The position numbers were made by a program, and so were the translations under genes. Under the pieces are notes generated by a model. The model was not told the DNA's origin, searched no databases, and worked only from the letters and a program-made list of their open reading frames with translations. From an uncultured Pirellulaceae bacterium (GTDB lineage Bacteria; Planctomycetota; Planctomycetia; Pirellulales; Pirellulaceae), in contig CAKZVF010000208.1 of the NCBI GenBank assembly GCA_937921995.1, positions 1 through 42,505 on the forward strand: 42,505 bases of DNA, written 5' to 3'. Numbering within the stretch: position 1 is the first letter of the stretch; each line of letters opens with the position of its first letter. Below are positions 1 through 42,505 of the stretch, one piece after another.

Positions 1-81
1 TCGATTACGTCTGTCTTGGATCTCATCACTCCAGTTGATCAGATAGCACAAGCACAACTCAAACACTATCAGGCACGTTGA
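1..81 (+). CDS. C-terminal tail of an unknown protein, cut by the window edge
   Basis: The plus strand is open from the first base for 26 codons and ends at TGA 79-81; the last residues read QAQLKHYQAR. An intrinsic terminator begins inside the last codons, which supports a real gene end. No family can be recognised from so short a tail. It lies upstream of the recombinase module and probably belongs to the same integrated element. Confidence 0.5.
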   Translation, partial: SITSVLDLITPVDQIAQAQLKHYQAR

Positions 82-96
82 AAGACGTGCCTTTTT
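71..96 (+). terminator. Rho-independent terminator
   Basis: Perfect 8-bp stem AGGCACGT / ACGTGCCT around the loop TGAAAG, followed directly by a T run. It overlaps the stop codon of the partial gene at 1-81 and isolates the recombinase module from upstream transcription. Confidence 0.85.
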
Positions 97-184
97 CTAT
101 GCGCAAATCTGTGCGCGCAAATGCCTATGAGTGCGGACACAGCCGTTTCTCGTTCATTTGCGTCGCCTTACTAAGGAGAAACAA

Positions 185-427
185 ATGACTGACAGAAATG
201 CGATTCCGACCACAGATTCCAATCTGGAACTCGAAATCGAAAAACTAGCGGATTTATGTGCCGTGGGAGCCATGCCGATCCCCGACGACTTGCCCGATCA
301 ACAGCAGCGTGAGCTGTTCGTTGCTATCGCGGCTCGACGTCGAAAACGGTTAATCCATTTATTCGCGTCCGCGATCGCTGAAGATATTTGGCGAGACCGG
401 CAAACTAAGGGAAACCCCAAATGTTAA
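185..427 (+). CDS. Small hypothetical protein encoded directly before a serine recombinase
   Basis: 80 residues. I chose the ATG at 185 over an upstream GTG at 131 because a strong AAGGAG stands at 173-178 with good spacing. The protein is largely helical: an acidic N-terminal half (LELEIEKLADL) and a basic ARRRKRLIHLF stretch, with no signal peptide or membrane segment. Its end overlaps the recombinase start by 7 bp, so the two are translationally coupled. A small partner encoded just before a large serine recombinase could be a directionality or DNA-binding factor, but that is only inference from position; I do not recognise the family. Confidence 0.75.
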   Translation: MTDRNAIPTTDSNLELEIEKLADLCAVGAMPIPDDLPDQQQRELFVAIAARRRKRLIHLFASAIAEDIWRDRQTKGNPKC

Positions 428-2697
428 AGAGAACTTTTGAGCTAAACAAACCTTACACGATTGTCCTGTATGTCCGAATGTCGGACAAAAAGCAGAATGA
501 ACGATCTCCCGATCAACAGATTGCTGAGATCAAACGCACGATCAAGCGATTGAAGTTGCCATGGAAAATTAAAGTCGTCTATCGTGATGATGGCGTCAAA
601 GGCGCATTGATTCGCAAGCGGCCTAAGTTTTATCGCATGCTCAACGATATTTACTCGGGGGCGATCAAAGTTGACTTGATCGCAGTCGACACGACCGAGC
701 GATTTGCACGCGCCAAAGAGATGAAGTCGATCCGAGAAAAGCTATGGGAAGAATATGGTGTCCTTTTGGTAACGGCGGAAAACAATTTCGCATCCCCCCT
801 AACGCCGAAGGGGGAAATCTACGCAGCTGTTGAAGCGATGCGTTCGACAGAAGAAAACCGTATCAAAGCCCATCAAGTTCTTCGCGCAAAACGCGACACG
901 ATCGAACTGGGTCGTTGGCCGGGTGGCCCTGCTCCACGAGGGTACAGACTTAGCAAGATCATCGGACAAGATGAAAAAGGGAATGATCAATTTCTCGGTT
1001 CCAATCTGGTGCTTGATTCAAAAGTAGGCAATGTTGACATCGTTCGGGAAGCATTTCGAATCTGCCACAAAACTGGTAAGCGCGGATCTGATCTCGCCAA
1101 GCACCTCAAAGCTTTGCCACGGTTTCGCGAAGAGTTCAAAAACCTAACTGGCTCCACCGTCAACAACTGGCTGGAAAACACGATCTACAAAGGCGTGCTT
1201 ACTTGGGGCATCTACTGCACTGGTATTGTCAAAGACGTCCGGCGGCTTGAACGGAATGACGAAGAAGACGTTATTGTCAAAAAGGACTTCTGCGAAGCCA
1301 TCGTTGATGAGGAAACTTGGAACCACGTCAACCTTGGGCGTGAACGACGGGCAAAGTCTGCTGGCGACAATGGATCAGATAAACTCCTGACACCCTTGGC
1401 TCCCGGCTTTAAGATCAAATACATGCTCACCGGTCTCGCTCGGTGCGCTTGCTGTGGCAGCAGCATGAACCCGGTTGCCAACGAGAGTAAAACTGGCGTG
1501 CGCTACACCTACTATCGCTGTACGCGGACTTACGACGATAACTGCGATAACCACGCGTATATCCATGAACCGTGGTTGCGTGGGCAGGTCGTTGGCTACA
1601 TCACTTCGCAGTTGCTAGGAGATGTTTCAAATGGTGACGAAGCTTCTCGGAAACTGTCAGCCGACGAGACAACCGGAGAAATCTGCTCCTTAGTGGAAGG
1701 CTATCTGGAGAAACAAAGTTCATCCGAAAACGACTCGCGTCCAGCGATCAAAGCGACGATGGCCGAAATCGACGACCAGATTCGAGGTTGGACTCAGACG
1801 CTGGGTAATCCAAAACTACCTCATGAAGTCCGACGTTCGATTGAGGCTGAGTTTGACAAGGCTATCGAGACACGTTCTGAGCTGGAAGAGTCGCTATCTG
1901 AACTGGACTACCTATTTCAAGCCCAGTCGTTTCATTTGGATAGTAGCGCTGTTTCAAAGAAAATGGAACGATTGTCTGACATCCTCGCTGGAGCCAATCC
2001 ATCGTTAGTGAACATAGAACTTAGCCTGCACATCGACAAGATTTTATGCAAGGCCGACGGCACCGTCACTGTCCGGTTTTGCAAACTCGGACTTGCCGGC
2101 ATGGAGGTTGTCAATGCAATTGGACTGGTCGGAATCAGCAATAATGTGAGTAAAGCCGAAGACGACGCAACTCAGGCCTGCAAACCACGTCGCCGGGCTC
2201 GCCTCTCGGCATCGTCCGACCTTTACAGCACGTGGGATCTCGAATCGCTTGCCCATTGGGCTACCGATCCACACCGATTTGAAGGGATGGACGGCTGTTG
2301 GTTCGAGGAGGTGACATTTATCCGTCCCGAGCAAAAATCTTGGTCGGAGGAACACGCTATCACCGTCTGTGAGGCTCGGATGACTGGCAAGACTCACCAA
2401 CAGCTTGCTGACGAATTTGGGGCATCCATTCCCACGATTCGGAAAGCGTTAAAAATAGGCAAGGAACTTGATCCAAAGTTCATGGTTGCACCACGCAAAA
2501 TGGCCCGTGCTCGCTGGCACGAGGAAAACGCCGAAGTGGTCTTCAAAACCAGCAAGTCCATGATGATGAAGGACATGGTTAAACACTTTGCCAAGTCCGA
2601 TGTGATCGGACGAGAGTCGACAACTTCTACAGTGGCTTCGTTTTCTTTGAGCCCGATCGACGAAAGCTTCTCAAGCAGCTTCTCTATTTTTGACTGA
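421..2697 (+). CDS. Large serine recombinase (site-specific integrase), C-terminus altered
   Basis: 758 residues. The N-terminal resolvase domain has the YxRxS motif (YVRMS, residues 17-21; Ser21 the likely nucleophile). A recombinase domain follows at about 180-300, then a zinc-ribbon with paired cysteines (CACCGSS and YRCTRT.DDNC, about 340-380), a charged coiled-coil stretch at about 440-520, and helix-turn-helix-like segments near the end (QQLADEFGASIPTIRKALK, MKDMVKHFAK). Such enzymes integrate mobile elements by Ser-mediated double-strand exchange. The last 35 or so codons, from about 2600, read antisense through the remains of a universal stress protein gene and are rich in Ser. They are therefore probably not native: the frame ran into host DNA at the insertion junction and stopped at 2697. 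Activity is likely but untested. Confidence 0.9.
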   Translation: MLKRTFELNKPYTIVLYVRMSDKKQNERSPDQQIAEIKRTIKRLKLPWKIKVVYRDDGVKGALIRKRPKFYRMLNDIYSGAIKVDLIAVDTTERFARAKEMKSIREKLWEEYGVLLVTAENNFASPLTPKGEIYAAVEAMRSTEENRIKAHQVLRAKRDTIELGRWPGGPAPRGYRLSKIIGQDEKGNDQFLGSNLVLDSKVGNVDIVREAFRICHKTGKRGSDLAKHLKALPRFREEFKNLTGSTVNNWLENTIYKGVLTWGIYCTGIVKDVRRLERNDEEDVIVKKDFCEAIVDEETWNHVNLGRERRAKSAGDNGSDKLLTPLAPGFKIKYMLTGLARCACCGSSMNPVANESKTGVRYTYYRCTRTYDDNCDNHAYIHEPWLRGQVVGYITSQLLGDVSNGDEASRKLSADETTGEICSLVEGYLEKQSSSENDSRPAIKATMAEIDDQIRGWTQTLGNPKLPHEVRRSIEAEFDKAIETRSELEESLSELDYLFQAQSFHLDSSAVSKKMERLSDILAGANPSLVNIELSLHIDKILCKADGTVTVRFCKLGLAGMEVVNAIGLVGISNNVSKAEDDATQACKPRRRARLSASSDLYSTWDLESLAHWATDPHRFEGMDGCWFEEVTFIRPEQKSWSEEHAITVCEARMTGKTHQQLADEFGASIPTIRKALKIGKELDPKFMVAPRKMARARWHEENAEVVFKTSKSMMMKDMVKHFAKSDVIGRESTTSTVASFSLSPIDESFSSSFSIFD

Positions 2698-2885
2698 ACG
2701 ACATCCTTTTTCCAAGCACTGTCGCAGAATGAACGCCAAGCCCAAGTGGTTTGAGGCACAAAGTCGATGACCGTCAGACGCGAGCCCTCGCGTTCGCGAG
2801 CGAGGTCTCTCGCAAGAGTTAGGGCTCGAATCGAATCTGATTCAGCGCGATGAACTACCAAAATGTTTCTAAATCGAAGCTTCAT
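2394..2885 (-). pseudogene. Universal stress protein gene truncated by the integrated element
   Basis: Reading from ATG 2885, the first 95-100 residues are a typical UspA start (MKLRFRNILVVHRAES, then LTVIDFV) with an alpha/beta pattern. From about 2600 the frame is antisense to the recombinase and loses any Usp resemblance (FSSCQRARAILRG...), running on to a chance stop at 2394. The GxxG-type ATP-binding C-terminal part of a normal roughly 140-residue Usp is missing. The start is only 2 bases after the mscS stop codon, so it was the last gene of that operon. The missing 3' part should lie at the left end of the element, outside this window. Confidence 0.75.
2595..2611. other. Dyad at the inferred insertion junction (candidate att site)
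   Basis: GTCCGAT-GTG-ATCGGAC, a perfect 7-bp inverted repeat with a 3-bp centre, lies where recombinase-like coding ends and Usp-like coding begins on the other strand. Large serine recombinases exchange at short cores flanked by imperfect inverted repeats, so this may be the right attachment site. This is inference; the left junction is not in the window. Confidence 0.35.
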
Positions 2886-2887
2886 GC

Positions 2888-5800
2888 TCAAATCTTCCCT
2901 TGTTGAATTCCGTTCAAACTTGCGTCCAACTCTTTGCGAGGCTTTTCACGCTGTTCCACTCGCGCAAGCGAACTTGCGAATTCGGGACTGGCAGTTCGAA
3001 TGTGCAAATCACGTTGTGGAAATGAGATCTCGATGCCGGCCGCTTTGAAGGCGTCGTCGATTTGGAGGTTAATATCGTCCATCGTTGGCCACCAAGAGTC
3101 AAAATCTTTCAGATGAATACGAGCTGTCAAATTGAGGCTGCTATCGGCGAATTCTTCAAATGTAACGAATGGCGTCGGATCGCTCAGAACCGCGGGTTGC
3201 CTTTCGCAAATATCAAGAATGATCTTCTTCGCTTCACGAACATCCGAACCGTAAGCGATGCCAACTCGCAGAGTCTGGCGAACGACTTTGTCGGATAGCG
3301 TCCAGTTCAGCAATCGCCCTGTGATAAACTCCTTGTTGGGAACGATGAAGTCTTTTTGGTCAAAGTTGCGAATGGTTGTCGCACGAATTCGAATTCGAGT
3401 CACGGTGCCTCTAACTTCACCGACTTCGACGATGTCGCCAATACGAATCGGTCTTTCGAGCAGCAATATAATCCCGGCAATGAAGTTTGCGAAAATCTCT
3501 TGCAGGCCAAACGCCAAACCAAACGTCAATGCGGTGGCGAGCCATTGGATTTGACTCCAACCGATATACATGACTCGTCCGGCTGCAATGATTCCGATCA
3601 TCAGAATGATGTAGCCCGAAATTGCCCGAATAGCGTGACGGAGAGACTGTTCCATCGGCAAGTGTTTCAGGAAAACAAGCTCAACGAAGGCGGGCAAGTT
3701 TTTCACTGCGAATATGGAAATCCCAAGCACAACGATTGCAAGCAAAAAGTTACGTAGCGTAACGGCGCGAACTTCTTTAATCGTTGGCTGCTCGACTACT
3801 GCAACCACTTCCGCGGACTGACTTTTGGCGACGAGATTCATCGCCGGGTTAACATTCGAAAATGAAGAAGTCGGGCCAGACTCGCCAGGTTGGCTTTCGG
3901 CGACTCGCTCTACCGTCGTCGTCCAAAAGACAAACCGGTCCAGCCCCTTTAACGCCGGGAAGACATCTGACCAGATCATGAATAGCGACAGAGTGCAGGC
4001 AATCGCAACGCCTGCGGTGACAAGCTTTTGACTTCGGATTACGTTCTCGTCGAGAGCTTCGTTTTCGGACGCGATGAAGGCTTCCTGATCCGCAACGCGT
4101 TCAAGTTCATTCGCTTTTGCCGTTTTCGTTGCTTCGTTTGATGATTGAGCGGCAAGCCTTGCGCGAGCTTGTTGAATGCGTGCCCTGCGGCGGCTGAGCG
4201 AAACAAACTTCATCACAAGAGATCTGAGAAGCTCCAACCCGACGACAAACACGACGGTCCAAAACAGTCGACTGAGCATCTGAATTGCTGAATAGTAGTA
4301 TCCGACGACGATCATGACGATCAACGTCGCGGGGACAGCGAGAAGCATCCAAAACCACATCTTGTTGGTTTGTGTCAGCCACATCTTCGGGTTCGCAGCG
4401 AACCATTCCCGGAAAACGCCGATTGCCGGGTGGAAGCTTCGGTACAGAAAAGTGGTTAACGCTCCGAGAGCTACGATGTAAACAACTCGTTCGATGGTGT
4501 CTGATTGATGAATCGTGTCGATCGTGTAGAGCAGCGAACATACAAACGCAAAAATTGCCGCGACAGGCACGAACCATGACATTTCGCGATTCAACTTCTT
4601 GAGGCCGCTTTCAGGCCAGCGGAAATGAGCCTCTGCAAGTCCCTTCGGGCGAACGACTTGTCTGAGCAACTCCGCCAAAAAGAAAAACATGCCCGTCGCA
4701 ATCAACGCTTGCCCGAGCGCGAATGCAAACTGATTAACGGTGCTGGTGGCAACCGCCGTCATTCTCCATCCGAACATGAGCAGCAACAAAGGAATTGGAA
4801 GTGCAATGACGACGGTTAACAGAACCGTCTCGAGCGTCGGCAAGAAACTCGTATTGGTTCCTCGAAGAACAATCTCACTTCTTTCAGTGATTGCGATTCG
4901 AAGGCGGCCACGTCGAAGAAACAACAAAGCGACGGCGAGTGCTGTGAACGCGTAGAGGAACAGATGTTGCTTGACATCGGAAACAAGTCCGACTGCAGCA
5001 CTCTGCCAGTTTTTGGTATCGCGGAGCTGATCGTCGGAGTCGTCTGACTTAAATTCTGAAAACAACAATTCGTTGCTGCGGATCCAAAGAATTCGTTCGT
5101 TAATGTATTCATGAAATTGGGAAGTCAACTGGTCTAGTTCGATCTCTGCCTGCTTCCGTTTTCCTAGCGAATCCAGTAAGTCCTTGTGCTTGGAGATCGC
5201 TTGAGTCAGCAGTTCGCGTCGCCGAGCAACCAGCGGGACGGCCGCCTCTTTGACTTTTTCGATCTCGAGAACGTTTTCTTTTTCGGGCTTTGATTCCAAC
5301 CCTTCGATTGCCTTGGCAACCACCTCGTCGGTCAGCAGATTTTGCAGCGACTCCTGCAAGTCGAATTGACTACTCTGGAACGTTTCAATCTGCGACAGCT
5401 GGTCAACCATCGTACTCGCAAGCCAGTCTTCTCGTGGAATCTCTGCCTTTCGGTTGCGAAGGTAAGCACCAACAGACGACGTCAAACCAACGGTTTTAAC
5501 GCGGTTTTCGGTCGACTCGAATTGCTTACGAAGTTGATCAAGTTTCAGCAACTCGACTTTCAACTCTCGCTTGGCGGTCTCAATGGGTTTCAGCAATTCC
5601 TCTGCGCGTTCGGCGATCTGGGCTGTTTCTTCGGCAAACGGACGAAGCGAAGCAGGGACATTGTCGACTTCCGCCTTTGCATCTGTGACCGACTTCTTTG
5701 TTTCCTGACGACGAAGGTCTTCGATCCTGGTGTTGAGTTGCTCTTGAGTTTCGCGAAGCCGTTTGGAAAGCGCAGACCAATGCTCATTGGCAGCGACAAG

Positions 5801-6484
5801 CCAGCCAGCTTTCTCTTCCGTAGCGAAAAGTTCGTTTTCAGTCTTGAGTCGCTCCAACTCGGCCTTGGTGTAGGCGATGGTCGATTGAAGCTCCAGATTT
5901 TTGGCGTCGTTTACGATCTGGTTTTGCTTGATGTCGCCAGCCGCCTTCTGCTGCGTTTCAAGTTCGTTGACTTGCTGAATCAGTTGGGATATTCGCTGCG
6001 TATTTGTTTTGGCCACACCATTGCGAGTGCTCAACGCTTCCTGAACTTTTTTTAGCTCCAAAATCGACTCAGAAAGTTGCCCGTCAATCCTTTCTTTTGC
6101 CGCCTCCAGTTCACTCAAGTCACCTTTGGGGAATGGAGCAACGGTCTCCTCTGCGGCTTTCTTCCGCAACTTTTCCGTTCTGGAGTCTGCGTCGGAAAGC
6201 AATTTGCGATTGGCGTCTGCCTGAGAGGTACTTGCCGCCAATCGCCCGACGTTGGACTCAACGATTGCCAAACTCGCTGTTGCTGTTTTTGTTTGCTCTT
6301 CATTCAACTGGGATGAAGACGCTTCAATTCTCGCCTTTAGTTCGACAGCCCGCTGGCCAAAATCTGTCGCTGCAGGCGCAGCTTTATCCTGACCGTGCAA
6401 TGCAATGTCGCCTTGAAGCAACGGCAGTAAGAACGCGGTAGCAATCAAGGCTAACGAGCGGCATCGGGTTGGTGGAATCAGCAT
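2888..6484 (-). CDS. MscK/KefA-like large mechanosensitive channel, MscS family
   Basis: 1198 residues, in the size range of MscK. There is an N-terminal signal peptide (LALIATAFLLPLL), then about 450 residues of periplasmic coiled coil rich in Glu/Lys/Gln, then many membrane segments, then the MscS pore and beta domain near residues 1000-1130 (GLAFGLQEIFANFIAG, LLERPIRIGDIVEVGEVRGTVTRIRIRATTIRNFD, FIVPNKEFI). Such channels open on hypo-osmotic membrane tension and release solutes; MscK also responds to ions. The ATG at 6484 is preceded by a weak AGAGAAA. It is the middle gene of a unit that starts with the 157-residue protein (26-bp gap) and ended with a now truncated usp. The whole unit follows the sigma-54-like promoter at 7046-7062. 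Confidence 0.92.
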   Translation of the reverse strand: MLIPPTRCRSLALIATAFLLPLLQGDIALHGQDKAAPAATDFGQRAVELKARIEASSSQLNEEQTKTATASLAIVESNVGRLAASTSQADANRKLLSDADSRTEKLRKKAAEETVAPFPKGDLSELEAAKERIDGQLSESILELKKVQEALSTRNGVAKTNTQRISQLIQQVNELETQQKAAGDIKQNQIVNDAKNLELQSTIAYTKAELERLKTENELFATEEKAGWLVAANEHWSALSKRLRETQEQLNTRIEDLRRQETKKSVTDAKAEVDNVPASLRPFAEETAQIAERAEELLKPIETAKRELKVELLKLDQLRKQFESTENRVKTVGLTSSVGAYLRNRKAEIPREDWLASTMVDQLSQIETFQSSQFDLQESLQNLLTDEVVAKAIEGLESKPEKENVLEIEKVKEAAVPLVARRRELLTQAISKHKDLLDSLGKRKQAEIELDQLTSQFHEYINERILWIRSNELLFSEFKSDDSDDQLRDTKNWQSAAVGLVSDVKQHLFLYAFTALAVALLFLRRGRLRIAITERSEIVLRGTNTSFLPTLETVLLTVVIALPIPLLLLMFGWRMTAVATSTVNQFAFALGQALIATGMFFFLAELLRQVVRPKGLAEAHFRWPESGLKKLNREMSWFVPVAAIFAFVCSLLYTIDTIHQSDTIERVVYIVALGALTTFLYRSFHPAIGVFREWFAANPKMWLTQTNKMWFWMLLAVPATLIVMIVVGYYYSAIQMLSRLFWTVVFVVGLELLRSLVMKFVSLSRRRARIQQARARLAAQSSNEATKTAKANELERVADQEAFIASENEALDENVIRSQKLVTAGVAIACTLSLFMIWSDVFPALKGLDRFVFWTTTVERVAESQPGESGPTSSFSNVNPAMNLVAKSQSAEVVAVVEQPTIKEVRAVTLRNFLLAIVVLGISIFAVKNLPAFVELVFLKHLPMEQSLRHAIRAISGYIILMIGIIAAGRVMYIGWSQIQWLATALTFGLAFGLQEIFANFIAGIILLLERPIRIGDIVEVGEVRGTVTRIRIRATTIRNFDQKDFIVPNKEFITGRLLNWTLSDKVVRQTLRVGIAYGSDVREAKKIILDICERQPAVLSDPTPFVTFEEFADSSLNLTARIHLKDFDSWWPTMDDINLQIDDAFKAAGIEISFPQRDLHIRTASPEFASSLARVEQREKPRKELDASLNGIQQGKI

Positions 6485-6507
6485 AGCTATCGTTTCTCTT
6501 GGTGCTT

Positions 6508-6981
6508 TTAAGTTGATGATGGAAACAGATTCCAGAATTTGCTTTTGGGTTTCTCAGATTTCAGTCTATCGCAGAGACCGCTGCCCACGACCTGCGTTTT
6601 GACACCTTCCAAGAACGGAAACAAAACTGCGTGGTAGCTCTTTTCGAGTTTGCTGACTCGTTTCCCGCATTCTTCCTGTTCTCGGCGGCCAAGAGCGTGA
6701 TCACAGAAATTTTCAAACAGGTCAAAAACGTAGAAGAATTTGTCGACTTCTTCGAAATTGTCGATCAGCTCGAATTCATGAGCCGAGATTGATGGATTGG
6801 GTGCGTCCGATGTCAACCAAATTTCCGTCGCAAATCCACCGCCTTCGACGGCAAAGACGGCTCCATGCAGCTGGTATTTGACTTGTTCATCCCAAACAAA
6901 CGAGAACTCGAAACGACTCAGCTCTTCACCGACAAAGCTGACTTCGCGGTCGCTTTGAACGTTAATGGTGATGGTGTTCAT
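6508..6981 (-). CDS. Hypothetical protein, first gene of the mscS unit
   Basis: 157 residues from ATG 6981, which has AGAGGAA about 9 bases upstream; longer in-frame starts lack a ribosome site and would cover the promoters. The N-terminal half looks beta-rich (ITINVQSDREVSF, FEFSFVWDEQVKYQLHGAVFAV), followed by an acidic aromatic helix (FEEVDKFFYVFDLFENFCDHAL) and a basic tail (KSEKPKSKFWN). There is no signal peptide or membrane helix, so it is probably cytoplasmic. I do not recognise the family. Its place ahead of a mechanosensitive channel and a usp suggests a role in the same stress response. Confidence 0.8.
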   Translation of the reverse strand: MNTITINVQSDREVSFVGEELSRFEFSFVWDEQVKYQLHGAVFAVEGGGFATEIWLTSDAPNPSISAHEFELIDNFEEVDKFFYVFDLFENFCDHALGRREQEECGKRVSKLEKSYHAVLFPFLEGVKTQVVGSGLCDRLKSEKPKSKFWNLFPSST

Positions 6982-7032
6982 AGCTAGGTTCCTCTGAGGG
7001 AATGGGTCAGGCTCAACCTCGACGATTGAGCT

Positions 7033-7049
7033 TTGGCACAGTTGATGCA
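7033..7049 (+). promoter_or_regulatory. Sigma-54 promoter for corA
   Basis: Plus strand TTGGCACAGTTGATGCA has one mismatch in the -12 element and the required ten bases between GG and GC. Predicted start near 7060, giving a leader of about 150 bases before corA. Confidence 0.68.
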
Positions 7050-7062
7050 AGCGTTGTGCCAA
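7046..7062 (-). promoter_or_regulatory. Sigma-54 promoter for hypothetical protein-mscS-usp'
   Basis: Minus strand TTGGCACAACGCTTGCA matches TGGCAC-N5-TTGCW exactly, with GG and GC ten bases apart. Predicted start near 7035, about 54 bases before ATG 6981. It overlaps the divergent plus-strand site by 4 bp. Confidence 0.82.
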
Positions 7063-7210
7063 GATCGTGACTTGCCAGTTGAGAGGGGCAACAGCGACAA
7101 TCGAGCCCACGCACCCATCAGCGCGATCAAAGGTTGCCCGAATCGGTTTAAGGCTGTTCGGTCATTTGCCAAAAGCAGTAAACATCTGTTGAATTGAGAA
7201 ACGAGAAGTC

Positions 7211-8320
7211 ATGTCGCCGAAATCGAAAAAGAACCGTTCCCCAGTGAAGCTAAAGATGCGACATCGACGCTTTCGCAAGAAGCACGCTGCCATCGGATCT
7301 CGCCCCGGAGAACTGGTCAAACATGCGATCAAAGATTGTTCTGCCCGATTAATCGAGTTTGCACCGGGAACAGACGAATACAACAACCGGGAAATTGCGG
7401 AGGCCGCAGCGCTTCCCGAATTGGATTCCGATCGGGTTCGTTGGCTTGATATTCAGGGATTGGGAGATTTGCCAACCATCGAAGCCGTCGGCAAACGCTT
7501 CGCCATTCACCCGCTTGCCTTGGCTGATGCAGTTAACGTGCCCCAGCGTCCCAAGGCCGATATCTACGGCGACCAAATTCTGGTTGTGATGCGGATGGTG
7601 CGGTTGGCAGAAGACCAATCAGTTCAAGCTGAGCAGGTCACATTGCTGATCGGCAAAGGCTATGTGGTGACGTTTCAGGAAAAGCCCGGCGACATCCTTG
7701 ATCCGCTTCGCAAGCGCCTTGCCGATTCCACCAGTCGCGTTCGCAACAGCCAATCTGGATTCCTCGCCTATGCGATCATCGACACGATCGTCGATGGCTA
7801 TTACCCAGTCATTGACGCAATTGGCGACCATATCGAGTCGCTCGAGTCGCGCGTGATGAACGATCCGTCGACCGAGACATTGGTCGATTTGAACCATACG
7901 AAGAACTTGCTGGTCGACCTCCGCCGCTCAATCGGGCCTCAACGCGAAGCCATCAACTCGTTGATTCGCGAGCCCCATCAAGCGATCTCAGATGACGTAC
8001 GACTCCACCTGCGAGACGTTTACGACCACTGCATTCAGTCGCTCGACGTGATCGAAATGTATCGTGAAATGTCGACGGGCCTAGTCAGTATTTACCTTTC
8101 CGCCGTTGCCAATCGTTCGAACGACGTCATGAAAGTGCTAACGATCATGGCCAGTATTTTCATTCCTTTGACGTTCATTGCCGGGATCTACGGCATGAAC
8201 TTTGAACACATGCCCGAGCTTAAATTTCGCTGGGCTTATCCATTGGTTTGGTTGGCAATGGTTACGATTTCCAGCGGGATGTTGGCGTTCTTTTGGAAAA
8301 AAGGGTGGATTGGAAAATAG
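7211..8320 (+). CDS. corA: CorA-type magnesium/cobalt transporter
   Basis: 369 residues. A large cytoplasmic N-terminal domain (to about 300) with the long helix DGYYPVIDAIGDHIESLESRV is followed by two C-terminal membrane helices. The family signature YGMNF follows the first helix (ASIFIPLTFIAGIYGMNFEHMPE), and the second helix is YPLVWLAMVTISSGMLAFFW. CorA forms a pentamer for Mg2+ uptake gated by intracellular Mg2+. The N-terminus is unusually basic (KSKKNRSPVKLKMRHRRFRKKH). It lies divergent to the mscS unit with its own sigma-54-like site, and just ahead of a tandem usp that has another such site. Confidence 0.93.
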   Translation: MSPKSKKNRSPVKLKMRHRRFRKKHAAIGSRPGELVKHAIKDCSARLIEFAPGTDEYNNREIAEAAALPELDSDRVRWLDIQGLGDLPTIEAVGKRFAIHPLALADAVNVPQRPKADIYGDQILVVMRMVRLAEDQSVQAEQVTLLIGKGYVVTFQEKPGDILDPLRKRLADSTSRVRNSQSGFLAYAIIDTIVDGYYPVIDAIGDHIESLESRVMNDPSTETLVDLNHTKNLLVDLRRSIGPQREAINSLIREPHQAISDDVRLHLRDVYDHCIQSLDVIEMYREMSTGLVSIYLSAVANRSNDVMKVLTIMASIFIPLTFIAGIYGMNFEHMPELKFRWAYPLVWLAMVTISSGMLAFFWKKGWIGK

Positions 8321-8346
8321 CTTGGGCAACTTTGCTTTTGCTGATT

Positions 8347-8363
8347 TTGGCACGGCGGGTGCA
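8347..8363 (+). promoter_or_regulatory. Sigma-54 promoter for the tandem usp gene
   Basis: TTGGCACGGCGGGTGCA between the corA stop and ATG 8404: perfect -24 element, one mismatch at -12, ten-base spacing. Predicted start near 8374, a 30-base leader. Confidence 0.7.
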
Positions 8364-8403
8364 CCTGGCTAGTGAACCATTCACCTCTACTTGGAACCCT
8401 AAA

Positions 8404-9330
8404 ATGGAAAATCGCTTGAACTCGTTACTTGTCTTGCAGGATGCCTACGCCGAAACCATGAAAGCCCTCGCCTTTGCGGCCGAGGTTGGCGAAGGCGCCG
8501 AACTGTCAGAAGTCAAAGTGCTCGACATTCAGCCGCCGCTGTCGGCGTTCTGGCAGGAGCTAATCTCGGATGAGCTTGAGGAAACGCCATCGTACCATCG
8601 TCATAAAACGCTTCGGGAAATGGTTCGCGGGTTTGAGTTTGGCGACGCGGAAGTCATGACCCAAGTCAAAAGCGGACGAGCCGTCGTGCAAGCGGTTCGC
8701 ACCGCGGTCGAAGAAGACCGCCAAATGATCATTAAGGCCGCCGGCTCGCAGGTTTCGGATTACCTGTTCGGCAGTCTGGACTTCCGACTGGTGCGATATA
8801 GCCCCGTTCCCGTACTACTGGTTCACCCTAAGGCCCCAATCCGACCGCAGCGTATTTTGGTTGCGCTAAATCCTGAGGCCGAGGGAGAGGAGACACAGCT
8901 CAATGCGGATTTGCTTACCAAGGCTTCCGAGCTGGCGACGCACTTTCATTGCCGGCTGGGCGTTGTGTCGGTGTTTTCTTCACCGCGTGCAGTGATGGGT
9001 CACGTTGCGGACACCGAGTTCCTTGAGCGTATGGAAAGGCACGAAAAGAACAAACGAAAGCAATGCCGCGAGCACCTTCTTGAATTGTTGAGGTCGGCGT
9101 CCAAGAAGATTGATCCCGACGACGTATTCGTTGACACCGGCCGCCCCTCGGAAGTCATTCTTTCAGCTGTGGACGAGTTCGATCCAGACCTGCTGGTGAT
9201 CGGAAGCGTTGCGCGTCAAGGGATCGCTGGCCTGCTGATCGGTAACACTGCGGAGCGGGTCATGCGCTCGATCGACTGTTCGCTATTGACAATTAAACCC
9301 AGCCGTTTCAAGTGCCCGATTCTCGAGTAG
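8404..9330 (+). CDS. Tandem universal stress protein (UspE-like)
   Basis: 308 residues with two Usp domains (about 1-140 and 150-300). The second is better preserved (PQRILVALNPEAEG, DPDLLVIGSVARQGIAGLLIGNTAERVMRSIDCSLLTIKP), including the G-x9-G-T/N nucleotide-loop pattern; the first is degenerate (DYLFGSLDFRLVRYSPVPVLLVHP). I chose ATG 8404 because the longer TTG-started frame would run inside corA and across the promoter. It is probably a cytoplasmic stress protein and may bind ATP. It is one of four usp genes in the first 12 kb, all under sigma-54-like promoters. Confidence 0.9.
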   Translation: MENRLNSLLVLQDAYAETMKALAFAAEVGEGAELSEVKVLDIQPPLSAFWQELISDELEETPSYHRHKTLREMVRGFEFGDAEVMTQVKSGRAVVQAVRTAVEEDRQMIIKAAGSQVSDYLFGSLDFRLVRYSPVPVLLVHPKAPIRPQRILVALNPEAEGEETQLNADLLTKASELATHFHCRLGVVSVFSSPRAVMGHVADTEFLERMERHEKNKRKQCREHLLELLRSASKKIDPDDVFVDTGRPSEVILSAVDEFDPDLLVIGSVARQGIAGLLIGNTAERVMRSIDCSLLTIKPSRFKCPILE

Positions 9331-9377
9331 CCTTGATCAGCCAACTAGTTGCGTCTTCGTTATCGCTCTGCATGCTC

Positions 9378-9454
9378 AGTTTAACGACTAGCCGGCAGGC
9401 GACGGCGAGCGCAACAGTATCAAACGCCGACGCCTGCCGGCTAGTCGTTAAACT
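9378..9454. repeat. Long REP-like palindrome
   Basis: Arms of 24 bases (9378-9401 and 9431-9454, beginning AGTTTAACGACTAGCCGG) pair perfectly. After one A/A mismatch five more pairs follow (CGGCG / CGCCG), leaving a 17-base loop. There is no T run. It follows the usp stop and supplies the stop codon of the broken minus-strand gene next to it. From memory, ACTAGCCGGCAGGCG-type palindromes are dispersed in Rhodopirellula; I could not check copy number. Confidence 0.85.
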
Positions 9455-9821
9455 CATGGCGGGAACGTGAGTTCCACGTCAGTTCTGCCGGAAATAAACG
9501 TACTTACATTTGCGTTGAATCTTCCACCGTCGTCAGTTATCTCAAGGTCGCGGCATTCGTATCGAATACCAACGGCGTTGAAATTCTGTGGCAAATCGAA
9601 TGGTGGTAATTCTGCGAAAACCTGCTCTCGGTATCGGAATGACGCGACAAACAGTTGAGAATTCCTAACGCAATGATAGTCCTTCAAAAAAGACCCTCGA
9701 ATTTCAACTGATTTAACTCGCCCTTCTTGATCTCTCGACTGCTTTATGACCGTTTCGTAGGCGTGGAAAGGCGAGGCTTCTTTTCAGGCGACATGTCAAA
9801 CCAATCAAAATCAAACATCAT
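9454..9821 (-). pseudogene. Frameshifted hypothetical gene
   Basis: The frame from 9783 to the TGA at 9454-9456 reads as ordinary protein (EGRVKSVEIRGSF, REQVFAELPPFDLPQNFNAV, GGRFNANVSTFISGRTDVELTFPP) but has no good start. A different frame starts at ATG-ATG 9821 after a GAGAG and reads MMFDFDWFDMSPEKKPR before stopping near 9745. Joining them by a one- or two-base shift around 9770-9785 gives a protein of about 120 residues. It could instead be two unrelated short frames. The family is unknown. Confidence 0.4.
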
Positions 9822-10053
9822 GACTCTCGCTAATTCGGTTTCGCATTTGGTTGCAGACTAGTCTAATAATCGAAGATGACACGATTGGAGCGAGTAGGTT
9901 TAGGATTCTCAATGTGGCACCATAACTTGCAAAAAAGGAAAATGCTATTTCGAACCCTAATTCTGAATTTATGAAATCGTGAAACTCAGAATGCTGAAGA
10001 ATAAGAACTGTTTCGTTCGCATCGACTAAAGCGTGGAATAACCAATCAGCCAC
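9811..10053 (-). CDS. Doubtful small protein in an AT-richer islet
   Basis: 80 residues from GTG 10053, overlapping the end of the antiporter gene by 28 bp; its stop overlaps the ATG-ATG of the broken gene that follows. It has a hydrophobic middle (LGFEIAFSFFASYGATLRILNLLAPIVSSSIIRLV). Third codon positions are much richer in A/T than in the neighbours. It could be the remnant of a transferred gene or non-coding. No family recognised. Confidence 0.25.
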   Translation of the reverse strand: MADWLFHALVDANETVLILQHSEFHDFINSELGFEIAFSFFASYGATLRILNLLAPIVSSSIIRLVCNQMRNRISESHDV

Positions 10054-10985
10054 GCTGTATAGGCAACATAGGCCCCAAGGAATAGGCCGCCTTCCCAGCG
10101 ATTGACCAAGCGGCCTGTCAAAAAGATGGGAAAGCAGGCCGCTGCTGCGCTCAACATCACTGGAAAATCAAATCGCAGTGCGGCCTCCGACACAGCCAAG
10201 CCAGAAGGCGCAACGATCGCAGAGACACCAAGCACGCCCAACAAGTTGAACAGGTTTGACCCGACGACGTTGCCGACAGCCATGTCTCGTTGTCCTCGCA
10301 AACTGGCGACGACTGATGCAACAACCTCCGGAAGTGACGTTCCTGCCGCGACGATGGTTAGCCCGATGACTTCGCGACTCACGCCAAGATTTGCTGCCAA
10401 CGTGATGGCACCGACGACGAATAGTTTCGAACCAAACACCAACATGCCCAGTCCGGCCACAATCCAAACGATGTTTTTCCATAGTTCGCCGTTGGTTTGG
10501 CTCGATTCAGCCGCTGAATCAAATGGTACTTCAGTTGCGCTATTTTCCGAACCAATCTTCAAAATCATCCAAGTGTAGGCGACCAATCCGCCAATTAGCA
10601 CGAGGCCTTCCAGCCGTGACAGTCCGTTGTTTAATGCCAACAGGAACACCGTCAACGAAGCAGCCACCATGAGCGGCACGTCGACGCGGAGTAGTTGCTG
10701 TGACACCGTCAGCGGCGTAATGGTTGCGGCCAGCCCAAGGATAAACAGAATATTGAAGATGTTGCTACCAAGCACATTGGCGGTCGCAATCTCAGTTTGA
10801 CCCTGAAAGCTTGACGTCGCACTAACGATTAGCTCAGGCGTACTCGTCCCAAAGCCGATGACCGTCAGTCCGATCACCAGCGTTGATACTCCAAATCGCT
10901 TTGCCAGTTGCGACGCGTGTTTTACAAGCCAATCTGCTCCAAGGATCAGGAGCGCCAGCCCGCAAACAAGTTGGAAATATTCCAT
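10026..10985 (-). CDS. CaCA-family calcium(or K+)/sodium antiporter, YrbG-like
   Basis: 319 residues, ten or so membrane helices, with the two inverted alpha-repeats of the cation/Ca2+ exchangers: GFGTSTPELIVSATSS...NVLGSNIFNILFILG near 40-90 and AAGTSLPEVVASVVAS...NVVGSNLFNLLGVLG near 210-260. The acidic Glu of each (G-T-S/T-x-P-E) lines the ion site. It exports Ca2+ or a similar cation across the inner membrane. Its start overlaps the preceding usp gene by 40 bp, so the three genes usp-usp-antiporter form one unit driven from the site at 11855-11871. Confidence 0.93.
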   Translation of the reverse strand: MEYFQLVCGLALLILGADWLVKHASQLAKRFGVSTLVIGLTVIGFGTSTPELIVSATSSFQGQTEIATANVLGSNIFNILFILGLAATITPLTVSQQLLRVDVPLMVAASLTVFLLALNNGLSRLEGLVLIGGLVAYTWMILKIGSENSATEVPFDSAAESSQTNGELWKNIVWIVAGLGMLVFGSKLFVVGAITLAANLGVSREVIGLTIVAAGTSLPEVVASVVASLRGQRDMAVGNVVGSNLFNLLGVLGVSAIVAPSGLAVSEAALRFDFPVMLSAAAACFPIFLTGRLVNRWEGGLFLGAYVAYTAWLIGYSTL

Positions 10986-11413
10986 GGACGTTTCACTTGA
11001 TTGTGAGGGTTGTCAGGTCGCTCATTCGGAAACGCAAACTCGAAGAGTTGATAAGGCATCACGAGAACAGGAATAGAAGAATGGCCCAGCACTTCGTAGC
11101 TTGTCCACTCCTCAACGACACGCCCATTGCTGGCTCCCATCAAGATTAGATTGATCTCATGGTTTTCGGAATAGCGATTGATCTCTTCCGCCACGTGGCC
11201 GAGTGCGGTCGCTTTTCGCACGAGAATATTATTCTCTTCAGCAGCAAGCTCGAACATTTGAAAGACATCCGAGCAGTCAGCTTGACTCTCTTCGTCCGCG
11301 AACACGTGAAGCAAATGAACTTCCGCCTTGAGCACCGACGCAATTCGCATAGCATACTCAGCGGCTTCATAAGCCGATATCAAACTCGAAGTAGGAACTA
11401 AAATCCGTTTCAT
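10946..11413 (-). CDS. Universal stress protein with a C-terminal extension
   Basis: 155 residues. A single Usp domain (MKRILVPTSSLISAYEAAEYAMRIA, LILMGASNGRVVEEW, SSIPVLVMPYQLF) is followed by about 25 extra residues (PNERPDNPHNQVKRPWNISNLFAGWRS) that overlap the start of the antiporter gene. The C-terminal G-x-S-N-G-R pattern keeps part of the nucleotide loop but lacks the usual G-x9-G-[ST]. GAGG stands before ATG 11413. The 8-bp gap after the upstream usp gene indicates co-transcription. Confidence 0.9.
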   Translation of the reverse strand: MKRILVPTSSLISAYEAAEYAMRIASVLKAEVHLLHVFADEESQADCSDVFQMFELAAEENNILVRKATALGHVAEEINRYSENHEINLILMGASNGRVVEEWTSYEVLGHSSIPVLVMPYQLFEFAFPNERPDNPHNQVKRPWNISNLFAGWRS

Positions 11414-11421
11414 GGCTAACC

Positions 11422-11799
11422 TCAGTCAAAAATCTGGTAAGGAATAACGAGTACTGGAATCGACGTGTTGTCCCGCACGTCGGAGCTGATCCACTTGTCA
11501 ACGATCGTACCTTGGCTGGCTCCCATGACGATCAAGTCGACACCGTTGTTTTCAGCAAAGTCAACGATCTGGTCCAGCAACACTCCTTCGGCGAAGTGAG
11601 TCTCGACTTCGGTACCATAGTTTTCGGCCGCTTCCACGAAATAGGATAGCGTCAGTTCTCCCGCCTCGCGATTGTGCCCGGGCCGCATCACATGAAGCAC
11701 GATCAGGTGCGCGTCAAGCGATTCAGCAATCTGCAACGCGTAGTCAGCGGTTTCGGCAGCCGCTGAAGGGCCAGTGGTAGGAATAAGGATTCTGGTCAT
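11422..11799 (-). CDS. Universal stress protein
   Basis: 125 residues, a compact single Usp domain (MTRILIPTTGPSAAAETADYALQIAESLDAHLIVLHV, NGVDLIVMGASQGTIVDKWISSDV, TSIPVLVIPYQIF). It is clearly a paralogue of the next gene, with which it shares the VxPYQxF end and a changed ATP loop (GASQGTIVDKW), which suggests a lineage-specific duplication. First gene of the usp-usp-antiporter unit, 45 bases downstream of the predicted sigma-54 start. Confidence 0.92.
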   Translation of the reverse strand: MTRILIPTTGPSAAAETADYALQIAESLDAHLIVLHVMRPGHNREAGELTLSYFVEAAENYGTEVETHFAEGVLLDQIVDFAENNGVDLIVMGASQGTIVDKWISSDVRDNTSIPVLVIPYQIFD

Positions 11800-11854
11800 G
11801 TTGGTGGCATTTCTTTGGTAAGCCGTTGTTAGTATCCGAGTTCGAGTTCACTGT

Positions 11855-11871
11855 TGCATGCCACGTGCCAA
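11855..11871 (-). promoter_or_regulatory. Sigma-54 promoter for usp-usp-antiporter
   Basis: Minus strand TTGGCACGTGGCATGCA: perfect -24 element, one mismatch at -12, ten-base spacing; predicted start near 11844, 45 bases before ATG 11799. Confidence 0.72.
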
Positions 11872-12042
11872 TTGCGAAGAATTGCAAATGTCTATCGTTT
11901 CCGCCAACTTCCGGCGAAAGAGCACGGCGGGGCGACCAAGGTTTACGCGGCGCGGCTAACCATTGCCCAGGAAGAGGCTTGCGAGCCAAATGATTCCGGC
12001 CAATCGAGGGTTGAATCCTTTCGGTTGGCATGTTTTCAAAGT

Positions 12043-12059
12043 TTGGCACTGCAGTTGCA
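12043..12059 (+). promoter_or_regulatory. Sigma-54 promoter for VKOR-DsbA, PP2C and ntrC-like genes
   Basis: TTGGCACTGCAGTTGCA is a perfect match to TGGCAC-N5-TTGCW. Predicted start near 12070. With the divergent site at 11855-11871 it fills the 400-base gap; the roughly 170 bases between the two could hold shared activator sites, but I see no clear repeated motif there. Confidence 0.83.
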
Positions 12060-12206
12060 AAACAAACACGCTCACAGTCGACGAGTTGATTTGGCGAAAG
12101 TCCAGAGCTTGTCTGCTTTTCTTTCTAAACGGAAACCAATCCAGTGTCTCAGCTCCTCACTTCAGAACGAAATTGCCAGATCAATCGAGCTAAACTGTTC
12201 CGTGAC

Positions 12207-13733
12207 ATGGCCGGTGAAATTGCCACGCCGCAACTTCCGGTCGACGGGCGGCAGAAGACGTCTCGGGAGAAAGCTGATTCATGGTTACAGAAGCTGGAAA
12301 CGCGATTGGGACTCGATAAGCCAATGAAGCGTCCATCGCGAAAGGCGTTGATTGTTATCGGTATCGCCTGCGCAATCGCATTCGCCGCATCGAGCTATCT
12401 GGGCTGGGTCGCGCTGACATCATCAAAAGTCGCCGGTTGCGGGGGAGGAAAGCTGTTTAACTGCGGCCACGTCATCAGCAGTCGTTGGTCGTTGTGGATG
12501 GGCATCCCAGTTAGCCTGATCGCTGCGGCGACCTACGTTTGGATGTCGATCAACGTGGCAGTCGTTTCTATGGCCAACGCCCCGAAATGGGACAGGATGG
12601 TCCGATGGTCATGGTTTGCCATTTTTACTTCGGCATTGTCGGCCGGATTGGCTGCAATTTGGTTTGTCTCCTTGCAAATTTTCGTGCTCAATCATTTGTG
12701 TACTTATTGCCTTGTCGCTCACGGTTGTGGTCTGGTCGCTGCGGCTACGGTGCTGATGACTCGTCCGCTGGGATGGAAAGTCGTTCGTTCTGCCGGCAGC
12801 TTGGCCGCGTTGGGTTTTGTTGCACTGGCGGGCGTTCAATTGGTTTCCGAAGATCCAGCCACCTACCGGATCGAAACTTTCGAGGCTCCCGCAAAAAGCG
12901 ATGCCGCAACCGAGTTCGAGGCACCCGTCTTTGAAGCACCAATTTTTGAGGCACCCGTTTCGAGGCTTGACCTTCCTATCATTTCCCCCAAAGCTGCGAT
13001 TGCCTTTGTCCTCAATTCATCAAGCTTGCTAACTGGCATGGTGCAAGCTCCGACTCACAATCCTGCGACTACGCAAGCATCTTCGACAAAAAGCGTTAAA
13101 TCAGCGAACAATGCCACCAATGAGGCCAAGGCACAGCAAGCGGCGAAAGCTCGACGATTCGTTGAACTTAACGGAGGCGTCATCAAGCTGGATGTCACTC
13201 AGTGGCCGATCGCGGGCTCGACTGAATCGAAGTATATCTTTGTGGAGATGTTCGACTACTCCTGCCCGCATTGCCGTCAAACTCACGCCGCCATCAAAGA
13301 GGCGTCAAAAACACTTAACAACGACGTCGCCGTCATCGTGTTGCCCGTCCCGCTCAACGCGGCTTGCAACCCAGCCATCCAAGTCACTGATCCAAAATTC
13401 ACCGAATCCTGCGAGATCTCGAAACTGTCGGTGGCGGTGTGGCGAGTCAACCCGACCGCTTTCACGGACTTCCACAACTGGATGATGTCCACCGAGTCTG
13501 CTCCGACGCTTGCGGAGGCTCGCGCGAAAGCCGATTCATTGGTCGACGGCGAAAAGCTGACCGCCGAATTGGCGACTGAGATTCCACAAAAGTACCTCGC
13601 TCAAACTTCTGAGCTTTACCGCCGAGTCGGATCGGGCAACGTCCCGAAGCTGATCTTCCCAACGACTTCGATCATCGGCGAGTTCACTTCTGGCGACGGG
13701 TTGGTGCAAGTCATCAAACAGCAAACCAAATAG
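12207..13733 (+). CDS. VKOR-DsbA fusion: disulfide bond formation protein
   Basis: About 508 residues from ATG 12207; an in-frame GTG at 12144 would add 21, and neither has a good ribosome site. The first half is an integral-membrane vitamin K epoxide reductase domain: a Cys pair (VAGCGGGKLFNC), the Ser/GIPV region (SRWSLWMGIPVSLIAAATY) and the active-site CTYC in LNHLCTYCLVAH. A Pro/Glu/Ala linker with repeated EAP(V/I)FEAP units follows, then a periplasmic DsbA/thioredoxin-like domain with CPHC (FDYSCPHCRQTH) and the cis-Pro region (GNVPKLIF). Such fusions oxidise secreted proteins and pass electrons to quinone. First gene of a unit with a PP2C phosphatase and an NtrC-type activator, linking envelope redox state to regulation. 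Confidence 0.92.
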   Translation: MAGEIATPQLPVDGRQKTSREKADSWLQKLETRLGLDKPMKRPSRKALIVIGIACAIAFAASSYLGWVALTSSKVAGCGGGKLFNCGHVISSRWSLWMGIPVSLIAAATYVWMSINVAVVSMANAPKWDRMVRWSWFAIFTSALSAGLAAIWFVSLQIFVLNHLCTYCLVAHGCGLVAAATVLMTRPLGWKVVRSAGSLAALGFVALAGVQLVSEDPATYRIETFEAPAKSDAATEFEAPVFEAPIFEAPVSRLDLPIISPKAAIAFVLNSSSLLTGMVQAPTHNPATTQASSTKSVKSANNATNEAKAQQAAKARRFVELNGGVIKLDVTQWPIAGSTESKYIFVEMFDYSCPHCRQTHAAIKEASKTLNNDVAVIVLPVPLNAACNPAIQVTDPKFTESCEISKLSVAVWRVNPTAFTDFHNWMMSTESAPTLAEARAKADSLVDGEKLTAELATEIPQKYLAQTSELYRRVGSGNVPKLIFPTTSIIGEFTSGDGLVQVIKQQTK

Positions 13734-13810
13734 CAACCATCGCCGTCGGCGTGGAAACACTCAGCAGCCATCATCGCAATCAAGCCCTCTCTCTGAATCG
13801 AACCGGACCT

Positions 13811-14674
13811 ATGAAAACAGACGCTCAAGGAAAATCAGATGTCGGTCTCAAACGCGAGACCAACGAAGACTACTTCGTGATCGACAACGAAAGAGGGATC
13901 TTCATTGTGTGTGACGGAATGGGCGGGCACTCCGCCGGCGAAGTCGCGTCGCATAAGGAGGTCGAGCACACGCTCGGCTACTTGATCGACCATTGGTCGC
14001 AAGTCGAAGAGGCTCGCAAACACTCAATCGGAACCTTCAAAATAAACCAATTGATTGAGCGAGCCGTCCACCACACTTGCCACGAACTTCACTTGCTTGG
14101 CCGACTCGATCCAAGTCTAAAAGGAATGGGCACGACGTTAACGCTGCTGTTGATCGTCGATGGTCAAGCGTTCGTCGGGCATGTTGGTGACTCGCGGTTG
14201 TACATCAAACGTAATGACGAGGCCTTTTTGCTAACGACTGACCATACGCTTTATAATGAAATGGTGACCGAGTTCCAGTCGGTCGATGAAGTCGACATTC
14301 GCAAGTTCCGTCATTGCTTGACGCGATCGGTCGGCAGCAACGATTCGGTGGCCGTCGAGACGCTTTCCTTCGAAGCGCAAAAGGGCGATGTGCTGCTGCT
14401 TTGCACCGATGGCTTGAGCAACTACTTCGAAGACGGCGTCGACTTGGCATTGTTACTCGGCGGGGATCACGTGAGCGAGATCGCTGACTCGCTTGTCGAG
14501 TTCGCGATGTACCAAGGAGGTAGCGACAACATTACCGCACTTGTGATTCGCTTGCTGAATGTTGATGACTTTCTGGTCAACCCGCACCGCATCAAATTGG
14601 ACTTTGAACTCAATGTAAATGCGGGCGAGACACATTTGGGTGTCGACTTAGATGAGACCGGCCCGTTAAAATAA
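13811..14674 (+). CDS. PP2C-type Ser/Thr protein phosphatase
   Basis: 287 residues from ATG 13811. It has all the metal-site motifs of PP2C: RETNEDYF near the N-terminus, VCDGMGGHSAGE, GTTLTLLLI...HVGDSRLY, LLCTDGLSNYFED and GGSDNITALVI. It is soluble with no membrane segment. It removes phosphate from Ser/Thr and usually opposes a Hanks-type kinase; one such kinase lies 20 kb away in the same proposed regulon. A terminator-like hairpin follows, before the activator gene. Confidence 0.93.
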   Translation: MKTDAQGKSDVGLKRETNEDYFVIDNERGIFIVCDGMGGHSAGEVASHKEVEHTLGYLIDHWSQVEEARKHSIGTFKINQLIERAVHHTCHELHLLGRLDPSLKGMGTTLTLLLIVDGQAFVGHVGDSRLYIKRNDEAFLLTTDHTLYNEMVTEFQSVDEVDIRKFRHCLTRSVGSNDSVAVETLSFEAQKGDVLLLCTDGLSNYFEDGVDLALLLGGDHVSEIADSLVEFAMYQGGSDNITALVIRLLNVDDFLVNPHRIKLDFELNVNAGETHLGVDLDETGPLK

Positions 14675-14676
14675 GC

Positions 14677-14701
14677 AAAGCGAAACATAGTCGCTTTTTT
14701 T
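14677..14701 (+). terminator. Intrinsic terminator or attenuator between PP2C and activator genes
   Basis: Stem AAAGCGA / TCGCTTT around the loop AACATAG, followed by more T. It lies just after the PP2C stop and before the activator ATG, so it could lower expression of the activator relative to the genes upstream. Confidence 0.6.
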
Positions 14702-14734
14702 GATCGTTATCCAAAACTGAAACAAAGTAAACGC

Positions 14735-16234
14735 ATGAGCCAACTGTTGGTCGTTGACGACGAACCTGCCATCGTCGCGATGTTCGAGCACATCTTCGCC
14801 GGATCCGATGTCGAGATCCTCTCTGCCGGAACCGCTGCTGACGGACTGAGCATTATCCGCGACACCAAACCGGACGCAGTCATGTTGGATGTCGTGCTAC
14901 CGGACGGCAACGGACTAGATGTCTTCGAGCAAATCAAATCGCTCGACGCTCAACTGCCTGTTGTCGTCATGACCGGCGGACAAGACAGTCAAACTGCCAT
15001 CACGGCGATGCAGCAAGGGGCGCTCGATTATCTGGTCAAGCCGCTGGACGTTCGGTCGCTGAACAAAGTGGTTCGCCAAGCCATCGAAGTTCGCCGTTTG
15101 ATGGTCGAACCGATTGAGATTGAGCAGCCGGACGAATCGGCAGCAGCATCGTCGATGATCGGCAGCAGCCCGGCGATGCGCGAAGTTTATAAAGCGATCG
15201 GTCGCGTCGCATCCCAAAGCATTTCGGTGCTGATCCGAGGAGAAAGCGGCACCGGCAAAGAATTGGTTGCTCGCGCCATCTTTCAAAACGGAGACAGAAA
15301 AGACAAACCATTTATCGCGCTCAACTGCGCCGCGATCCCAGAAGCGTTGCTCGAAAGCGAATTGTTCGGCCACGAGAAGGGCGCTTTCACCGGAGCCGAC
15401 CGCAAGCGTATCGGCAAGATCGAACAGTGCGATGGTGGAACGCTGTTCCTTGATGAGATCGGCGACATGGAGGCTCCGCTGCAAAGCAAATTGCTGCGTG
15501 TGCTTCAAGAGAAGCAATTCGAACGAGTCGGAGGGAGTGCGACGCTGTCGGCCGACGTGCGAATCCTTGCCGCCACGCATCAGGACATCGAGTCGATGTG
15601 CAAGGAAGGCAAGTTCCGCGAAGACCTCTACTACCGCTTAAACGGTTACACGATCAGCTTGCCACCGCTTTCCCAGCGTGAAGGGGACCTTGATCATTTG
15701 ATCGAGTATTTCCGTAAGTCCGCCAACCGCGAGCTTGGCAAAGAGATCAGTCGCGTCGCACCGGAAGCGATCGAGCGTTTGCGTGCTTATTCATGGCCGG
15801 GGAACGTGCGTCAGTTGCAAAGCGTGATCCATCAAGCCGTCGTGCAATCGACGGGCACTGTCCTGCTGCCTGATTTCTTGCCGCCATTGTCCGATGACGC
15901 GGCGTCCAGAGGAACAACCACAACCCAAACGAGCAAAGCTGAATCACCCGCCTCTTCGACCGAAGCGGTCCCGGCAAACGGTTCAGCAGAAGCCTCCGCT
16001 GATCCCACGTCGGACGAGTCATTGGCCCAGTTGATCGCTCGACATCGCTCGCATCATTCACCAACGCTCTACGACGACGTAATCGAAGAGGCCGAGCGCA
16101 CTTTGATCGCCAGCGTGCTCAACGACTGCAACGGCAACCTCACCGAAGCCGCCCGTTTGCTGGGCATCACCCGCACCACCGTCCGCACCAAAGTCAACAA
16201 ACTCGGCATCGGCATCCGCAAAGTCGTCGAGTAA
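14735..16234 (+). CDS. NtrC-family sigma-54-dependent response regulator
   Basis: 499 residues. Receiver domain 1-118 with acidic D8/D9, phosphoacceptor D52, T80 and K102; AAA+ domain about 142-380 with Walker A GESGTGKE (169-176), the sigma-54 contact loop GAFTGA (216-221), Walker B GGTLFLDEIGD (234-244) and the arginine-containing FREDLYYRL; a Ser/Ala/Glu-rich linker; and a Fis-type helix-turn-helix at about 455-495 (GNLTEAARLLGITRTTVRTKVNKLG). It opens RpoN promoters by ATP hydrolysis after phosphorylation. No dedicated histidine kinase adjoins it; the hybrid kinase at 35336-38461 is the only candidate in the window. It is the natural activator for the eleven sigma-54-like promoters here, including its own at 12043-12059. 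Its 3' end is overlapped 177 bp antisense by the exporter gene. Confidence 0.96.
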   Translation: MSQLLVVDDEPAIVAMFEHIFAGSDVEILSAGTAADGLSIIRDTKPDAVMLDVVLPDGNGLDVFEQIKSLDAQLPVVVMTGGQDSQTAITAMQQGALDYLVKPLDVRSLNKVVRQAIEVRRLMVEPIEIEQPDESAAASSMIGSSPAMREVYKAIGRVASQSISVLIRGESGTGKELVARAIFQNGDRKDKPFIALNCAAIPEALLESELFGHEKGAFTGADRKRIGKIEQCDGGTLFLDEIGDMEAPLQSKLLRVLQEKQFERVGGSATLSADVRILAATHQDIESMCKEGKFREDLYYRLNGYTISLPPLSQREGDLDHLIEYFRKSANRELGKEISRVAPEAIERLRAYSWPGNVRQLQSVIHQAVVQSTGTVLLPDFLPPLSDDAASRGTTTTQTSKAESPASSTEAVPANGSAEASADPTSDESLAQLIARHRSHHSPTLYDDVIEEAERTLIASVLNDCNGNLTEAARLLGITRTTVRTKVNKLGIGIRKVVE

Positions 16235-17113
16235 ACGATGATGGATATTAAAGGTTACCGGCGTATCGACTTGTTGAATTTCCGCTGTTCTGGATTTTGG
16301 TTTCGTCAGTGCGGCACCACCTTCTCGAATCAGAATCAAGCCGCCCATGATGACGAGAAAAACTGCAAAGGCCTGCTGCAATGCTGTTTGATTGAGTTTG
16401 CTGTTGAGTCGCTGACCGACAAGACCGCCGACGATTCCAAGTAAACTGAAGATTGCGATCGTGCTCCAGTCAACGCTCATCGCGTGCTCGATGAGGTAGT
16501 GCTGATACTTCGCAAAACCAATAACGCTTTTCAAAACTGTGATCACAAGACTGGTGCCGATGGCCAGCCTCATCGGTAGTTTCCCAAACACCATCAGCGC
16601 TGGCACGATCAAAAAGCCACCGCCCACCCCGACAAATCCAGTCAACACGCCGACTGCTAATCCCTCGAGCGTGATCTTGACGGTTTCAGAAATCGTATAA
16701 GTGCGATTGGGTTCAGGAATCTTTCCGTCAGCCTCGTCTTGTCCGCTGCTGAAGAAAGCTCTGCGGATCATGAAGCCAGCGGCGAGGAGCAGAACAACTC
16801 CGAAGACGGCCAATTGGATTGCGTCGCTGGAAAAGCCACCCAACCACGCACCGACAAATGTTCCAATCATTCCGGGAATGCCAAAATAGATGACACTTTT
16901 CCAGTCGATCTGCTTGGTGCGTGCATAAGGAACTGCTGACACCACGCCGATCAAGCCAACGATTGCCATGGATTCGGCAATCGAGATCTTGGCGTTGTGG
17001 CCAACCAAATAAACCAACACAGGAACCGTCAACACAGAGCCGCCTGAACCGAGCAAGCCCAAGGTGACGCCAATCAGCAGTGCGCCGAGAATCAATATCA
17101 GCATCGTGGTCAT
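16058..17113 (-). CDS. TauE/SafE-type sulfite/organosulfonate exporter with an antisense-encoded tail
   Basis: 351 residues from ATG 17113, which sits 9 bases after AAGGGA; an ATG at 17122 is too close to that site. Eight or so membrane helices with the paired family motifs GLLGSGGSVLTVPVLVYL (N-terminal) and GFVGVGGGFLIVPALMVFGKLPMRLAIGTSLVI (second half). The family end is reached near MGGLILIREGGAAL; the next 75 residues are not membrane-like. The last 59 codons are read antisense through the helix-turn-helix region of the sigma-54 activator, giving an acidic Gly/Ala/Asp-rich tail. The normal stop has probably been lost. Last gene of the sulfur operon; likely exports sulfite, thiosulfate or a similar anion. 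Confidence 0.88.
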   Translation of the reverse strand: MTTMLILILGALLIGVTLGLLGSGGSVLTVPVLVYLVGHNAKISIAESMAIVGLIGVVSAVPYARTKQIDWKSVIYFGIPGMIGTFVGAWLGGFSSDAIQLAVFGVVLLLAAGFMIRRAFFSSGQDEADGKIPEPNRTYTISETVKITLEGLAVGVLTGFVGVGGGFLIVPALMVFGKLPMRLAIGTSLVITVLKSVIGFAKYQHYLIEHAMSVDWSTIAIFSLLGIVGGLVGQRLNSKLNQTALQQAFAVFLVIMGGLILIREGGAALTKPKSRTAEIQQVDTPVTFNIHHRLLDDFADADAEFVDFGADGGAGDAQQTGGFGEVAVAVVEHAGDQSALGLFDYVVVERW

Positions 17114-17127
17114 CGGGTTCATTCCCT

Positions 17128-17658
17128 TTAGTGAGGCAACTTGGTTTGTAGGAAAGCGTAGCCGTACATCCCAGCTATTGCTCCGGCAAGAGTGAATAAG
17201 GAAATCCACGCGCCGCTGCCGACTTGAGCGTAGATCGGGCCGGGGCAAGCCCCAGTGATCGCCCATCCAGCTCCAAAAATCATGCCGCCAATAATGACTC
17301 CCTTGTGGAACGGTTTAGGTTTGTAAGTGATTGGCTTTCCGTAGATGTCTCGAGCTGAAAATTTGCGAATCAGGAACATCGCTATCATGGCAACCAACAC
17401 ACCGACGCCAATTATCAGATACATTTGGGCTTCGCGAAAAAGAAACATGTCGTGTACGCGCTGCCATCGCACAACCTCCGATTTGGTCAGCACGATTCCA
17501 AAAAACGTTCCGATCAGCAACGTCATCGCGTAGACGAACGTACCGCTGGCCGTTCCTTTTGATTGGCGTGTGTTCTGGTCAATTGGTTTTGAAGTTGATT
17601 CCTTGGATATGCTTGTGTCGGTCAATTGAGCCGATTGGTTTTCGATTTGCGTTGCCAT
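17128..17658 (-). CDS. YeeE/YedE (DUF395) sulfur-transport half, second subunit
   Basis: 176 residues from ATG 17658, with GAAGGAAG correctly placed. About 45 polar residues (QIENQSAQLTDTSISKEST) precede four membrane helices. It has the family motifs GVIIGGMIFGAGWAITGACPGPIYAQVGSG, with the conserved Cys of GACPGP. YeeE/YedE proteins take up thiosulfate or other sulfur compounds; split two-subunit forms are known (PmpA/PmpB type). The pair with the preceding gene makes the complete permease. Confidence 0.92.
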   Translation of the reverse strand: MATQIENQSAQLTDTSISKESTSKPIDQNTRQSKGTASGTFVYAMTLLIGTFFGIVLTKSEVVRWQRVHDMFLFREAQMYLIIGVGVLVAMIAMFLIRKFSARDIYGKPITYKPKPFHKGVIIGGMIFGAGWAITGACPGPIYAQVGSGAWISLFTLAGAIAGMYGYAFLQTKLPH

Positions 17659-17738
17659 TGTTTCTTCCTTCGATTTGCAAACTTTTGAGTAGAGATTGCG
17701 GAACTTGATTGCATTTGAGACAGAATCATGCCCGCTTT

Positions 17739-18224
17739 CTAAAACAGGATATTGCCAAGCCCCCAAGTGACGCCAAGACCGCCGACGAAAAAAAAGATCG
17801 TTGCGACAAGGCTTGCCCAATTCAGATTGGCGATTCCCGTTATCGCGTGCCCCGATGTGCAGCCGCCCGCGTATCGGGTGCCAAAGCCAACCAGCACGCC
17901 GCCCACGAACAACTTGATTGCCCCCGAAACACTACTGAATTGTGTCGGCAAAAACTCCACCGGAACAGCGGACAGCCAGCGGCTGGCGATCAAGCCGCCC
18001 AGCCCAATTCCTATCGCAAAGACAAGCGTCCACATGCCTTCGCGACGATCAAAATTCTTCAAGTAGGGCAAACTGCTTTTCGTCGAACACATTGCACCAA
18101 TCTGTTGAAAGCTGGTGGAAATGCCAAAACTCTTACCCGCAAGAAAGAATAGCAGTGGCACCGTCAAACCAATCAGGATTCCAGAGAACCACCACGGCCA
18201 AGGTTGTAGAATGAAGTCGGTCAT
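17739..18224 (-). CDS. YeeE/YedE (DUF395) sulfur-transport half, first subunit
   Basis: 161 residues with AAGGAG before ATG 18224. Membrane protein with GILIGLTVPLLFFLAGKSFGIS, a Cys after the second segment (IGAMCSTKSS) and the hallmark GFGTRYAGGCTSGHAITG, whose Cys takes part in sulfur relay in thiosulfate importers of this family. It lies 13 bp after the hydrolase/rhodanese gene and 80 bp before the second half. Confidence 0.94.
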   Translation of the reverse strand: MTDFILQPWPWWFSGILIGLTVPLLFFLAGKSFGISTSFQQIGAMCSTKSSLPYLKNFDRREGMWTLVFAIGIGLGGLIASRWLSAVPVEFLPTQFSSVSGAIKLFVGGVLVGFGTRYAGGCTSGHAITGIANLNWASLVATIFFFVGGLGVTWGLGNILF

Positions 18225-18237
18225 ATTTTGCTCCTTG

Positions 18238-19713
18238 CTAATTCACAGTCTGACAATCAGAAGCTGCCCCAACTCCGCACGTTGGCAGCGGCCTTGTTTC
18301 ATTTCCGGATTGAACGGTGTGCCCATCGGTCTGCCACTGTTCGATACCACCACTCAGATTGACAACGTTTTTAATGCCAGCAGCCTGCAGCAGACTCGAT
18401 GCGATCGAAGAGCGACTTCCGGTACGACACTGCAACACGACAGGTCGATTAGCAGCATCCGCTTTCAGATCTTCGTACGAATCCAGCAAGCGTCCGAGAA
18501 ATATGTGCTCAGCGCCTGGTATGCGCGACGAATCCCACTCTGTTTGTCGCCGAACGTCAATCAGGCGCACCTCTCCGGCTGAAATCTTCTCTGCCAAGGC
18601 CGTTGGCGAGCTGTTCTGAAAGGACTCACTTGCTAACCCCACTGCCGCAACCTCGGCGGTATCGAAGTAGCCGCCGATGTCGTCGACTCCAATCTCGTGC
18701 AAAATCCGAACAGCTTTACCGAGCGTTTCCCCAGTTGCGATCAGGTACACAGGCTGGTTGTAATCCAACAGCCAACCGCCTTCACTAGCCAAGTATTTAA
18801 GCGGAATGTTGACAGTGCCCGGAACGTGGCGGGCCGAGAATTGAGCAAACTCCGCGACGTCCACGACCATGTGACGGTGATTGAAATAATCGAGTTGCTC
18901 GACGGATACTTTCCTTGGTTGGCGATTCTTGATGACCTTGGGGCCTTCTTTGTTGACGCGTTTCATCAAAGCGAAATATGGAGGCGCTTCGGGTTGCTCT
19001 TGGAGGATGTAATCGACAAACGCTTGCTCGTCAGTGAACCTCAAGGCAGCGTTGAATCGTTTTTCATATCCAACGGTGCTCGATGGAATTGAGCCCAGCC
19101 CTTTGCCGCAAGCGCTGCCGGCTCCATGGGCAGGCCAAACTTGGAGATGGTCTGGCAACTGGTTGAACTTCTGAATTGAACGAAACAGGTCGCGGGCACC
19201 GGCGTCTGCCGAACCGTGAACGCCTGCCGCCTTTTCCAGCAAGTCAGGACGTCCGATCGAGCCAACGAATACAAAGTCGCCAGTAAAGATTCCCATCGGC
19301 TCATTGGCTCCACCGCCCTGATCGGTGAGAACAAATGAAAGGCTCTCTGGAGTGTGGCCGGGCGTGTGCATCACGGTCAACAGAATTTTGCCGACATAAA
19401 TCTCGTCGCGGTCTTTAAGTAACTGGTGATCGTACTGCTGGACGAAATTATACTTCCAATCCGGCGGGCCCTCGTCCGAAACGTGGAGCCTTGCTCCAGT
19501 GGCTTCGGCTAATTCTCGGCTTCCAGAAACGTAGTCAGCATGAATATGGGTTTCGACAGAGCCAACAATCCTCATCTTTTCTGCTGCGGCCGCTTCGAGG
19601 TACGAAGTGATGTCGCGAGCGGGGTCGATGATGACGGCTTCTCCTGTTTTCTGGCAGCCAACCAAGTAGGAGGCGTGGGCCAATGCTGTGTCATAAAAGT
19701 ATTTGAGTAACAT
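18238..19713 (-). CDS. Metallo-beta-lactamase-fold hydrolase with two rhodanese domains (persulfide dioxygenase-like)
   Basis: 491 residues from ATG 19713 with GGAG upstream. The hydrolase domain (1-250) has THIHADYVSG, HTPGHTPES and the metal-ligand Asp of GIFTGDFVFVGSIGRPDL, then WPAHGAGSACG. The usual HxHxDH motif reads HIHADY here, as I recall from some MBL-rhodanese proteins. The first rhodanese domain (about 270-365) is inactive (YLIATGE, no Cys); the second (about 380-470) has the active Cys in LQCRTGSRS. The C-terminus ends in Cys-containing PTCGVGAASDCQ. It probably oxidises or transfers sulfane sulfur in the cytoplasm. First structural gene of the sulfur operon; its upstream gap carries both an operator-like repeat and a sigma-54-like promoter. 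Confidence 0.93.
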   Translation of the reverse strand: MLLKYFYDTALAHASYLVGCQKTGEAVIIDPARDITSYLEAAAAEKMRIVGSVETHIHADYVSGSRELAEATGARLHVSDEGPPDWKYNFVQQYDHQLLKDRDEIYVGKILLTVMHTPGHTPESLSFVLTDQGGGANEPMGIFTGDFVFVGSIGRPDLLEKAAGVHGSADAGARDLFRSIQKFNQLPDHLQVWPAHGAGSACGKGLGSIPSSTVGYEKRFNAALRFTDEQAFVDYILQEQPEAPPYFALMKRVNKEGPKVIKNRQPRKVSVEQLDYFNHRHMVVDVAEFAQFSARHVPGTVNIPLKYLASEGGWLLDYNQPVYLIATGETLGKAVRILHEIGVDDIGGYFDTAEVAAVGLASESFQNSSPTALAEKISAGEVRLIDVRRQTEWDSSRIPGAEHIFLGRLLDSYEDLKADAANRPVVLQCRTGSRSSIASSLLQAAGIKNVVNLSGGIEQWQTDGHTVQSGNETRPLPTCGVGAASDCQTVN

Positions 19714-19815
19714 GTAATCGCTCCGATTAACTTGTGTCCGTTTACGTTGGTTGAGTTGGTGTGGGTTCGCAAAAGCTAAGCAGCCAAGGCTGTAGTCTGT
19801 TTCGTGATCAATATG

Positions 19816-19832
19816 TGCAATCACCGTGCCAT
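19816..19832 (-). promoter_or_regulatory. Sigma-54 promoter for the sulfur operon
   Basis: Minus strand ATGGCACGGTGATTGCA: perfect core TGGCAC-N5-TTGCA with ten-base spacing. Predicted start near 19805, about 92 bases before ATG 19713. The operator-like repeat lies 27-50 bases upstream of it. Confidence 0.8.
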
Positions 19833-19858
19833 TTCTTATCGCAGACAAAACACATGCA

Positions 19859-19882
19859 AACATGTCCATACTCCGATATGAT
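19859..19882 (-). promoter_or_regulatory. ArsR-type operator candidate, copy 1 (upstream of hydrolase)
   Basis: Read on the minus strand, this 24-mer contains CATATCGGAGTATGGACATG and matches copy 2 at 20 of 24 positions in inverse orientation. Each copy is an imperfect dyad (arms like ACATATC / GACATGT, 8-base spacer), as expected for a dimeric winged-helix repressor. Confidence 0.7.
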
Positions 19883-19899
19883 GGGGCAAAAAAAATGGT

Positions 19900-20208
19900 T
19901 TACCCAAAGCGGCTTTTCATGCAGTTCATTATTTCCATTAGATGAGGTTCCGCGATTTCGTAGTAGACCGTACGTCCTTCTTTTGTGCTTTTTAGAAATC
20001 CACAGCGCTGCATCAACCGCAAGTGGTCAGATGTTGTTGGTTGAGACAACCCAAATTCTTCCGCAATCTCGTTGACCGTGTAAAGCTCTCCCGCCAGCAA
20101 TAGTTGCACGATCTGCAATCTGTGCGGATGCGCAAGGGTCTTAAGGCATTCCGCCGCCATTTCCAGCGCGTCGATGTCGAGTTTGATGTTGGCTAATTTT
20201 TTGTTCAT
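19900..20208 (-). CDS. ArsR/SmtB-family transcriptional repressor of the sulfur operon
   Basis: 102 residues from ATG 20208 with GGGAG upstream. Typical small winged-helix protein: AECLKTLAHPHRLQIVQLLLAGELYTVNEIAEEFGLSQPTTSDHLRLMQRCGFLKSTKEGRTVYYEI is the full helix-turn-helix plus wing, with recognition helix SQPTTSDHLRLM. Three cysteines (21, 69, 96) could sense persulfide or metal, as in the BigR/SqrR subgroup; classic arsenic CxC sites are absent. It probably represses itself and the hydrolase operon through the two operator copies. The sensor role is inference from the neighbours. Confidence 0.93.
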   Translation of the reverse strand: MNKKLANIKLDIDALEMAAECLKTLAHPHRLQIVQLLLAGELYTVNEIAEEFGLSQPTTSDHLRLMQRCGFLKSTKEGRTVYYEIAEPHLMEIMNCMKSRFG

Positions 20209-20224
20209 TGGAACTCCCACATTA

Positions 20225-20248
20225 AACATATCGGAACATAGACATGTT
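20225..20248 (+). promoter_or_regulatory. ArsR-type operator candidate, copy 2 (autoregulatory)
   Basis: Contains ACATATCGGAACATAGACAT; centred about 28 bases upstream of the arsR-type start codon, where repressor would block its own transcription. It matches copy 1 at 20 of 24 positions. Confidence 0.7.
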
Positions 20249-20284
20249 TCAACTAAGGAAATTTGTGAAAAGCAGAAAATAGCC

Positions 20285-20331
20285 AAAAACGCCGGACAAT
20301 CACTGCCGAGGAGGCGATTGTGATTGCCGGC
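20285..20331 (-). terminator. Intrinsic terminator of the small basic protein gene
   Basis: On the minus strand GCCGGCAATCAC pairs with GTGATTGTCCGGC (one bulged base), followed by GTTTTTGG. It lies about 47 bases after the TAG of the gene at 20378-20545. Confidence 0.75.
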
Positions 20332-20377
20332 GTCGTGGACAAACCGGTAAGCGTCGGACGCTTCTTGGGTTTGTACG

Positions 20378-20545
20378 CTATTTGCGTTTCTTGGGTTTGT
20401 AAGTCGAGGCTTTCGCACCCTTCTTATTGGCGACGACCGAAGGTTTGTTCTTCGCGTCGCGCTCGGCCTTCTTCTTGGCCTTGGCGGCTTCGGCAGTATT
20501 CTTGGCAGAGTTACGCTTGGCAGTTTTGCTTACAGTTGCTGGCAT
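20378..20545 (-). CDS. Small Lys/Ala-rich basic protein
   Basis: 55 residues, starting MPATVSKTAKRNSAKNT and ending STYKPKKRK; about a third is Lys or Arg and another fifth Ala. AAGGAA precedes ATG 20545. The AEAAKAKKKAERDAKNK stretch resembles histone H1-like tails and other small nucleic-acid-binding proteins, so DNA or RNA binding is plausible, but the composition is the only evidence. The gene has its own sigma-54-like promoter at 20685-20701 and its own terminator, so it appears to be an independent transcription unit of the proposed regulon. Confidence 0.75.
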   Translation of the reverse strand: MPATVSKTAKRNSAKNTAEAAKAKKKAERDAKNKPSVVANKKGAKASTYKPKKRK

Positions 20546-20684
20546 CGTTTGTTCCTTGTCAGTTATTTTGTGGAACCCTTGAATGAAAAATCAAGTCGGC
20601 CTCCGACCGCCAACCGAACGAAATCGGCCAGGCAATCTCGGGCCGTAGCTTGATGGCTTCGCCAACGAAGCTGAATGCCTCTAT

Positions 20685-20701
20685 TGCACCTCGCGTGCCA
20701 A
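20685..20701 (-). promoter_or_regulatory. Sigma-54 promoter for the small basic protein
   Basis: Minus strand TTGGCACGCGAGGTGCA: perfect -24 element, one mismatch at -12, ten-base spacing. Predicted start near 20675, a leader of about 130 bases. Nothing else is evident in the 287-base gap 20546-20832 apart from a weak 53-codon frame that overlaps this site. Confidence 0.68.
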
Positions 20702-20832
20702 AGCAAAGAATTTTTCTCATTCGAGAATTCATTGGATCTTACAGCTTTGGGAGGCAGCCGATTCGCCAAACCGGAAAATGTTTGATCGCGCTGCTTGAGA
20801 CTTTTGCCCGATCAGAGCAATGATTGCTCAGG

Positions 20833-22692
20833 TCAACTTGTGACTTGCTTTCCACTCTCTTTCACCAGAGCCACAACGGTCTCGCCAGCGGAAACCTTGA
20901 CCTCCTCATCAGCGGTGGCGACGTCGATGACACTTTTTGAGTCGATCGTCATCAGCACAAGAACATTGTTGCCGTACTGCGAGCAGAACTGCTCGTAAGT
21001 GAATTCGTCGGTCAAACGAGTTGCCTTGGCGCGGAACCCTTCGCGATACTTACGAGCCATGCTTACTTCGTCGCACTTTTCATTGAATAGAGTACGACCT
21101 TTGCCAACGTGGCCGATCTGAGCTCGCTCGCCTTTTTCGGCGTCTTTTGGCTGGAGGCGATAGACATTGCCGCTTCCGAACAGGTGCGAGAACTCGCGAA
21201 CTGCCATCGCGTTGATTGCGTCGTTTCGAGTCAAAGCGAACATCTTCCCAATCCCAGTCAGGTTGACGTGATTGCGAACGTGGTCAGAAAGGATGCCTTT
21301 GCAATGCGAAGCCAGTCCCTCCATTCGGGCTGCAGACGTGTTGCGATAGTTGGTGTCGACGATAACGACAGCGTATCCGATCTCCTTCAATGTCTTCGCA
21401 ACGTCGCGAATCCATGGATCAGCACCGGCAAACAGAATGCCCTGCGGGTTGGCTTCAGCCAAGCCCAATCGACGCGCCAATGGAGCGGCTCCCAGGCCGT
21501 AAACGGCGACGGTGCCGACGATCAGCATGAACGTAGCCGGTACAAGGGCTGCCGCTCCCTCAAGGATGACTGGGTCGTGTGATGTGGACAGAATTTGCAA
21601 CGCGAACACGCTGACAACTGCTGCGGCGACAATACCACGAGGTGCGAGGAACGACAGGAAAATCGTTTCATTGCGAGTCAGCTTGGAACCGACCATCGCC
21701 CCGAATACTGACAGCGGGCGAACGATCAGAATCATTAACGCCACGAAGGCAACGCCCCGCCAGCCAACTTCTCCGAGGATCGAAAGATCCAATCGCGATC
21801 CCAGAATGATAAACAGGCAGGAGATCAGGAACACACCGATGTTTTCCTTGAATTCAATCACGTGCTCGAGGGATGCCTGTCTTTGGTTCGCGAGATAGAT
21901 TCCCAGAAGAGTAACGGTGACCAGGCCAGATTCGTGGACGAGGATGTTCGAAACAGCAAACGAGCCGATCGCTGCAGCGAGGAAGAATACTCCGTGTAGG
22001 TAGTCGGGAATCCAATATCGCTTGACGAACTGCACAAGCATGAATCCCGTCGTCGCAGCGATTGCCAGTCCGATGCCGACCGTCTTAAGCACTCCAAGCA
22101 CCGGCGCATGCCAATGCATGACGTCGCCATGGTGACCGGCGGCGTGAAAAAGTTGCTCGTAAACAAGGACTGCGAGGATGGCTCCGATCGGGTCGATGAC
22201 GATGCCTTCCCATTTAACGACCGAGCCAATTTTTCGGTTAGGGCGAATGTGACGTAGCAACGGAGCGACAACCGTTGGCCCCGTCACGACAAGGACAGCG
22301 CCAAGCAGAATGGCCAGTTTGTAGTGAATGCCCAGCACCAGCCATGCGAGAAGCGTTGTGAGTATCCAGGATATCACGACGCCGATCGTGCAGAGCCGAA
22401 CGATCGCGGGACCAACGGCTTCTCTGAGCTCTTGAAGCCTTAGCGTCAAACCGCCTTCAAACAGAATCACTCCAACCGCCAGCGAGACGATGGGAAAGAT
22501 CAGCCGGGCACCGATTGATTTGCTGGTTGAGGCTTCGGCGAGGATCACGTCCGGATTCAGCCAGAGACCGAGCAGCACGCCGAAGGTCAATAACAAAAGA
22601 ATCGACGGAACTCGAATCCACCACGCGATGACTTGAGCCACGATCCCGAGAACCGGAACCAGTGCCAGATAGAGAAAGATGGGGTCATTCAT
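20833..22692 (-). CDS. NhaP/CPA1-type Na+/H+ (or K+/H+) antiporter with TrkA-N domain
   Basis: 619 residues from ATG 22692. Residues 1-400 hold about twelve membrane helices of the CPA1 fold (WWIRVPSILLLLTFGVLLG, VILFEGGLTLRL, GAVLVVTGPTVVAPLLRHI, KWEGIVIDPIGAILAVLVYE with the ion-binding Asp, LAPRGIVAAAVVSVFAL). From about 415 a TrkA-N/RCK nucleotide-binding domain follows (ILFAGADPWIRDVAKTLKEIGYAVVIVDTN, ALTRNDAINAMAVREF), then a C-terminal module (FTYEQFCSQYGNNVLVLMTID). It regulates pH and Na+/K+ balance in the inner membrane, gated by nucleotide. It follows the acidic secreted protein gene, separated by a hairpin, and probably shares its promoter by read-through. Confidence 0.92.
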   Translation of the reverse strand: MNDPIFLYLALVPVLGIVAQVIAWWIRVPSILLLLTFGVLLGLWLNPDVILAEASTSKSIGARLIFPIVSLAVGVILFEGGLTLRLQELREAVGPAIVRLCTIGVVISWILTTLLAWLVLGIHYKLAILLGAVLVVTGPTVVAPLLRHIRPNRKIGSVVKWEGIVIDPIGAILAVLVYEQLFHAAGHHGDVMHWHAPVLGVLKTVGIGLAIAATTGFMLVQFVKRYWIPDYLHGVFFLAAAIGSFAVSNILVHESGLVTVTLLGIYLANQRQASLEHVIEFKENIGVFLISCLFIILGSRLDLSILGEVGWRGVAFVALMILIVRPLSVFGAMVGSKLTRNETIFLSFLAPRGIVAAAVVSVFALQILSTSHDPVILEGAAALVPATFMLIVGTVAVYGLGAAPLARRLGLAEANPQGILFAGADPWIRDVAKTLKEIGYAVVIVDTNYRNTSAARMEGLASHCKGILSDHVRNHVNLTGIGKMFALTRNDAINAMAVREFSHLFGSGNVYRLQPKDAEKGERAQIGHVGKGRTLFNEKCDEVSMARKYREGFRAKATRLTDEFTYEQFCSQYGNNVLVLMTIDSKSVIDVATADEEVKVSAGETVVALVKESGKQVTS

Positions 22693-22737
22693 AGGACGTT
22701 CTGAGCGTGTTTCTTTGCGATGCGGTTTGTAAATGAA

Positions 22738-22766
22738 GCAACCGCCAGTTTTAGGCTGGCGGTTGC
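22738..22766 (-). terminator. Hairpin between acidic-protein and antiporter genes
   Basis: Perfect 11-bp stem GCAACCGCCAG / CTGGCGGTTGC with a 7-base loop; on the minus strand it is followed by TTCATTT. It would partly end transcripts of the acidic-protein gene, or protect their 3' end, while letting some antiporter message through. Confidence 0.6.
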
Positions 22767-22817
22767 TGAGGTTTTGCCGGACGACCCGGCAATAGGGTGG
22801 CTGCTGAAGCAAGCCGG

Positions 22818-23432
22818 TTACTCGTCGTTGTCGGCGCCCAGATCTTGGTCAAGCTCTTCGTCTGTTTCGAAGTCGCTCTCACCGAACTCGCTTTCGGCCT
22901 CGTCGGCCACATCGTCGCTGTCGAACGGATTTGGCTCAGAGTCTGCCTCCGATTCCTCGTCGTACGCTTCTTCGATTTCACCTTCGTCTTCAACGGGTGT
23001 TTCCTCGGTAGGCTCTTCGTTCGCAGATTCGACCAACGGTGCCGAGGTAACAGTTGCTTCTGATTCAGAGATGACTTCACCTTCGATAATGGCGTTGTCA
23101 ATCTGCTCAACGACTTCACCATCTACAAAAGAAATACCTTCTCCGTAGTAGGCAACTGGCGAGTAACCCAAGCAGCCACAACCGCCAGCGTTTTCGACGA
23201 TCGGGTACTCGATTGATTCGCCGATGAGAACTTCCGTTCCAACAGTTTCGGCTGTGTTAAATACGACCGGGGCAGCGTCCGCGAAAACGAGATCGGATTC
23301 GCCCCCGATCAGTTCAGCGGCAGGGACCAACGGAGCTTCGAATATTTCCATCGACTCGTGGCAGCACTGGCCGTTCACGTTGTTAGCCAAACCCAAAAAT
23401 GCAATAGCAGCTACCCAAAACATCTTTTCCAT
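22818..23432 (-). CDS. Secreted, highly acidic protein
   Basis: 204 residues; AAGGGA lies 8 bases before ATG 23432. A signal peptide (MEKMFWVAAIAFLGLANNVNG) is followed by Cys-containing patches (QCCHES, GGCGCLGYSPVAYYG) and then a C-terminal half of about 80 residues that is mostly Glu and Asp (EEAYDEESEADSEPNPFDSDD and similar). No family is recognised. Polyacidic secreted proteins often bind Ca2+ or other cations or line the envelope; since antiporter genes surround it, a cation-buffering role is possible but only inferred. Driven by a perfect sigma-54-like promoter. Confidence 0.85.
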   Translation of the reverse strand: MEKMFWVAAIAFLGLANNVNGQCCHESMEIFEAPLVPAAELIGGESDLVFADAAPVVFNTAETVGTEVLIGESIEYPIVENAGGCGCLGYSPVAYYGEGISFVDGEVVEQIDNAIIEGEVISESEATVTSAPLVESANEEPTEETPVEDEGEIEEAYDEESEADSEPNPFDSDDVADEAESEFGESDFETDEELDQDLGADNDE

Positions 23433-23523
23433 TTCAGTTTCCCTTTTTCAAAAGAGCTACAAAGTTTGACAACTCATGGCCATCGTCGGCCCAAAGTAAA
23501 AGTCGTTGTCTTGAAATCATCAA

Positions 23524-23540
23524 AGCAACGCCCGTGCCAA
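23524..23540 (-). promoter_or_regulatory. Sigma-54 promoter for the acidic secreted protein
   Basis: Minus strand TTGGCACGGGCGTTGCT is a perfect match to TGGCAC-N5-TTGCW; predicted start near 23514, about 80 bases before ATG 23432. Confidence 0.82.
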
Positions 23541-23762
23541 TTCTGATTCTTTTTTTTGGGGCCAAGAATCTTTTACGCAACAAGTTTTTTTTGATGTCTC
23601 AGTTGAGATCATTACCGGACCCAAACCACCCGGTCAGACTTTGCTCGATTAGCGACTAGAGATTGCTCGCGCCGGTCACGGTTTAACACCACAGGCCAAG
23701 CTGCACGCATTGATTGAGAGGGTTTTAGAGGGAGAGCGTTGGACCAATCATTTTAATCGCGT

Positions 23763-23779
23763 TTGGCACGCTCGATGCT
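23763..23779 (+). promoter_or_regulatory. Sigma-54 promoter upstream of helicase
   Basis: TTGGCACGCTCGATGCT: perfect -24 element, one mismatch at -12, ten-base spacing. Predicted start near 23790, a leader of about 127 bases that contains the palindrome at 23854-23881. Confidence 0.7.
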
Positions 23780-23853
23780 ACACAACGAATTGGCTGAGGG
23801 CATCACGTCCTTCGAAAGTCTTAGTACCGTCGGACTAATCCTCGCCTTATACC

Positions 23854-23885
23854 GGCCGGCATCAGAATTCTGATGCCGGCCATTT
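23854..23885 (+). terminator. Perfect 28-bp palindrome with short T run: attenuator or small-RNA terminator
   Basis: GGCCGGCATCAGAA is followed directly by its exact complement, then ATTTT. In RNA it would form a very stable hairpin 65-90 bases after the predicted start, before the helicase ribosome site. It may end a roughly 100-base RNA or hold back helicase expression. Equally it could terminate unknown upstream transcription. Confidence 0.6.
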
Positions 23886-23916
23886 TCATTTGTCAGCGAA
23901 TCGAAGGAAATCAAGG

Positions 23917-26900
23917 ATGAGTTTAGCACCACCTATGAAAAATCCAGTCGACATGCCGAATCAATCGAATAAGTACTGGCGAGCCGATGGTTTGGCAGCC
24001 GCGGCACGCGAAGCTTTTGAAGCTGCCCGAACGAGCGGCAACCAGCCCGCCATGCGAAACGCGTTTTTCCGCGTCACCCACTTTTATGCCAAGACGATTG
24101 GCATCTGGCAGGAGGCACTCAAGAAAAAGAGAGAGCCGCTCGCCATGGTTGCTCTTTCAAATCTTATCCAGCTCGACGCCGTCGTTGGCACAATGCACCA
24201 GTCGGCACCTGAAGTCGTTCCGCTGGCACAGCCTTTGGCCAAGGCCATTCGCGATCACTTTCTCCGAGGACTCGTGGTGCGCCTACTCGATGAAACACCT
24301 TTGCCGTTGAACTTGATTCAGATCGTGCAGCAACTAAACGAATATGAGTTGCTGGGCCAGCTCAAGCCAAATAAAGTGGAAGAGCAACTGCAATTGCTCC
24401 TCAACGCAGGCTATATTTCGCAATCCAAATCTGGATTCAAACGAACGACTAAAGTTTACGACGAACTGCAATCGGATTCTGCGATTCTCGAACATTTGTT
24501 GGGATCCGAGGTCGCCCAAGCGGTCTTTGCCTCTGGATTCAACGGCATCATTGATGTGATCCAACGCCAAGACGAGTTTGTCGAGGTGTTCGTTGCAGCG
24601 ACGGGAATGTCCTCCCCAGTCGGCACTTTGTTCGTCGCAGTCACAGCAGCGTTTGCAAACGAACAAGAGGCCGGCCACACGCCGTGGCGGCACCTCGATT
24701 TGCTGGGCTCACGCATTCCGCGTCCCTATCAACGGACTGCGTTTGCGATATTAAAGGGAACGGGTTATCGCGGCAACTTGCTCGAAGCCACTACCGGAAG
24801 TGGCAAAACGATGATCGGATTGATGTGCATTCAGGATTTCCTGCGGCGAATCGAGTCCGGCCAAAGCGTGCTGGTGCTTGTGCCAACCAACAACTACCAG
24901 CAGCAATGGGTGCGAGAATTGTGTTTCCATCATGGTGCGTTGCAACTGGCCCCTGAAGTTGTGTTCGCTGGGACGATCGCTGATTTGAAACGTTATCAAA
25001 AACGTTCTGGCAAGACTCCAGCCGTATTCGTTCTGACCTACGCGTCATTGGCTCAGTTGGACACAATTCAAACAAAGCAAGACGCTACCGATTCTCAATC
25101 AAGCGAACTGGTCGTCGATTCCGCTCCGCGCGATGAGCTTCAAAACTTTATCGACACTTTCGGCGTTGAGTACGTTGTGCTGGACGAAGCCCATAAGGTC
25201 GTTGACGACCTCGAAAGCGTATCGGCCAACGTGGTTCGACTTCTAACCAACAAGCTCGCAAAGGGAAAGATCAGCGGGCTGATTGGATTCAGCGGAACGC
25301 TTAACGTTTCCAAGCGGCGATTCGAAAGTGTCGGGCTACGACTGGTTCATCGCGTTCCGTTGCTTGAGATGTTGGGAACCGGATTCGTCGCTCCCTTTGC
25401 CGAATTCGGCGTGCCTTACGCATTGTCCAAAAGAGAACAAACCGTTGGAGAACTTCTGGACGCGTTTCGCCTGATGTTTCGTGAGTTCCTTTCGCTTTGT
25501 GACAAGGAATTGGTTAGAGCCGAGTTTCTGAAGATTGATTTTGAGCAACGAAAGCAAATGGCCAGCCGATTCCTCGGCATGTATTCGAGCCGGGCCGATT
25601 CGGAGGAACTACTGAACCATCGAATCAAAGAGTGGGAACAGTTCGAAACGCTGGGGCTGGGCAACGCACCGATCGTCCTGATGGTGCAGACGGCGAATGG
25701 ACTTTCTGAATTCGGACTCGTTCCGCGTTCGCAATGGCCACAGCTAAAGTCATTGATCGAACAAGCAACCAAACAGCGTGACAAATCAGCCGACCTCTGT
25801 GCGCTTGATGACGTATCGCAAGTTCTGCACGAAAAAGAAAAACTTGGCGTTAAACCAGACAGCAACGAAGTCATGCGTCTGCTTCGACCAAACTTGTCTC
25901 CGACCATTGTCCGGCGGCGATTTCGTGAAATGACGCGTTCGACTTTGACGGGAGTTTTCGTTGGCGTGCGGCAGTGGGGCCGTCATCTGGGAGAGGGCCG
26001 AATCGCAGCGGTCAAAGCAATCATTGCGGCTGAAAAACAAGCTCGAAACGTAACCGGTACGATCGTGTTTGACGATTCACGTTCGATCCGCTGGGGCAAC
26101 GTTGCCGCGTCGGCTGGATTCGAAGGCGTCGGCGGAATGTTTGGGCAGTTGCTGGGCGAGCCAGATATGGTTCCGATCGCGGCTTTGTCGAAAGAGATCT
26201 ATCTGCCCGTCGATGACAACAATCCGTTCGCTCCCCGGATCGCGGCCTTTATTCACGACACCATCTTGCTGGGCGAATTCCGCGCCGCGATTTCGGATCT
26301 GATCCTGTCAGGTCAAGACATCGCTGCGGATGTCGTTGAGCAGTTTGATGAATCATTGTTTCGTTTGTTGTCAGACTGGTTGAGCGAAGCGAGTCGCGAT
26401 CATTTGTCGAAAGAGCATGACCAGATTGACGGAAGTGAGCTGTCCGCGAAGGCAACTGATTCCGCCTCGCATTGGCAATCATTGGACAGACCGACTTGGA
26501 AGGAGTTTTTTGACTCCGTGATTGCTGAATTGCGAGATGAATTTGGCCACATCCAAGACGGCATTCCCAAGCGGGCTGCGGCGCGATTCCGCTTGCGTCT
26601 TCATCGACGGAACGTGAACTTGAAATCGTTGATGACGGGATTTTTTGACTACATGCAAATCGCCGATCAATACGTCAACTGCCAACGCTGCGAACTCAAA
26701 CAAGCCGACGGTTCGCTACAGTCGTTCCGCGTGATCCCGATTCCCAATGGACGCCGCCGACAACTGATGTATGACTTGGTCGCCCGAATGGTGGACGATG
26801 TTGACTTGCCATTCAACGTTGTCATCGTCAGCGACTGGGCGCGATCGGGTTGGAACGTGATCAAGCCCAACCTTTTGATCGACGCCACCGCCACGCGTGA

Positions 26901-27489
26901 CGTGATCGCTTGGCAGCAATTACGCGGACGCGCTATGCGTTCACAGCGCACTTGGAACATCGACTGCTACCGACTACTCGCCGCCCTGCGCAGCGATCCT
27001 GTAAACACAGACGATAAAGAAACCACATTACCTGAACTGCCATTGGCCGATGCCCAGATCAAGATGCTTGCCGGCGTGATGAAGCCAGCGGTGCTCAAGC
27101 TCGCGCGAAGTGGCGGGTTAGACGCCCTGACGATGGAACAGCGGTTGGCGGCGGCGGTGAAGCTGGTTCAAAATCACAATAAGGTGACTCACATCTACGA
27201 GTTGCTCGATGCCACCGGACGCTCACCACAGCTAGTCCTCAACGCCGAGACCTTGAAGTGGCAACGTCGAGATTCGGTGGCTCAGAAACATCAGGGCCAG
27301 CTGAACGTCGACATCGCAACTAAGTCACTTGTTACTGAGAGCGTCGATTCGATGTTGATCTGCCCCGCCGATCCGCGAATCGAGACTTCGGCCAACCTTG
27401 AATCCGCCGTATTGAAAAAGATCACAGATTGCGACCCGGTAATTGTTGAGACTTGGCTGAAGCCCGGATTTTCGATTGACAAACCGTGA
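23917..27489 (+). CDS. Large SF2 DEAH-box helicase
   Basis: 1190 residues; ATG 23917 has GAAGGAAA about ten bases upstream. An N-terminal all-helical region includes a winged-helix-like segment (LLDETPLPLNLIQIVQQLNEYELL...LLNAGYISQSKSGFKRTTKVY, about 120-200). RecA domain 1 has RPYQRTAF, Walker A TTGSGKT (near 292), VLVPTNNYQQQWVREL and DEAH (near 422, VLDEAHKVVDDLES). After a long insert (about 520-960), domain 2 is marked by VIVSDWARSGWNVIKPNLLIDATATRDVIAWQQLRGRAMRSQRTWN (motifs V and VI, near 970-1010). It would use ATP to move along or unwind nucleic acid. The closest known types are DNA-repair or phage-defence helicases; no nuclease domain is visible and I cannot choose between them. Confidence 0.88.
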   Translation: MSLAPPMKNPVDMPNQSNKYWRADGLAAAAREAFEAARTSGNQPAMRNAFFRVTHFYAKTIGIWQEALKKKREPLAMVALSNLIQLDAVVGTMHQSAPEVVPLAQPLAKAIRDHFLRGLVVRLLDETPLPLNLIQIVQQLNEYELLGQLKPNKVEEQLQLLLNAGYISQSKSGFKRTTKVYDELQSDSAILEHLLGSEVAQAVFASGFNGIIDVIQRQDEFVEVFVAATGMSSPVGTLFVAVTAAFANEQEAGHTPWRHLDLLGSRIPRPYQRTAFAILKGTGYRGNLLEATTGSGKTMIGLMCIQDFLRRIESGQSVLVLVPTNNYQQQWVRELCFHHGALQLAPEVVFAGTIADLKRYQKRSGKTPAVFVLTYASLAQLDTIQTKQDATDSQSSELVVDSAPRDELQNFIDTFGVEYVVLDEAHKVVDDLESVSANVVRLLTNKLAKGKISGLIGFSGTLNVSKRRFESVGLRLVHRVPLLEMLGTGFVAPFAEFGVPYALSKREQTVGELLDAFRLMFREFLSLCDKELVRAEFLKIDFEQRKQMASRFLGMYSSRADSEELLNHRIKEWEQFETLGLGNAPIVLMVQTANGLSEFGLVPRSQWPQLKSLIEQATKQRDKSADLCALDDVSQVLHEKEKLGVKPDSNEVMRLLRPNLSPTIVRRRFREMTRSTLTGVFVGVRQWGRHLGEGRIAAVKAIIAAEKQARNVTGTIVFDDSRSIRWGNVAASAGFEGVGGMFGQLLGEPDMVPIAALSKEIYLPVDDNNPFAPRIAAFIHDTILLGEFRAAISDLILSGQDIAADVVEQFDESLFRLLSDWLSEASRDHLSKEHDQIDGSELSAKATDSASHWQSLDRPTWKEFFDSVIAELRDEFGHIQDGIPKRAAARFRLRLHRRNVNLKSLMTGFFDYMQIADQYVNCQRCELKQADGSLQSFRVIPIPNGRRRQLMYDLVARMVDDVDLPFNVVIVSDWARSGWNVIKPNLLIDATATRDVIAWQQLRGRAMRSQRTWNIDCYRLLAALRSDPVNTDDKETTLPELPLADAQIKMLAGVMKPAVLKLARSGGLDALTMEQRLAAAVKLVQNHNKVTHIYELLDATGRSPQLVLNAETLKWQRRDSVAQKHQGQLNVDIATKSLVTESVDSMLICPADPRIETSANLESAVLKKITDCDPVIVETWLKPGFSIDKP

Positions 27490-27533
27490 GTCAACCCCAG
27501 CCGCTTGGTCTTCAAATGTCTCGGAAATTTGGT

Positions 27534-28913
27534 TCAAACCAATTGTTCCAGCATCATCGACGCACAGCTAAGCACGATAAAGAAGCCGCACATGTCGGTG
27601 ACCGTCGTCAGGATTGGGCCTGAGGCGAGTGCGGGATCGAGTCCAAAACGCCGCATAATCAGCGGCAAGGTTCCGCCGAGTGAAACGGCGATGATTGTGT
27701 TGATCATCATCGCACAGCCCACGACGATGCCTAACCATGGATTGCCTTTCCAAAGCCACGCCAGAATGCCAATAAACAGGCCAAGAGCGAATCCGTTGAT
27801 CAAGCCGACTCCGATTTCCTTCATCCACACGCGCATCACTTCCCGGGCATTAACCAAGCCAAGTGAAAGCTCTCGCATGCTGACCGCAACTGCCTGATTG
27901 CCACTGCAACCGCTCATGTCCGAAATGATCGGCAGGAAAACCGCCAACGCGATGACTTGGGCCAGTATGTCTTGGTAATAGGCAATCACACCAGCAGCAA
28001 ACAGGTTCAGAAAAATGTTAATGCTCAACCACGCTAACCTCCTGCTCGATCGCTTGATCAGCGGCATCGTGCGAAGTTCCTCGTCGATGATGCCTTGCGT
28101 CTTCATGTAATCGTCAGAGTAATGCTCTGCCATCGCTTCTTCCACGTCACCGCGACGAAGCACGCCGACCAGACGGCTTTCATCGTCGACTACGGGCACG
28201 CCAACGAAACGATGCGATGAAAAGAACTCGTGAAGTTCAACCAGTTTGTCGTTGACGTGAAAGCTCTGCATCCCGGTGACCATGGCTTCTGCCACGGTGC
28301 TATTCCGATCCGAAAGCACCAGCTTTCGCAATGGCAAAACGCCAAGCAGTTTCTCGCATTCGTCGACGACATAGATGTATTGAACTGAAAATCCGGTGTA
28401 CTTGTTGGAATTCAATTGCAGCTTGCTGATGACTTGTTCGAGTGTGTCTGTGGCAGCAACAGAAACAAACTGCACGATCATCATGCCGCCCGCTTCTTCG
28501 TCTTCGTAGTTGGCCAGCTTACGGACTTCGTCAGCATCGTCGCTTTCCATAGCCGAGTAGATGGACTCTTGTTCTCGCTCAGAGAGTTCACCAACGAGGT
28601 CGGCTTGTTCGCTCTTTGGAAGTTCGTCAAGGATCAACGCCGCTTTGGCCGGATCAAGAGAGCCGACGGCATCGACTGCATGTGCCTCGGGCAAGTCGTG
28701 AATGAAGGCTGCTGCGTGCGGCGAATCAGTATTCTCAATCAGCGATTGCCGGACGGTTTCTGGCATTCGGGCAAGCACCATCGTTCGCTCGGAGGACTCG
28801 ATGCCGTCGAGATACGCTGACGCCTCGGCGAACTGACCGGCTTCGATCAGCGATTCCAGTTCTTCCAGATGCCGTGCAAGTTCTTGCAGATTCACTTCAC
28901 ATTCCGTTTGCAT
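27534..28913 (-). CDS. mgtE: MgtE-type magnesium transporter
   Basis: 459 residues from ATG 28913 (a GTG lies directly before it). The order is the standard one: MgtE N domain of helical repeats (residues 5-125, DGIESSERTMVLARMPETVRQSLIE, LDELPKSEQADLVGELSEREQESI), two CBS domains (about 140-260, YVVDECEKLLGVLPLRKLVLSD; VPVVDDESRLVGVLRRGDV), then five membrane helices with the pore region (PIISDMSGCSGNQAVAVSMRELSLG, LIMRRFGLDPALASGPILTTVTDMCGF). The N and CBS domains close the pore at high Mg2+. It follows the two glutathione-synthetase-like genes after 134 bases in which I see no promoter, so it may be the last gene of that operon. Confidence 0.94.
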   Translation of the reverse strand: MQTECEVNLQELARHLEELESLIEAGQFAEASAYLDGIESSERTMVLARMPETVRQSLIENTDSPHAAAFIHDLPEAHAVDAVGSLDPAKAALILDELPKSEQADLVGELSEREQESIYSAMESDDADEVRKLANYEDEEAGGMMIVQFVSVAATDTLEQVISKLQLNSNKYTGFSVQYIYVVDECEKLLGVLPLRKLVLSDRNSTVAEAMVTGMQSFHVNDKLVELHEFFSSHRFVGVPVVDDESRLVGVLRRGDVEEAMAEHYSDDYMKTQGIIDEELRTMPLIKRSSRRLAWLSINIFLNLFAAGVIAYYQDILAQVIALAVFLPIISDMSGCSGNQAVAVSMRELSLGLVNAREVMRVWMKEIGVGLINGFALGLFIGILAWLWKGNPWLGIVVGCAMMINTIIAVSLGGTLPLIMRRFGLDPALASGPILTTVTDMCGFFIVLSCASMMLEQLV

Positions 28914-29047
28914 CACTTCGTTCTCTTTCGCGCCGCATTTGCGGCCTAATTTTCAGGCTGTATGTCTCACCCGCTCTCTTGGCGGCAGGCTTCGCAGTAG
29001 TCAACTCTTCATGCAAGAAGAAGCGGGCGACGGTTTCGGGTTCGCGA

Positions 29048-30052
29048 TTAAGTCTTTCTGCTCTTCACTTTGCCCTTGAGCAAGCGTTGAACCAGATCAA
29101 CGGCGATCTCGGAATCAAACGTCTCTTGAAATTCCTGAAGACCACTTGGGCTAAAGACATTCACTTCTACCACTTTGTCGCCGATCAAATCAAGTCCGCT
29201 AAACACGATACCATCGGCATGAAGATGTTTGGCGATCCGTTCGCAGATTTTGACTTGCTGCTCGTCCAGTTGGATTATCTCGGCCGTTCCGCCCAGCGAG
29301 ATGTTGCTTCGCATTTCGCCAGACGCGGGTATTCGACGAATTCCCACGGGACCGTTGGCTTCGAGAATCTTTTCTCCTACCGTCAACACGCGGACGTCGC
29401 CATCGGTGGCGGCGGGTAAGTATTCCTGAACGACCAGGTAACCTGTTCGACCAAGAATGTCGACGACTTGGCGCGTGTTGAGTGACTCGGGGCTTTCGAA
29501 AAAGAACACATCGCGACCCTGCGATCCAAGCAGCGGCTTGATGACCAAAGGCCCGTTAAGCTTTTGCGCGAAGTCTTCAACACTTTGCAACGTGTGGCAA
29601 ATTAACGTCTCCGGAACATACTTTTCAGGAAGCCTGACCGTGTAGAATTTGCTTGAAGCTTTTTGCAAGCCAGTCGGATCGTTGATGACACAAGTTCCTT
29701 TTTCACATGCCAGACGCATGGCTTCCAGTGCCAGTCGATGAGCCCACGATCGAGCAACATCTTTGCCGGGTGAAGTGCGAATCCAACAGGCCGTGACATC
29801 GGCCAGGTCGATCAATTGGTTTTTGGCTTTGGAAAGCTTCTTCTGAAGCGAACTTGCCGTTTTGACTTTCTCCAGCGACGGAACTTCAAGGCATTCGGCG
29901 AAAACGCGCGAGTTGCTCGAAGCTTGCAAATGCACAACGTCAGTCACCAGCACTTTGTATCCAAGTTCAGCGCAGGCTTGGATGAGTGTGGCGTTGGTAC
30001 CACCGGGCTTGAGCGACCAGCGATCGTTAACCAGAAACAAAATGGATTTCAT
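29048..30052 (-). CDS. Glutathione-synthetase-like ATP-grasp ligase, copy A
   Basis: 334 residues. Layout of GshB/RimK ligases: N-terminal pre-ATP-grasp domain (MKSILFLVNDRWSLKPGGTN...RTSPGKDVARSW, INDPTGLQKASSK), then ATP-binding lysine loop VIKPLLGSQGRDVFF, DGDVRVLTVGEKI, the RSNISLGGTAE loop and the metal-binding end GLDLIGDKVVEVNVFSPSGL. Such enzymes join a carboxylate, via acyl phosphate, to an amine. The substrate is unknown; glutathione itself is not implied, as no glutamate-cysteine ligase is in sight. About a third of residues seem shared with the neighbouring copy B, judged by eye. Confidence 0.9.
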   Translation of the reverse strand: MKSILFLVNDRWSLKPGGTNATLIQACAELGYKVLVTDVVHLQASSNSRVFAECLEVPSLEKVKTASSLQKKLSKAKNQLIDLADVTACWIRTSPGKDVARSWAHRLALEAMRLACEKGTCVINDPTGLQKASSKFYTVRLPEKYVPETLICHTLQSVEDFAQKLNGPLVIKPLLGSQGRDVFFFESPESLNTRQVVDILGRTGYLVVQEYLPAATDGDVRVLTVGEKILEANGPVGIRRIPASGEMRSNISLGGTAEIIQLDEQQVKICERIAKHLHADGIVFSGLDLIGDKVVEVNVFSPSGLQEFQETFDSEIAVDLVQRLLKGKVKSRKT

Positions 30053-30061
30053 TGATAGCTC

Positions 30062-31063
30062 CTAACTTACTTCTTGAGACGGCGACTCGAAAAACGAATC
30101 AACAATCAGGTCTTCGAATGGAATATCTGAAAAGCCAACACAGTCAAACAACCCGCCGGTGCTGAACACGTTGAACTCGATGACTTTGCCGCCGATCAAG
30201 TCCACGCCCGCCAGTTCAATTCCGTGGTTCATCAGCAAACTGGCTGCATGGTTCGCCGTTTCACGTTCCTGTTGGTTGAGATTCAAAGGATGAGCCGTCC
30301 CGCCGGCATGCAAATTGGCGCGGAAATCGCCATGTTTGGGTGTGCGGTGGATGCCCGCAACGGTATTGTTATGCTCCAGCACTTCCCCCGCCAAAACGAT
30401 AACTCGCTTGTCGCCTTCGTGGTCGGCGTGGACGAAGTGCTGGGCAACCAGCAGTCGACCAACCGCCAGTTCGTTGACTTTGGATTCCAGATGAGGATCG
30501 TCGGGACTCAAGCGAATCACGTCATTTCCGCGCGAACCGATCGCTGGTTTCAGGACACAGTCGCATTTAGCACTGGCAACGAACGCCAAAAGTTGCTGCT
30601 CAATACTGCTAACGATGGTCGTCGGACGATACTTGGGCGCGAGCAAGGCAATCGAAGCTTTGGACGCAAACAACTCAAGATGTTTGGGATCATTAACCAA
30701 CCGCATTCCACTCATCTCACAAACGTTGCAGAAGTCGAGGAATGCGCGGTGCTTTGCAGATCGCTCAATGTCACGCCCCGGGTTCGTGCGGATCATGATC
30801 GTATCGCCAGAGCTTAGGCCATACGTTTTAAGTTCACTGCTTTGACTGCGTGACAATGCTTCAACATCGTGCGACGATCTGGCCGATTCAAAACAGCTGG
30901 CTTTAAGCTGAATTCTCGTCCGCTCGTCAGCGACAAGCGAAAACTTCTCGATGTCAGAGACGTAAACTTCAATCCCCTTCCGCGCAAGACTGGCGATCAG
31001 CATTGCCGTTGTTTGACGATAACCAATTTCTTCGATTCGATTGACGACGACGAATACTTTCAT
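30062..31063 (-). CDS. Glutathione-synthetase-like ATP-grasp ligase, copy B
   Basis: 333 residues; ATG 31063 follows AAGGGAG and shares one base with the TGA of the hydrolase gene (TGATG), so translation is coupled. Motifs parallel copy A: RTNPGRDIERS, VNDPKHLELFASK, VLKPAIGSRGNDVIRL, GDKRVIVLAGEVL, FRANLHAGGTA, GVDLIGGKVIEFNVFSTGGL. The N-terminal region differs more than the catalytic part, as expected if the two copies use different acceptor substrates. Its place between a carboxypeptidase-like hydrolase and copy A suggests consecutive steps in one pathway or a modification/removal pair. Confidence 0.9.
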   Translation of the reverse strand: MKVFVVVNRIEEIGYRQTTAMLIASLARKGIEVYVSDIEKFSLVADERTRIQLKASCFESARSSHDVEALSRSQSSELKTYGLSSGDTIMIRTNPGRDIERSAKHRAFLDFCNVCEMSGMRLVNDPKHLELFASKASIALLAPKYRPTTIVSSIEQQLLAFVASAKCDCVLKPAIGSRGNDVIRLSPDDPHLESKVNELAVGRLLVAQHFVHADHEGDKRVIVLAGEVLEHNNTVAGIHRTPKHGDFRANLHAGGTAHPLNLNQQERETANHAASLLMNHGIELAGVDLIGGKVIEFNVFSTGGLFDCVGFSDIPFEDLIVDSFFESPSQEVS

Positions 31064-32163
31064 CAAACGTCTCCCTTACTCGCCAGATTTTCTGGGCTAC
31101 AAGTCTCTTTGAACTGTTCGATTCGATCCGCAGGCATCGGGACGCCAAGGTGCAAAATCCGCGCTCCGGTTTGGCCGATCGGATTGACACAATGCCCAAT
31201 CACGTATCCATCTTCAGGAGCAAAATACTGATGAATGACATCTCCAAAAACATTGGTCTGCTGCGAGATCAAATCACCTTTGCCAAATTTATTGGTGACT
31301 TTATGAAAGACGTTCATCAACCCACCGCGTTCCGTTAGCATCCAATACGAACGATCGCACAGGATTGGTTCTTTCTTAAACGGCTTTAGCGGAGCACGGG
31401 CTGGAAGCATCCCAACGTGGTTTAGAATTCGGTGCATTCCCTGAAGCGTCTTGCGAATCGGATCGCGTTGAAATGTTTGCGGATCGCAAATCTCCACTGT
31501 GATCGCCGGCATGCCTGCTTCGTCGGCGACACCACGCAGCGTGTAGTCCGATGGTGGGTTGTTCACGATGATCTGCGGTTGCAACAAGTACGCCATTCGC
31601 GCGTTGATTGGTTTCTCCAAGTCGGCACGTACGTACAATGAGTTAACACGTCCCGGACTGGCGGTGTGCAGATCAACCAGATAGTCAAAGTGACTGGTGA
31701 TTCGATCAACAAGGTTGTGGGCGTAGACGTGAGACATCTTTCCCGTTGGGCTGCCCGGCATGATGTGATTCAAGTCAACGCCGTCAATGAACTCGCGCCG
31801 ATCAGTCAAAAAACCGGGTACATTCGCTACGATCACGCAGACAATGGTGCCGCGTAGGTTTCGCAAACTGATCTTTCGCAGCAGTTGATGAATCACGGGG
31901 ATTCCGTTTAGCTCGTTACCGTGCAGTGCTGCCGTGATGCCAAAGATCGGGCCGTCTTTCTTGCCTCGCGCGACAACGACGGGAACTTGAATCGGACGGC
32001 TCATGCCGTTTTCGGCCAGTTCAATGAATCGCCGTGAAAACTCGCCGCGCGGTAGATTCTCGAGTTCGAGTCGATCGACACGCTTCACGTGCTTGACGTT
32101 CTCGTAGCCATTGGTCGGCAGTAGTGGAATTGGCTGTCGTAGTTCTTCGCTCGGTTGATTCAT
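31063..32163 (-). CDS. Succinylglutamate desuccinylase/aspartoacylase-type zinc hydrolase
   Basis: 366 residues. Zinc carboxypeptidase-like fold of the AstE/AspA group: metal ligands HGNELNG (HxxE, about residue 80) and the later His of YLVDLHTASPGR, catalytic Glu in ITVEICDPQTF, with GVDLNHIMPG between. A C-terminal beta-barrel part (GYVIGHCVNPIGQTGARILHLGVP) closes the protein. The family removes acyl groups or amino acids from amide bonds. Its ATG overlaps the stop of the ATP-grasp-like gene by 4 bp (ATGA) and its stop touches the next ATG. Encoded between amide-forming ligases, it may trim or recycle their product. Confidence 0.9.
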   Translation of the reverse strand: MNQPSEELRQPIPLLPTNGYENVKHVKRVDRLELENLPRGEFSRRFIELAENGMSRPIQVPVVVARGKKDGPIFGITAALHGNELNGIPVIHQLLRKISLRNLRGTIVCVIVANVPGFLTDRREFIDGVDLNHIMPGSPTGKMSHVYAHNLVDRITSHFDYLVDLHTASPGRVNSLYVRADLEKPINARMAYLLQPQIIVNNPPSDYTLRGVADEAGMPAITVEICDPQTFQRDPIRKTLQGMHRILNHVGMLPARAPLKPFKKEPILCDRSYWMLTERGGLMNVFHKVTNKFGKGDLISQQTNVFGDVIHQYFAPEDGYVIGHCVNPIGQTGARILHLGVPMPADRIEQFKETCSPENLASKGDV

Positions 32164-33596
32164 AGCACCAACTCCTCATTAAATCGCTTGTCTGGATTGA
32201 TGCTTTGGAAAAGCTTGCGGCGGAATTTGCCTTTGGTTGTAATCAGCCCTTGAGCCATTTCGTCGATCGCAGAAACACACATCACCGTTTGCATGTAGCT
32301 TTCAATCAAGTCATCCAGCCCGAACCCAAGTCGGTTGAAGTCGCGACTGTCTACCAGAAGCAATCTTTCCGGCTGAGTCGTGAAAGAGCCATCGGCTTGT
32401 TTGACCGAAAGGTTGGTTCCCAGCATGTCCCACGAATCATCGCCGTCATTTAAGTCATCCGTCAGCGGCTTCCTCGCCCGACGTGCGTAGACCGCCACGG
32501 GAAAGAAGCCGTTTGGCCCCGCGCCAACCATGAACCGCAAATCAGCAGCGTACAGGTTCAGCTTACGATCCGGCATCGTCCCCACGTGAAAGAACCGGCC
32601 GAACTGACTTTGGGAGCTCCACTTGGAGTTTCCGATCAGCGATTGAACGATGAAATGTTCGTAGTGAAACTCCATGTCCATAAACGCGTCGAGCTCACGC
32701 TGGGACGTGATCGTAAAAACGCCTTGGCCAGCGTTCGAGTAAGGAACTTTGACGACCGCGATGCCACCCATCCGCTGCACCCACATCGGGACTTCTGCCT
32801 TGGAGACATCCCAAATCGTTTCGGGTGTGTTGATTCGCAGCCCTGAATTGGCACGAGCCGCGTTGTAAAAGTCATAGGCTTTTGACGCGACCAGTTTGTT
32901 TCGACCACCAGCAAGGCACACCAATACGGGGTTGTAGATCAACGTCCGGGTGATTGGCGGAATCCGATTCCAAGGCTGCTGGGTGACGTATCGAAACGCA
33001 GCTCGGATCGGAATCCGTTGACCATCGTGCAGTACGTGCATCACCAAGTTTTCATCGAACTCAATGGTCCGATTGTGGTCAGATTCGTGATAAGGAACGA
33101 GCCAGACATCCTCACCAGTGAGTTCGGCAAGCGTCGCGGCATAGCCAGAGTTCTCCATATGGTTCTTGTCGTAGATCACGGCGAGGCCACCCTTTACCTT
33201 CTTGCGACTTTGCATTTGAGGGATAAACGAATCACGAAGTAACCGCTCATAGCCCGCCTTCTCCATCGACTCGTTGATGCGAGGCATGGACTTCTGCCCT
33301 GACGGACAAGAGTTTGTTTCAATCACGACAACCTGACGCATGCCGGTTTCGCTTGTCACGTGGAACAGATCGCAACCACCCCAGCGAAAGAATCGCGGCG
33401 TCGAACTCAATAAATTGTGAACGGCTTCAGGGTCTGCCTCGGGATGCAAGTGACAAAATCGCGTCGCTATGCGTTCGCGTCCCATGTCCATCAGGTTCCG
33501 CACTAATGGATGAATATGAGCGTTCAGCACGCGCGGGTAAAAGTGAGATTCGGCTTCGAAGTCACCTGAGGTAACCAACATTGGTTCTTTAATCAT
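32160..33596 (-). CDS. ATP-grasp-like ligase of unknown substrate
   Basis: 478 residues from ATG 33596, which overlaps the phosphatase gene by 8 bp; a longer start at 33644 lies wholly inside that gene. Features: VVVIETNSCPSGQKSMPRINE, NPVLVCLAGGRNKLVASKAYDFYNA, a glycine loop VVKVPYSNAGQGVFTI typical of ATP-grasp nucleotide loops, then FIVQSLIG and ADLRFMVGAGPNGFFPVAVYARRARKPL. This resembles ATP-grasp proteins of the circularly permuted or glutathionylspermidine-synthase kind, but the fit is loose. No signal peptide or membrane helix. It forms a tight, overlapping cluster with a PP2C upstream and the zinc hydrolase downstream. Confidence 0.72.
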   Translation of the reverse strand: MIKEPMLVTSGDFEAESHFYPRVLNAHIHPLVRNLMDMGRERIATRFCHLHPEADPEAVHNLLSSTPRFFRWGGCDLFHVTSETGMRQVVVIETNSCPSGQKSMPRINESMEKAGYERLLRDSFIPQMQSRKKVKGGLAVIYDKNHMENSGYAATLAELTGEDVWLVPYHESDHNRTIEFDENLVMHVLHDGQRIPIRAAFRYVTQQPWNRIPPITRTLIYNPVLVCLAGGRNKLVASKAYDFYNAARANSGLRINTPETIWDVSKAEVPMWVQRMGGIAVVKVPYSNAGQGVFTITSQRELDAFMDMEFHYEHFIVQSLIGNSKWSSQSQFGRFFHVGTMPDRKLNLYAADLRFMVGAGPNGFFPVAVYARRARKPLTDDLNDGDDSWDMLGTNLSVKQADGSFTTQPERLLLVDSRDFNRLGFGLDDLIESYMQTVMCVSAIDEMAQGLITTKGKFRRKLFQSINPDKRFNEELVL

Positions 33597-34413
33597 GACT
33601 TTTCTTGGAGTCCTTTCTTTCTCTTTGGCGTCGAAAACACGCAACGGTTAAGTCGTCGGGCTTTGCGGCTAGTGAATTGGTGTTCATCCTTTGAGTTGTA
33701 TTCGCAATCAGTTTTTCGAATTGAGTTTCGAGCGAACCGGCACGAACCAGTTGGACGATTTCATCGACCGTCAGATTGTCGAACAGCCCGTCGGTTGCCA
33801 TTACGACTGTGTCACGGGCCGCGAGGTCAATCGGCGGACCGACTTCGACTCGCATCTCGGGATAGCCGACGTAGTTGTTGACGACATTTCGCTCCTCGTG
33901 CAGCATGGCTTCGGGTTGGTCGAGCACTCCGATTTCAACCGCCATCGCAACGGGTGCGTGAGCGACGGAGAAATACTTAATGCGACCTCGGTTGCTGCAC
34001 ACCAACCCGCAAGAATCTCCGGCGTGGATCATTCGAAGCTGGTTGTCCAAGAGTTCGCCGACAATCACGGTGGTACCTGAGTCGAACCCCCAGCTACAGA
34101 TCGTTTGGTTCGCCGCATCCATTGCGTCCACTAACAAGGATCGAACACTGCTGCCGTCAGTATCTTGATTGCAGGCCGCGGCGATCTGATCCACGATCTC
34201 ACCGGCAGCACGCGCACCAGCAAGATGGCCGCCCATCCCATCCGCGACGACGATGACGCCGTGATTGGGGGCAAGTTCGATGTACGCCAGAGCGTCTTCG
34301 TTGGGAGAAGACTTATCAGGACAAACCGACGAGGCAATTGCCAGTCGTCCGCCGCAAAATTCGATAAATACCGGGCCAGCGCAGGCTTGTTCTTTTAGCA
34401 CTTCAACGTTCAC
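33589..34413 (-). CDS. PP2C-type Ser/Thr phosphatase, partner of the adjacent kinase
   Basis: 274 residues from GTG 34413, overlapping the kinase stop (GTGA). Metal motifs: SPNEDALAY, VVADGMGGHLAGARAAGE, GTTVIVGELLDNQLRMIHAGDS, VMATDGLFDNL and KPDDLTVACF. Soluble. It would reverse phosphorylation by the kinase encoded just before it; the pair controls targets that probably include products of the following ATP-grasp genes. Confidence 0.93.
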   Translation of the reverse strand: MNVEVLKEQACAGPVFIEFCGGRLAIASSVCPDKSSPNEDALAYIELAPNHGVIVVADGMGGHLAGARAAGEIVDQIAAACNQDTDGSSVRSLLVDAMDAANQTICSWGFDSGTTVIVGELLDNQLRMIHAGDSCGLVCSNRGRIKYFSVAHAPVAMAVEIGVLDQPEAMLHEERNVVNNYVGYPEMRVEVGPPIDLAARDTVVMATDGLFDNLTVDEIVQLVRAGSLETQFEKLIANTTQRMNTNSLAAKPDDLTVACFRRQRERKDSKKSHD

Positions 34414-35288
34414 CTTCGCCTCCGCGAAAGGTTTCGAATTGCCTTGGGCAGAACGATCTCGAACTCGCTTTGCATCCGAATCGCATCTGGGAAACGCTTG
34501 TTCGACTTCGCGTCAATCGCTTTCTTCATTAGCGCGATAAAAGCTGGGTGCACGCGTTTGGTACGTAGTCGAATTGCGTTTGGCGGAGGCCAGTTGAACG
34601 GGAATTCGGGCCATGCGCCGGAGAACATCCGGTAGAAAATCAATCCAAGCGAAAACACATCTGATCGCATCGACGGCTTTCCCATCGCTTGTTCGGGAGC
34701 CATGTAGCCGATCGTTCCCGTGCCCGACCCTGAAACGGTTAGGCGGGAAACTTTCGCGATGCCAAAATCGGCCAACCGAATCACATCGTCGTCGAACAGA
34801 ATAAAGTTCTCCGGTTTGATGTCGCAATGAATCACACTTTGTTCATGCGCGTAGGCGACGGCATCCATCATTTGTTCGGCCAGCAGAAACGCTTTGCTCG
34901 TCGCAAGTCGGCGTTGAAGACGATCGTCAAGCGTTTCGTTTCCCAGCCTTGTAACGATAACCAGTTGCCCGTCGATCATCTCGGCGTTTTTGACCGACAA
35001 AATGTTTTCATGATGAAGCTTGGCCGTGATGCGGATCTCTCGGCGGAACTGATCAAGCAACTCCTTGTCGATATACTGCTCGCGAGGCAGTTTGAGAGCA
35101 ACGGGGAGTCCTTCAATCATGTCGATTGCTGAAAAAACGCGCGCGAATCCGCCTTGGCCAATTAGCTCAATGATTTTGTATTTCCCAAACTGAGAACCGC
35201 GGCGCAACGACTTGTCGTAAAGCGTGACCTCCGGCCGCGTGGTTCGTTTCTTTCGGGACTCAGTTTCTGCGTTCGGATTTGCATTCAT
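34410..35288 (-). CDS. Hanks-type Ser/Thr protein kinase, cytoplasmic
   Basis: 292 residues. Complete kinase domain about 36-285: GQGGFARVF glycine loop, catalytic Lys66 (VALKLP), HCDIKPEN (Asp156), DFG (Asp174), GTIGYMAPEQ, SDVFSLGLIFYRMFSG. The active-site motif has Cys in place of the usual Arg (HCD rather than HRD), so activation-loop phosphorylation may not be needed. No transmembrane segment or PASTA domain: it stops soon after the kinase core, unlike membrane-bound PknB. The N-terminal 30 residues are basic. Coupled with the PP2C gene. Confidence 0.93.
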   Translation of the reverse strand: MNANPNAETESRKKRTTRPEVTLYDKSLRRGSQFGKYKIIELIGQGGFARVFSAIDMIEGLPVALKLPREQYIDKELLDQFRREIRITAKLHHENILSVKNAEMIDGQLVIVTRLGNETLDDRLQRRLATSKAFLLAEQMMDAVAYAHEQSVIHCDIKPENFILFDDDVIRLADFGIAKVSRLTVSGSGTGTIGYMAPEQAMGKPSMRSDVFSLGLIFYRMFSGAWPEFPFNWPPPNAIRLRTKRVHPAFIALMKKAIDAKSNKRFPDAIRMQSEFEIVLPKAIRNLSRRRR

Positions 35289-35314
35289 GGCGCAACTCGA
35301 CTTAGGGAAGGAGG

Positions 35315-35339
35315 AAAAATGTAGTCAAACGTTGACTAC
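35315..35339 (-). terminator. Terminator-like hairpin between hybrid kinase and Ser/Thr kinase genes
   Basis: On the minus strand GTAGTCAA-CGT-TTGACTAC is followed by ATTTTT. The TAG stop of the hybrid kinase lies within the stem. It could reduce transcription of the downstream genes relative to the sensor kinase. Confidence 0.6.
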
Positions 35340-38300
35340 GACGAGAGGCGAGCAATCAGATCTTCAATTTGCCCGGTTAACAAAGCGAGTGTCGATTCAG
35401 CATCCTGCATCTGCGACGTATCGCCCATTTCTTCGAGTTTGCCAGAGAGCTCAGCCGCCAGATCGTCATCGAAGGTTCTTGCCAAACCTTTCAGACGATG
35501 CGCATTAAGCCTGAGTTCGCTGGCCGCTTCGTTGCTTACTGCTTTCTTGATGTTCGAAAGTAGCGAAGGAGCTTCATCCAAGAAGAAGCCAACTTGAATT
35601 TTGAACAGCCCTTCATCGCCACCGAATCGGGCAAGCGTCGCTGCAAACGGATGGGCCTCACGGGTGCCTGGATTTGACATCGGGCCTTTGCCTTCATTCG
35701 ATTCGCGATTGACCGATGTCCCCTGTTCTGGATCCACTTCAGAATCGACAATCGTTTGCGCGATCTGAGATGCCCAAGCCGGAGCATCTTGAATCAACAG
35801 TTGATCGTCGAGGTTGGAATCGGCAGAACCCGGATTGGCCATCGTTCGCTCGGTGTTACCCCAACGTTCAACTCTTTCCAACAGATCATGAATCGCAATC
35901 GGCTTGGATAGATAGTCATCCATGCCAGCGTCCAAACAGCGTTGCCGGTCTTCTTCGGTAACATAAGCCGTCACAGCAATGATTGGCGTCAGCGATGTCT
36001 TTCCAGACAGCTGTCGGATCTCTGCCGTCGTTTGCAATCCATCCTTGTCCGGCATCTGGACATCCATCAAGACCGCGTCGAAGTCTTGTTCGCTGAGTGC
36101 TGTGATCGCTTGCACACCACTTGCCGCTTCGTGCCAGTCGTGGCCGCGTCGACGCAAGACTTCGCATATCAAATTGCGATTGGATGCGTGATCGTCAACC
36201 ACTAATACGTTGAGTGATCGTTCCACTTTCTCAATTTGTGTTCTGGTCGACTTTCCGGCAAGGCCGCCAGCGTTGCCCAATGCTGTTTGCAATCCGGAAA
36301 GCAAAGTCTTCGGGGAGACTGGCTTTATCAGATAATGCTCGATTCCCAATCCACGACATTTTTCGATGGTTGCTGTTCGATCATCTGAAGAAAACATCAC
36401 GATGGAAGCTGGTGAGCTGTCTTCCTTCGCGGCCTTGGTCAGTAAAAACTCAGCCAGATCAAAGCCACTCATGTCCGGCAAGATCACGTCAAGCAACGCC
36501 AGATCGTAACTTGATTCCTGCAACAGTTTCATCGCTTGCCGCGCGGTCTTTGCAAAGTCGCATTCGACGTTCCAAGCCTCCAGCCAGCGACTGACAACTT
36601 TCCGATTGGTGGCGGAGTCATCAACTACCAATATTTTTTTGGCAGCAATCGGAGTCGGATCGGGCAGCGCAGAAACAAACTGCCGTTTCGATTTGTCAAA
36701 CGTCACGATGAAGTGGAACTTGCTGCCTTTACCCAACTTGCTCTCGACCCAGATCCGTCCGCCCATCAGGCGGATCAGTTCAGAAGTGATCGACAAGCCA
36801 AGCCCCGTCCCGCCGAAGTTTCGGTTGATGGAAGCGTCGGATTGAAAGAAAGCCTCAAAGATCCTCGCTGTCTTATCGGCCGGAATTCCTATTCCCGTAT
36901 CAATAACTGAAAACTGAAGCGTTTGTGAATTCTTTGAGTAATCCACAACCTCAACGTTAACTTGGACGTTTCCAAACGAAGTAAATTTGATCGCGTTGCC
37001 GACCAGGTTAACCAACACCTGCCGTAAACGAGTTAGATCGCCGGCAACTTGTTGGTGAATGTCGAGCGGGAAATTGCAGCGAAGCGCAAGGTCTTTCCGC
37101 TGAGCCAACACGGACATGGTGTCCAATATCTCGCGCGTAAGATCGGCGATGTTGAAGTCGACTTGTTCCAGCTCAAGCTTTTGAGCTTCCACTTTGGACA
37201 GGTCAAGAATGTCGTTCAGAATCTGCAACAAAGACTGTGCTGAATTGTTCGCTGTCGTCAAATACTCGCGTTGATCGACCGACAAACTCGTGTTCAAGGT
37301 CAGCTCCGTCATGCCAATGATCGCATTCATCGGCGTGCGGATTTCATGGCTCATCATCGCAAGGAAGTCGCTTTTGGCGCGATTCGCCGACTCAGCCATG
37401 TCTTTCGCCGCTTGCATCACAAGCTCAGCCTGGCGGCGCTGGGTTACGTCGGCTCCAATCCCAATCCAGCGTACAACCTTGTTGTCTTCGTCCCGGATGG
37501 GGGTGAGCTGAAATTCAAACCAACGCTCGGCTTCAAGATCGTCAGCCACGACTTCGCTCGGATCCAGCAAGATTGAGTAGCTGAATGAGAAACTATGTCC
37601 CAGCGATAGCTTTTGCTTGAACTCAGCCCGCGTCGCGGTGTCAATCAACTCAAGAAAGGAGATCGAATTCGCATCGGTTTCCGTTGCTCCGGCGAGACCG
37701 ATCAGTCGCGAGAACGCCTGGTTGTACCACTCCAGTGATCCCCCCGATTCGAGGATCATCACCGCGTTGTCTGTTTTGCTGGCTACCAAAGAGAGTACGA
37801 TTTCAGCGTTGGCTTCGTCCTCATTCAGGACATTGCGCTGCATCGCCAGACCGTCGCGCAGTTCACGATTCTTCGACCGGCCACGGATATAAAGTCGGCT
37901 GAGTTGACCAAAGGCCGTTTCCCAGTCCCCTTCAATGATGACTTTCTTCCATTGCTTGATAACGGTGCCGTTTGGAAATACAAAACCAGCAGCCAACAAC
38001 TCTGAGAACGAAATTTCAAAACCCTGTTCAGGTGAACCGCTTAACTTGAAGTGCTCGATTCGCTCGCCAATCCGCTGAAGACTCCTCAACGTCCGCTTAG
38101 AATCCATCTTGGGTTGCAAATCACTTGCGACACCGGCGCGCACCGAGAACTTGAATTTCAGACGCAACAGTTCATTGTCTTGTTCAAGCAGAACTGAATT
38201 CTCGACAAAGTCTTCCAACTCAAAACTTGAAACGACGGTGAACACGGCTTTGGAAAGCCTTCGTGCAGCACGACGCCCCATTCCACACAGAACACACAAT

Positions 38301-38461
38301 TGCTCGACGGCAGTGGATTGCCGCTTAATGGTGTTTTGCGGAAGGTCGACAAAGTCGAAAATCGTTCGTGTTTCAAACTGATTCATGGAACGATCCGCCA
38401 ATCGGATCTGAATATTTCGTTTTGGATAGTTTGTCATATTCTGAATCATTTTTAGCGTCAC
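35336..38461 (-). CDS. Hybrid sensor histidine kinase with two receivers and Hpt
   Basis: Up to 1041 residues; the first GTG is at 38461 but ATG 38449, 38437 or 38386 are possible, none with a clear ribosome site. Order: a 210-residue N-terminal region without membrane helices (about 45-110 faintly recalls RsbT/RsbW-type ATPases), a PAS domain (about 220-345), HisKA with phospho-His372 (MMSHEIRTPMNA), ATPase domain (NLVGNAIKF near 485; DTGIGIP near 521; GGTGLGLSI near 550), receiver 1 (Asp658), receiver 2 (Asp800) and a C-terminal Hpt domain (His988, NAHRLKGLARTF). It is a complete cytoplasmic phosphorelay. It is the only histidine kinase in the window and a candidate partner for the NtrC-type regulator, though it may act on others. 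Confidence 0.94.
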   Translation of the reverse strand: MTLKMIQNMTNYPKRNIQIRLADRSMNQFETRTIFDFVDLPQNTIKRQSTAVEQLCVLCGMGRRAARRLSKAVFTVVSSFELEDFVENSVLLEQDNELLRLKFKFSVRAGVASDLQPKMDSKRTLRSLQRIGERIEHFKLSGSPEQGFEISFSELLAAGFVFPNGTVIKQWKKVIIEGDWETAFGQLSRLYIRGRSKNRELRDGLAMQRNVLNEDEANAEIVLSLVASKTDNAVMILESGGSLEWYNQAFSRLIGLAGATETDANSISFLELIDTATRAEFKQKLSLGHSFSFSYSILLDPSEVVADDLEAERWFEFQLTPIRDEDNKVVRWIGIGADVTQRRQAELVMQAAKDMAESANRAKSDFLAMMSHEIRTPMNAIIGMTELTLNTSLSVDQREYLTTANNSAQSLLQILNDILDLSKVEAQKLELEQVDFNIADLTREILDTMSVLAQRKDLALRCNFPLDIHQQVAGDLTRLRQVLVNLVGNAIKFTSFGNVQVNVEVVDYSKNSQTLQFSVIDTGIGIPADKTARIFEAFFQSDASINRNFGGTGLGLSITSELIRLMGGRIWVESKLGKGSKFHFIVTFDKSKRQFVSALPDPTPIAAKKILVVDDSATNRKVVSRWLEAWNVECDFAKTARQAMKLLQESSYDLALLDVILPDMSGFDLAEFLLTKAAKEDSSPASIVMFSSDDRTATIEKCRGLGIEHYLIKPVSPKTLLSGLQTALGNAGGLAGKSTRTQIEKVERSLNVLVVDDHASNRNLICEVLRRRGHDWHEAASGVQAITALSEQDFDAVLMDVQMPDKDGLQTTAEIRQLSGKTSLTPIIAVTAYVTEEDRQRCLDAGMDDYLSKPIAIHDLLERVERWGNTERTMANPGSADSNLDDQLLIQDAPAWASQIAQTIVDSEVDPEQGTSVNRESNEGKGPMSNPGTREAHPFAATLARFGGDEGLFKIQVGFFLDEAPSLLSNIKKAVSNEAASELRLNAHRLKGLARTFDDDLAAELSGKLEEMGDTSQMQDAESTLALLTGQIEDLIARLSS

Positions 38462-38539
38462 GTGAAGTTGAGGCCGACCGTGCAGATTGATTGGAGTTAG
38501 GTCTGGCTACTTCGTCTCTTGCGACCTGCAACTCTTCTT

Positions 38540-38556
38540 TGCAAGCCTCATGCCAA
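38540..38556 (-). promoter_or_regulatory. Sigma-54 promoter for the hybrid kinase operon
   Basis: Minus strand TTGGCATGAGGCTTGCA: one mismatch in the -24 element (T for C), perfect TTGCA at -12, ten-base spacing. Predicted start near 38530, 70-90 bases before the possible start codons. Confidence 0.65.
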
Positions 38557-38593
38557 ACACTGGCAATCAAAACGCCAGAACTGTTCGATCGTT

Positions 38594-38610
38594 TTGGTAC
38601 GGTTAATGCA
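38594..38610 (+). promoter_or_regulatory. Possible sigma-54 promoter for csrA
   Basis: TTGGTACGGTTAATGCA keeps GG and GC ten bases apart with one mismatch in each element, the weakest of the eleven sites. Predicted start near 38621, a 36-base leader. It pairs divergently with 38540-38556. Confidence 0.5.
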
Positions 38611-38656
38611 AAAGGGAGGTGAGAAGATTTTGACCCTCCCTGTGAAAGGAATCGCC

Positions 38657-38887
38657 ATGCTTGTTCTCAGCCGAAAGAAGGATCAAACGATCCATATTGG
38701 AGATGGAGTTACCATCCAAATCTGTCAAATCAAGGGTTCTACCGTGCGAATCGGTATTTCAGCTCCTGAAGACTCTCGCATTCTGCGAGGGGAATTGGCA
38801 TGGTTTGCGGAAGAACCCCGCCAAGGATCCGAATCGGATTCAGGACGAAGCAAGCCATTGGAAATCGCTCAAAAGGTTCCCGCTTAG
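38657..38887 (+). CDS. csrA: CsrA carbon storage / translational regulator
   Basis: 76 residues from ATG 38657, with AAAGGA at good spacing. Starts with the family signature MLVLSRKKDQTIHIGDGVTIQICQIKGSTVRIGISAPEDSRILRGELAWF; the RNA-binding residues of the first strand (LSRK) and of the RGEL region are kept. A Ser/Glu-rich tail of about 20 residues extends beyond the usual 60. It binds GGA-containing mRNA leaders as a dimer and controls translation. Being in this unit it could act on messages of the same regulon. Confidence 0.95.
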   Translation: MLVLSRKKDQTIHIGDGVTIQICQIKGSTVRIGISAPEDSRILRGELAWFAEEPRQGSESDSGRSKPLEIAQKVPA

Positions 38888-38901
38888 CAATCGTCTTTAC
38901 C

Positions 38902-38950
38902 AACTACCGGGCAATCTTTGCTCGCGTCGACTAAAGTCTGCCCGGTAGTT
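38902..38950 (+). promoter_or_regulatory. Large stem-loop between csrA and the protease gene
   Basis: A perfect 12-bp stem (AACTACCGGGCA / TGCCCGGTAGTT) closes a 25-base loop with an inner CTTT / AAAG pairing. No T run follows, so it is more likely an mRNA-stability or translational element than a terminator. Confidence 0.55.
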
Positions 38951-39010
38951 CCGGCTTGGCTGGAAAGTCTTCAAGGCGTCATTGCAATATTTGTTATCCA
39001 GAAAGCCCAA

Positions 39011-39517
39011 GTGACCAAAAAAATCCGAAACATTAAAGACCTCCCAGTTATCGGATGGCGTGAGTGGGTGAAGCTTCCTGACCTCGGAATCAAACTAATC
39101 AAAGTAAAAGTTGATACGGGTGCTCGATCTTCGGCTCTTCACGCTTACGAGGTTCGTGAATTTCTCAAGGGCGACGAAAAGTGGGTGCGATTCAAAGTTC
39201 ACCCGGATCAGCGTTCGGCGAAACGTGTCGTCGAGGCAGAAGCAAAAGTTCTCGAATACCGATCGGTCAAGAACTCCGGCGGAAAGTCTGCCAAACGCCC
39301 GGTGATCCTCACAACGGTGACTTTGCTGGACATCTCTTGGGAAGTCGAACTTACGCTTGCCAACCGAGACGAAATGGGGTTCCGCATGCTATTGGGCCGT
39401 GAGGCCGTTCGAGGACGACTGCTAGTCGACTCCGGCGGTTCGTACTATAGCGACAGACCAAGAATCAAAAAGAAGAAGTTAACAGTCAAAAAGAAAACAG
39501 AACGGTCCAGAAAATGA
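39011..39517 (+). CDS. RimB-type (ATP-dependent zinc protease family) retropepsin-like protease
   Basis: About 168 residues from GTG 39011; an upstream in-frame start at 38918 lies in the stem-loop and is less likely. Family marks: PVIGWREWVKLPDLGIKLIKVKVDTGARSSALHA, where DTGARS is the aspartic-protease-like active site, a central RFKVHP region, and RMLLGREAVRGRLLVDSGGSY. The C-terminus is very Lys-rich (KKKKLTVKKKTERS). In other bacteria this family accompanies RimK and removes glutamates that RimK adds to ribosomal protein S6. The stop overlaps the rimK start (ATGA). Confidence 0.9.
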   Translation: MTKKIRNIKDLPVIGWREWVKLPDLGIKLIKVKVDTGARSSALHAYEVREFLKGDEKWVRFKVHPDQRSAKRVVEAEAKVLEYRSVKNSGGKSAKRPVILTTVTLLDISWEVELTLANRDEMGFRMLLGREAVRGRLLVDSGGSYYSDRPRIKKKKLTVKKKTERSRK

Positions 39518-40734
39518 AATTCGGAATTCTCTCTTGCGCACCAAAATGTTACAGCACCATGCGACTCGTTGAAGCCGCCAAGCAGCGCGGCCACGACGTC
39601 AGCGTCGTCAACACCAGCAAGCTTGCGATCGACCTTCAGGAAGGACTTCCTGATCTGTACTATCGGCAGAAAAAACTGGCTGAATACGACGCCGTGTTGC
39701 CTCGAATTGGGGCCTCGTTAACGTACTTCGGTACCGCCGTTGTGCGACAGTTCGAGCAAATGGACGTTTACAGCGCGAACTCTTCGGCTGGAATTTCCAA
39801 CTCGCGCGACAAGCTTCGTAGTTTGCAGATTTTCAGCCGTCACCAAATCGGGATTCCCGCCACGACCTACGTACGTGCAAAGAAAGATGTCCTTCCCGCA
39901 ATCGAGCGTGTCGGGGGTGCTCCTGTGATTATCAAGCTGATCGAGGGAACACAAGGAATTGGCGTCTTATTGGCCGAGTCCGTGAAGTCTGCGGAAGCGA
40001 TTATTGAACTGCTGCAAAGTCAAAAGCAAAACGTCCTGATCCAAAAGTTTGTTGCCGAAAGCAAAGGTAAGGATGTGCGGGCGTTTGTCGTTGGCGACGA
40101 AGTCGTTGGCGCGATGCGGCGTGTTGCTCAAGGTCAGGAGTTCCGCAGCAACGTTCATCGCGGCGGCGTCACCGAAGCGATCACCTTGGGCGACGATTAT
40201 CGCGAGACCGCGATCCGTGCAGCTCAGATCATGGGTTTGCGGGTCGCAGGCGTGGACATGCTTGAAGGCAAAGACGGCCCGCAAGTCATGGAGGTCAACT
40301 CTTCCCCGGGACTCGAAGGAATCGAAAAGTGCACTCAGCTGGATATCGCCGGTTCGATTGTGGACTACATCGCAGGCCGCGTCGATTTTCCAGAGATTGA
40401 TATTCGCCAGAGGCTTACTGTAAGTCGAGGGTACGGAGTCACTGAGCTTTCGATCCCTGAAGGCTCTGTCTATGTTGGGAAGCGAATTGACGAATCGGGC
40501 CTCGAGGACAAAGACATCAATGTGCTAACGTTGACCCGCGGCACGACGGTGATTCCTAACCCCAAACGAAGCCGTGAACTTGAAGGCGGTGATCGTATTC
40601 TGTGCTTCGGGAAGCTGGAATTGATGCGAGAGTTGGTGCCTGCGAAAGTTCGACAAGAACGCCAATCGGAAATGCAAGACTTGCCCGACCTGCCCGTCGC
40701 TCACGAAGTCTTCGCCGACGAAGCAGATGTTTGA
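39514..40734 (+). CDS. rimK: RimK-type ATP-grasp glutamate ligase fused to an RCK_C (TrkA-C) domain
   Basis: 406 residues. Residues 1-295 are RimK: MKFGILSCAPKCYSTMRLVEAAKQRGHDVSVVNT, LPRIGASLTYFGTAVVRQFE, ATP-loop VIIKLIEGTQGIGVLLAES, KDVRAFVVGDEVVGAMRR, EFRSNVHRGG and VMEVNSSPGLEGIE (metal ligands). From about 308 to 375 there is a TrkA-C-like beta/alpha domain (VTELSIPEGSVYVGKRIDESGL, NVLTLTRGTTVIPNPKRSRELEGGDRILCFG), known elsewhere from K+ channel regulators and transporters, where it can bind nucleotides. RimK adds glutamates to the C-terminus of S6; the added domain could couple that to c-di-AMP, c-di-GMP or another ligand. The last part is an acidic tail. Confidence 0.93.
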   Translation: MKFGILSCAPKCYSTMRLVEAAKQRGHDVSVVNTSKLAIDLQEGLPDLYYRQKKLAEYDAVLPRIGASLTYFGTAVVRQFEQMDVYSANSSAGISNSRDKLRSLQIFSRHQIGIPATTYVRAKKDVLPAIERVGGAPVIIKLIEGTQGIGVLLAESVKSAEAIIELLQSQKQNVLIQKFVAESKGKDVRAFVVGDEVVGAMRRVAQGQEFRSNVHRGGVTEAITLGDDYRETAIRAAQIMGLRVAGVDMLEGKDGPQVMEVNSSPGLEGIEKCTQLDIAGSIVDYIAGRVDFPEIDIRQRLTVSRGYGVTELSIPEGSVYVGKRIDESGLEDKDINVLTLTRGTTVIPNPKRSRELEGGDRILCFGKLELMRELVPAKVRQERQSEMQDLPDLPVAHEVFADEADV

Positions 40735-40925
40735 TGCGGTTCTCGCCAGTTTGGTGGATAGTCAATCGCCTCATAGGCGTAACCCGTTTCTTGGGCCATG
40801 AATCTTTGTAGTCTTCCGACAGCCCGCTTTTGCAAGGCTGGAGAAGACATCGTAACCCAACGTTCAAATGACTTGCCCTTCGGAGCCAACTGAGGTTTTA
40901 CGGTTCGGTCATTTACATAAATCAT
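40701..40925 (-). CDS. Small hypothetical protein coupled to the nuclease-like gene
   Basis: 74 residues. ATG 40925 overlaps the stop of the preceding gene (ATGA) and has AGGAGG 5 bases upstream, which makes it likely to be translated. The sequence is basic in the middle (PALQKRAVGRLQRFMAQETGYAYEAIDY) and ends in a low-complexity Ser/Ala tail. The end overlaps the 3' end of rimK on the other strand by 34 bp. I do not recognise it. Confidence 0.6.
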   Translation of the reverse strand: MIYVNDRTVKPQLAPKGKSFERWVTMSSPALQKRAVGRLQRFMAQETGYAYEAIDYPPNWREPHQTSASSAKTS

Positions 40926-41458
40926 CGCATCCTCCTATCAGTCCTATGTGCTTTTGCCCTGATTACCGACTCGCAACGATCTTTCTTGGTGAAGAAAAAG
41001 ATCGACTGTTCGCGAAAGCATTTGACGGGCCCCGACAGCTTGACGGGTTCATGTTTCATGGCCTTCAGTATTTTTCCATTTGCATCAACGTGCAATTCGA
41101 ATCCCTCGCATTGGACCTCAGCGACTCGCAAGTAATCCGCGAACGGCACACGGAGCTCGTTCCACTCAGTCGACACCAAGATGGAACGCACGCTACCGTA
41201 CGGCAATCCCTCTTCGGCACAGTACAGTGAAGAATACTTAAAGAGTTCGTGCAGGGCTTGCCGCGAGGAAGCGTCGCTGCGTTTCACTTCTATGATGACT
41301 CTGTTTCCGAATCTGTCTTTTGCCAGAATATCAATCCGCCCGCCTGTGCCATGAGCGTTCTTGAGGGAATGTTCAGTTTCGATCAGACCAAGGCCCAGCT
41401 CCAAAACGCCTAAGTCATTGGCCAGATGGTCGCGAATCGTAGCCTCATTGAACGTCAT
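40922..41458 (-). CDS. NucS/DUF91-like PD-(D/E)xK nuclease
   Basis: 178 residues; GGAG stands before ATG 41458. The N-terminal 130 residues look like the nuclease domain of NucS-type enzymes: TEHSLKNAHGTGGRIDILAKDRFGNRVIIEVKR gives the G-x-x-D (Asp of GRIDIL) and E-x-K (EVKR) catalytic pattern, followed by ALHELFKYSSL and VRSILVSTEW. NucS cuts mismatched or branched DNA, but related domains also occur in restriction and toxin-like proteins. Here only one domain is present and the end (KAHRTDRRMR) is odd, so the protein may be shortened. A decayed partial copy of the gene and its upstream region lies next to it. Confidence 0.72.
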   Translation of the reverse strand: MTFNEATIRDHLANDLGVLELGLGLIETEHSLKNAHGTGGRIDILAKDRFGNRVIIEVKRSDASSRQALHELFKYSSLYCAEEGLPYGSVRSILVSTEWNELRVPFADYLRVAEVQCEGFELHVDANGKILKAMKHEPVKLSGPVKCFREQSIFFFTKKDRCESVIRAKAHRTDRRMR

Positions 41459-41604
41459 GAAAAATCTCCTGCGATCTTGGGAATGCGGATACAGAGTTAG
41501 ACCAGTTGAAACTTGGATGTTTCAACCATCAAGCCTGCTCAAATACTCAGAGCTAAATTATGGCCGAAAACGCGTCATGTTATATGAAGGCATCGGTTAG
41601 CTAT
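41411..41604. repeat. Direct repeat copy A (5' end and promoter of nuclease-like gene)
   Basis: 194 bases running from inside the nuclease coding start (41411-41458) through its upstream region, ending ATCGGTTAGCTAT. It is repeated in the same orientation as copy B with scattered substitutions; shared blocks include AGCTAAATTATGGCC and AAAACGCGTCAT. Confidence 0.85.
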
Positions 41605-41798
41605 GGGTGAATAGTTCTTCCGCCACAAACCCGACTTTACGGTCGCCATTGTTGGTGGGTAAGTGCTGTAGGTGAAGTTGAGGCATTTGTGCGTTCCTTC
41701 AAACTGGAATCGGATTCAACCAACCCCGATTAGTTTCGGGAGATGATAGTTGCATGAGGTTGAACCAAACGTCGTAGTGCCAAGAATCAGTGCGTGTC

Positions 41799-41911
41799 AC
41801 CTAGTCGATATCGGAATTGAGCGCACGCTACTATATGGCAGCCCTTCTTTAACGCGTTGCCGTAAAGTCATTCAACAAATGGTCGCGAATAGCGGCCTCA
41901 TTAAGCGTCAC
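41799..41911 (-). pseudogene. Remnant of a duplicated nuclease-like gene
   Basis: From GTG 41911 the minus strand reads VTLNEAAIRDHLLNDF, matching the start MTFNEATIRDHLANDL of the intact gene. After a deletion of about 180 bases that removed the catalytic core it continues in the segment EGLPYSSVRSIPIST, matching EGLPYGSVRSILVST, and then hits a stop. Confidence 0.8.
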
Positions 41912-42057
41912 AAATGGTCTGCTGCGATCTCGGGATTGCGGACGCAAAATGAGCCATGTTGAAACTTGGATATTTCAACCATCAAACCTGTCCAAATACT
42001 CATAGCTAAATTATGGCCAAAAACGCGTCATATTACTTAAAGGCATCGGTTAGCTAT
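41863..42057. repeat. Direct repeat copy B (decayed nuclease start and promoter)
   Basis: 195 bases matching copy A. In this copy the ATG has become GTG and the GGAG ribosome site is lost, so the copy at 41411-41604 is the working one. The stretch 41605-41798 between the copies shows no gene; 42058-42116 holds only the ribosome site of the next gene. Confidence 0.85.
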
Positions 42058-42116
42058 TAGCCGCATGCCTTTGTCTTGTTTTACAACAACTCATTTAACT
42101 AGGAGGCCCGAAATCA

Positions 42117-42383
42117 ATGTCACATATTGTTCAAATTACAACTGAGGTGCGCGACGAAGCAGCGGTGCAGTCCGCTTGCGATCGACTTCACCTTCCTGCT
42201 CCACGGCACGGAACTTTCGAGCTTTACGGTTCGACCGAAAGTGGGCTTGGCATCGAGTTGCCTCGCTGGAAGTATCCGGTCGTTGCCAACCTGACGACCG
42301 GTCAACTGCGCTACGACAACTATGGCGGCAGATGGGGCGGCCAAGAATTCTTGGATCGGTTTCTACGTAACCGTACACGGTGA
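42117..42383 (+). CDS. DUF1257/Ycf35-like small protein, apparently short
   Basis: 88 residues with AGGAGG ten bases before ATG 42117. The start MSHIVQITTEVRDEAAVQSACDRL and the block YPVVANLTTGQLRYDNYGGRWGGQEFLDRFL fit the DUF1257 family, known in planctomycetes and as Ycf35 in plastids. From memory the family runs on for another 30-40 residues after this block; here it stops at NRTR. A nearby frameshift or a genuinely short paralogue could explain this. Function unknown; relatives are often encoded beside AAA ATPases. Confidence 0.8.
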   Translation: MSHIVQITTEVRDEAAVQSACDRLHLPAPRHGTFELYGSTESGLGIELPRWKYPVVANLTTGQLRYDNYGGRWGGQEFLDRFLRNRTR

Positions 42384-42405
42384 CCATCGTGTCATGTGAG
42401 GTTGA

Positions 42406-42505
42406 CTATTTTCTTGACTTTCGTCTTCTTGCCCGGCGGACTCGTTTTCGGTCGGCGGCTTGGCGACGCTCGTCTTTTCGATAAACGCGGATCGCCTCGG
42501 GGTGC
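42406..42505 (-). CDS. C-terminal tail of a basic protein, cut by the window edge
   Basis: The minus strand is open from the last base of the window to TAG at 42406-42408. The 32 residues are very basic (RVYRKDERRQAADRKRVRRARRRKSRK). No family can be assigned. The unusual Arg/Lys richness argues for a real nucleic-acid-binding tail, but chance cannot be excluded over 100 bases. Confidence 0.4.
   Translation of the reverse strand, partial: HPEAIRVYRKDERRQAADRKRVRRARRRKSRK

Follow-up and report, generated by a model that had tools for sequence, protein, structure and literature searches.

A six-gene block in a 42,505-nucleotide stretch of an uncultured Pirellulaceae genome (the window) contains what can with confidence be called a new, previously unnamed enzyme module, composed of a ligase of an unnamed family (G4), a partner ligase and a zinc hydrolase. 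This module may make and unmake a small, previously undescribed peptide-polyamine compound. The six ORFs, all confirmed in the window, are tightly packed on the minus strand (Table 1), and their coordinates bear out the overlaps of 1-8 bases and the 9-base gap, between ligase B and ligase A, that a first-pass annotation of this DNA had described. The G4 ORF is open from 33644, but the ATG at 33596 is preferred as its start because homologues and the sequence favour it, and the overlap with the upstream gene is therefore 8 bases. Pfam matches in the block (kinase, PP2C, AstE_AspA_cat and GSH-S_ATP) agree with the earlier naming of a kinase, a PP2C phosphatase, an AstE/AspA-type hydrolase and two glutathione-synthetase-like ligases. 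The RimB/RimK pair is also real and brings the ATP-grasp-type proteins of the window to four and its amide-cleaving enzymes to two, in agreement with the earlier count; nevertheless, it is a unit separate from the block with which it had been grouped, although a RimK-like ligase does take the place of the GshB-like partner at three other loci (L097, L108 and L166).

Table 1. Positions in the window of the six-gene block and of the RimB/RimK pair
Feature	Position	Strand	Basis and remarks
Hanks-type Ser/Thr protein kinase, 292 aa	34410..35288	-	PF00069 E 1.8e-39; first gene of unit
PP2C-type phosphatase, 274 aa	33589..34413	-	PF00481 E 1.5e-11
G4, predicted circularly permuted ATP-grasp ligase, 478 aa	32160..33596	-	unnamed family; defines module
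AstE/AspA/DoeB-type zinc amidohydrolase, 366 aa	31063..32163	-	PF24827 E 1.1e-29
Ligase B, GshB-like ATP-grasp, 334 aa	30062..31066 (alternative ATG 31063)	-	PF02955 E 2.7e-33
Ligase A, second GshB-like ATP-grasp, 334 aa	29048..30052	-	PF02955 E 3.6e-42
RimB/RimK pair	ORFs 38918-39517 and 39514-40734		Pfam/NCBIfam

Among the genomes sampled, G4 is present in 54 of 249 from one Bacteroidota order, in 30 of 189 Myxococcota and in 5 of 294 Planctomycetota. The search for the block across genomes found its orthologues together and not scattered: the zinc hydrolase adjoins G4 in 53 of 61 loci from these phyla, and the pair is usually accompanied by a GshB- or RimK-like ligase, with no partner in some loci. 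When 40 G4 loci fetched whatever their neighbours were compared with 40 control stretches from the same genomes, the hydrolase occurred in 35/40 versus 0/40 and a GshB-like ligase in 26/40 versus 0/40. The pairwise distances of G4, hydrolase and partner ligase correlate (r 0.92 and 0.84), and the conserved core consists of G4, the zinc hydrolase and one partner ATP-grasp. Ligase B is a partner type that other Pirellulaceae have as well, and its orthologue comes after G4-M14 in L007-L010. A small acidic protein with no Pfam match, C6, recurs in Bacteroidota clusters (6/40 unbiased loci, 0/40 controls) and was absent outside Bacteroidota in the locus set; a domain tally of ~215 flanking proteins from Bacteroidota and Myxococcota gave no other recurrent family, and PLSDB held no plasmid encoding G4. 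Searches of the open literature returned no paper that connects ATP-grasp enzymes to a gene cluster with aspartoacylase, to the combination of succinylglutamate desuccinylase and RimK, or to polyamines in Saprospiraceae, though Iyer et al. 2009, on amidoligases, may hold a description. The earlier proposal of an undescribed ligase and hydrolase pathway stands to the extent that the module is conserved and has no existing name, while the product is a matter of interpretation.

No Pfam or NCBIfam family matched G4, and a profile HMM search of the PDB with G4 found no sequence relative, structure 3k1t being among the misses. Its designation as ATP-grasp-like is nonetheless upheld by predicted structures. 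For both of the AlphaFold models (pLDDT 84.5 and 89.8, the latter with pTM 0.92), hundreds of PDB chains exceed Z 8, the matches listed being ATP-grasp enzymes, which places the predicted fold in the ATP-grasp superfamily, and the best match is 3k1t (Z 15.4 and 17.1), annotated as a putative gamma-glutamylcysteine synthetase of ATP-grasp type. The Z 17.1 match covers 328 residues at 4.2 A with 12% identity and is followed by a row at Z 13.8; homoglutathione synthetase (13.6), human GSS (13.4), YjfC (13.2), YgiC (12.8) and GspS (12.5) also match. In 68 G4 sequences E93-x-N95, K234 and K283 are invariant, and D76 and the loop N288-A-G290-Q-G292 are invariant or nearly so; by likeness to GSS and GspS, E93, N95, D76, K234, K283 and the loop would be the nucleotide and Mg residues. 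The N-terminal part of ArgX, LysX and Ddl themselves aligns only with residues ~136-446 of the G4 model, and this range, together with the position of the E-x-N motif at 93-95, argues for a circular permutation as in GSS and GspS. The predicted fold of G4 is thus that of a circularly permuted ATP-grasp ligase, and G4 would act as an amide ligase.

The Pfam names alone would point to glutathione synthetases of the ordinary kind that neighbour a hydrolase of arginine catabolism by chance. However, this is very improbable for two reasons: first, every enzyme scores under the relevant equivalog cut-offs, so that the identity with ordinary glutathione or arginine-catabolism enzymes that the first-pass annotation had named as a refutation did not emerge. 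Ligases A and B reach 190.6 and 151.8 bits against the glutathione-synthase equivalog (cut-off 272 bits) and 168 and 142.8 against TIGR01380 (cut-off 299 bits); the hydrolase reaches 50.8 bits against DoeB (cut-off 402.7) and 21.7 against aspartoacylase (cut-off 180), and the AstE equivalog model is absent from its NCBIfam matches. Second, the genes are associated in three phyla, against 0/40 controls. Ligases A and B have GSH-S domains and catalytic residues in common with GshB and RimK, and the catalytic residues are kept in the partner ligases; unlike GshB, they fall far under the equivalog cut-offs, and two copies are present here, with one partner in other operons. The hydrolase has the PF24827 domain, zinc ligands and glutamate of DoeB, AstE and aspartoacylase, its zinc ligands and catalytic Glu (H81, E84, H166, E224) are kept in 53-56 of 56 sequences, and its nearest solved relatives are SGD/AspA 3cdx and DoeB 6twm. 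On this sequence evidence it belongs with the AstE/AspA/DoeB small-molecule deacylases and not with carboxypeptidases, but differs from the named enzymes in lying outside their equivalogs and in being a fixed partner of G4. It probably cuts the amides made by the ligases of the module.

A connection with polyamines comes from the gene neighbourhood. Genes for arginine decarboxylase, agmatinase and deoxyhypusine/homospermidine-synthase-like (DHS-like) proteins, as assigned by Pfam, adjoin or interrupt the module; a preliminary reading of the Saprospiraceae neighbours as COG2308, alpha-E and transglutaminase genes was rejected on the same Pfam assignments. Sixteen Bacteroidota genomes have G4 as well as the DHS-like gene, and in 8 of these the two lie no more than ~9 kb apart. 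Polyamine genes and module are combined in at least four arrangements in Bacteroidota, and in L081 and L161 the insertion separates G4 from its partner genes; because these Bacteroidota are relatives of one another, the arrangements are not fully independent. A DHS-like gene adjoins G4-M14-RimK in the planctomycete locus L166, ADC and DHS are near the module in the Myxococcota locus L107, and relatives of ligase A adjoin an agmatinase-family gene in L115 and a PAD/agmatine-deiminase-like gene in L025, whose protein scores far under the agmatine-deiminase cut-off. No polyamine gene adjoins the block in the window itself, and the count of any polyamine gene (ADC, AGM, DHS) in the unbiased loci, 4/40 versus 0/40 controls, is not significant alone. 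Genome-level co-occurrence was considered as further support and rejected, the association in the Bacteroidota order being negative: a DHS-like gene is present in 16/54 genomes with G4 and in 139/195 without it (Fisher p 6e-8). Most G4 genomes of that order thus have no DHS-like gene, so homospermidine is no universal substrate, and it is physical linkage that carries the polyamine idea.

Given this linkage, reversible peptidyl- or acyl-polyamine conjugation by the three enzymes is the favoured explanation, held tentatively and at somewhat less than even chances. We infer the activity, substrates, direction and regulation of the module as follows. Using ATP, one ligase would activate a carboxylate, probably that of Glu or of a short acidic peptide, and form a first amide; another ligase would extend this product or cap it with an amine, most likely a polyamine or agmatine-type base; and the zinc enzyme would hydrolyse the product, such that the compound could be made and removed on demand. 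Overall, the module would work like glutathionylspermidine synthetase/amidase (GspSA) or YgiC/YjfC. A wider claim is that three or more phyla share a new system for the reversible attachment of peptides or amino acids to polyamines such as agmatine, putrescine and homospermidine, in which an undescribed permuted ATP-grasp family and a second ATP-grasp would do the joining, a DoeB-like hydrolase would free them and, here, a kinase and a phosphatase would exert control; it is possible but slightly less likely.

GspSA and the E. coli peptide-spermidine ligases YgiC and YjfC (PF03738) have the permuted ATP-grasp fold predicted for G4, and GspSA, like the module, pairs a ligase with an amide hydrolase; a polyamine connection, which for the module comes from neighbouring genes, is also common to them. 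In contrast, the module has an AstE/DoeB-type zinc enzyme where a cysteine amidase would stand, it includes a second ATP-grasp, and G4 has no sequence-level relationship to these ligases: hhalign of G4 with GspS, YgiC and YjfC gave a probability of 0.7%, and the PF03738 profile did not match G4. This lack of a detectable sequence relation speaks against the polyamine reading, as does the nearest structure to G4 being a putative gamma-glutamylcysteine synthetase and no polyamine ligase. Stepwise synthesis ending in agmatine or putrescine amides is described for E-64, in which the stand-alone fungal ATP-grasp Cp1B, structurally near homoglutathione synthetase and YgiC/YjfC, acts with the amide-bond synthetase Cp1D (PMC12568646). 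There, the second step is performed by an ANL enzyme, and no such hydrolase was reported (PMC12568646).

The proximity of 3k1t to G4 raises the main rival to polyamine conjugation, namely that G4 is a non-homologous gamma-glutamyl-amino-acid ligase ('GshA') that makes a glutathione-like peptide with the GshB-like second ligase, the hydrolase serving turnover and the polyamine genes being mere neighbours or providing a final cap as in glutathionylspermidine. The GshB-like partners fit this, and among the tested Bacteroidota G4 genomes a strong match to PF04107 is confined to G494 and G476. No GshA of PF04262, PF04107 or PF08886 was found in the genome of the window, which is weak evidence because this assembly is only 77% complete; PF08886, the family to which 3k1t presumably belongs, matched nothing in that genome or in 14 control genomes, and with E values up to 5 allowed it matched none of 22 G4 members. 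Nevertheless, this reading is unlikely: the partner ligases are far under the glutathione-synthase cut-offs, and RimK-like or missing in some loci, and a protein that matches PF04107 strongly is in any case present in nearly all Myxococcota genomes with G4. Unlike glutathione synthesis, the module has a hydrolase and polyamine neighbours, and we know of no glutathione pathway with an AstE/DoeB-type hydrolase.

A compatible solute, named earlier as a potential product, would require the ligases to synthesise a small neutral compound, either an amide or a peptide, like N-acetylglutaminylglutamine amide and the hydrolase, which resembles DoeB of ectoine breakdown, to clear it after down-shock. 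The window does encode MscS, CorA, MgtE and a Na+/H+ exchanger, and MscS or CorA is near G4 in L097, L019 and L166. However, MscS (3/40 versus 2/40), CorA (2/40 versus 1/40) and MgtE (1/40 versus 1/40) are no commoner near G4 than in random stretches, and none of the six block proteins is among the listed matches of the NAGGN synthetase model TIGR03103 at E 0.001. The idea is improbable, and an osmotic-stress island, to which the MscS, CorA and MgtE genes close to G4 had pointed in the window and in L097 and L019, was rejected for want of enrichment over the 40 controls. TIGR03103 gave a weak cross-match only, to the RimK of the window. Modification of a protein is just as improbable. In this scenario the ATP-grasp would place amino acids or a polyamine on a protein, as a RimK-like tail, for the hydrolase to strip, in keeping with the RimK-like partners, the RimB/RimK pair and the recurrence of C6; yet the hydrolase comes from the small-molecule deacylase branch, C6 is confined to Bacteroidota in the locus set, and no shared protein target is encoded across all loci.

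The ligase family, carried by about a fifth of the genomes sampled from one order of Bacteroidota and by a sixth of those from Myxococcota, is still without a Pfam or NCBIfam name or a sequence relative in the PDB, yet travels with a dedicated hydrolase. E. coli and trypanosomatids are known to mask polyamines reversibly by means of GspSA. If the module makes peptide-polyamine conjugates, such masking would have evolved a second time from other components; were its product a glutathione-like peptide, the module would provide a thiol or peptide pathway for Bacteroidota apparently without classical GshA.

The kinase and phosphatase are accessory to the conserved core and, as regulators, would probably set the activity of the module in the Pirellulaceae genome of the window. 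The view of the six genes as a unit holds for the ligase and hydrolase core, which recurs, but not for these two, which are found with the module only in the window, L025 and L100. Taken singly, the kinase is no commoner near G4 than in control stretches (3/40 versus 3/40), and the PP2C scores 105 bits against the NCBIfam Stp1-like model (cut-off 230). The kinase-phosphatase pairs of L025 and L100 are homologous to that of the window.

G4, the ATP-grasp-like protein of the six-gene block (~480 residues), has no Pfam or NCBIfam family and no PDB sequence relative; profile comparison gives only a faint signal, for RimK-type ligases, seen in 43 of the 68 members with E at most 1 (best 5e-4). Two AlphaFold models, from 22 and 68 sequences (pLDDT 84.5 and 89.8), both match ATP-grasp ligases structurally, with 3k1t, a putative gamma-glutamylcysteine synthetase, ranking first for each (Z 15.4 and 17.1), followed for the better model by homoglutathione synthetase, human GSS, YjfC, the COG2308-type protein 3n6x, YgiC and GspS (Z 12.5-13.6). 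Circular permutation is known from GSS and GspS. Given that the N-terminal ~230-280 residues of the unpermuted ArgX, LysX, Ddl and RimK align solely with model residues ~136-446, and that a conserved E93-x-N95 motif sits N-terminally, the models suggest that G4 is likewise a circularly permuted ATP-grasp. E93, N95, D76, K234 and K283 are invariant in 68 sequences.

It is well supported that G4 is an undescribed ATP-grasp family within a conserved module. The zinc hydrolase lies <=2.5 kb from G4 in 53 of 61 loci, window excluded; among 40 loci fetched for G4 alone, the hydrolase is present in 35 and a GshB-like ligase in 26, and neither occurs in 40 equal-size control stretches from the same genomes. 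RimK-like ligases take the partner position at three loci (L097, L108, L166). Distances for the G4, hydrolase and ligase proteins are correlated (r 0.92 and 0.84, shared phylogeny included). Given the conservation of the hydrolase zinc ligands H81, E84 and H166, plus E224, and of the ligase catalytic residues, with roles assigned by analogy, all three enzymes look active. A kinase and a PP2C occur with the module at L025 (Pirellulaceae) and L100 (Myxococcota), the latter matching the window's kinase-phosphatase-hydrolase-ligase order, and are accessory to it. C6, a small protein that recurs in or next to the module in Bacteroidota, has a conserved core, commonly extended by a long Asp/Glu tail, and matches nothing in Pfam or NCBIfam; it is present in 6/40 unbiased G4 loci vs 0/40 controls and may act as a substrate or regulator or be a bystander.

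In the window, the six ORFs of the first-pass annotation are borne out in position: they share the minus strand, neighbours overlapping by 1-8 bases except for a single 9-base gap. Given that an upstream histidine kinase gene ends 47 bases ahead of the kinase, with a terminator-like hairpin (pattern match only) in between, and that MgtE starts 131 bases past ligase A, they look from sequence like one unit. Pfam identifies kinase, PP2C, AstE_AspA_cat and GSH-S_ATP (twice); in NCBIfam, none of the block's proteins scores as high as the curated cut-off of any specific enzyme.

ATP-grasp ligases are known to generate acyl-phosphates and amides, and PF24827 enzymes to hydrolyse N-acyl groups. Given this chemistry, and that RefSeq names YgiC and YjfC peptide-spermidine ligases, as does Pederick 2023 as cited by PMC12568646, the module may run a make-and-break cycle in which the ligases would form an amide and the hydrolase cleave it. 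The first-pass annotation's possible peptide-tagging or small-amide pathway is sharpened and partially supported, the conserved, undescribed ligase/hydrolase module holding.

The best guess for the amine, a tentative one, is a polyamine type. The Saprospiraceae loci carry, after the module, genes for arginine decarboxylase and agmatinase plus a deoxyhypusine-synthase-like gene akin to homospermidine-forming enzymes, and polyamine-linked loci are scattered over several places of the tree's Bacteroidota part. In the sampled Bacteroidota order, G4 and the deoxyhypusine-synthase-like gene lie within about 9 kb in 8 of 16 genomes having both. The PF04371 protein of L025, with a long N-terminal extension and 42 bits vs the agmatine-deiminase cut-off of 382, may act as a deiminase on an agmatine or arginine conjugate. 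However, two observations count against a polyamine link: first, the genome-level association of G4 with the deoxyhypusine-synthase-like gene is negative (that gene is in 16/54 genomes with G4 vs 139/195 without); second, polyamine genes occur in only 4/40 unbiased G4 loci, vs 0 in controls. The main rival, a glutathione-like gamma-glutamyl peptide as product, is rather unlikely; it is favoured by the 3k1t match and by classical GshA not being found in the window's genome (77% complete assembly) or in most Bacteroidota G4 carriers. Polyamine and peptide could also be combined, the gamma-glutamyl peptide being made first and the polyamine cap added last, as in glutathionylspermidine.

G4 is carried by 5/294 Planctomycetota, by 54/249 genomes from the Bacteroidota order containing the Saprospiraceae loci, by 30/189 Myxococcota and by one Bacteriovoracaceae MAG, the named records being MAGs throughout. 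The window and other Pirellulaceae form a single clade within Myxococcota sequences (local support 0.62-0.67), suggesting acquisition by transfer; the remaining planctomycete copies are the most divergent. L110 (G676:C23), filed as Myxococcota, carries a Bacteroidota-type module and groups with L163-L165, by recent transfer or as a misbinned contig. Genes like the window's ion/stress set also lie at L097 and L019 but show no enrichment vs controls.

Features of the window, other loci (L) and sampled genomes (G); ADC, arginine decarboxylase; AGM, agmatinase; DHS, deoxyhypusine-synthase-like
Location	Feature
Window 421-2697	Large serine recombinase (resolvase + zinc ribbon), contig edge; possible mobile-element boundary
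Window 2888-28916	Dense ion/stress genes: MscS, CorA, Usp, Na+/H+ exchanger, MgtE
Window 13751-14674	Second PP2C, homologous to the next two entries
L025:7017-7919	PP2C immediately upstream of G4
L097:7510-8763	PP2C-cNMP-binding protein directly downstream of G4
Window 16058-19869	TauE/SafE-type exporter + metallo-beta-lactamase-rhodanese fusion, resembling persulfide dioxygenase set
Window 38519-40734	CsrA-like ORF, then RimB and RimK (C-terminal TrkA_C); pair complete, near module, transcribed apart
L161:4605-4916, L163:7770-8213, L165:6310-6660, L092:7137-7508	C6, inside/beside module
	G4-ligase-hydrolase-ADC-AGM-DHS
L160, L092	ADC-AGM-DHS-G4-ligase-hydrolase
L081, L161	G4-ADC-AGM-DHS-ligase-hydrolase
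L162	Divergent arrangement
G294, G313, G399, G450, G467, G491, G542, G554	G4 and DHS within about 9 kb
L166 (planctomycete)	PF01916 gene (E 2.4e-92), divergent from G4-hydrolase-RimK
L107 (outside Bacteroidota)	ADC + DHS
L115 (outside Bacteroidota)	Agmatinase-family gene adjoining ligase
L025:732-2219	PAD/agmatine-deiminase-like gene (PF04371) adjoining relative of ligase A
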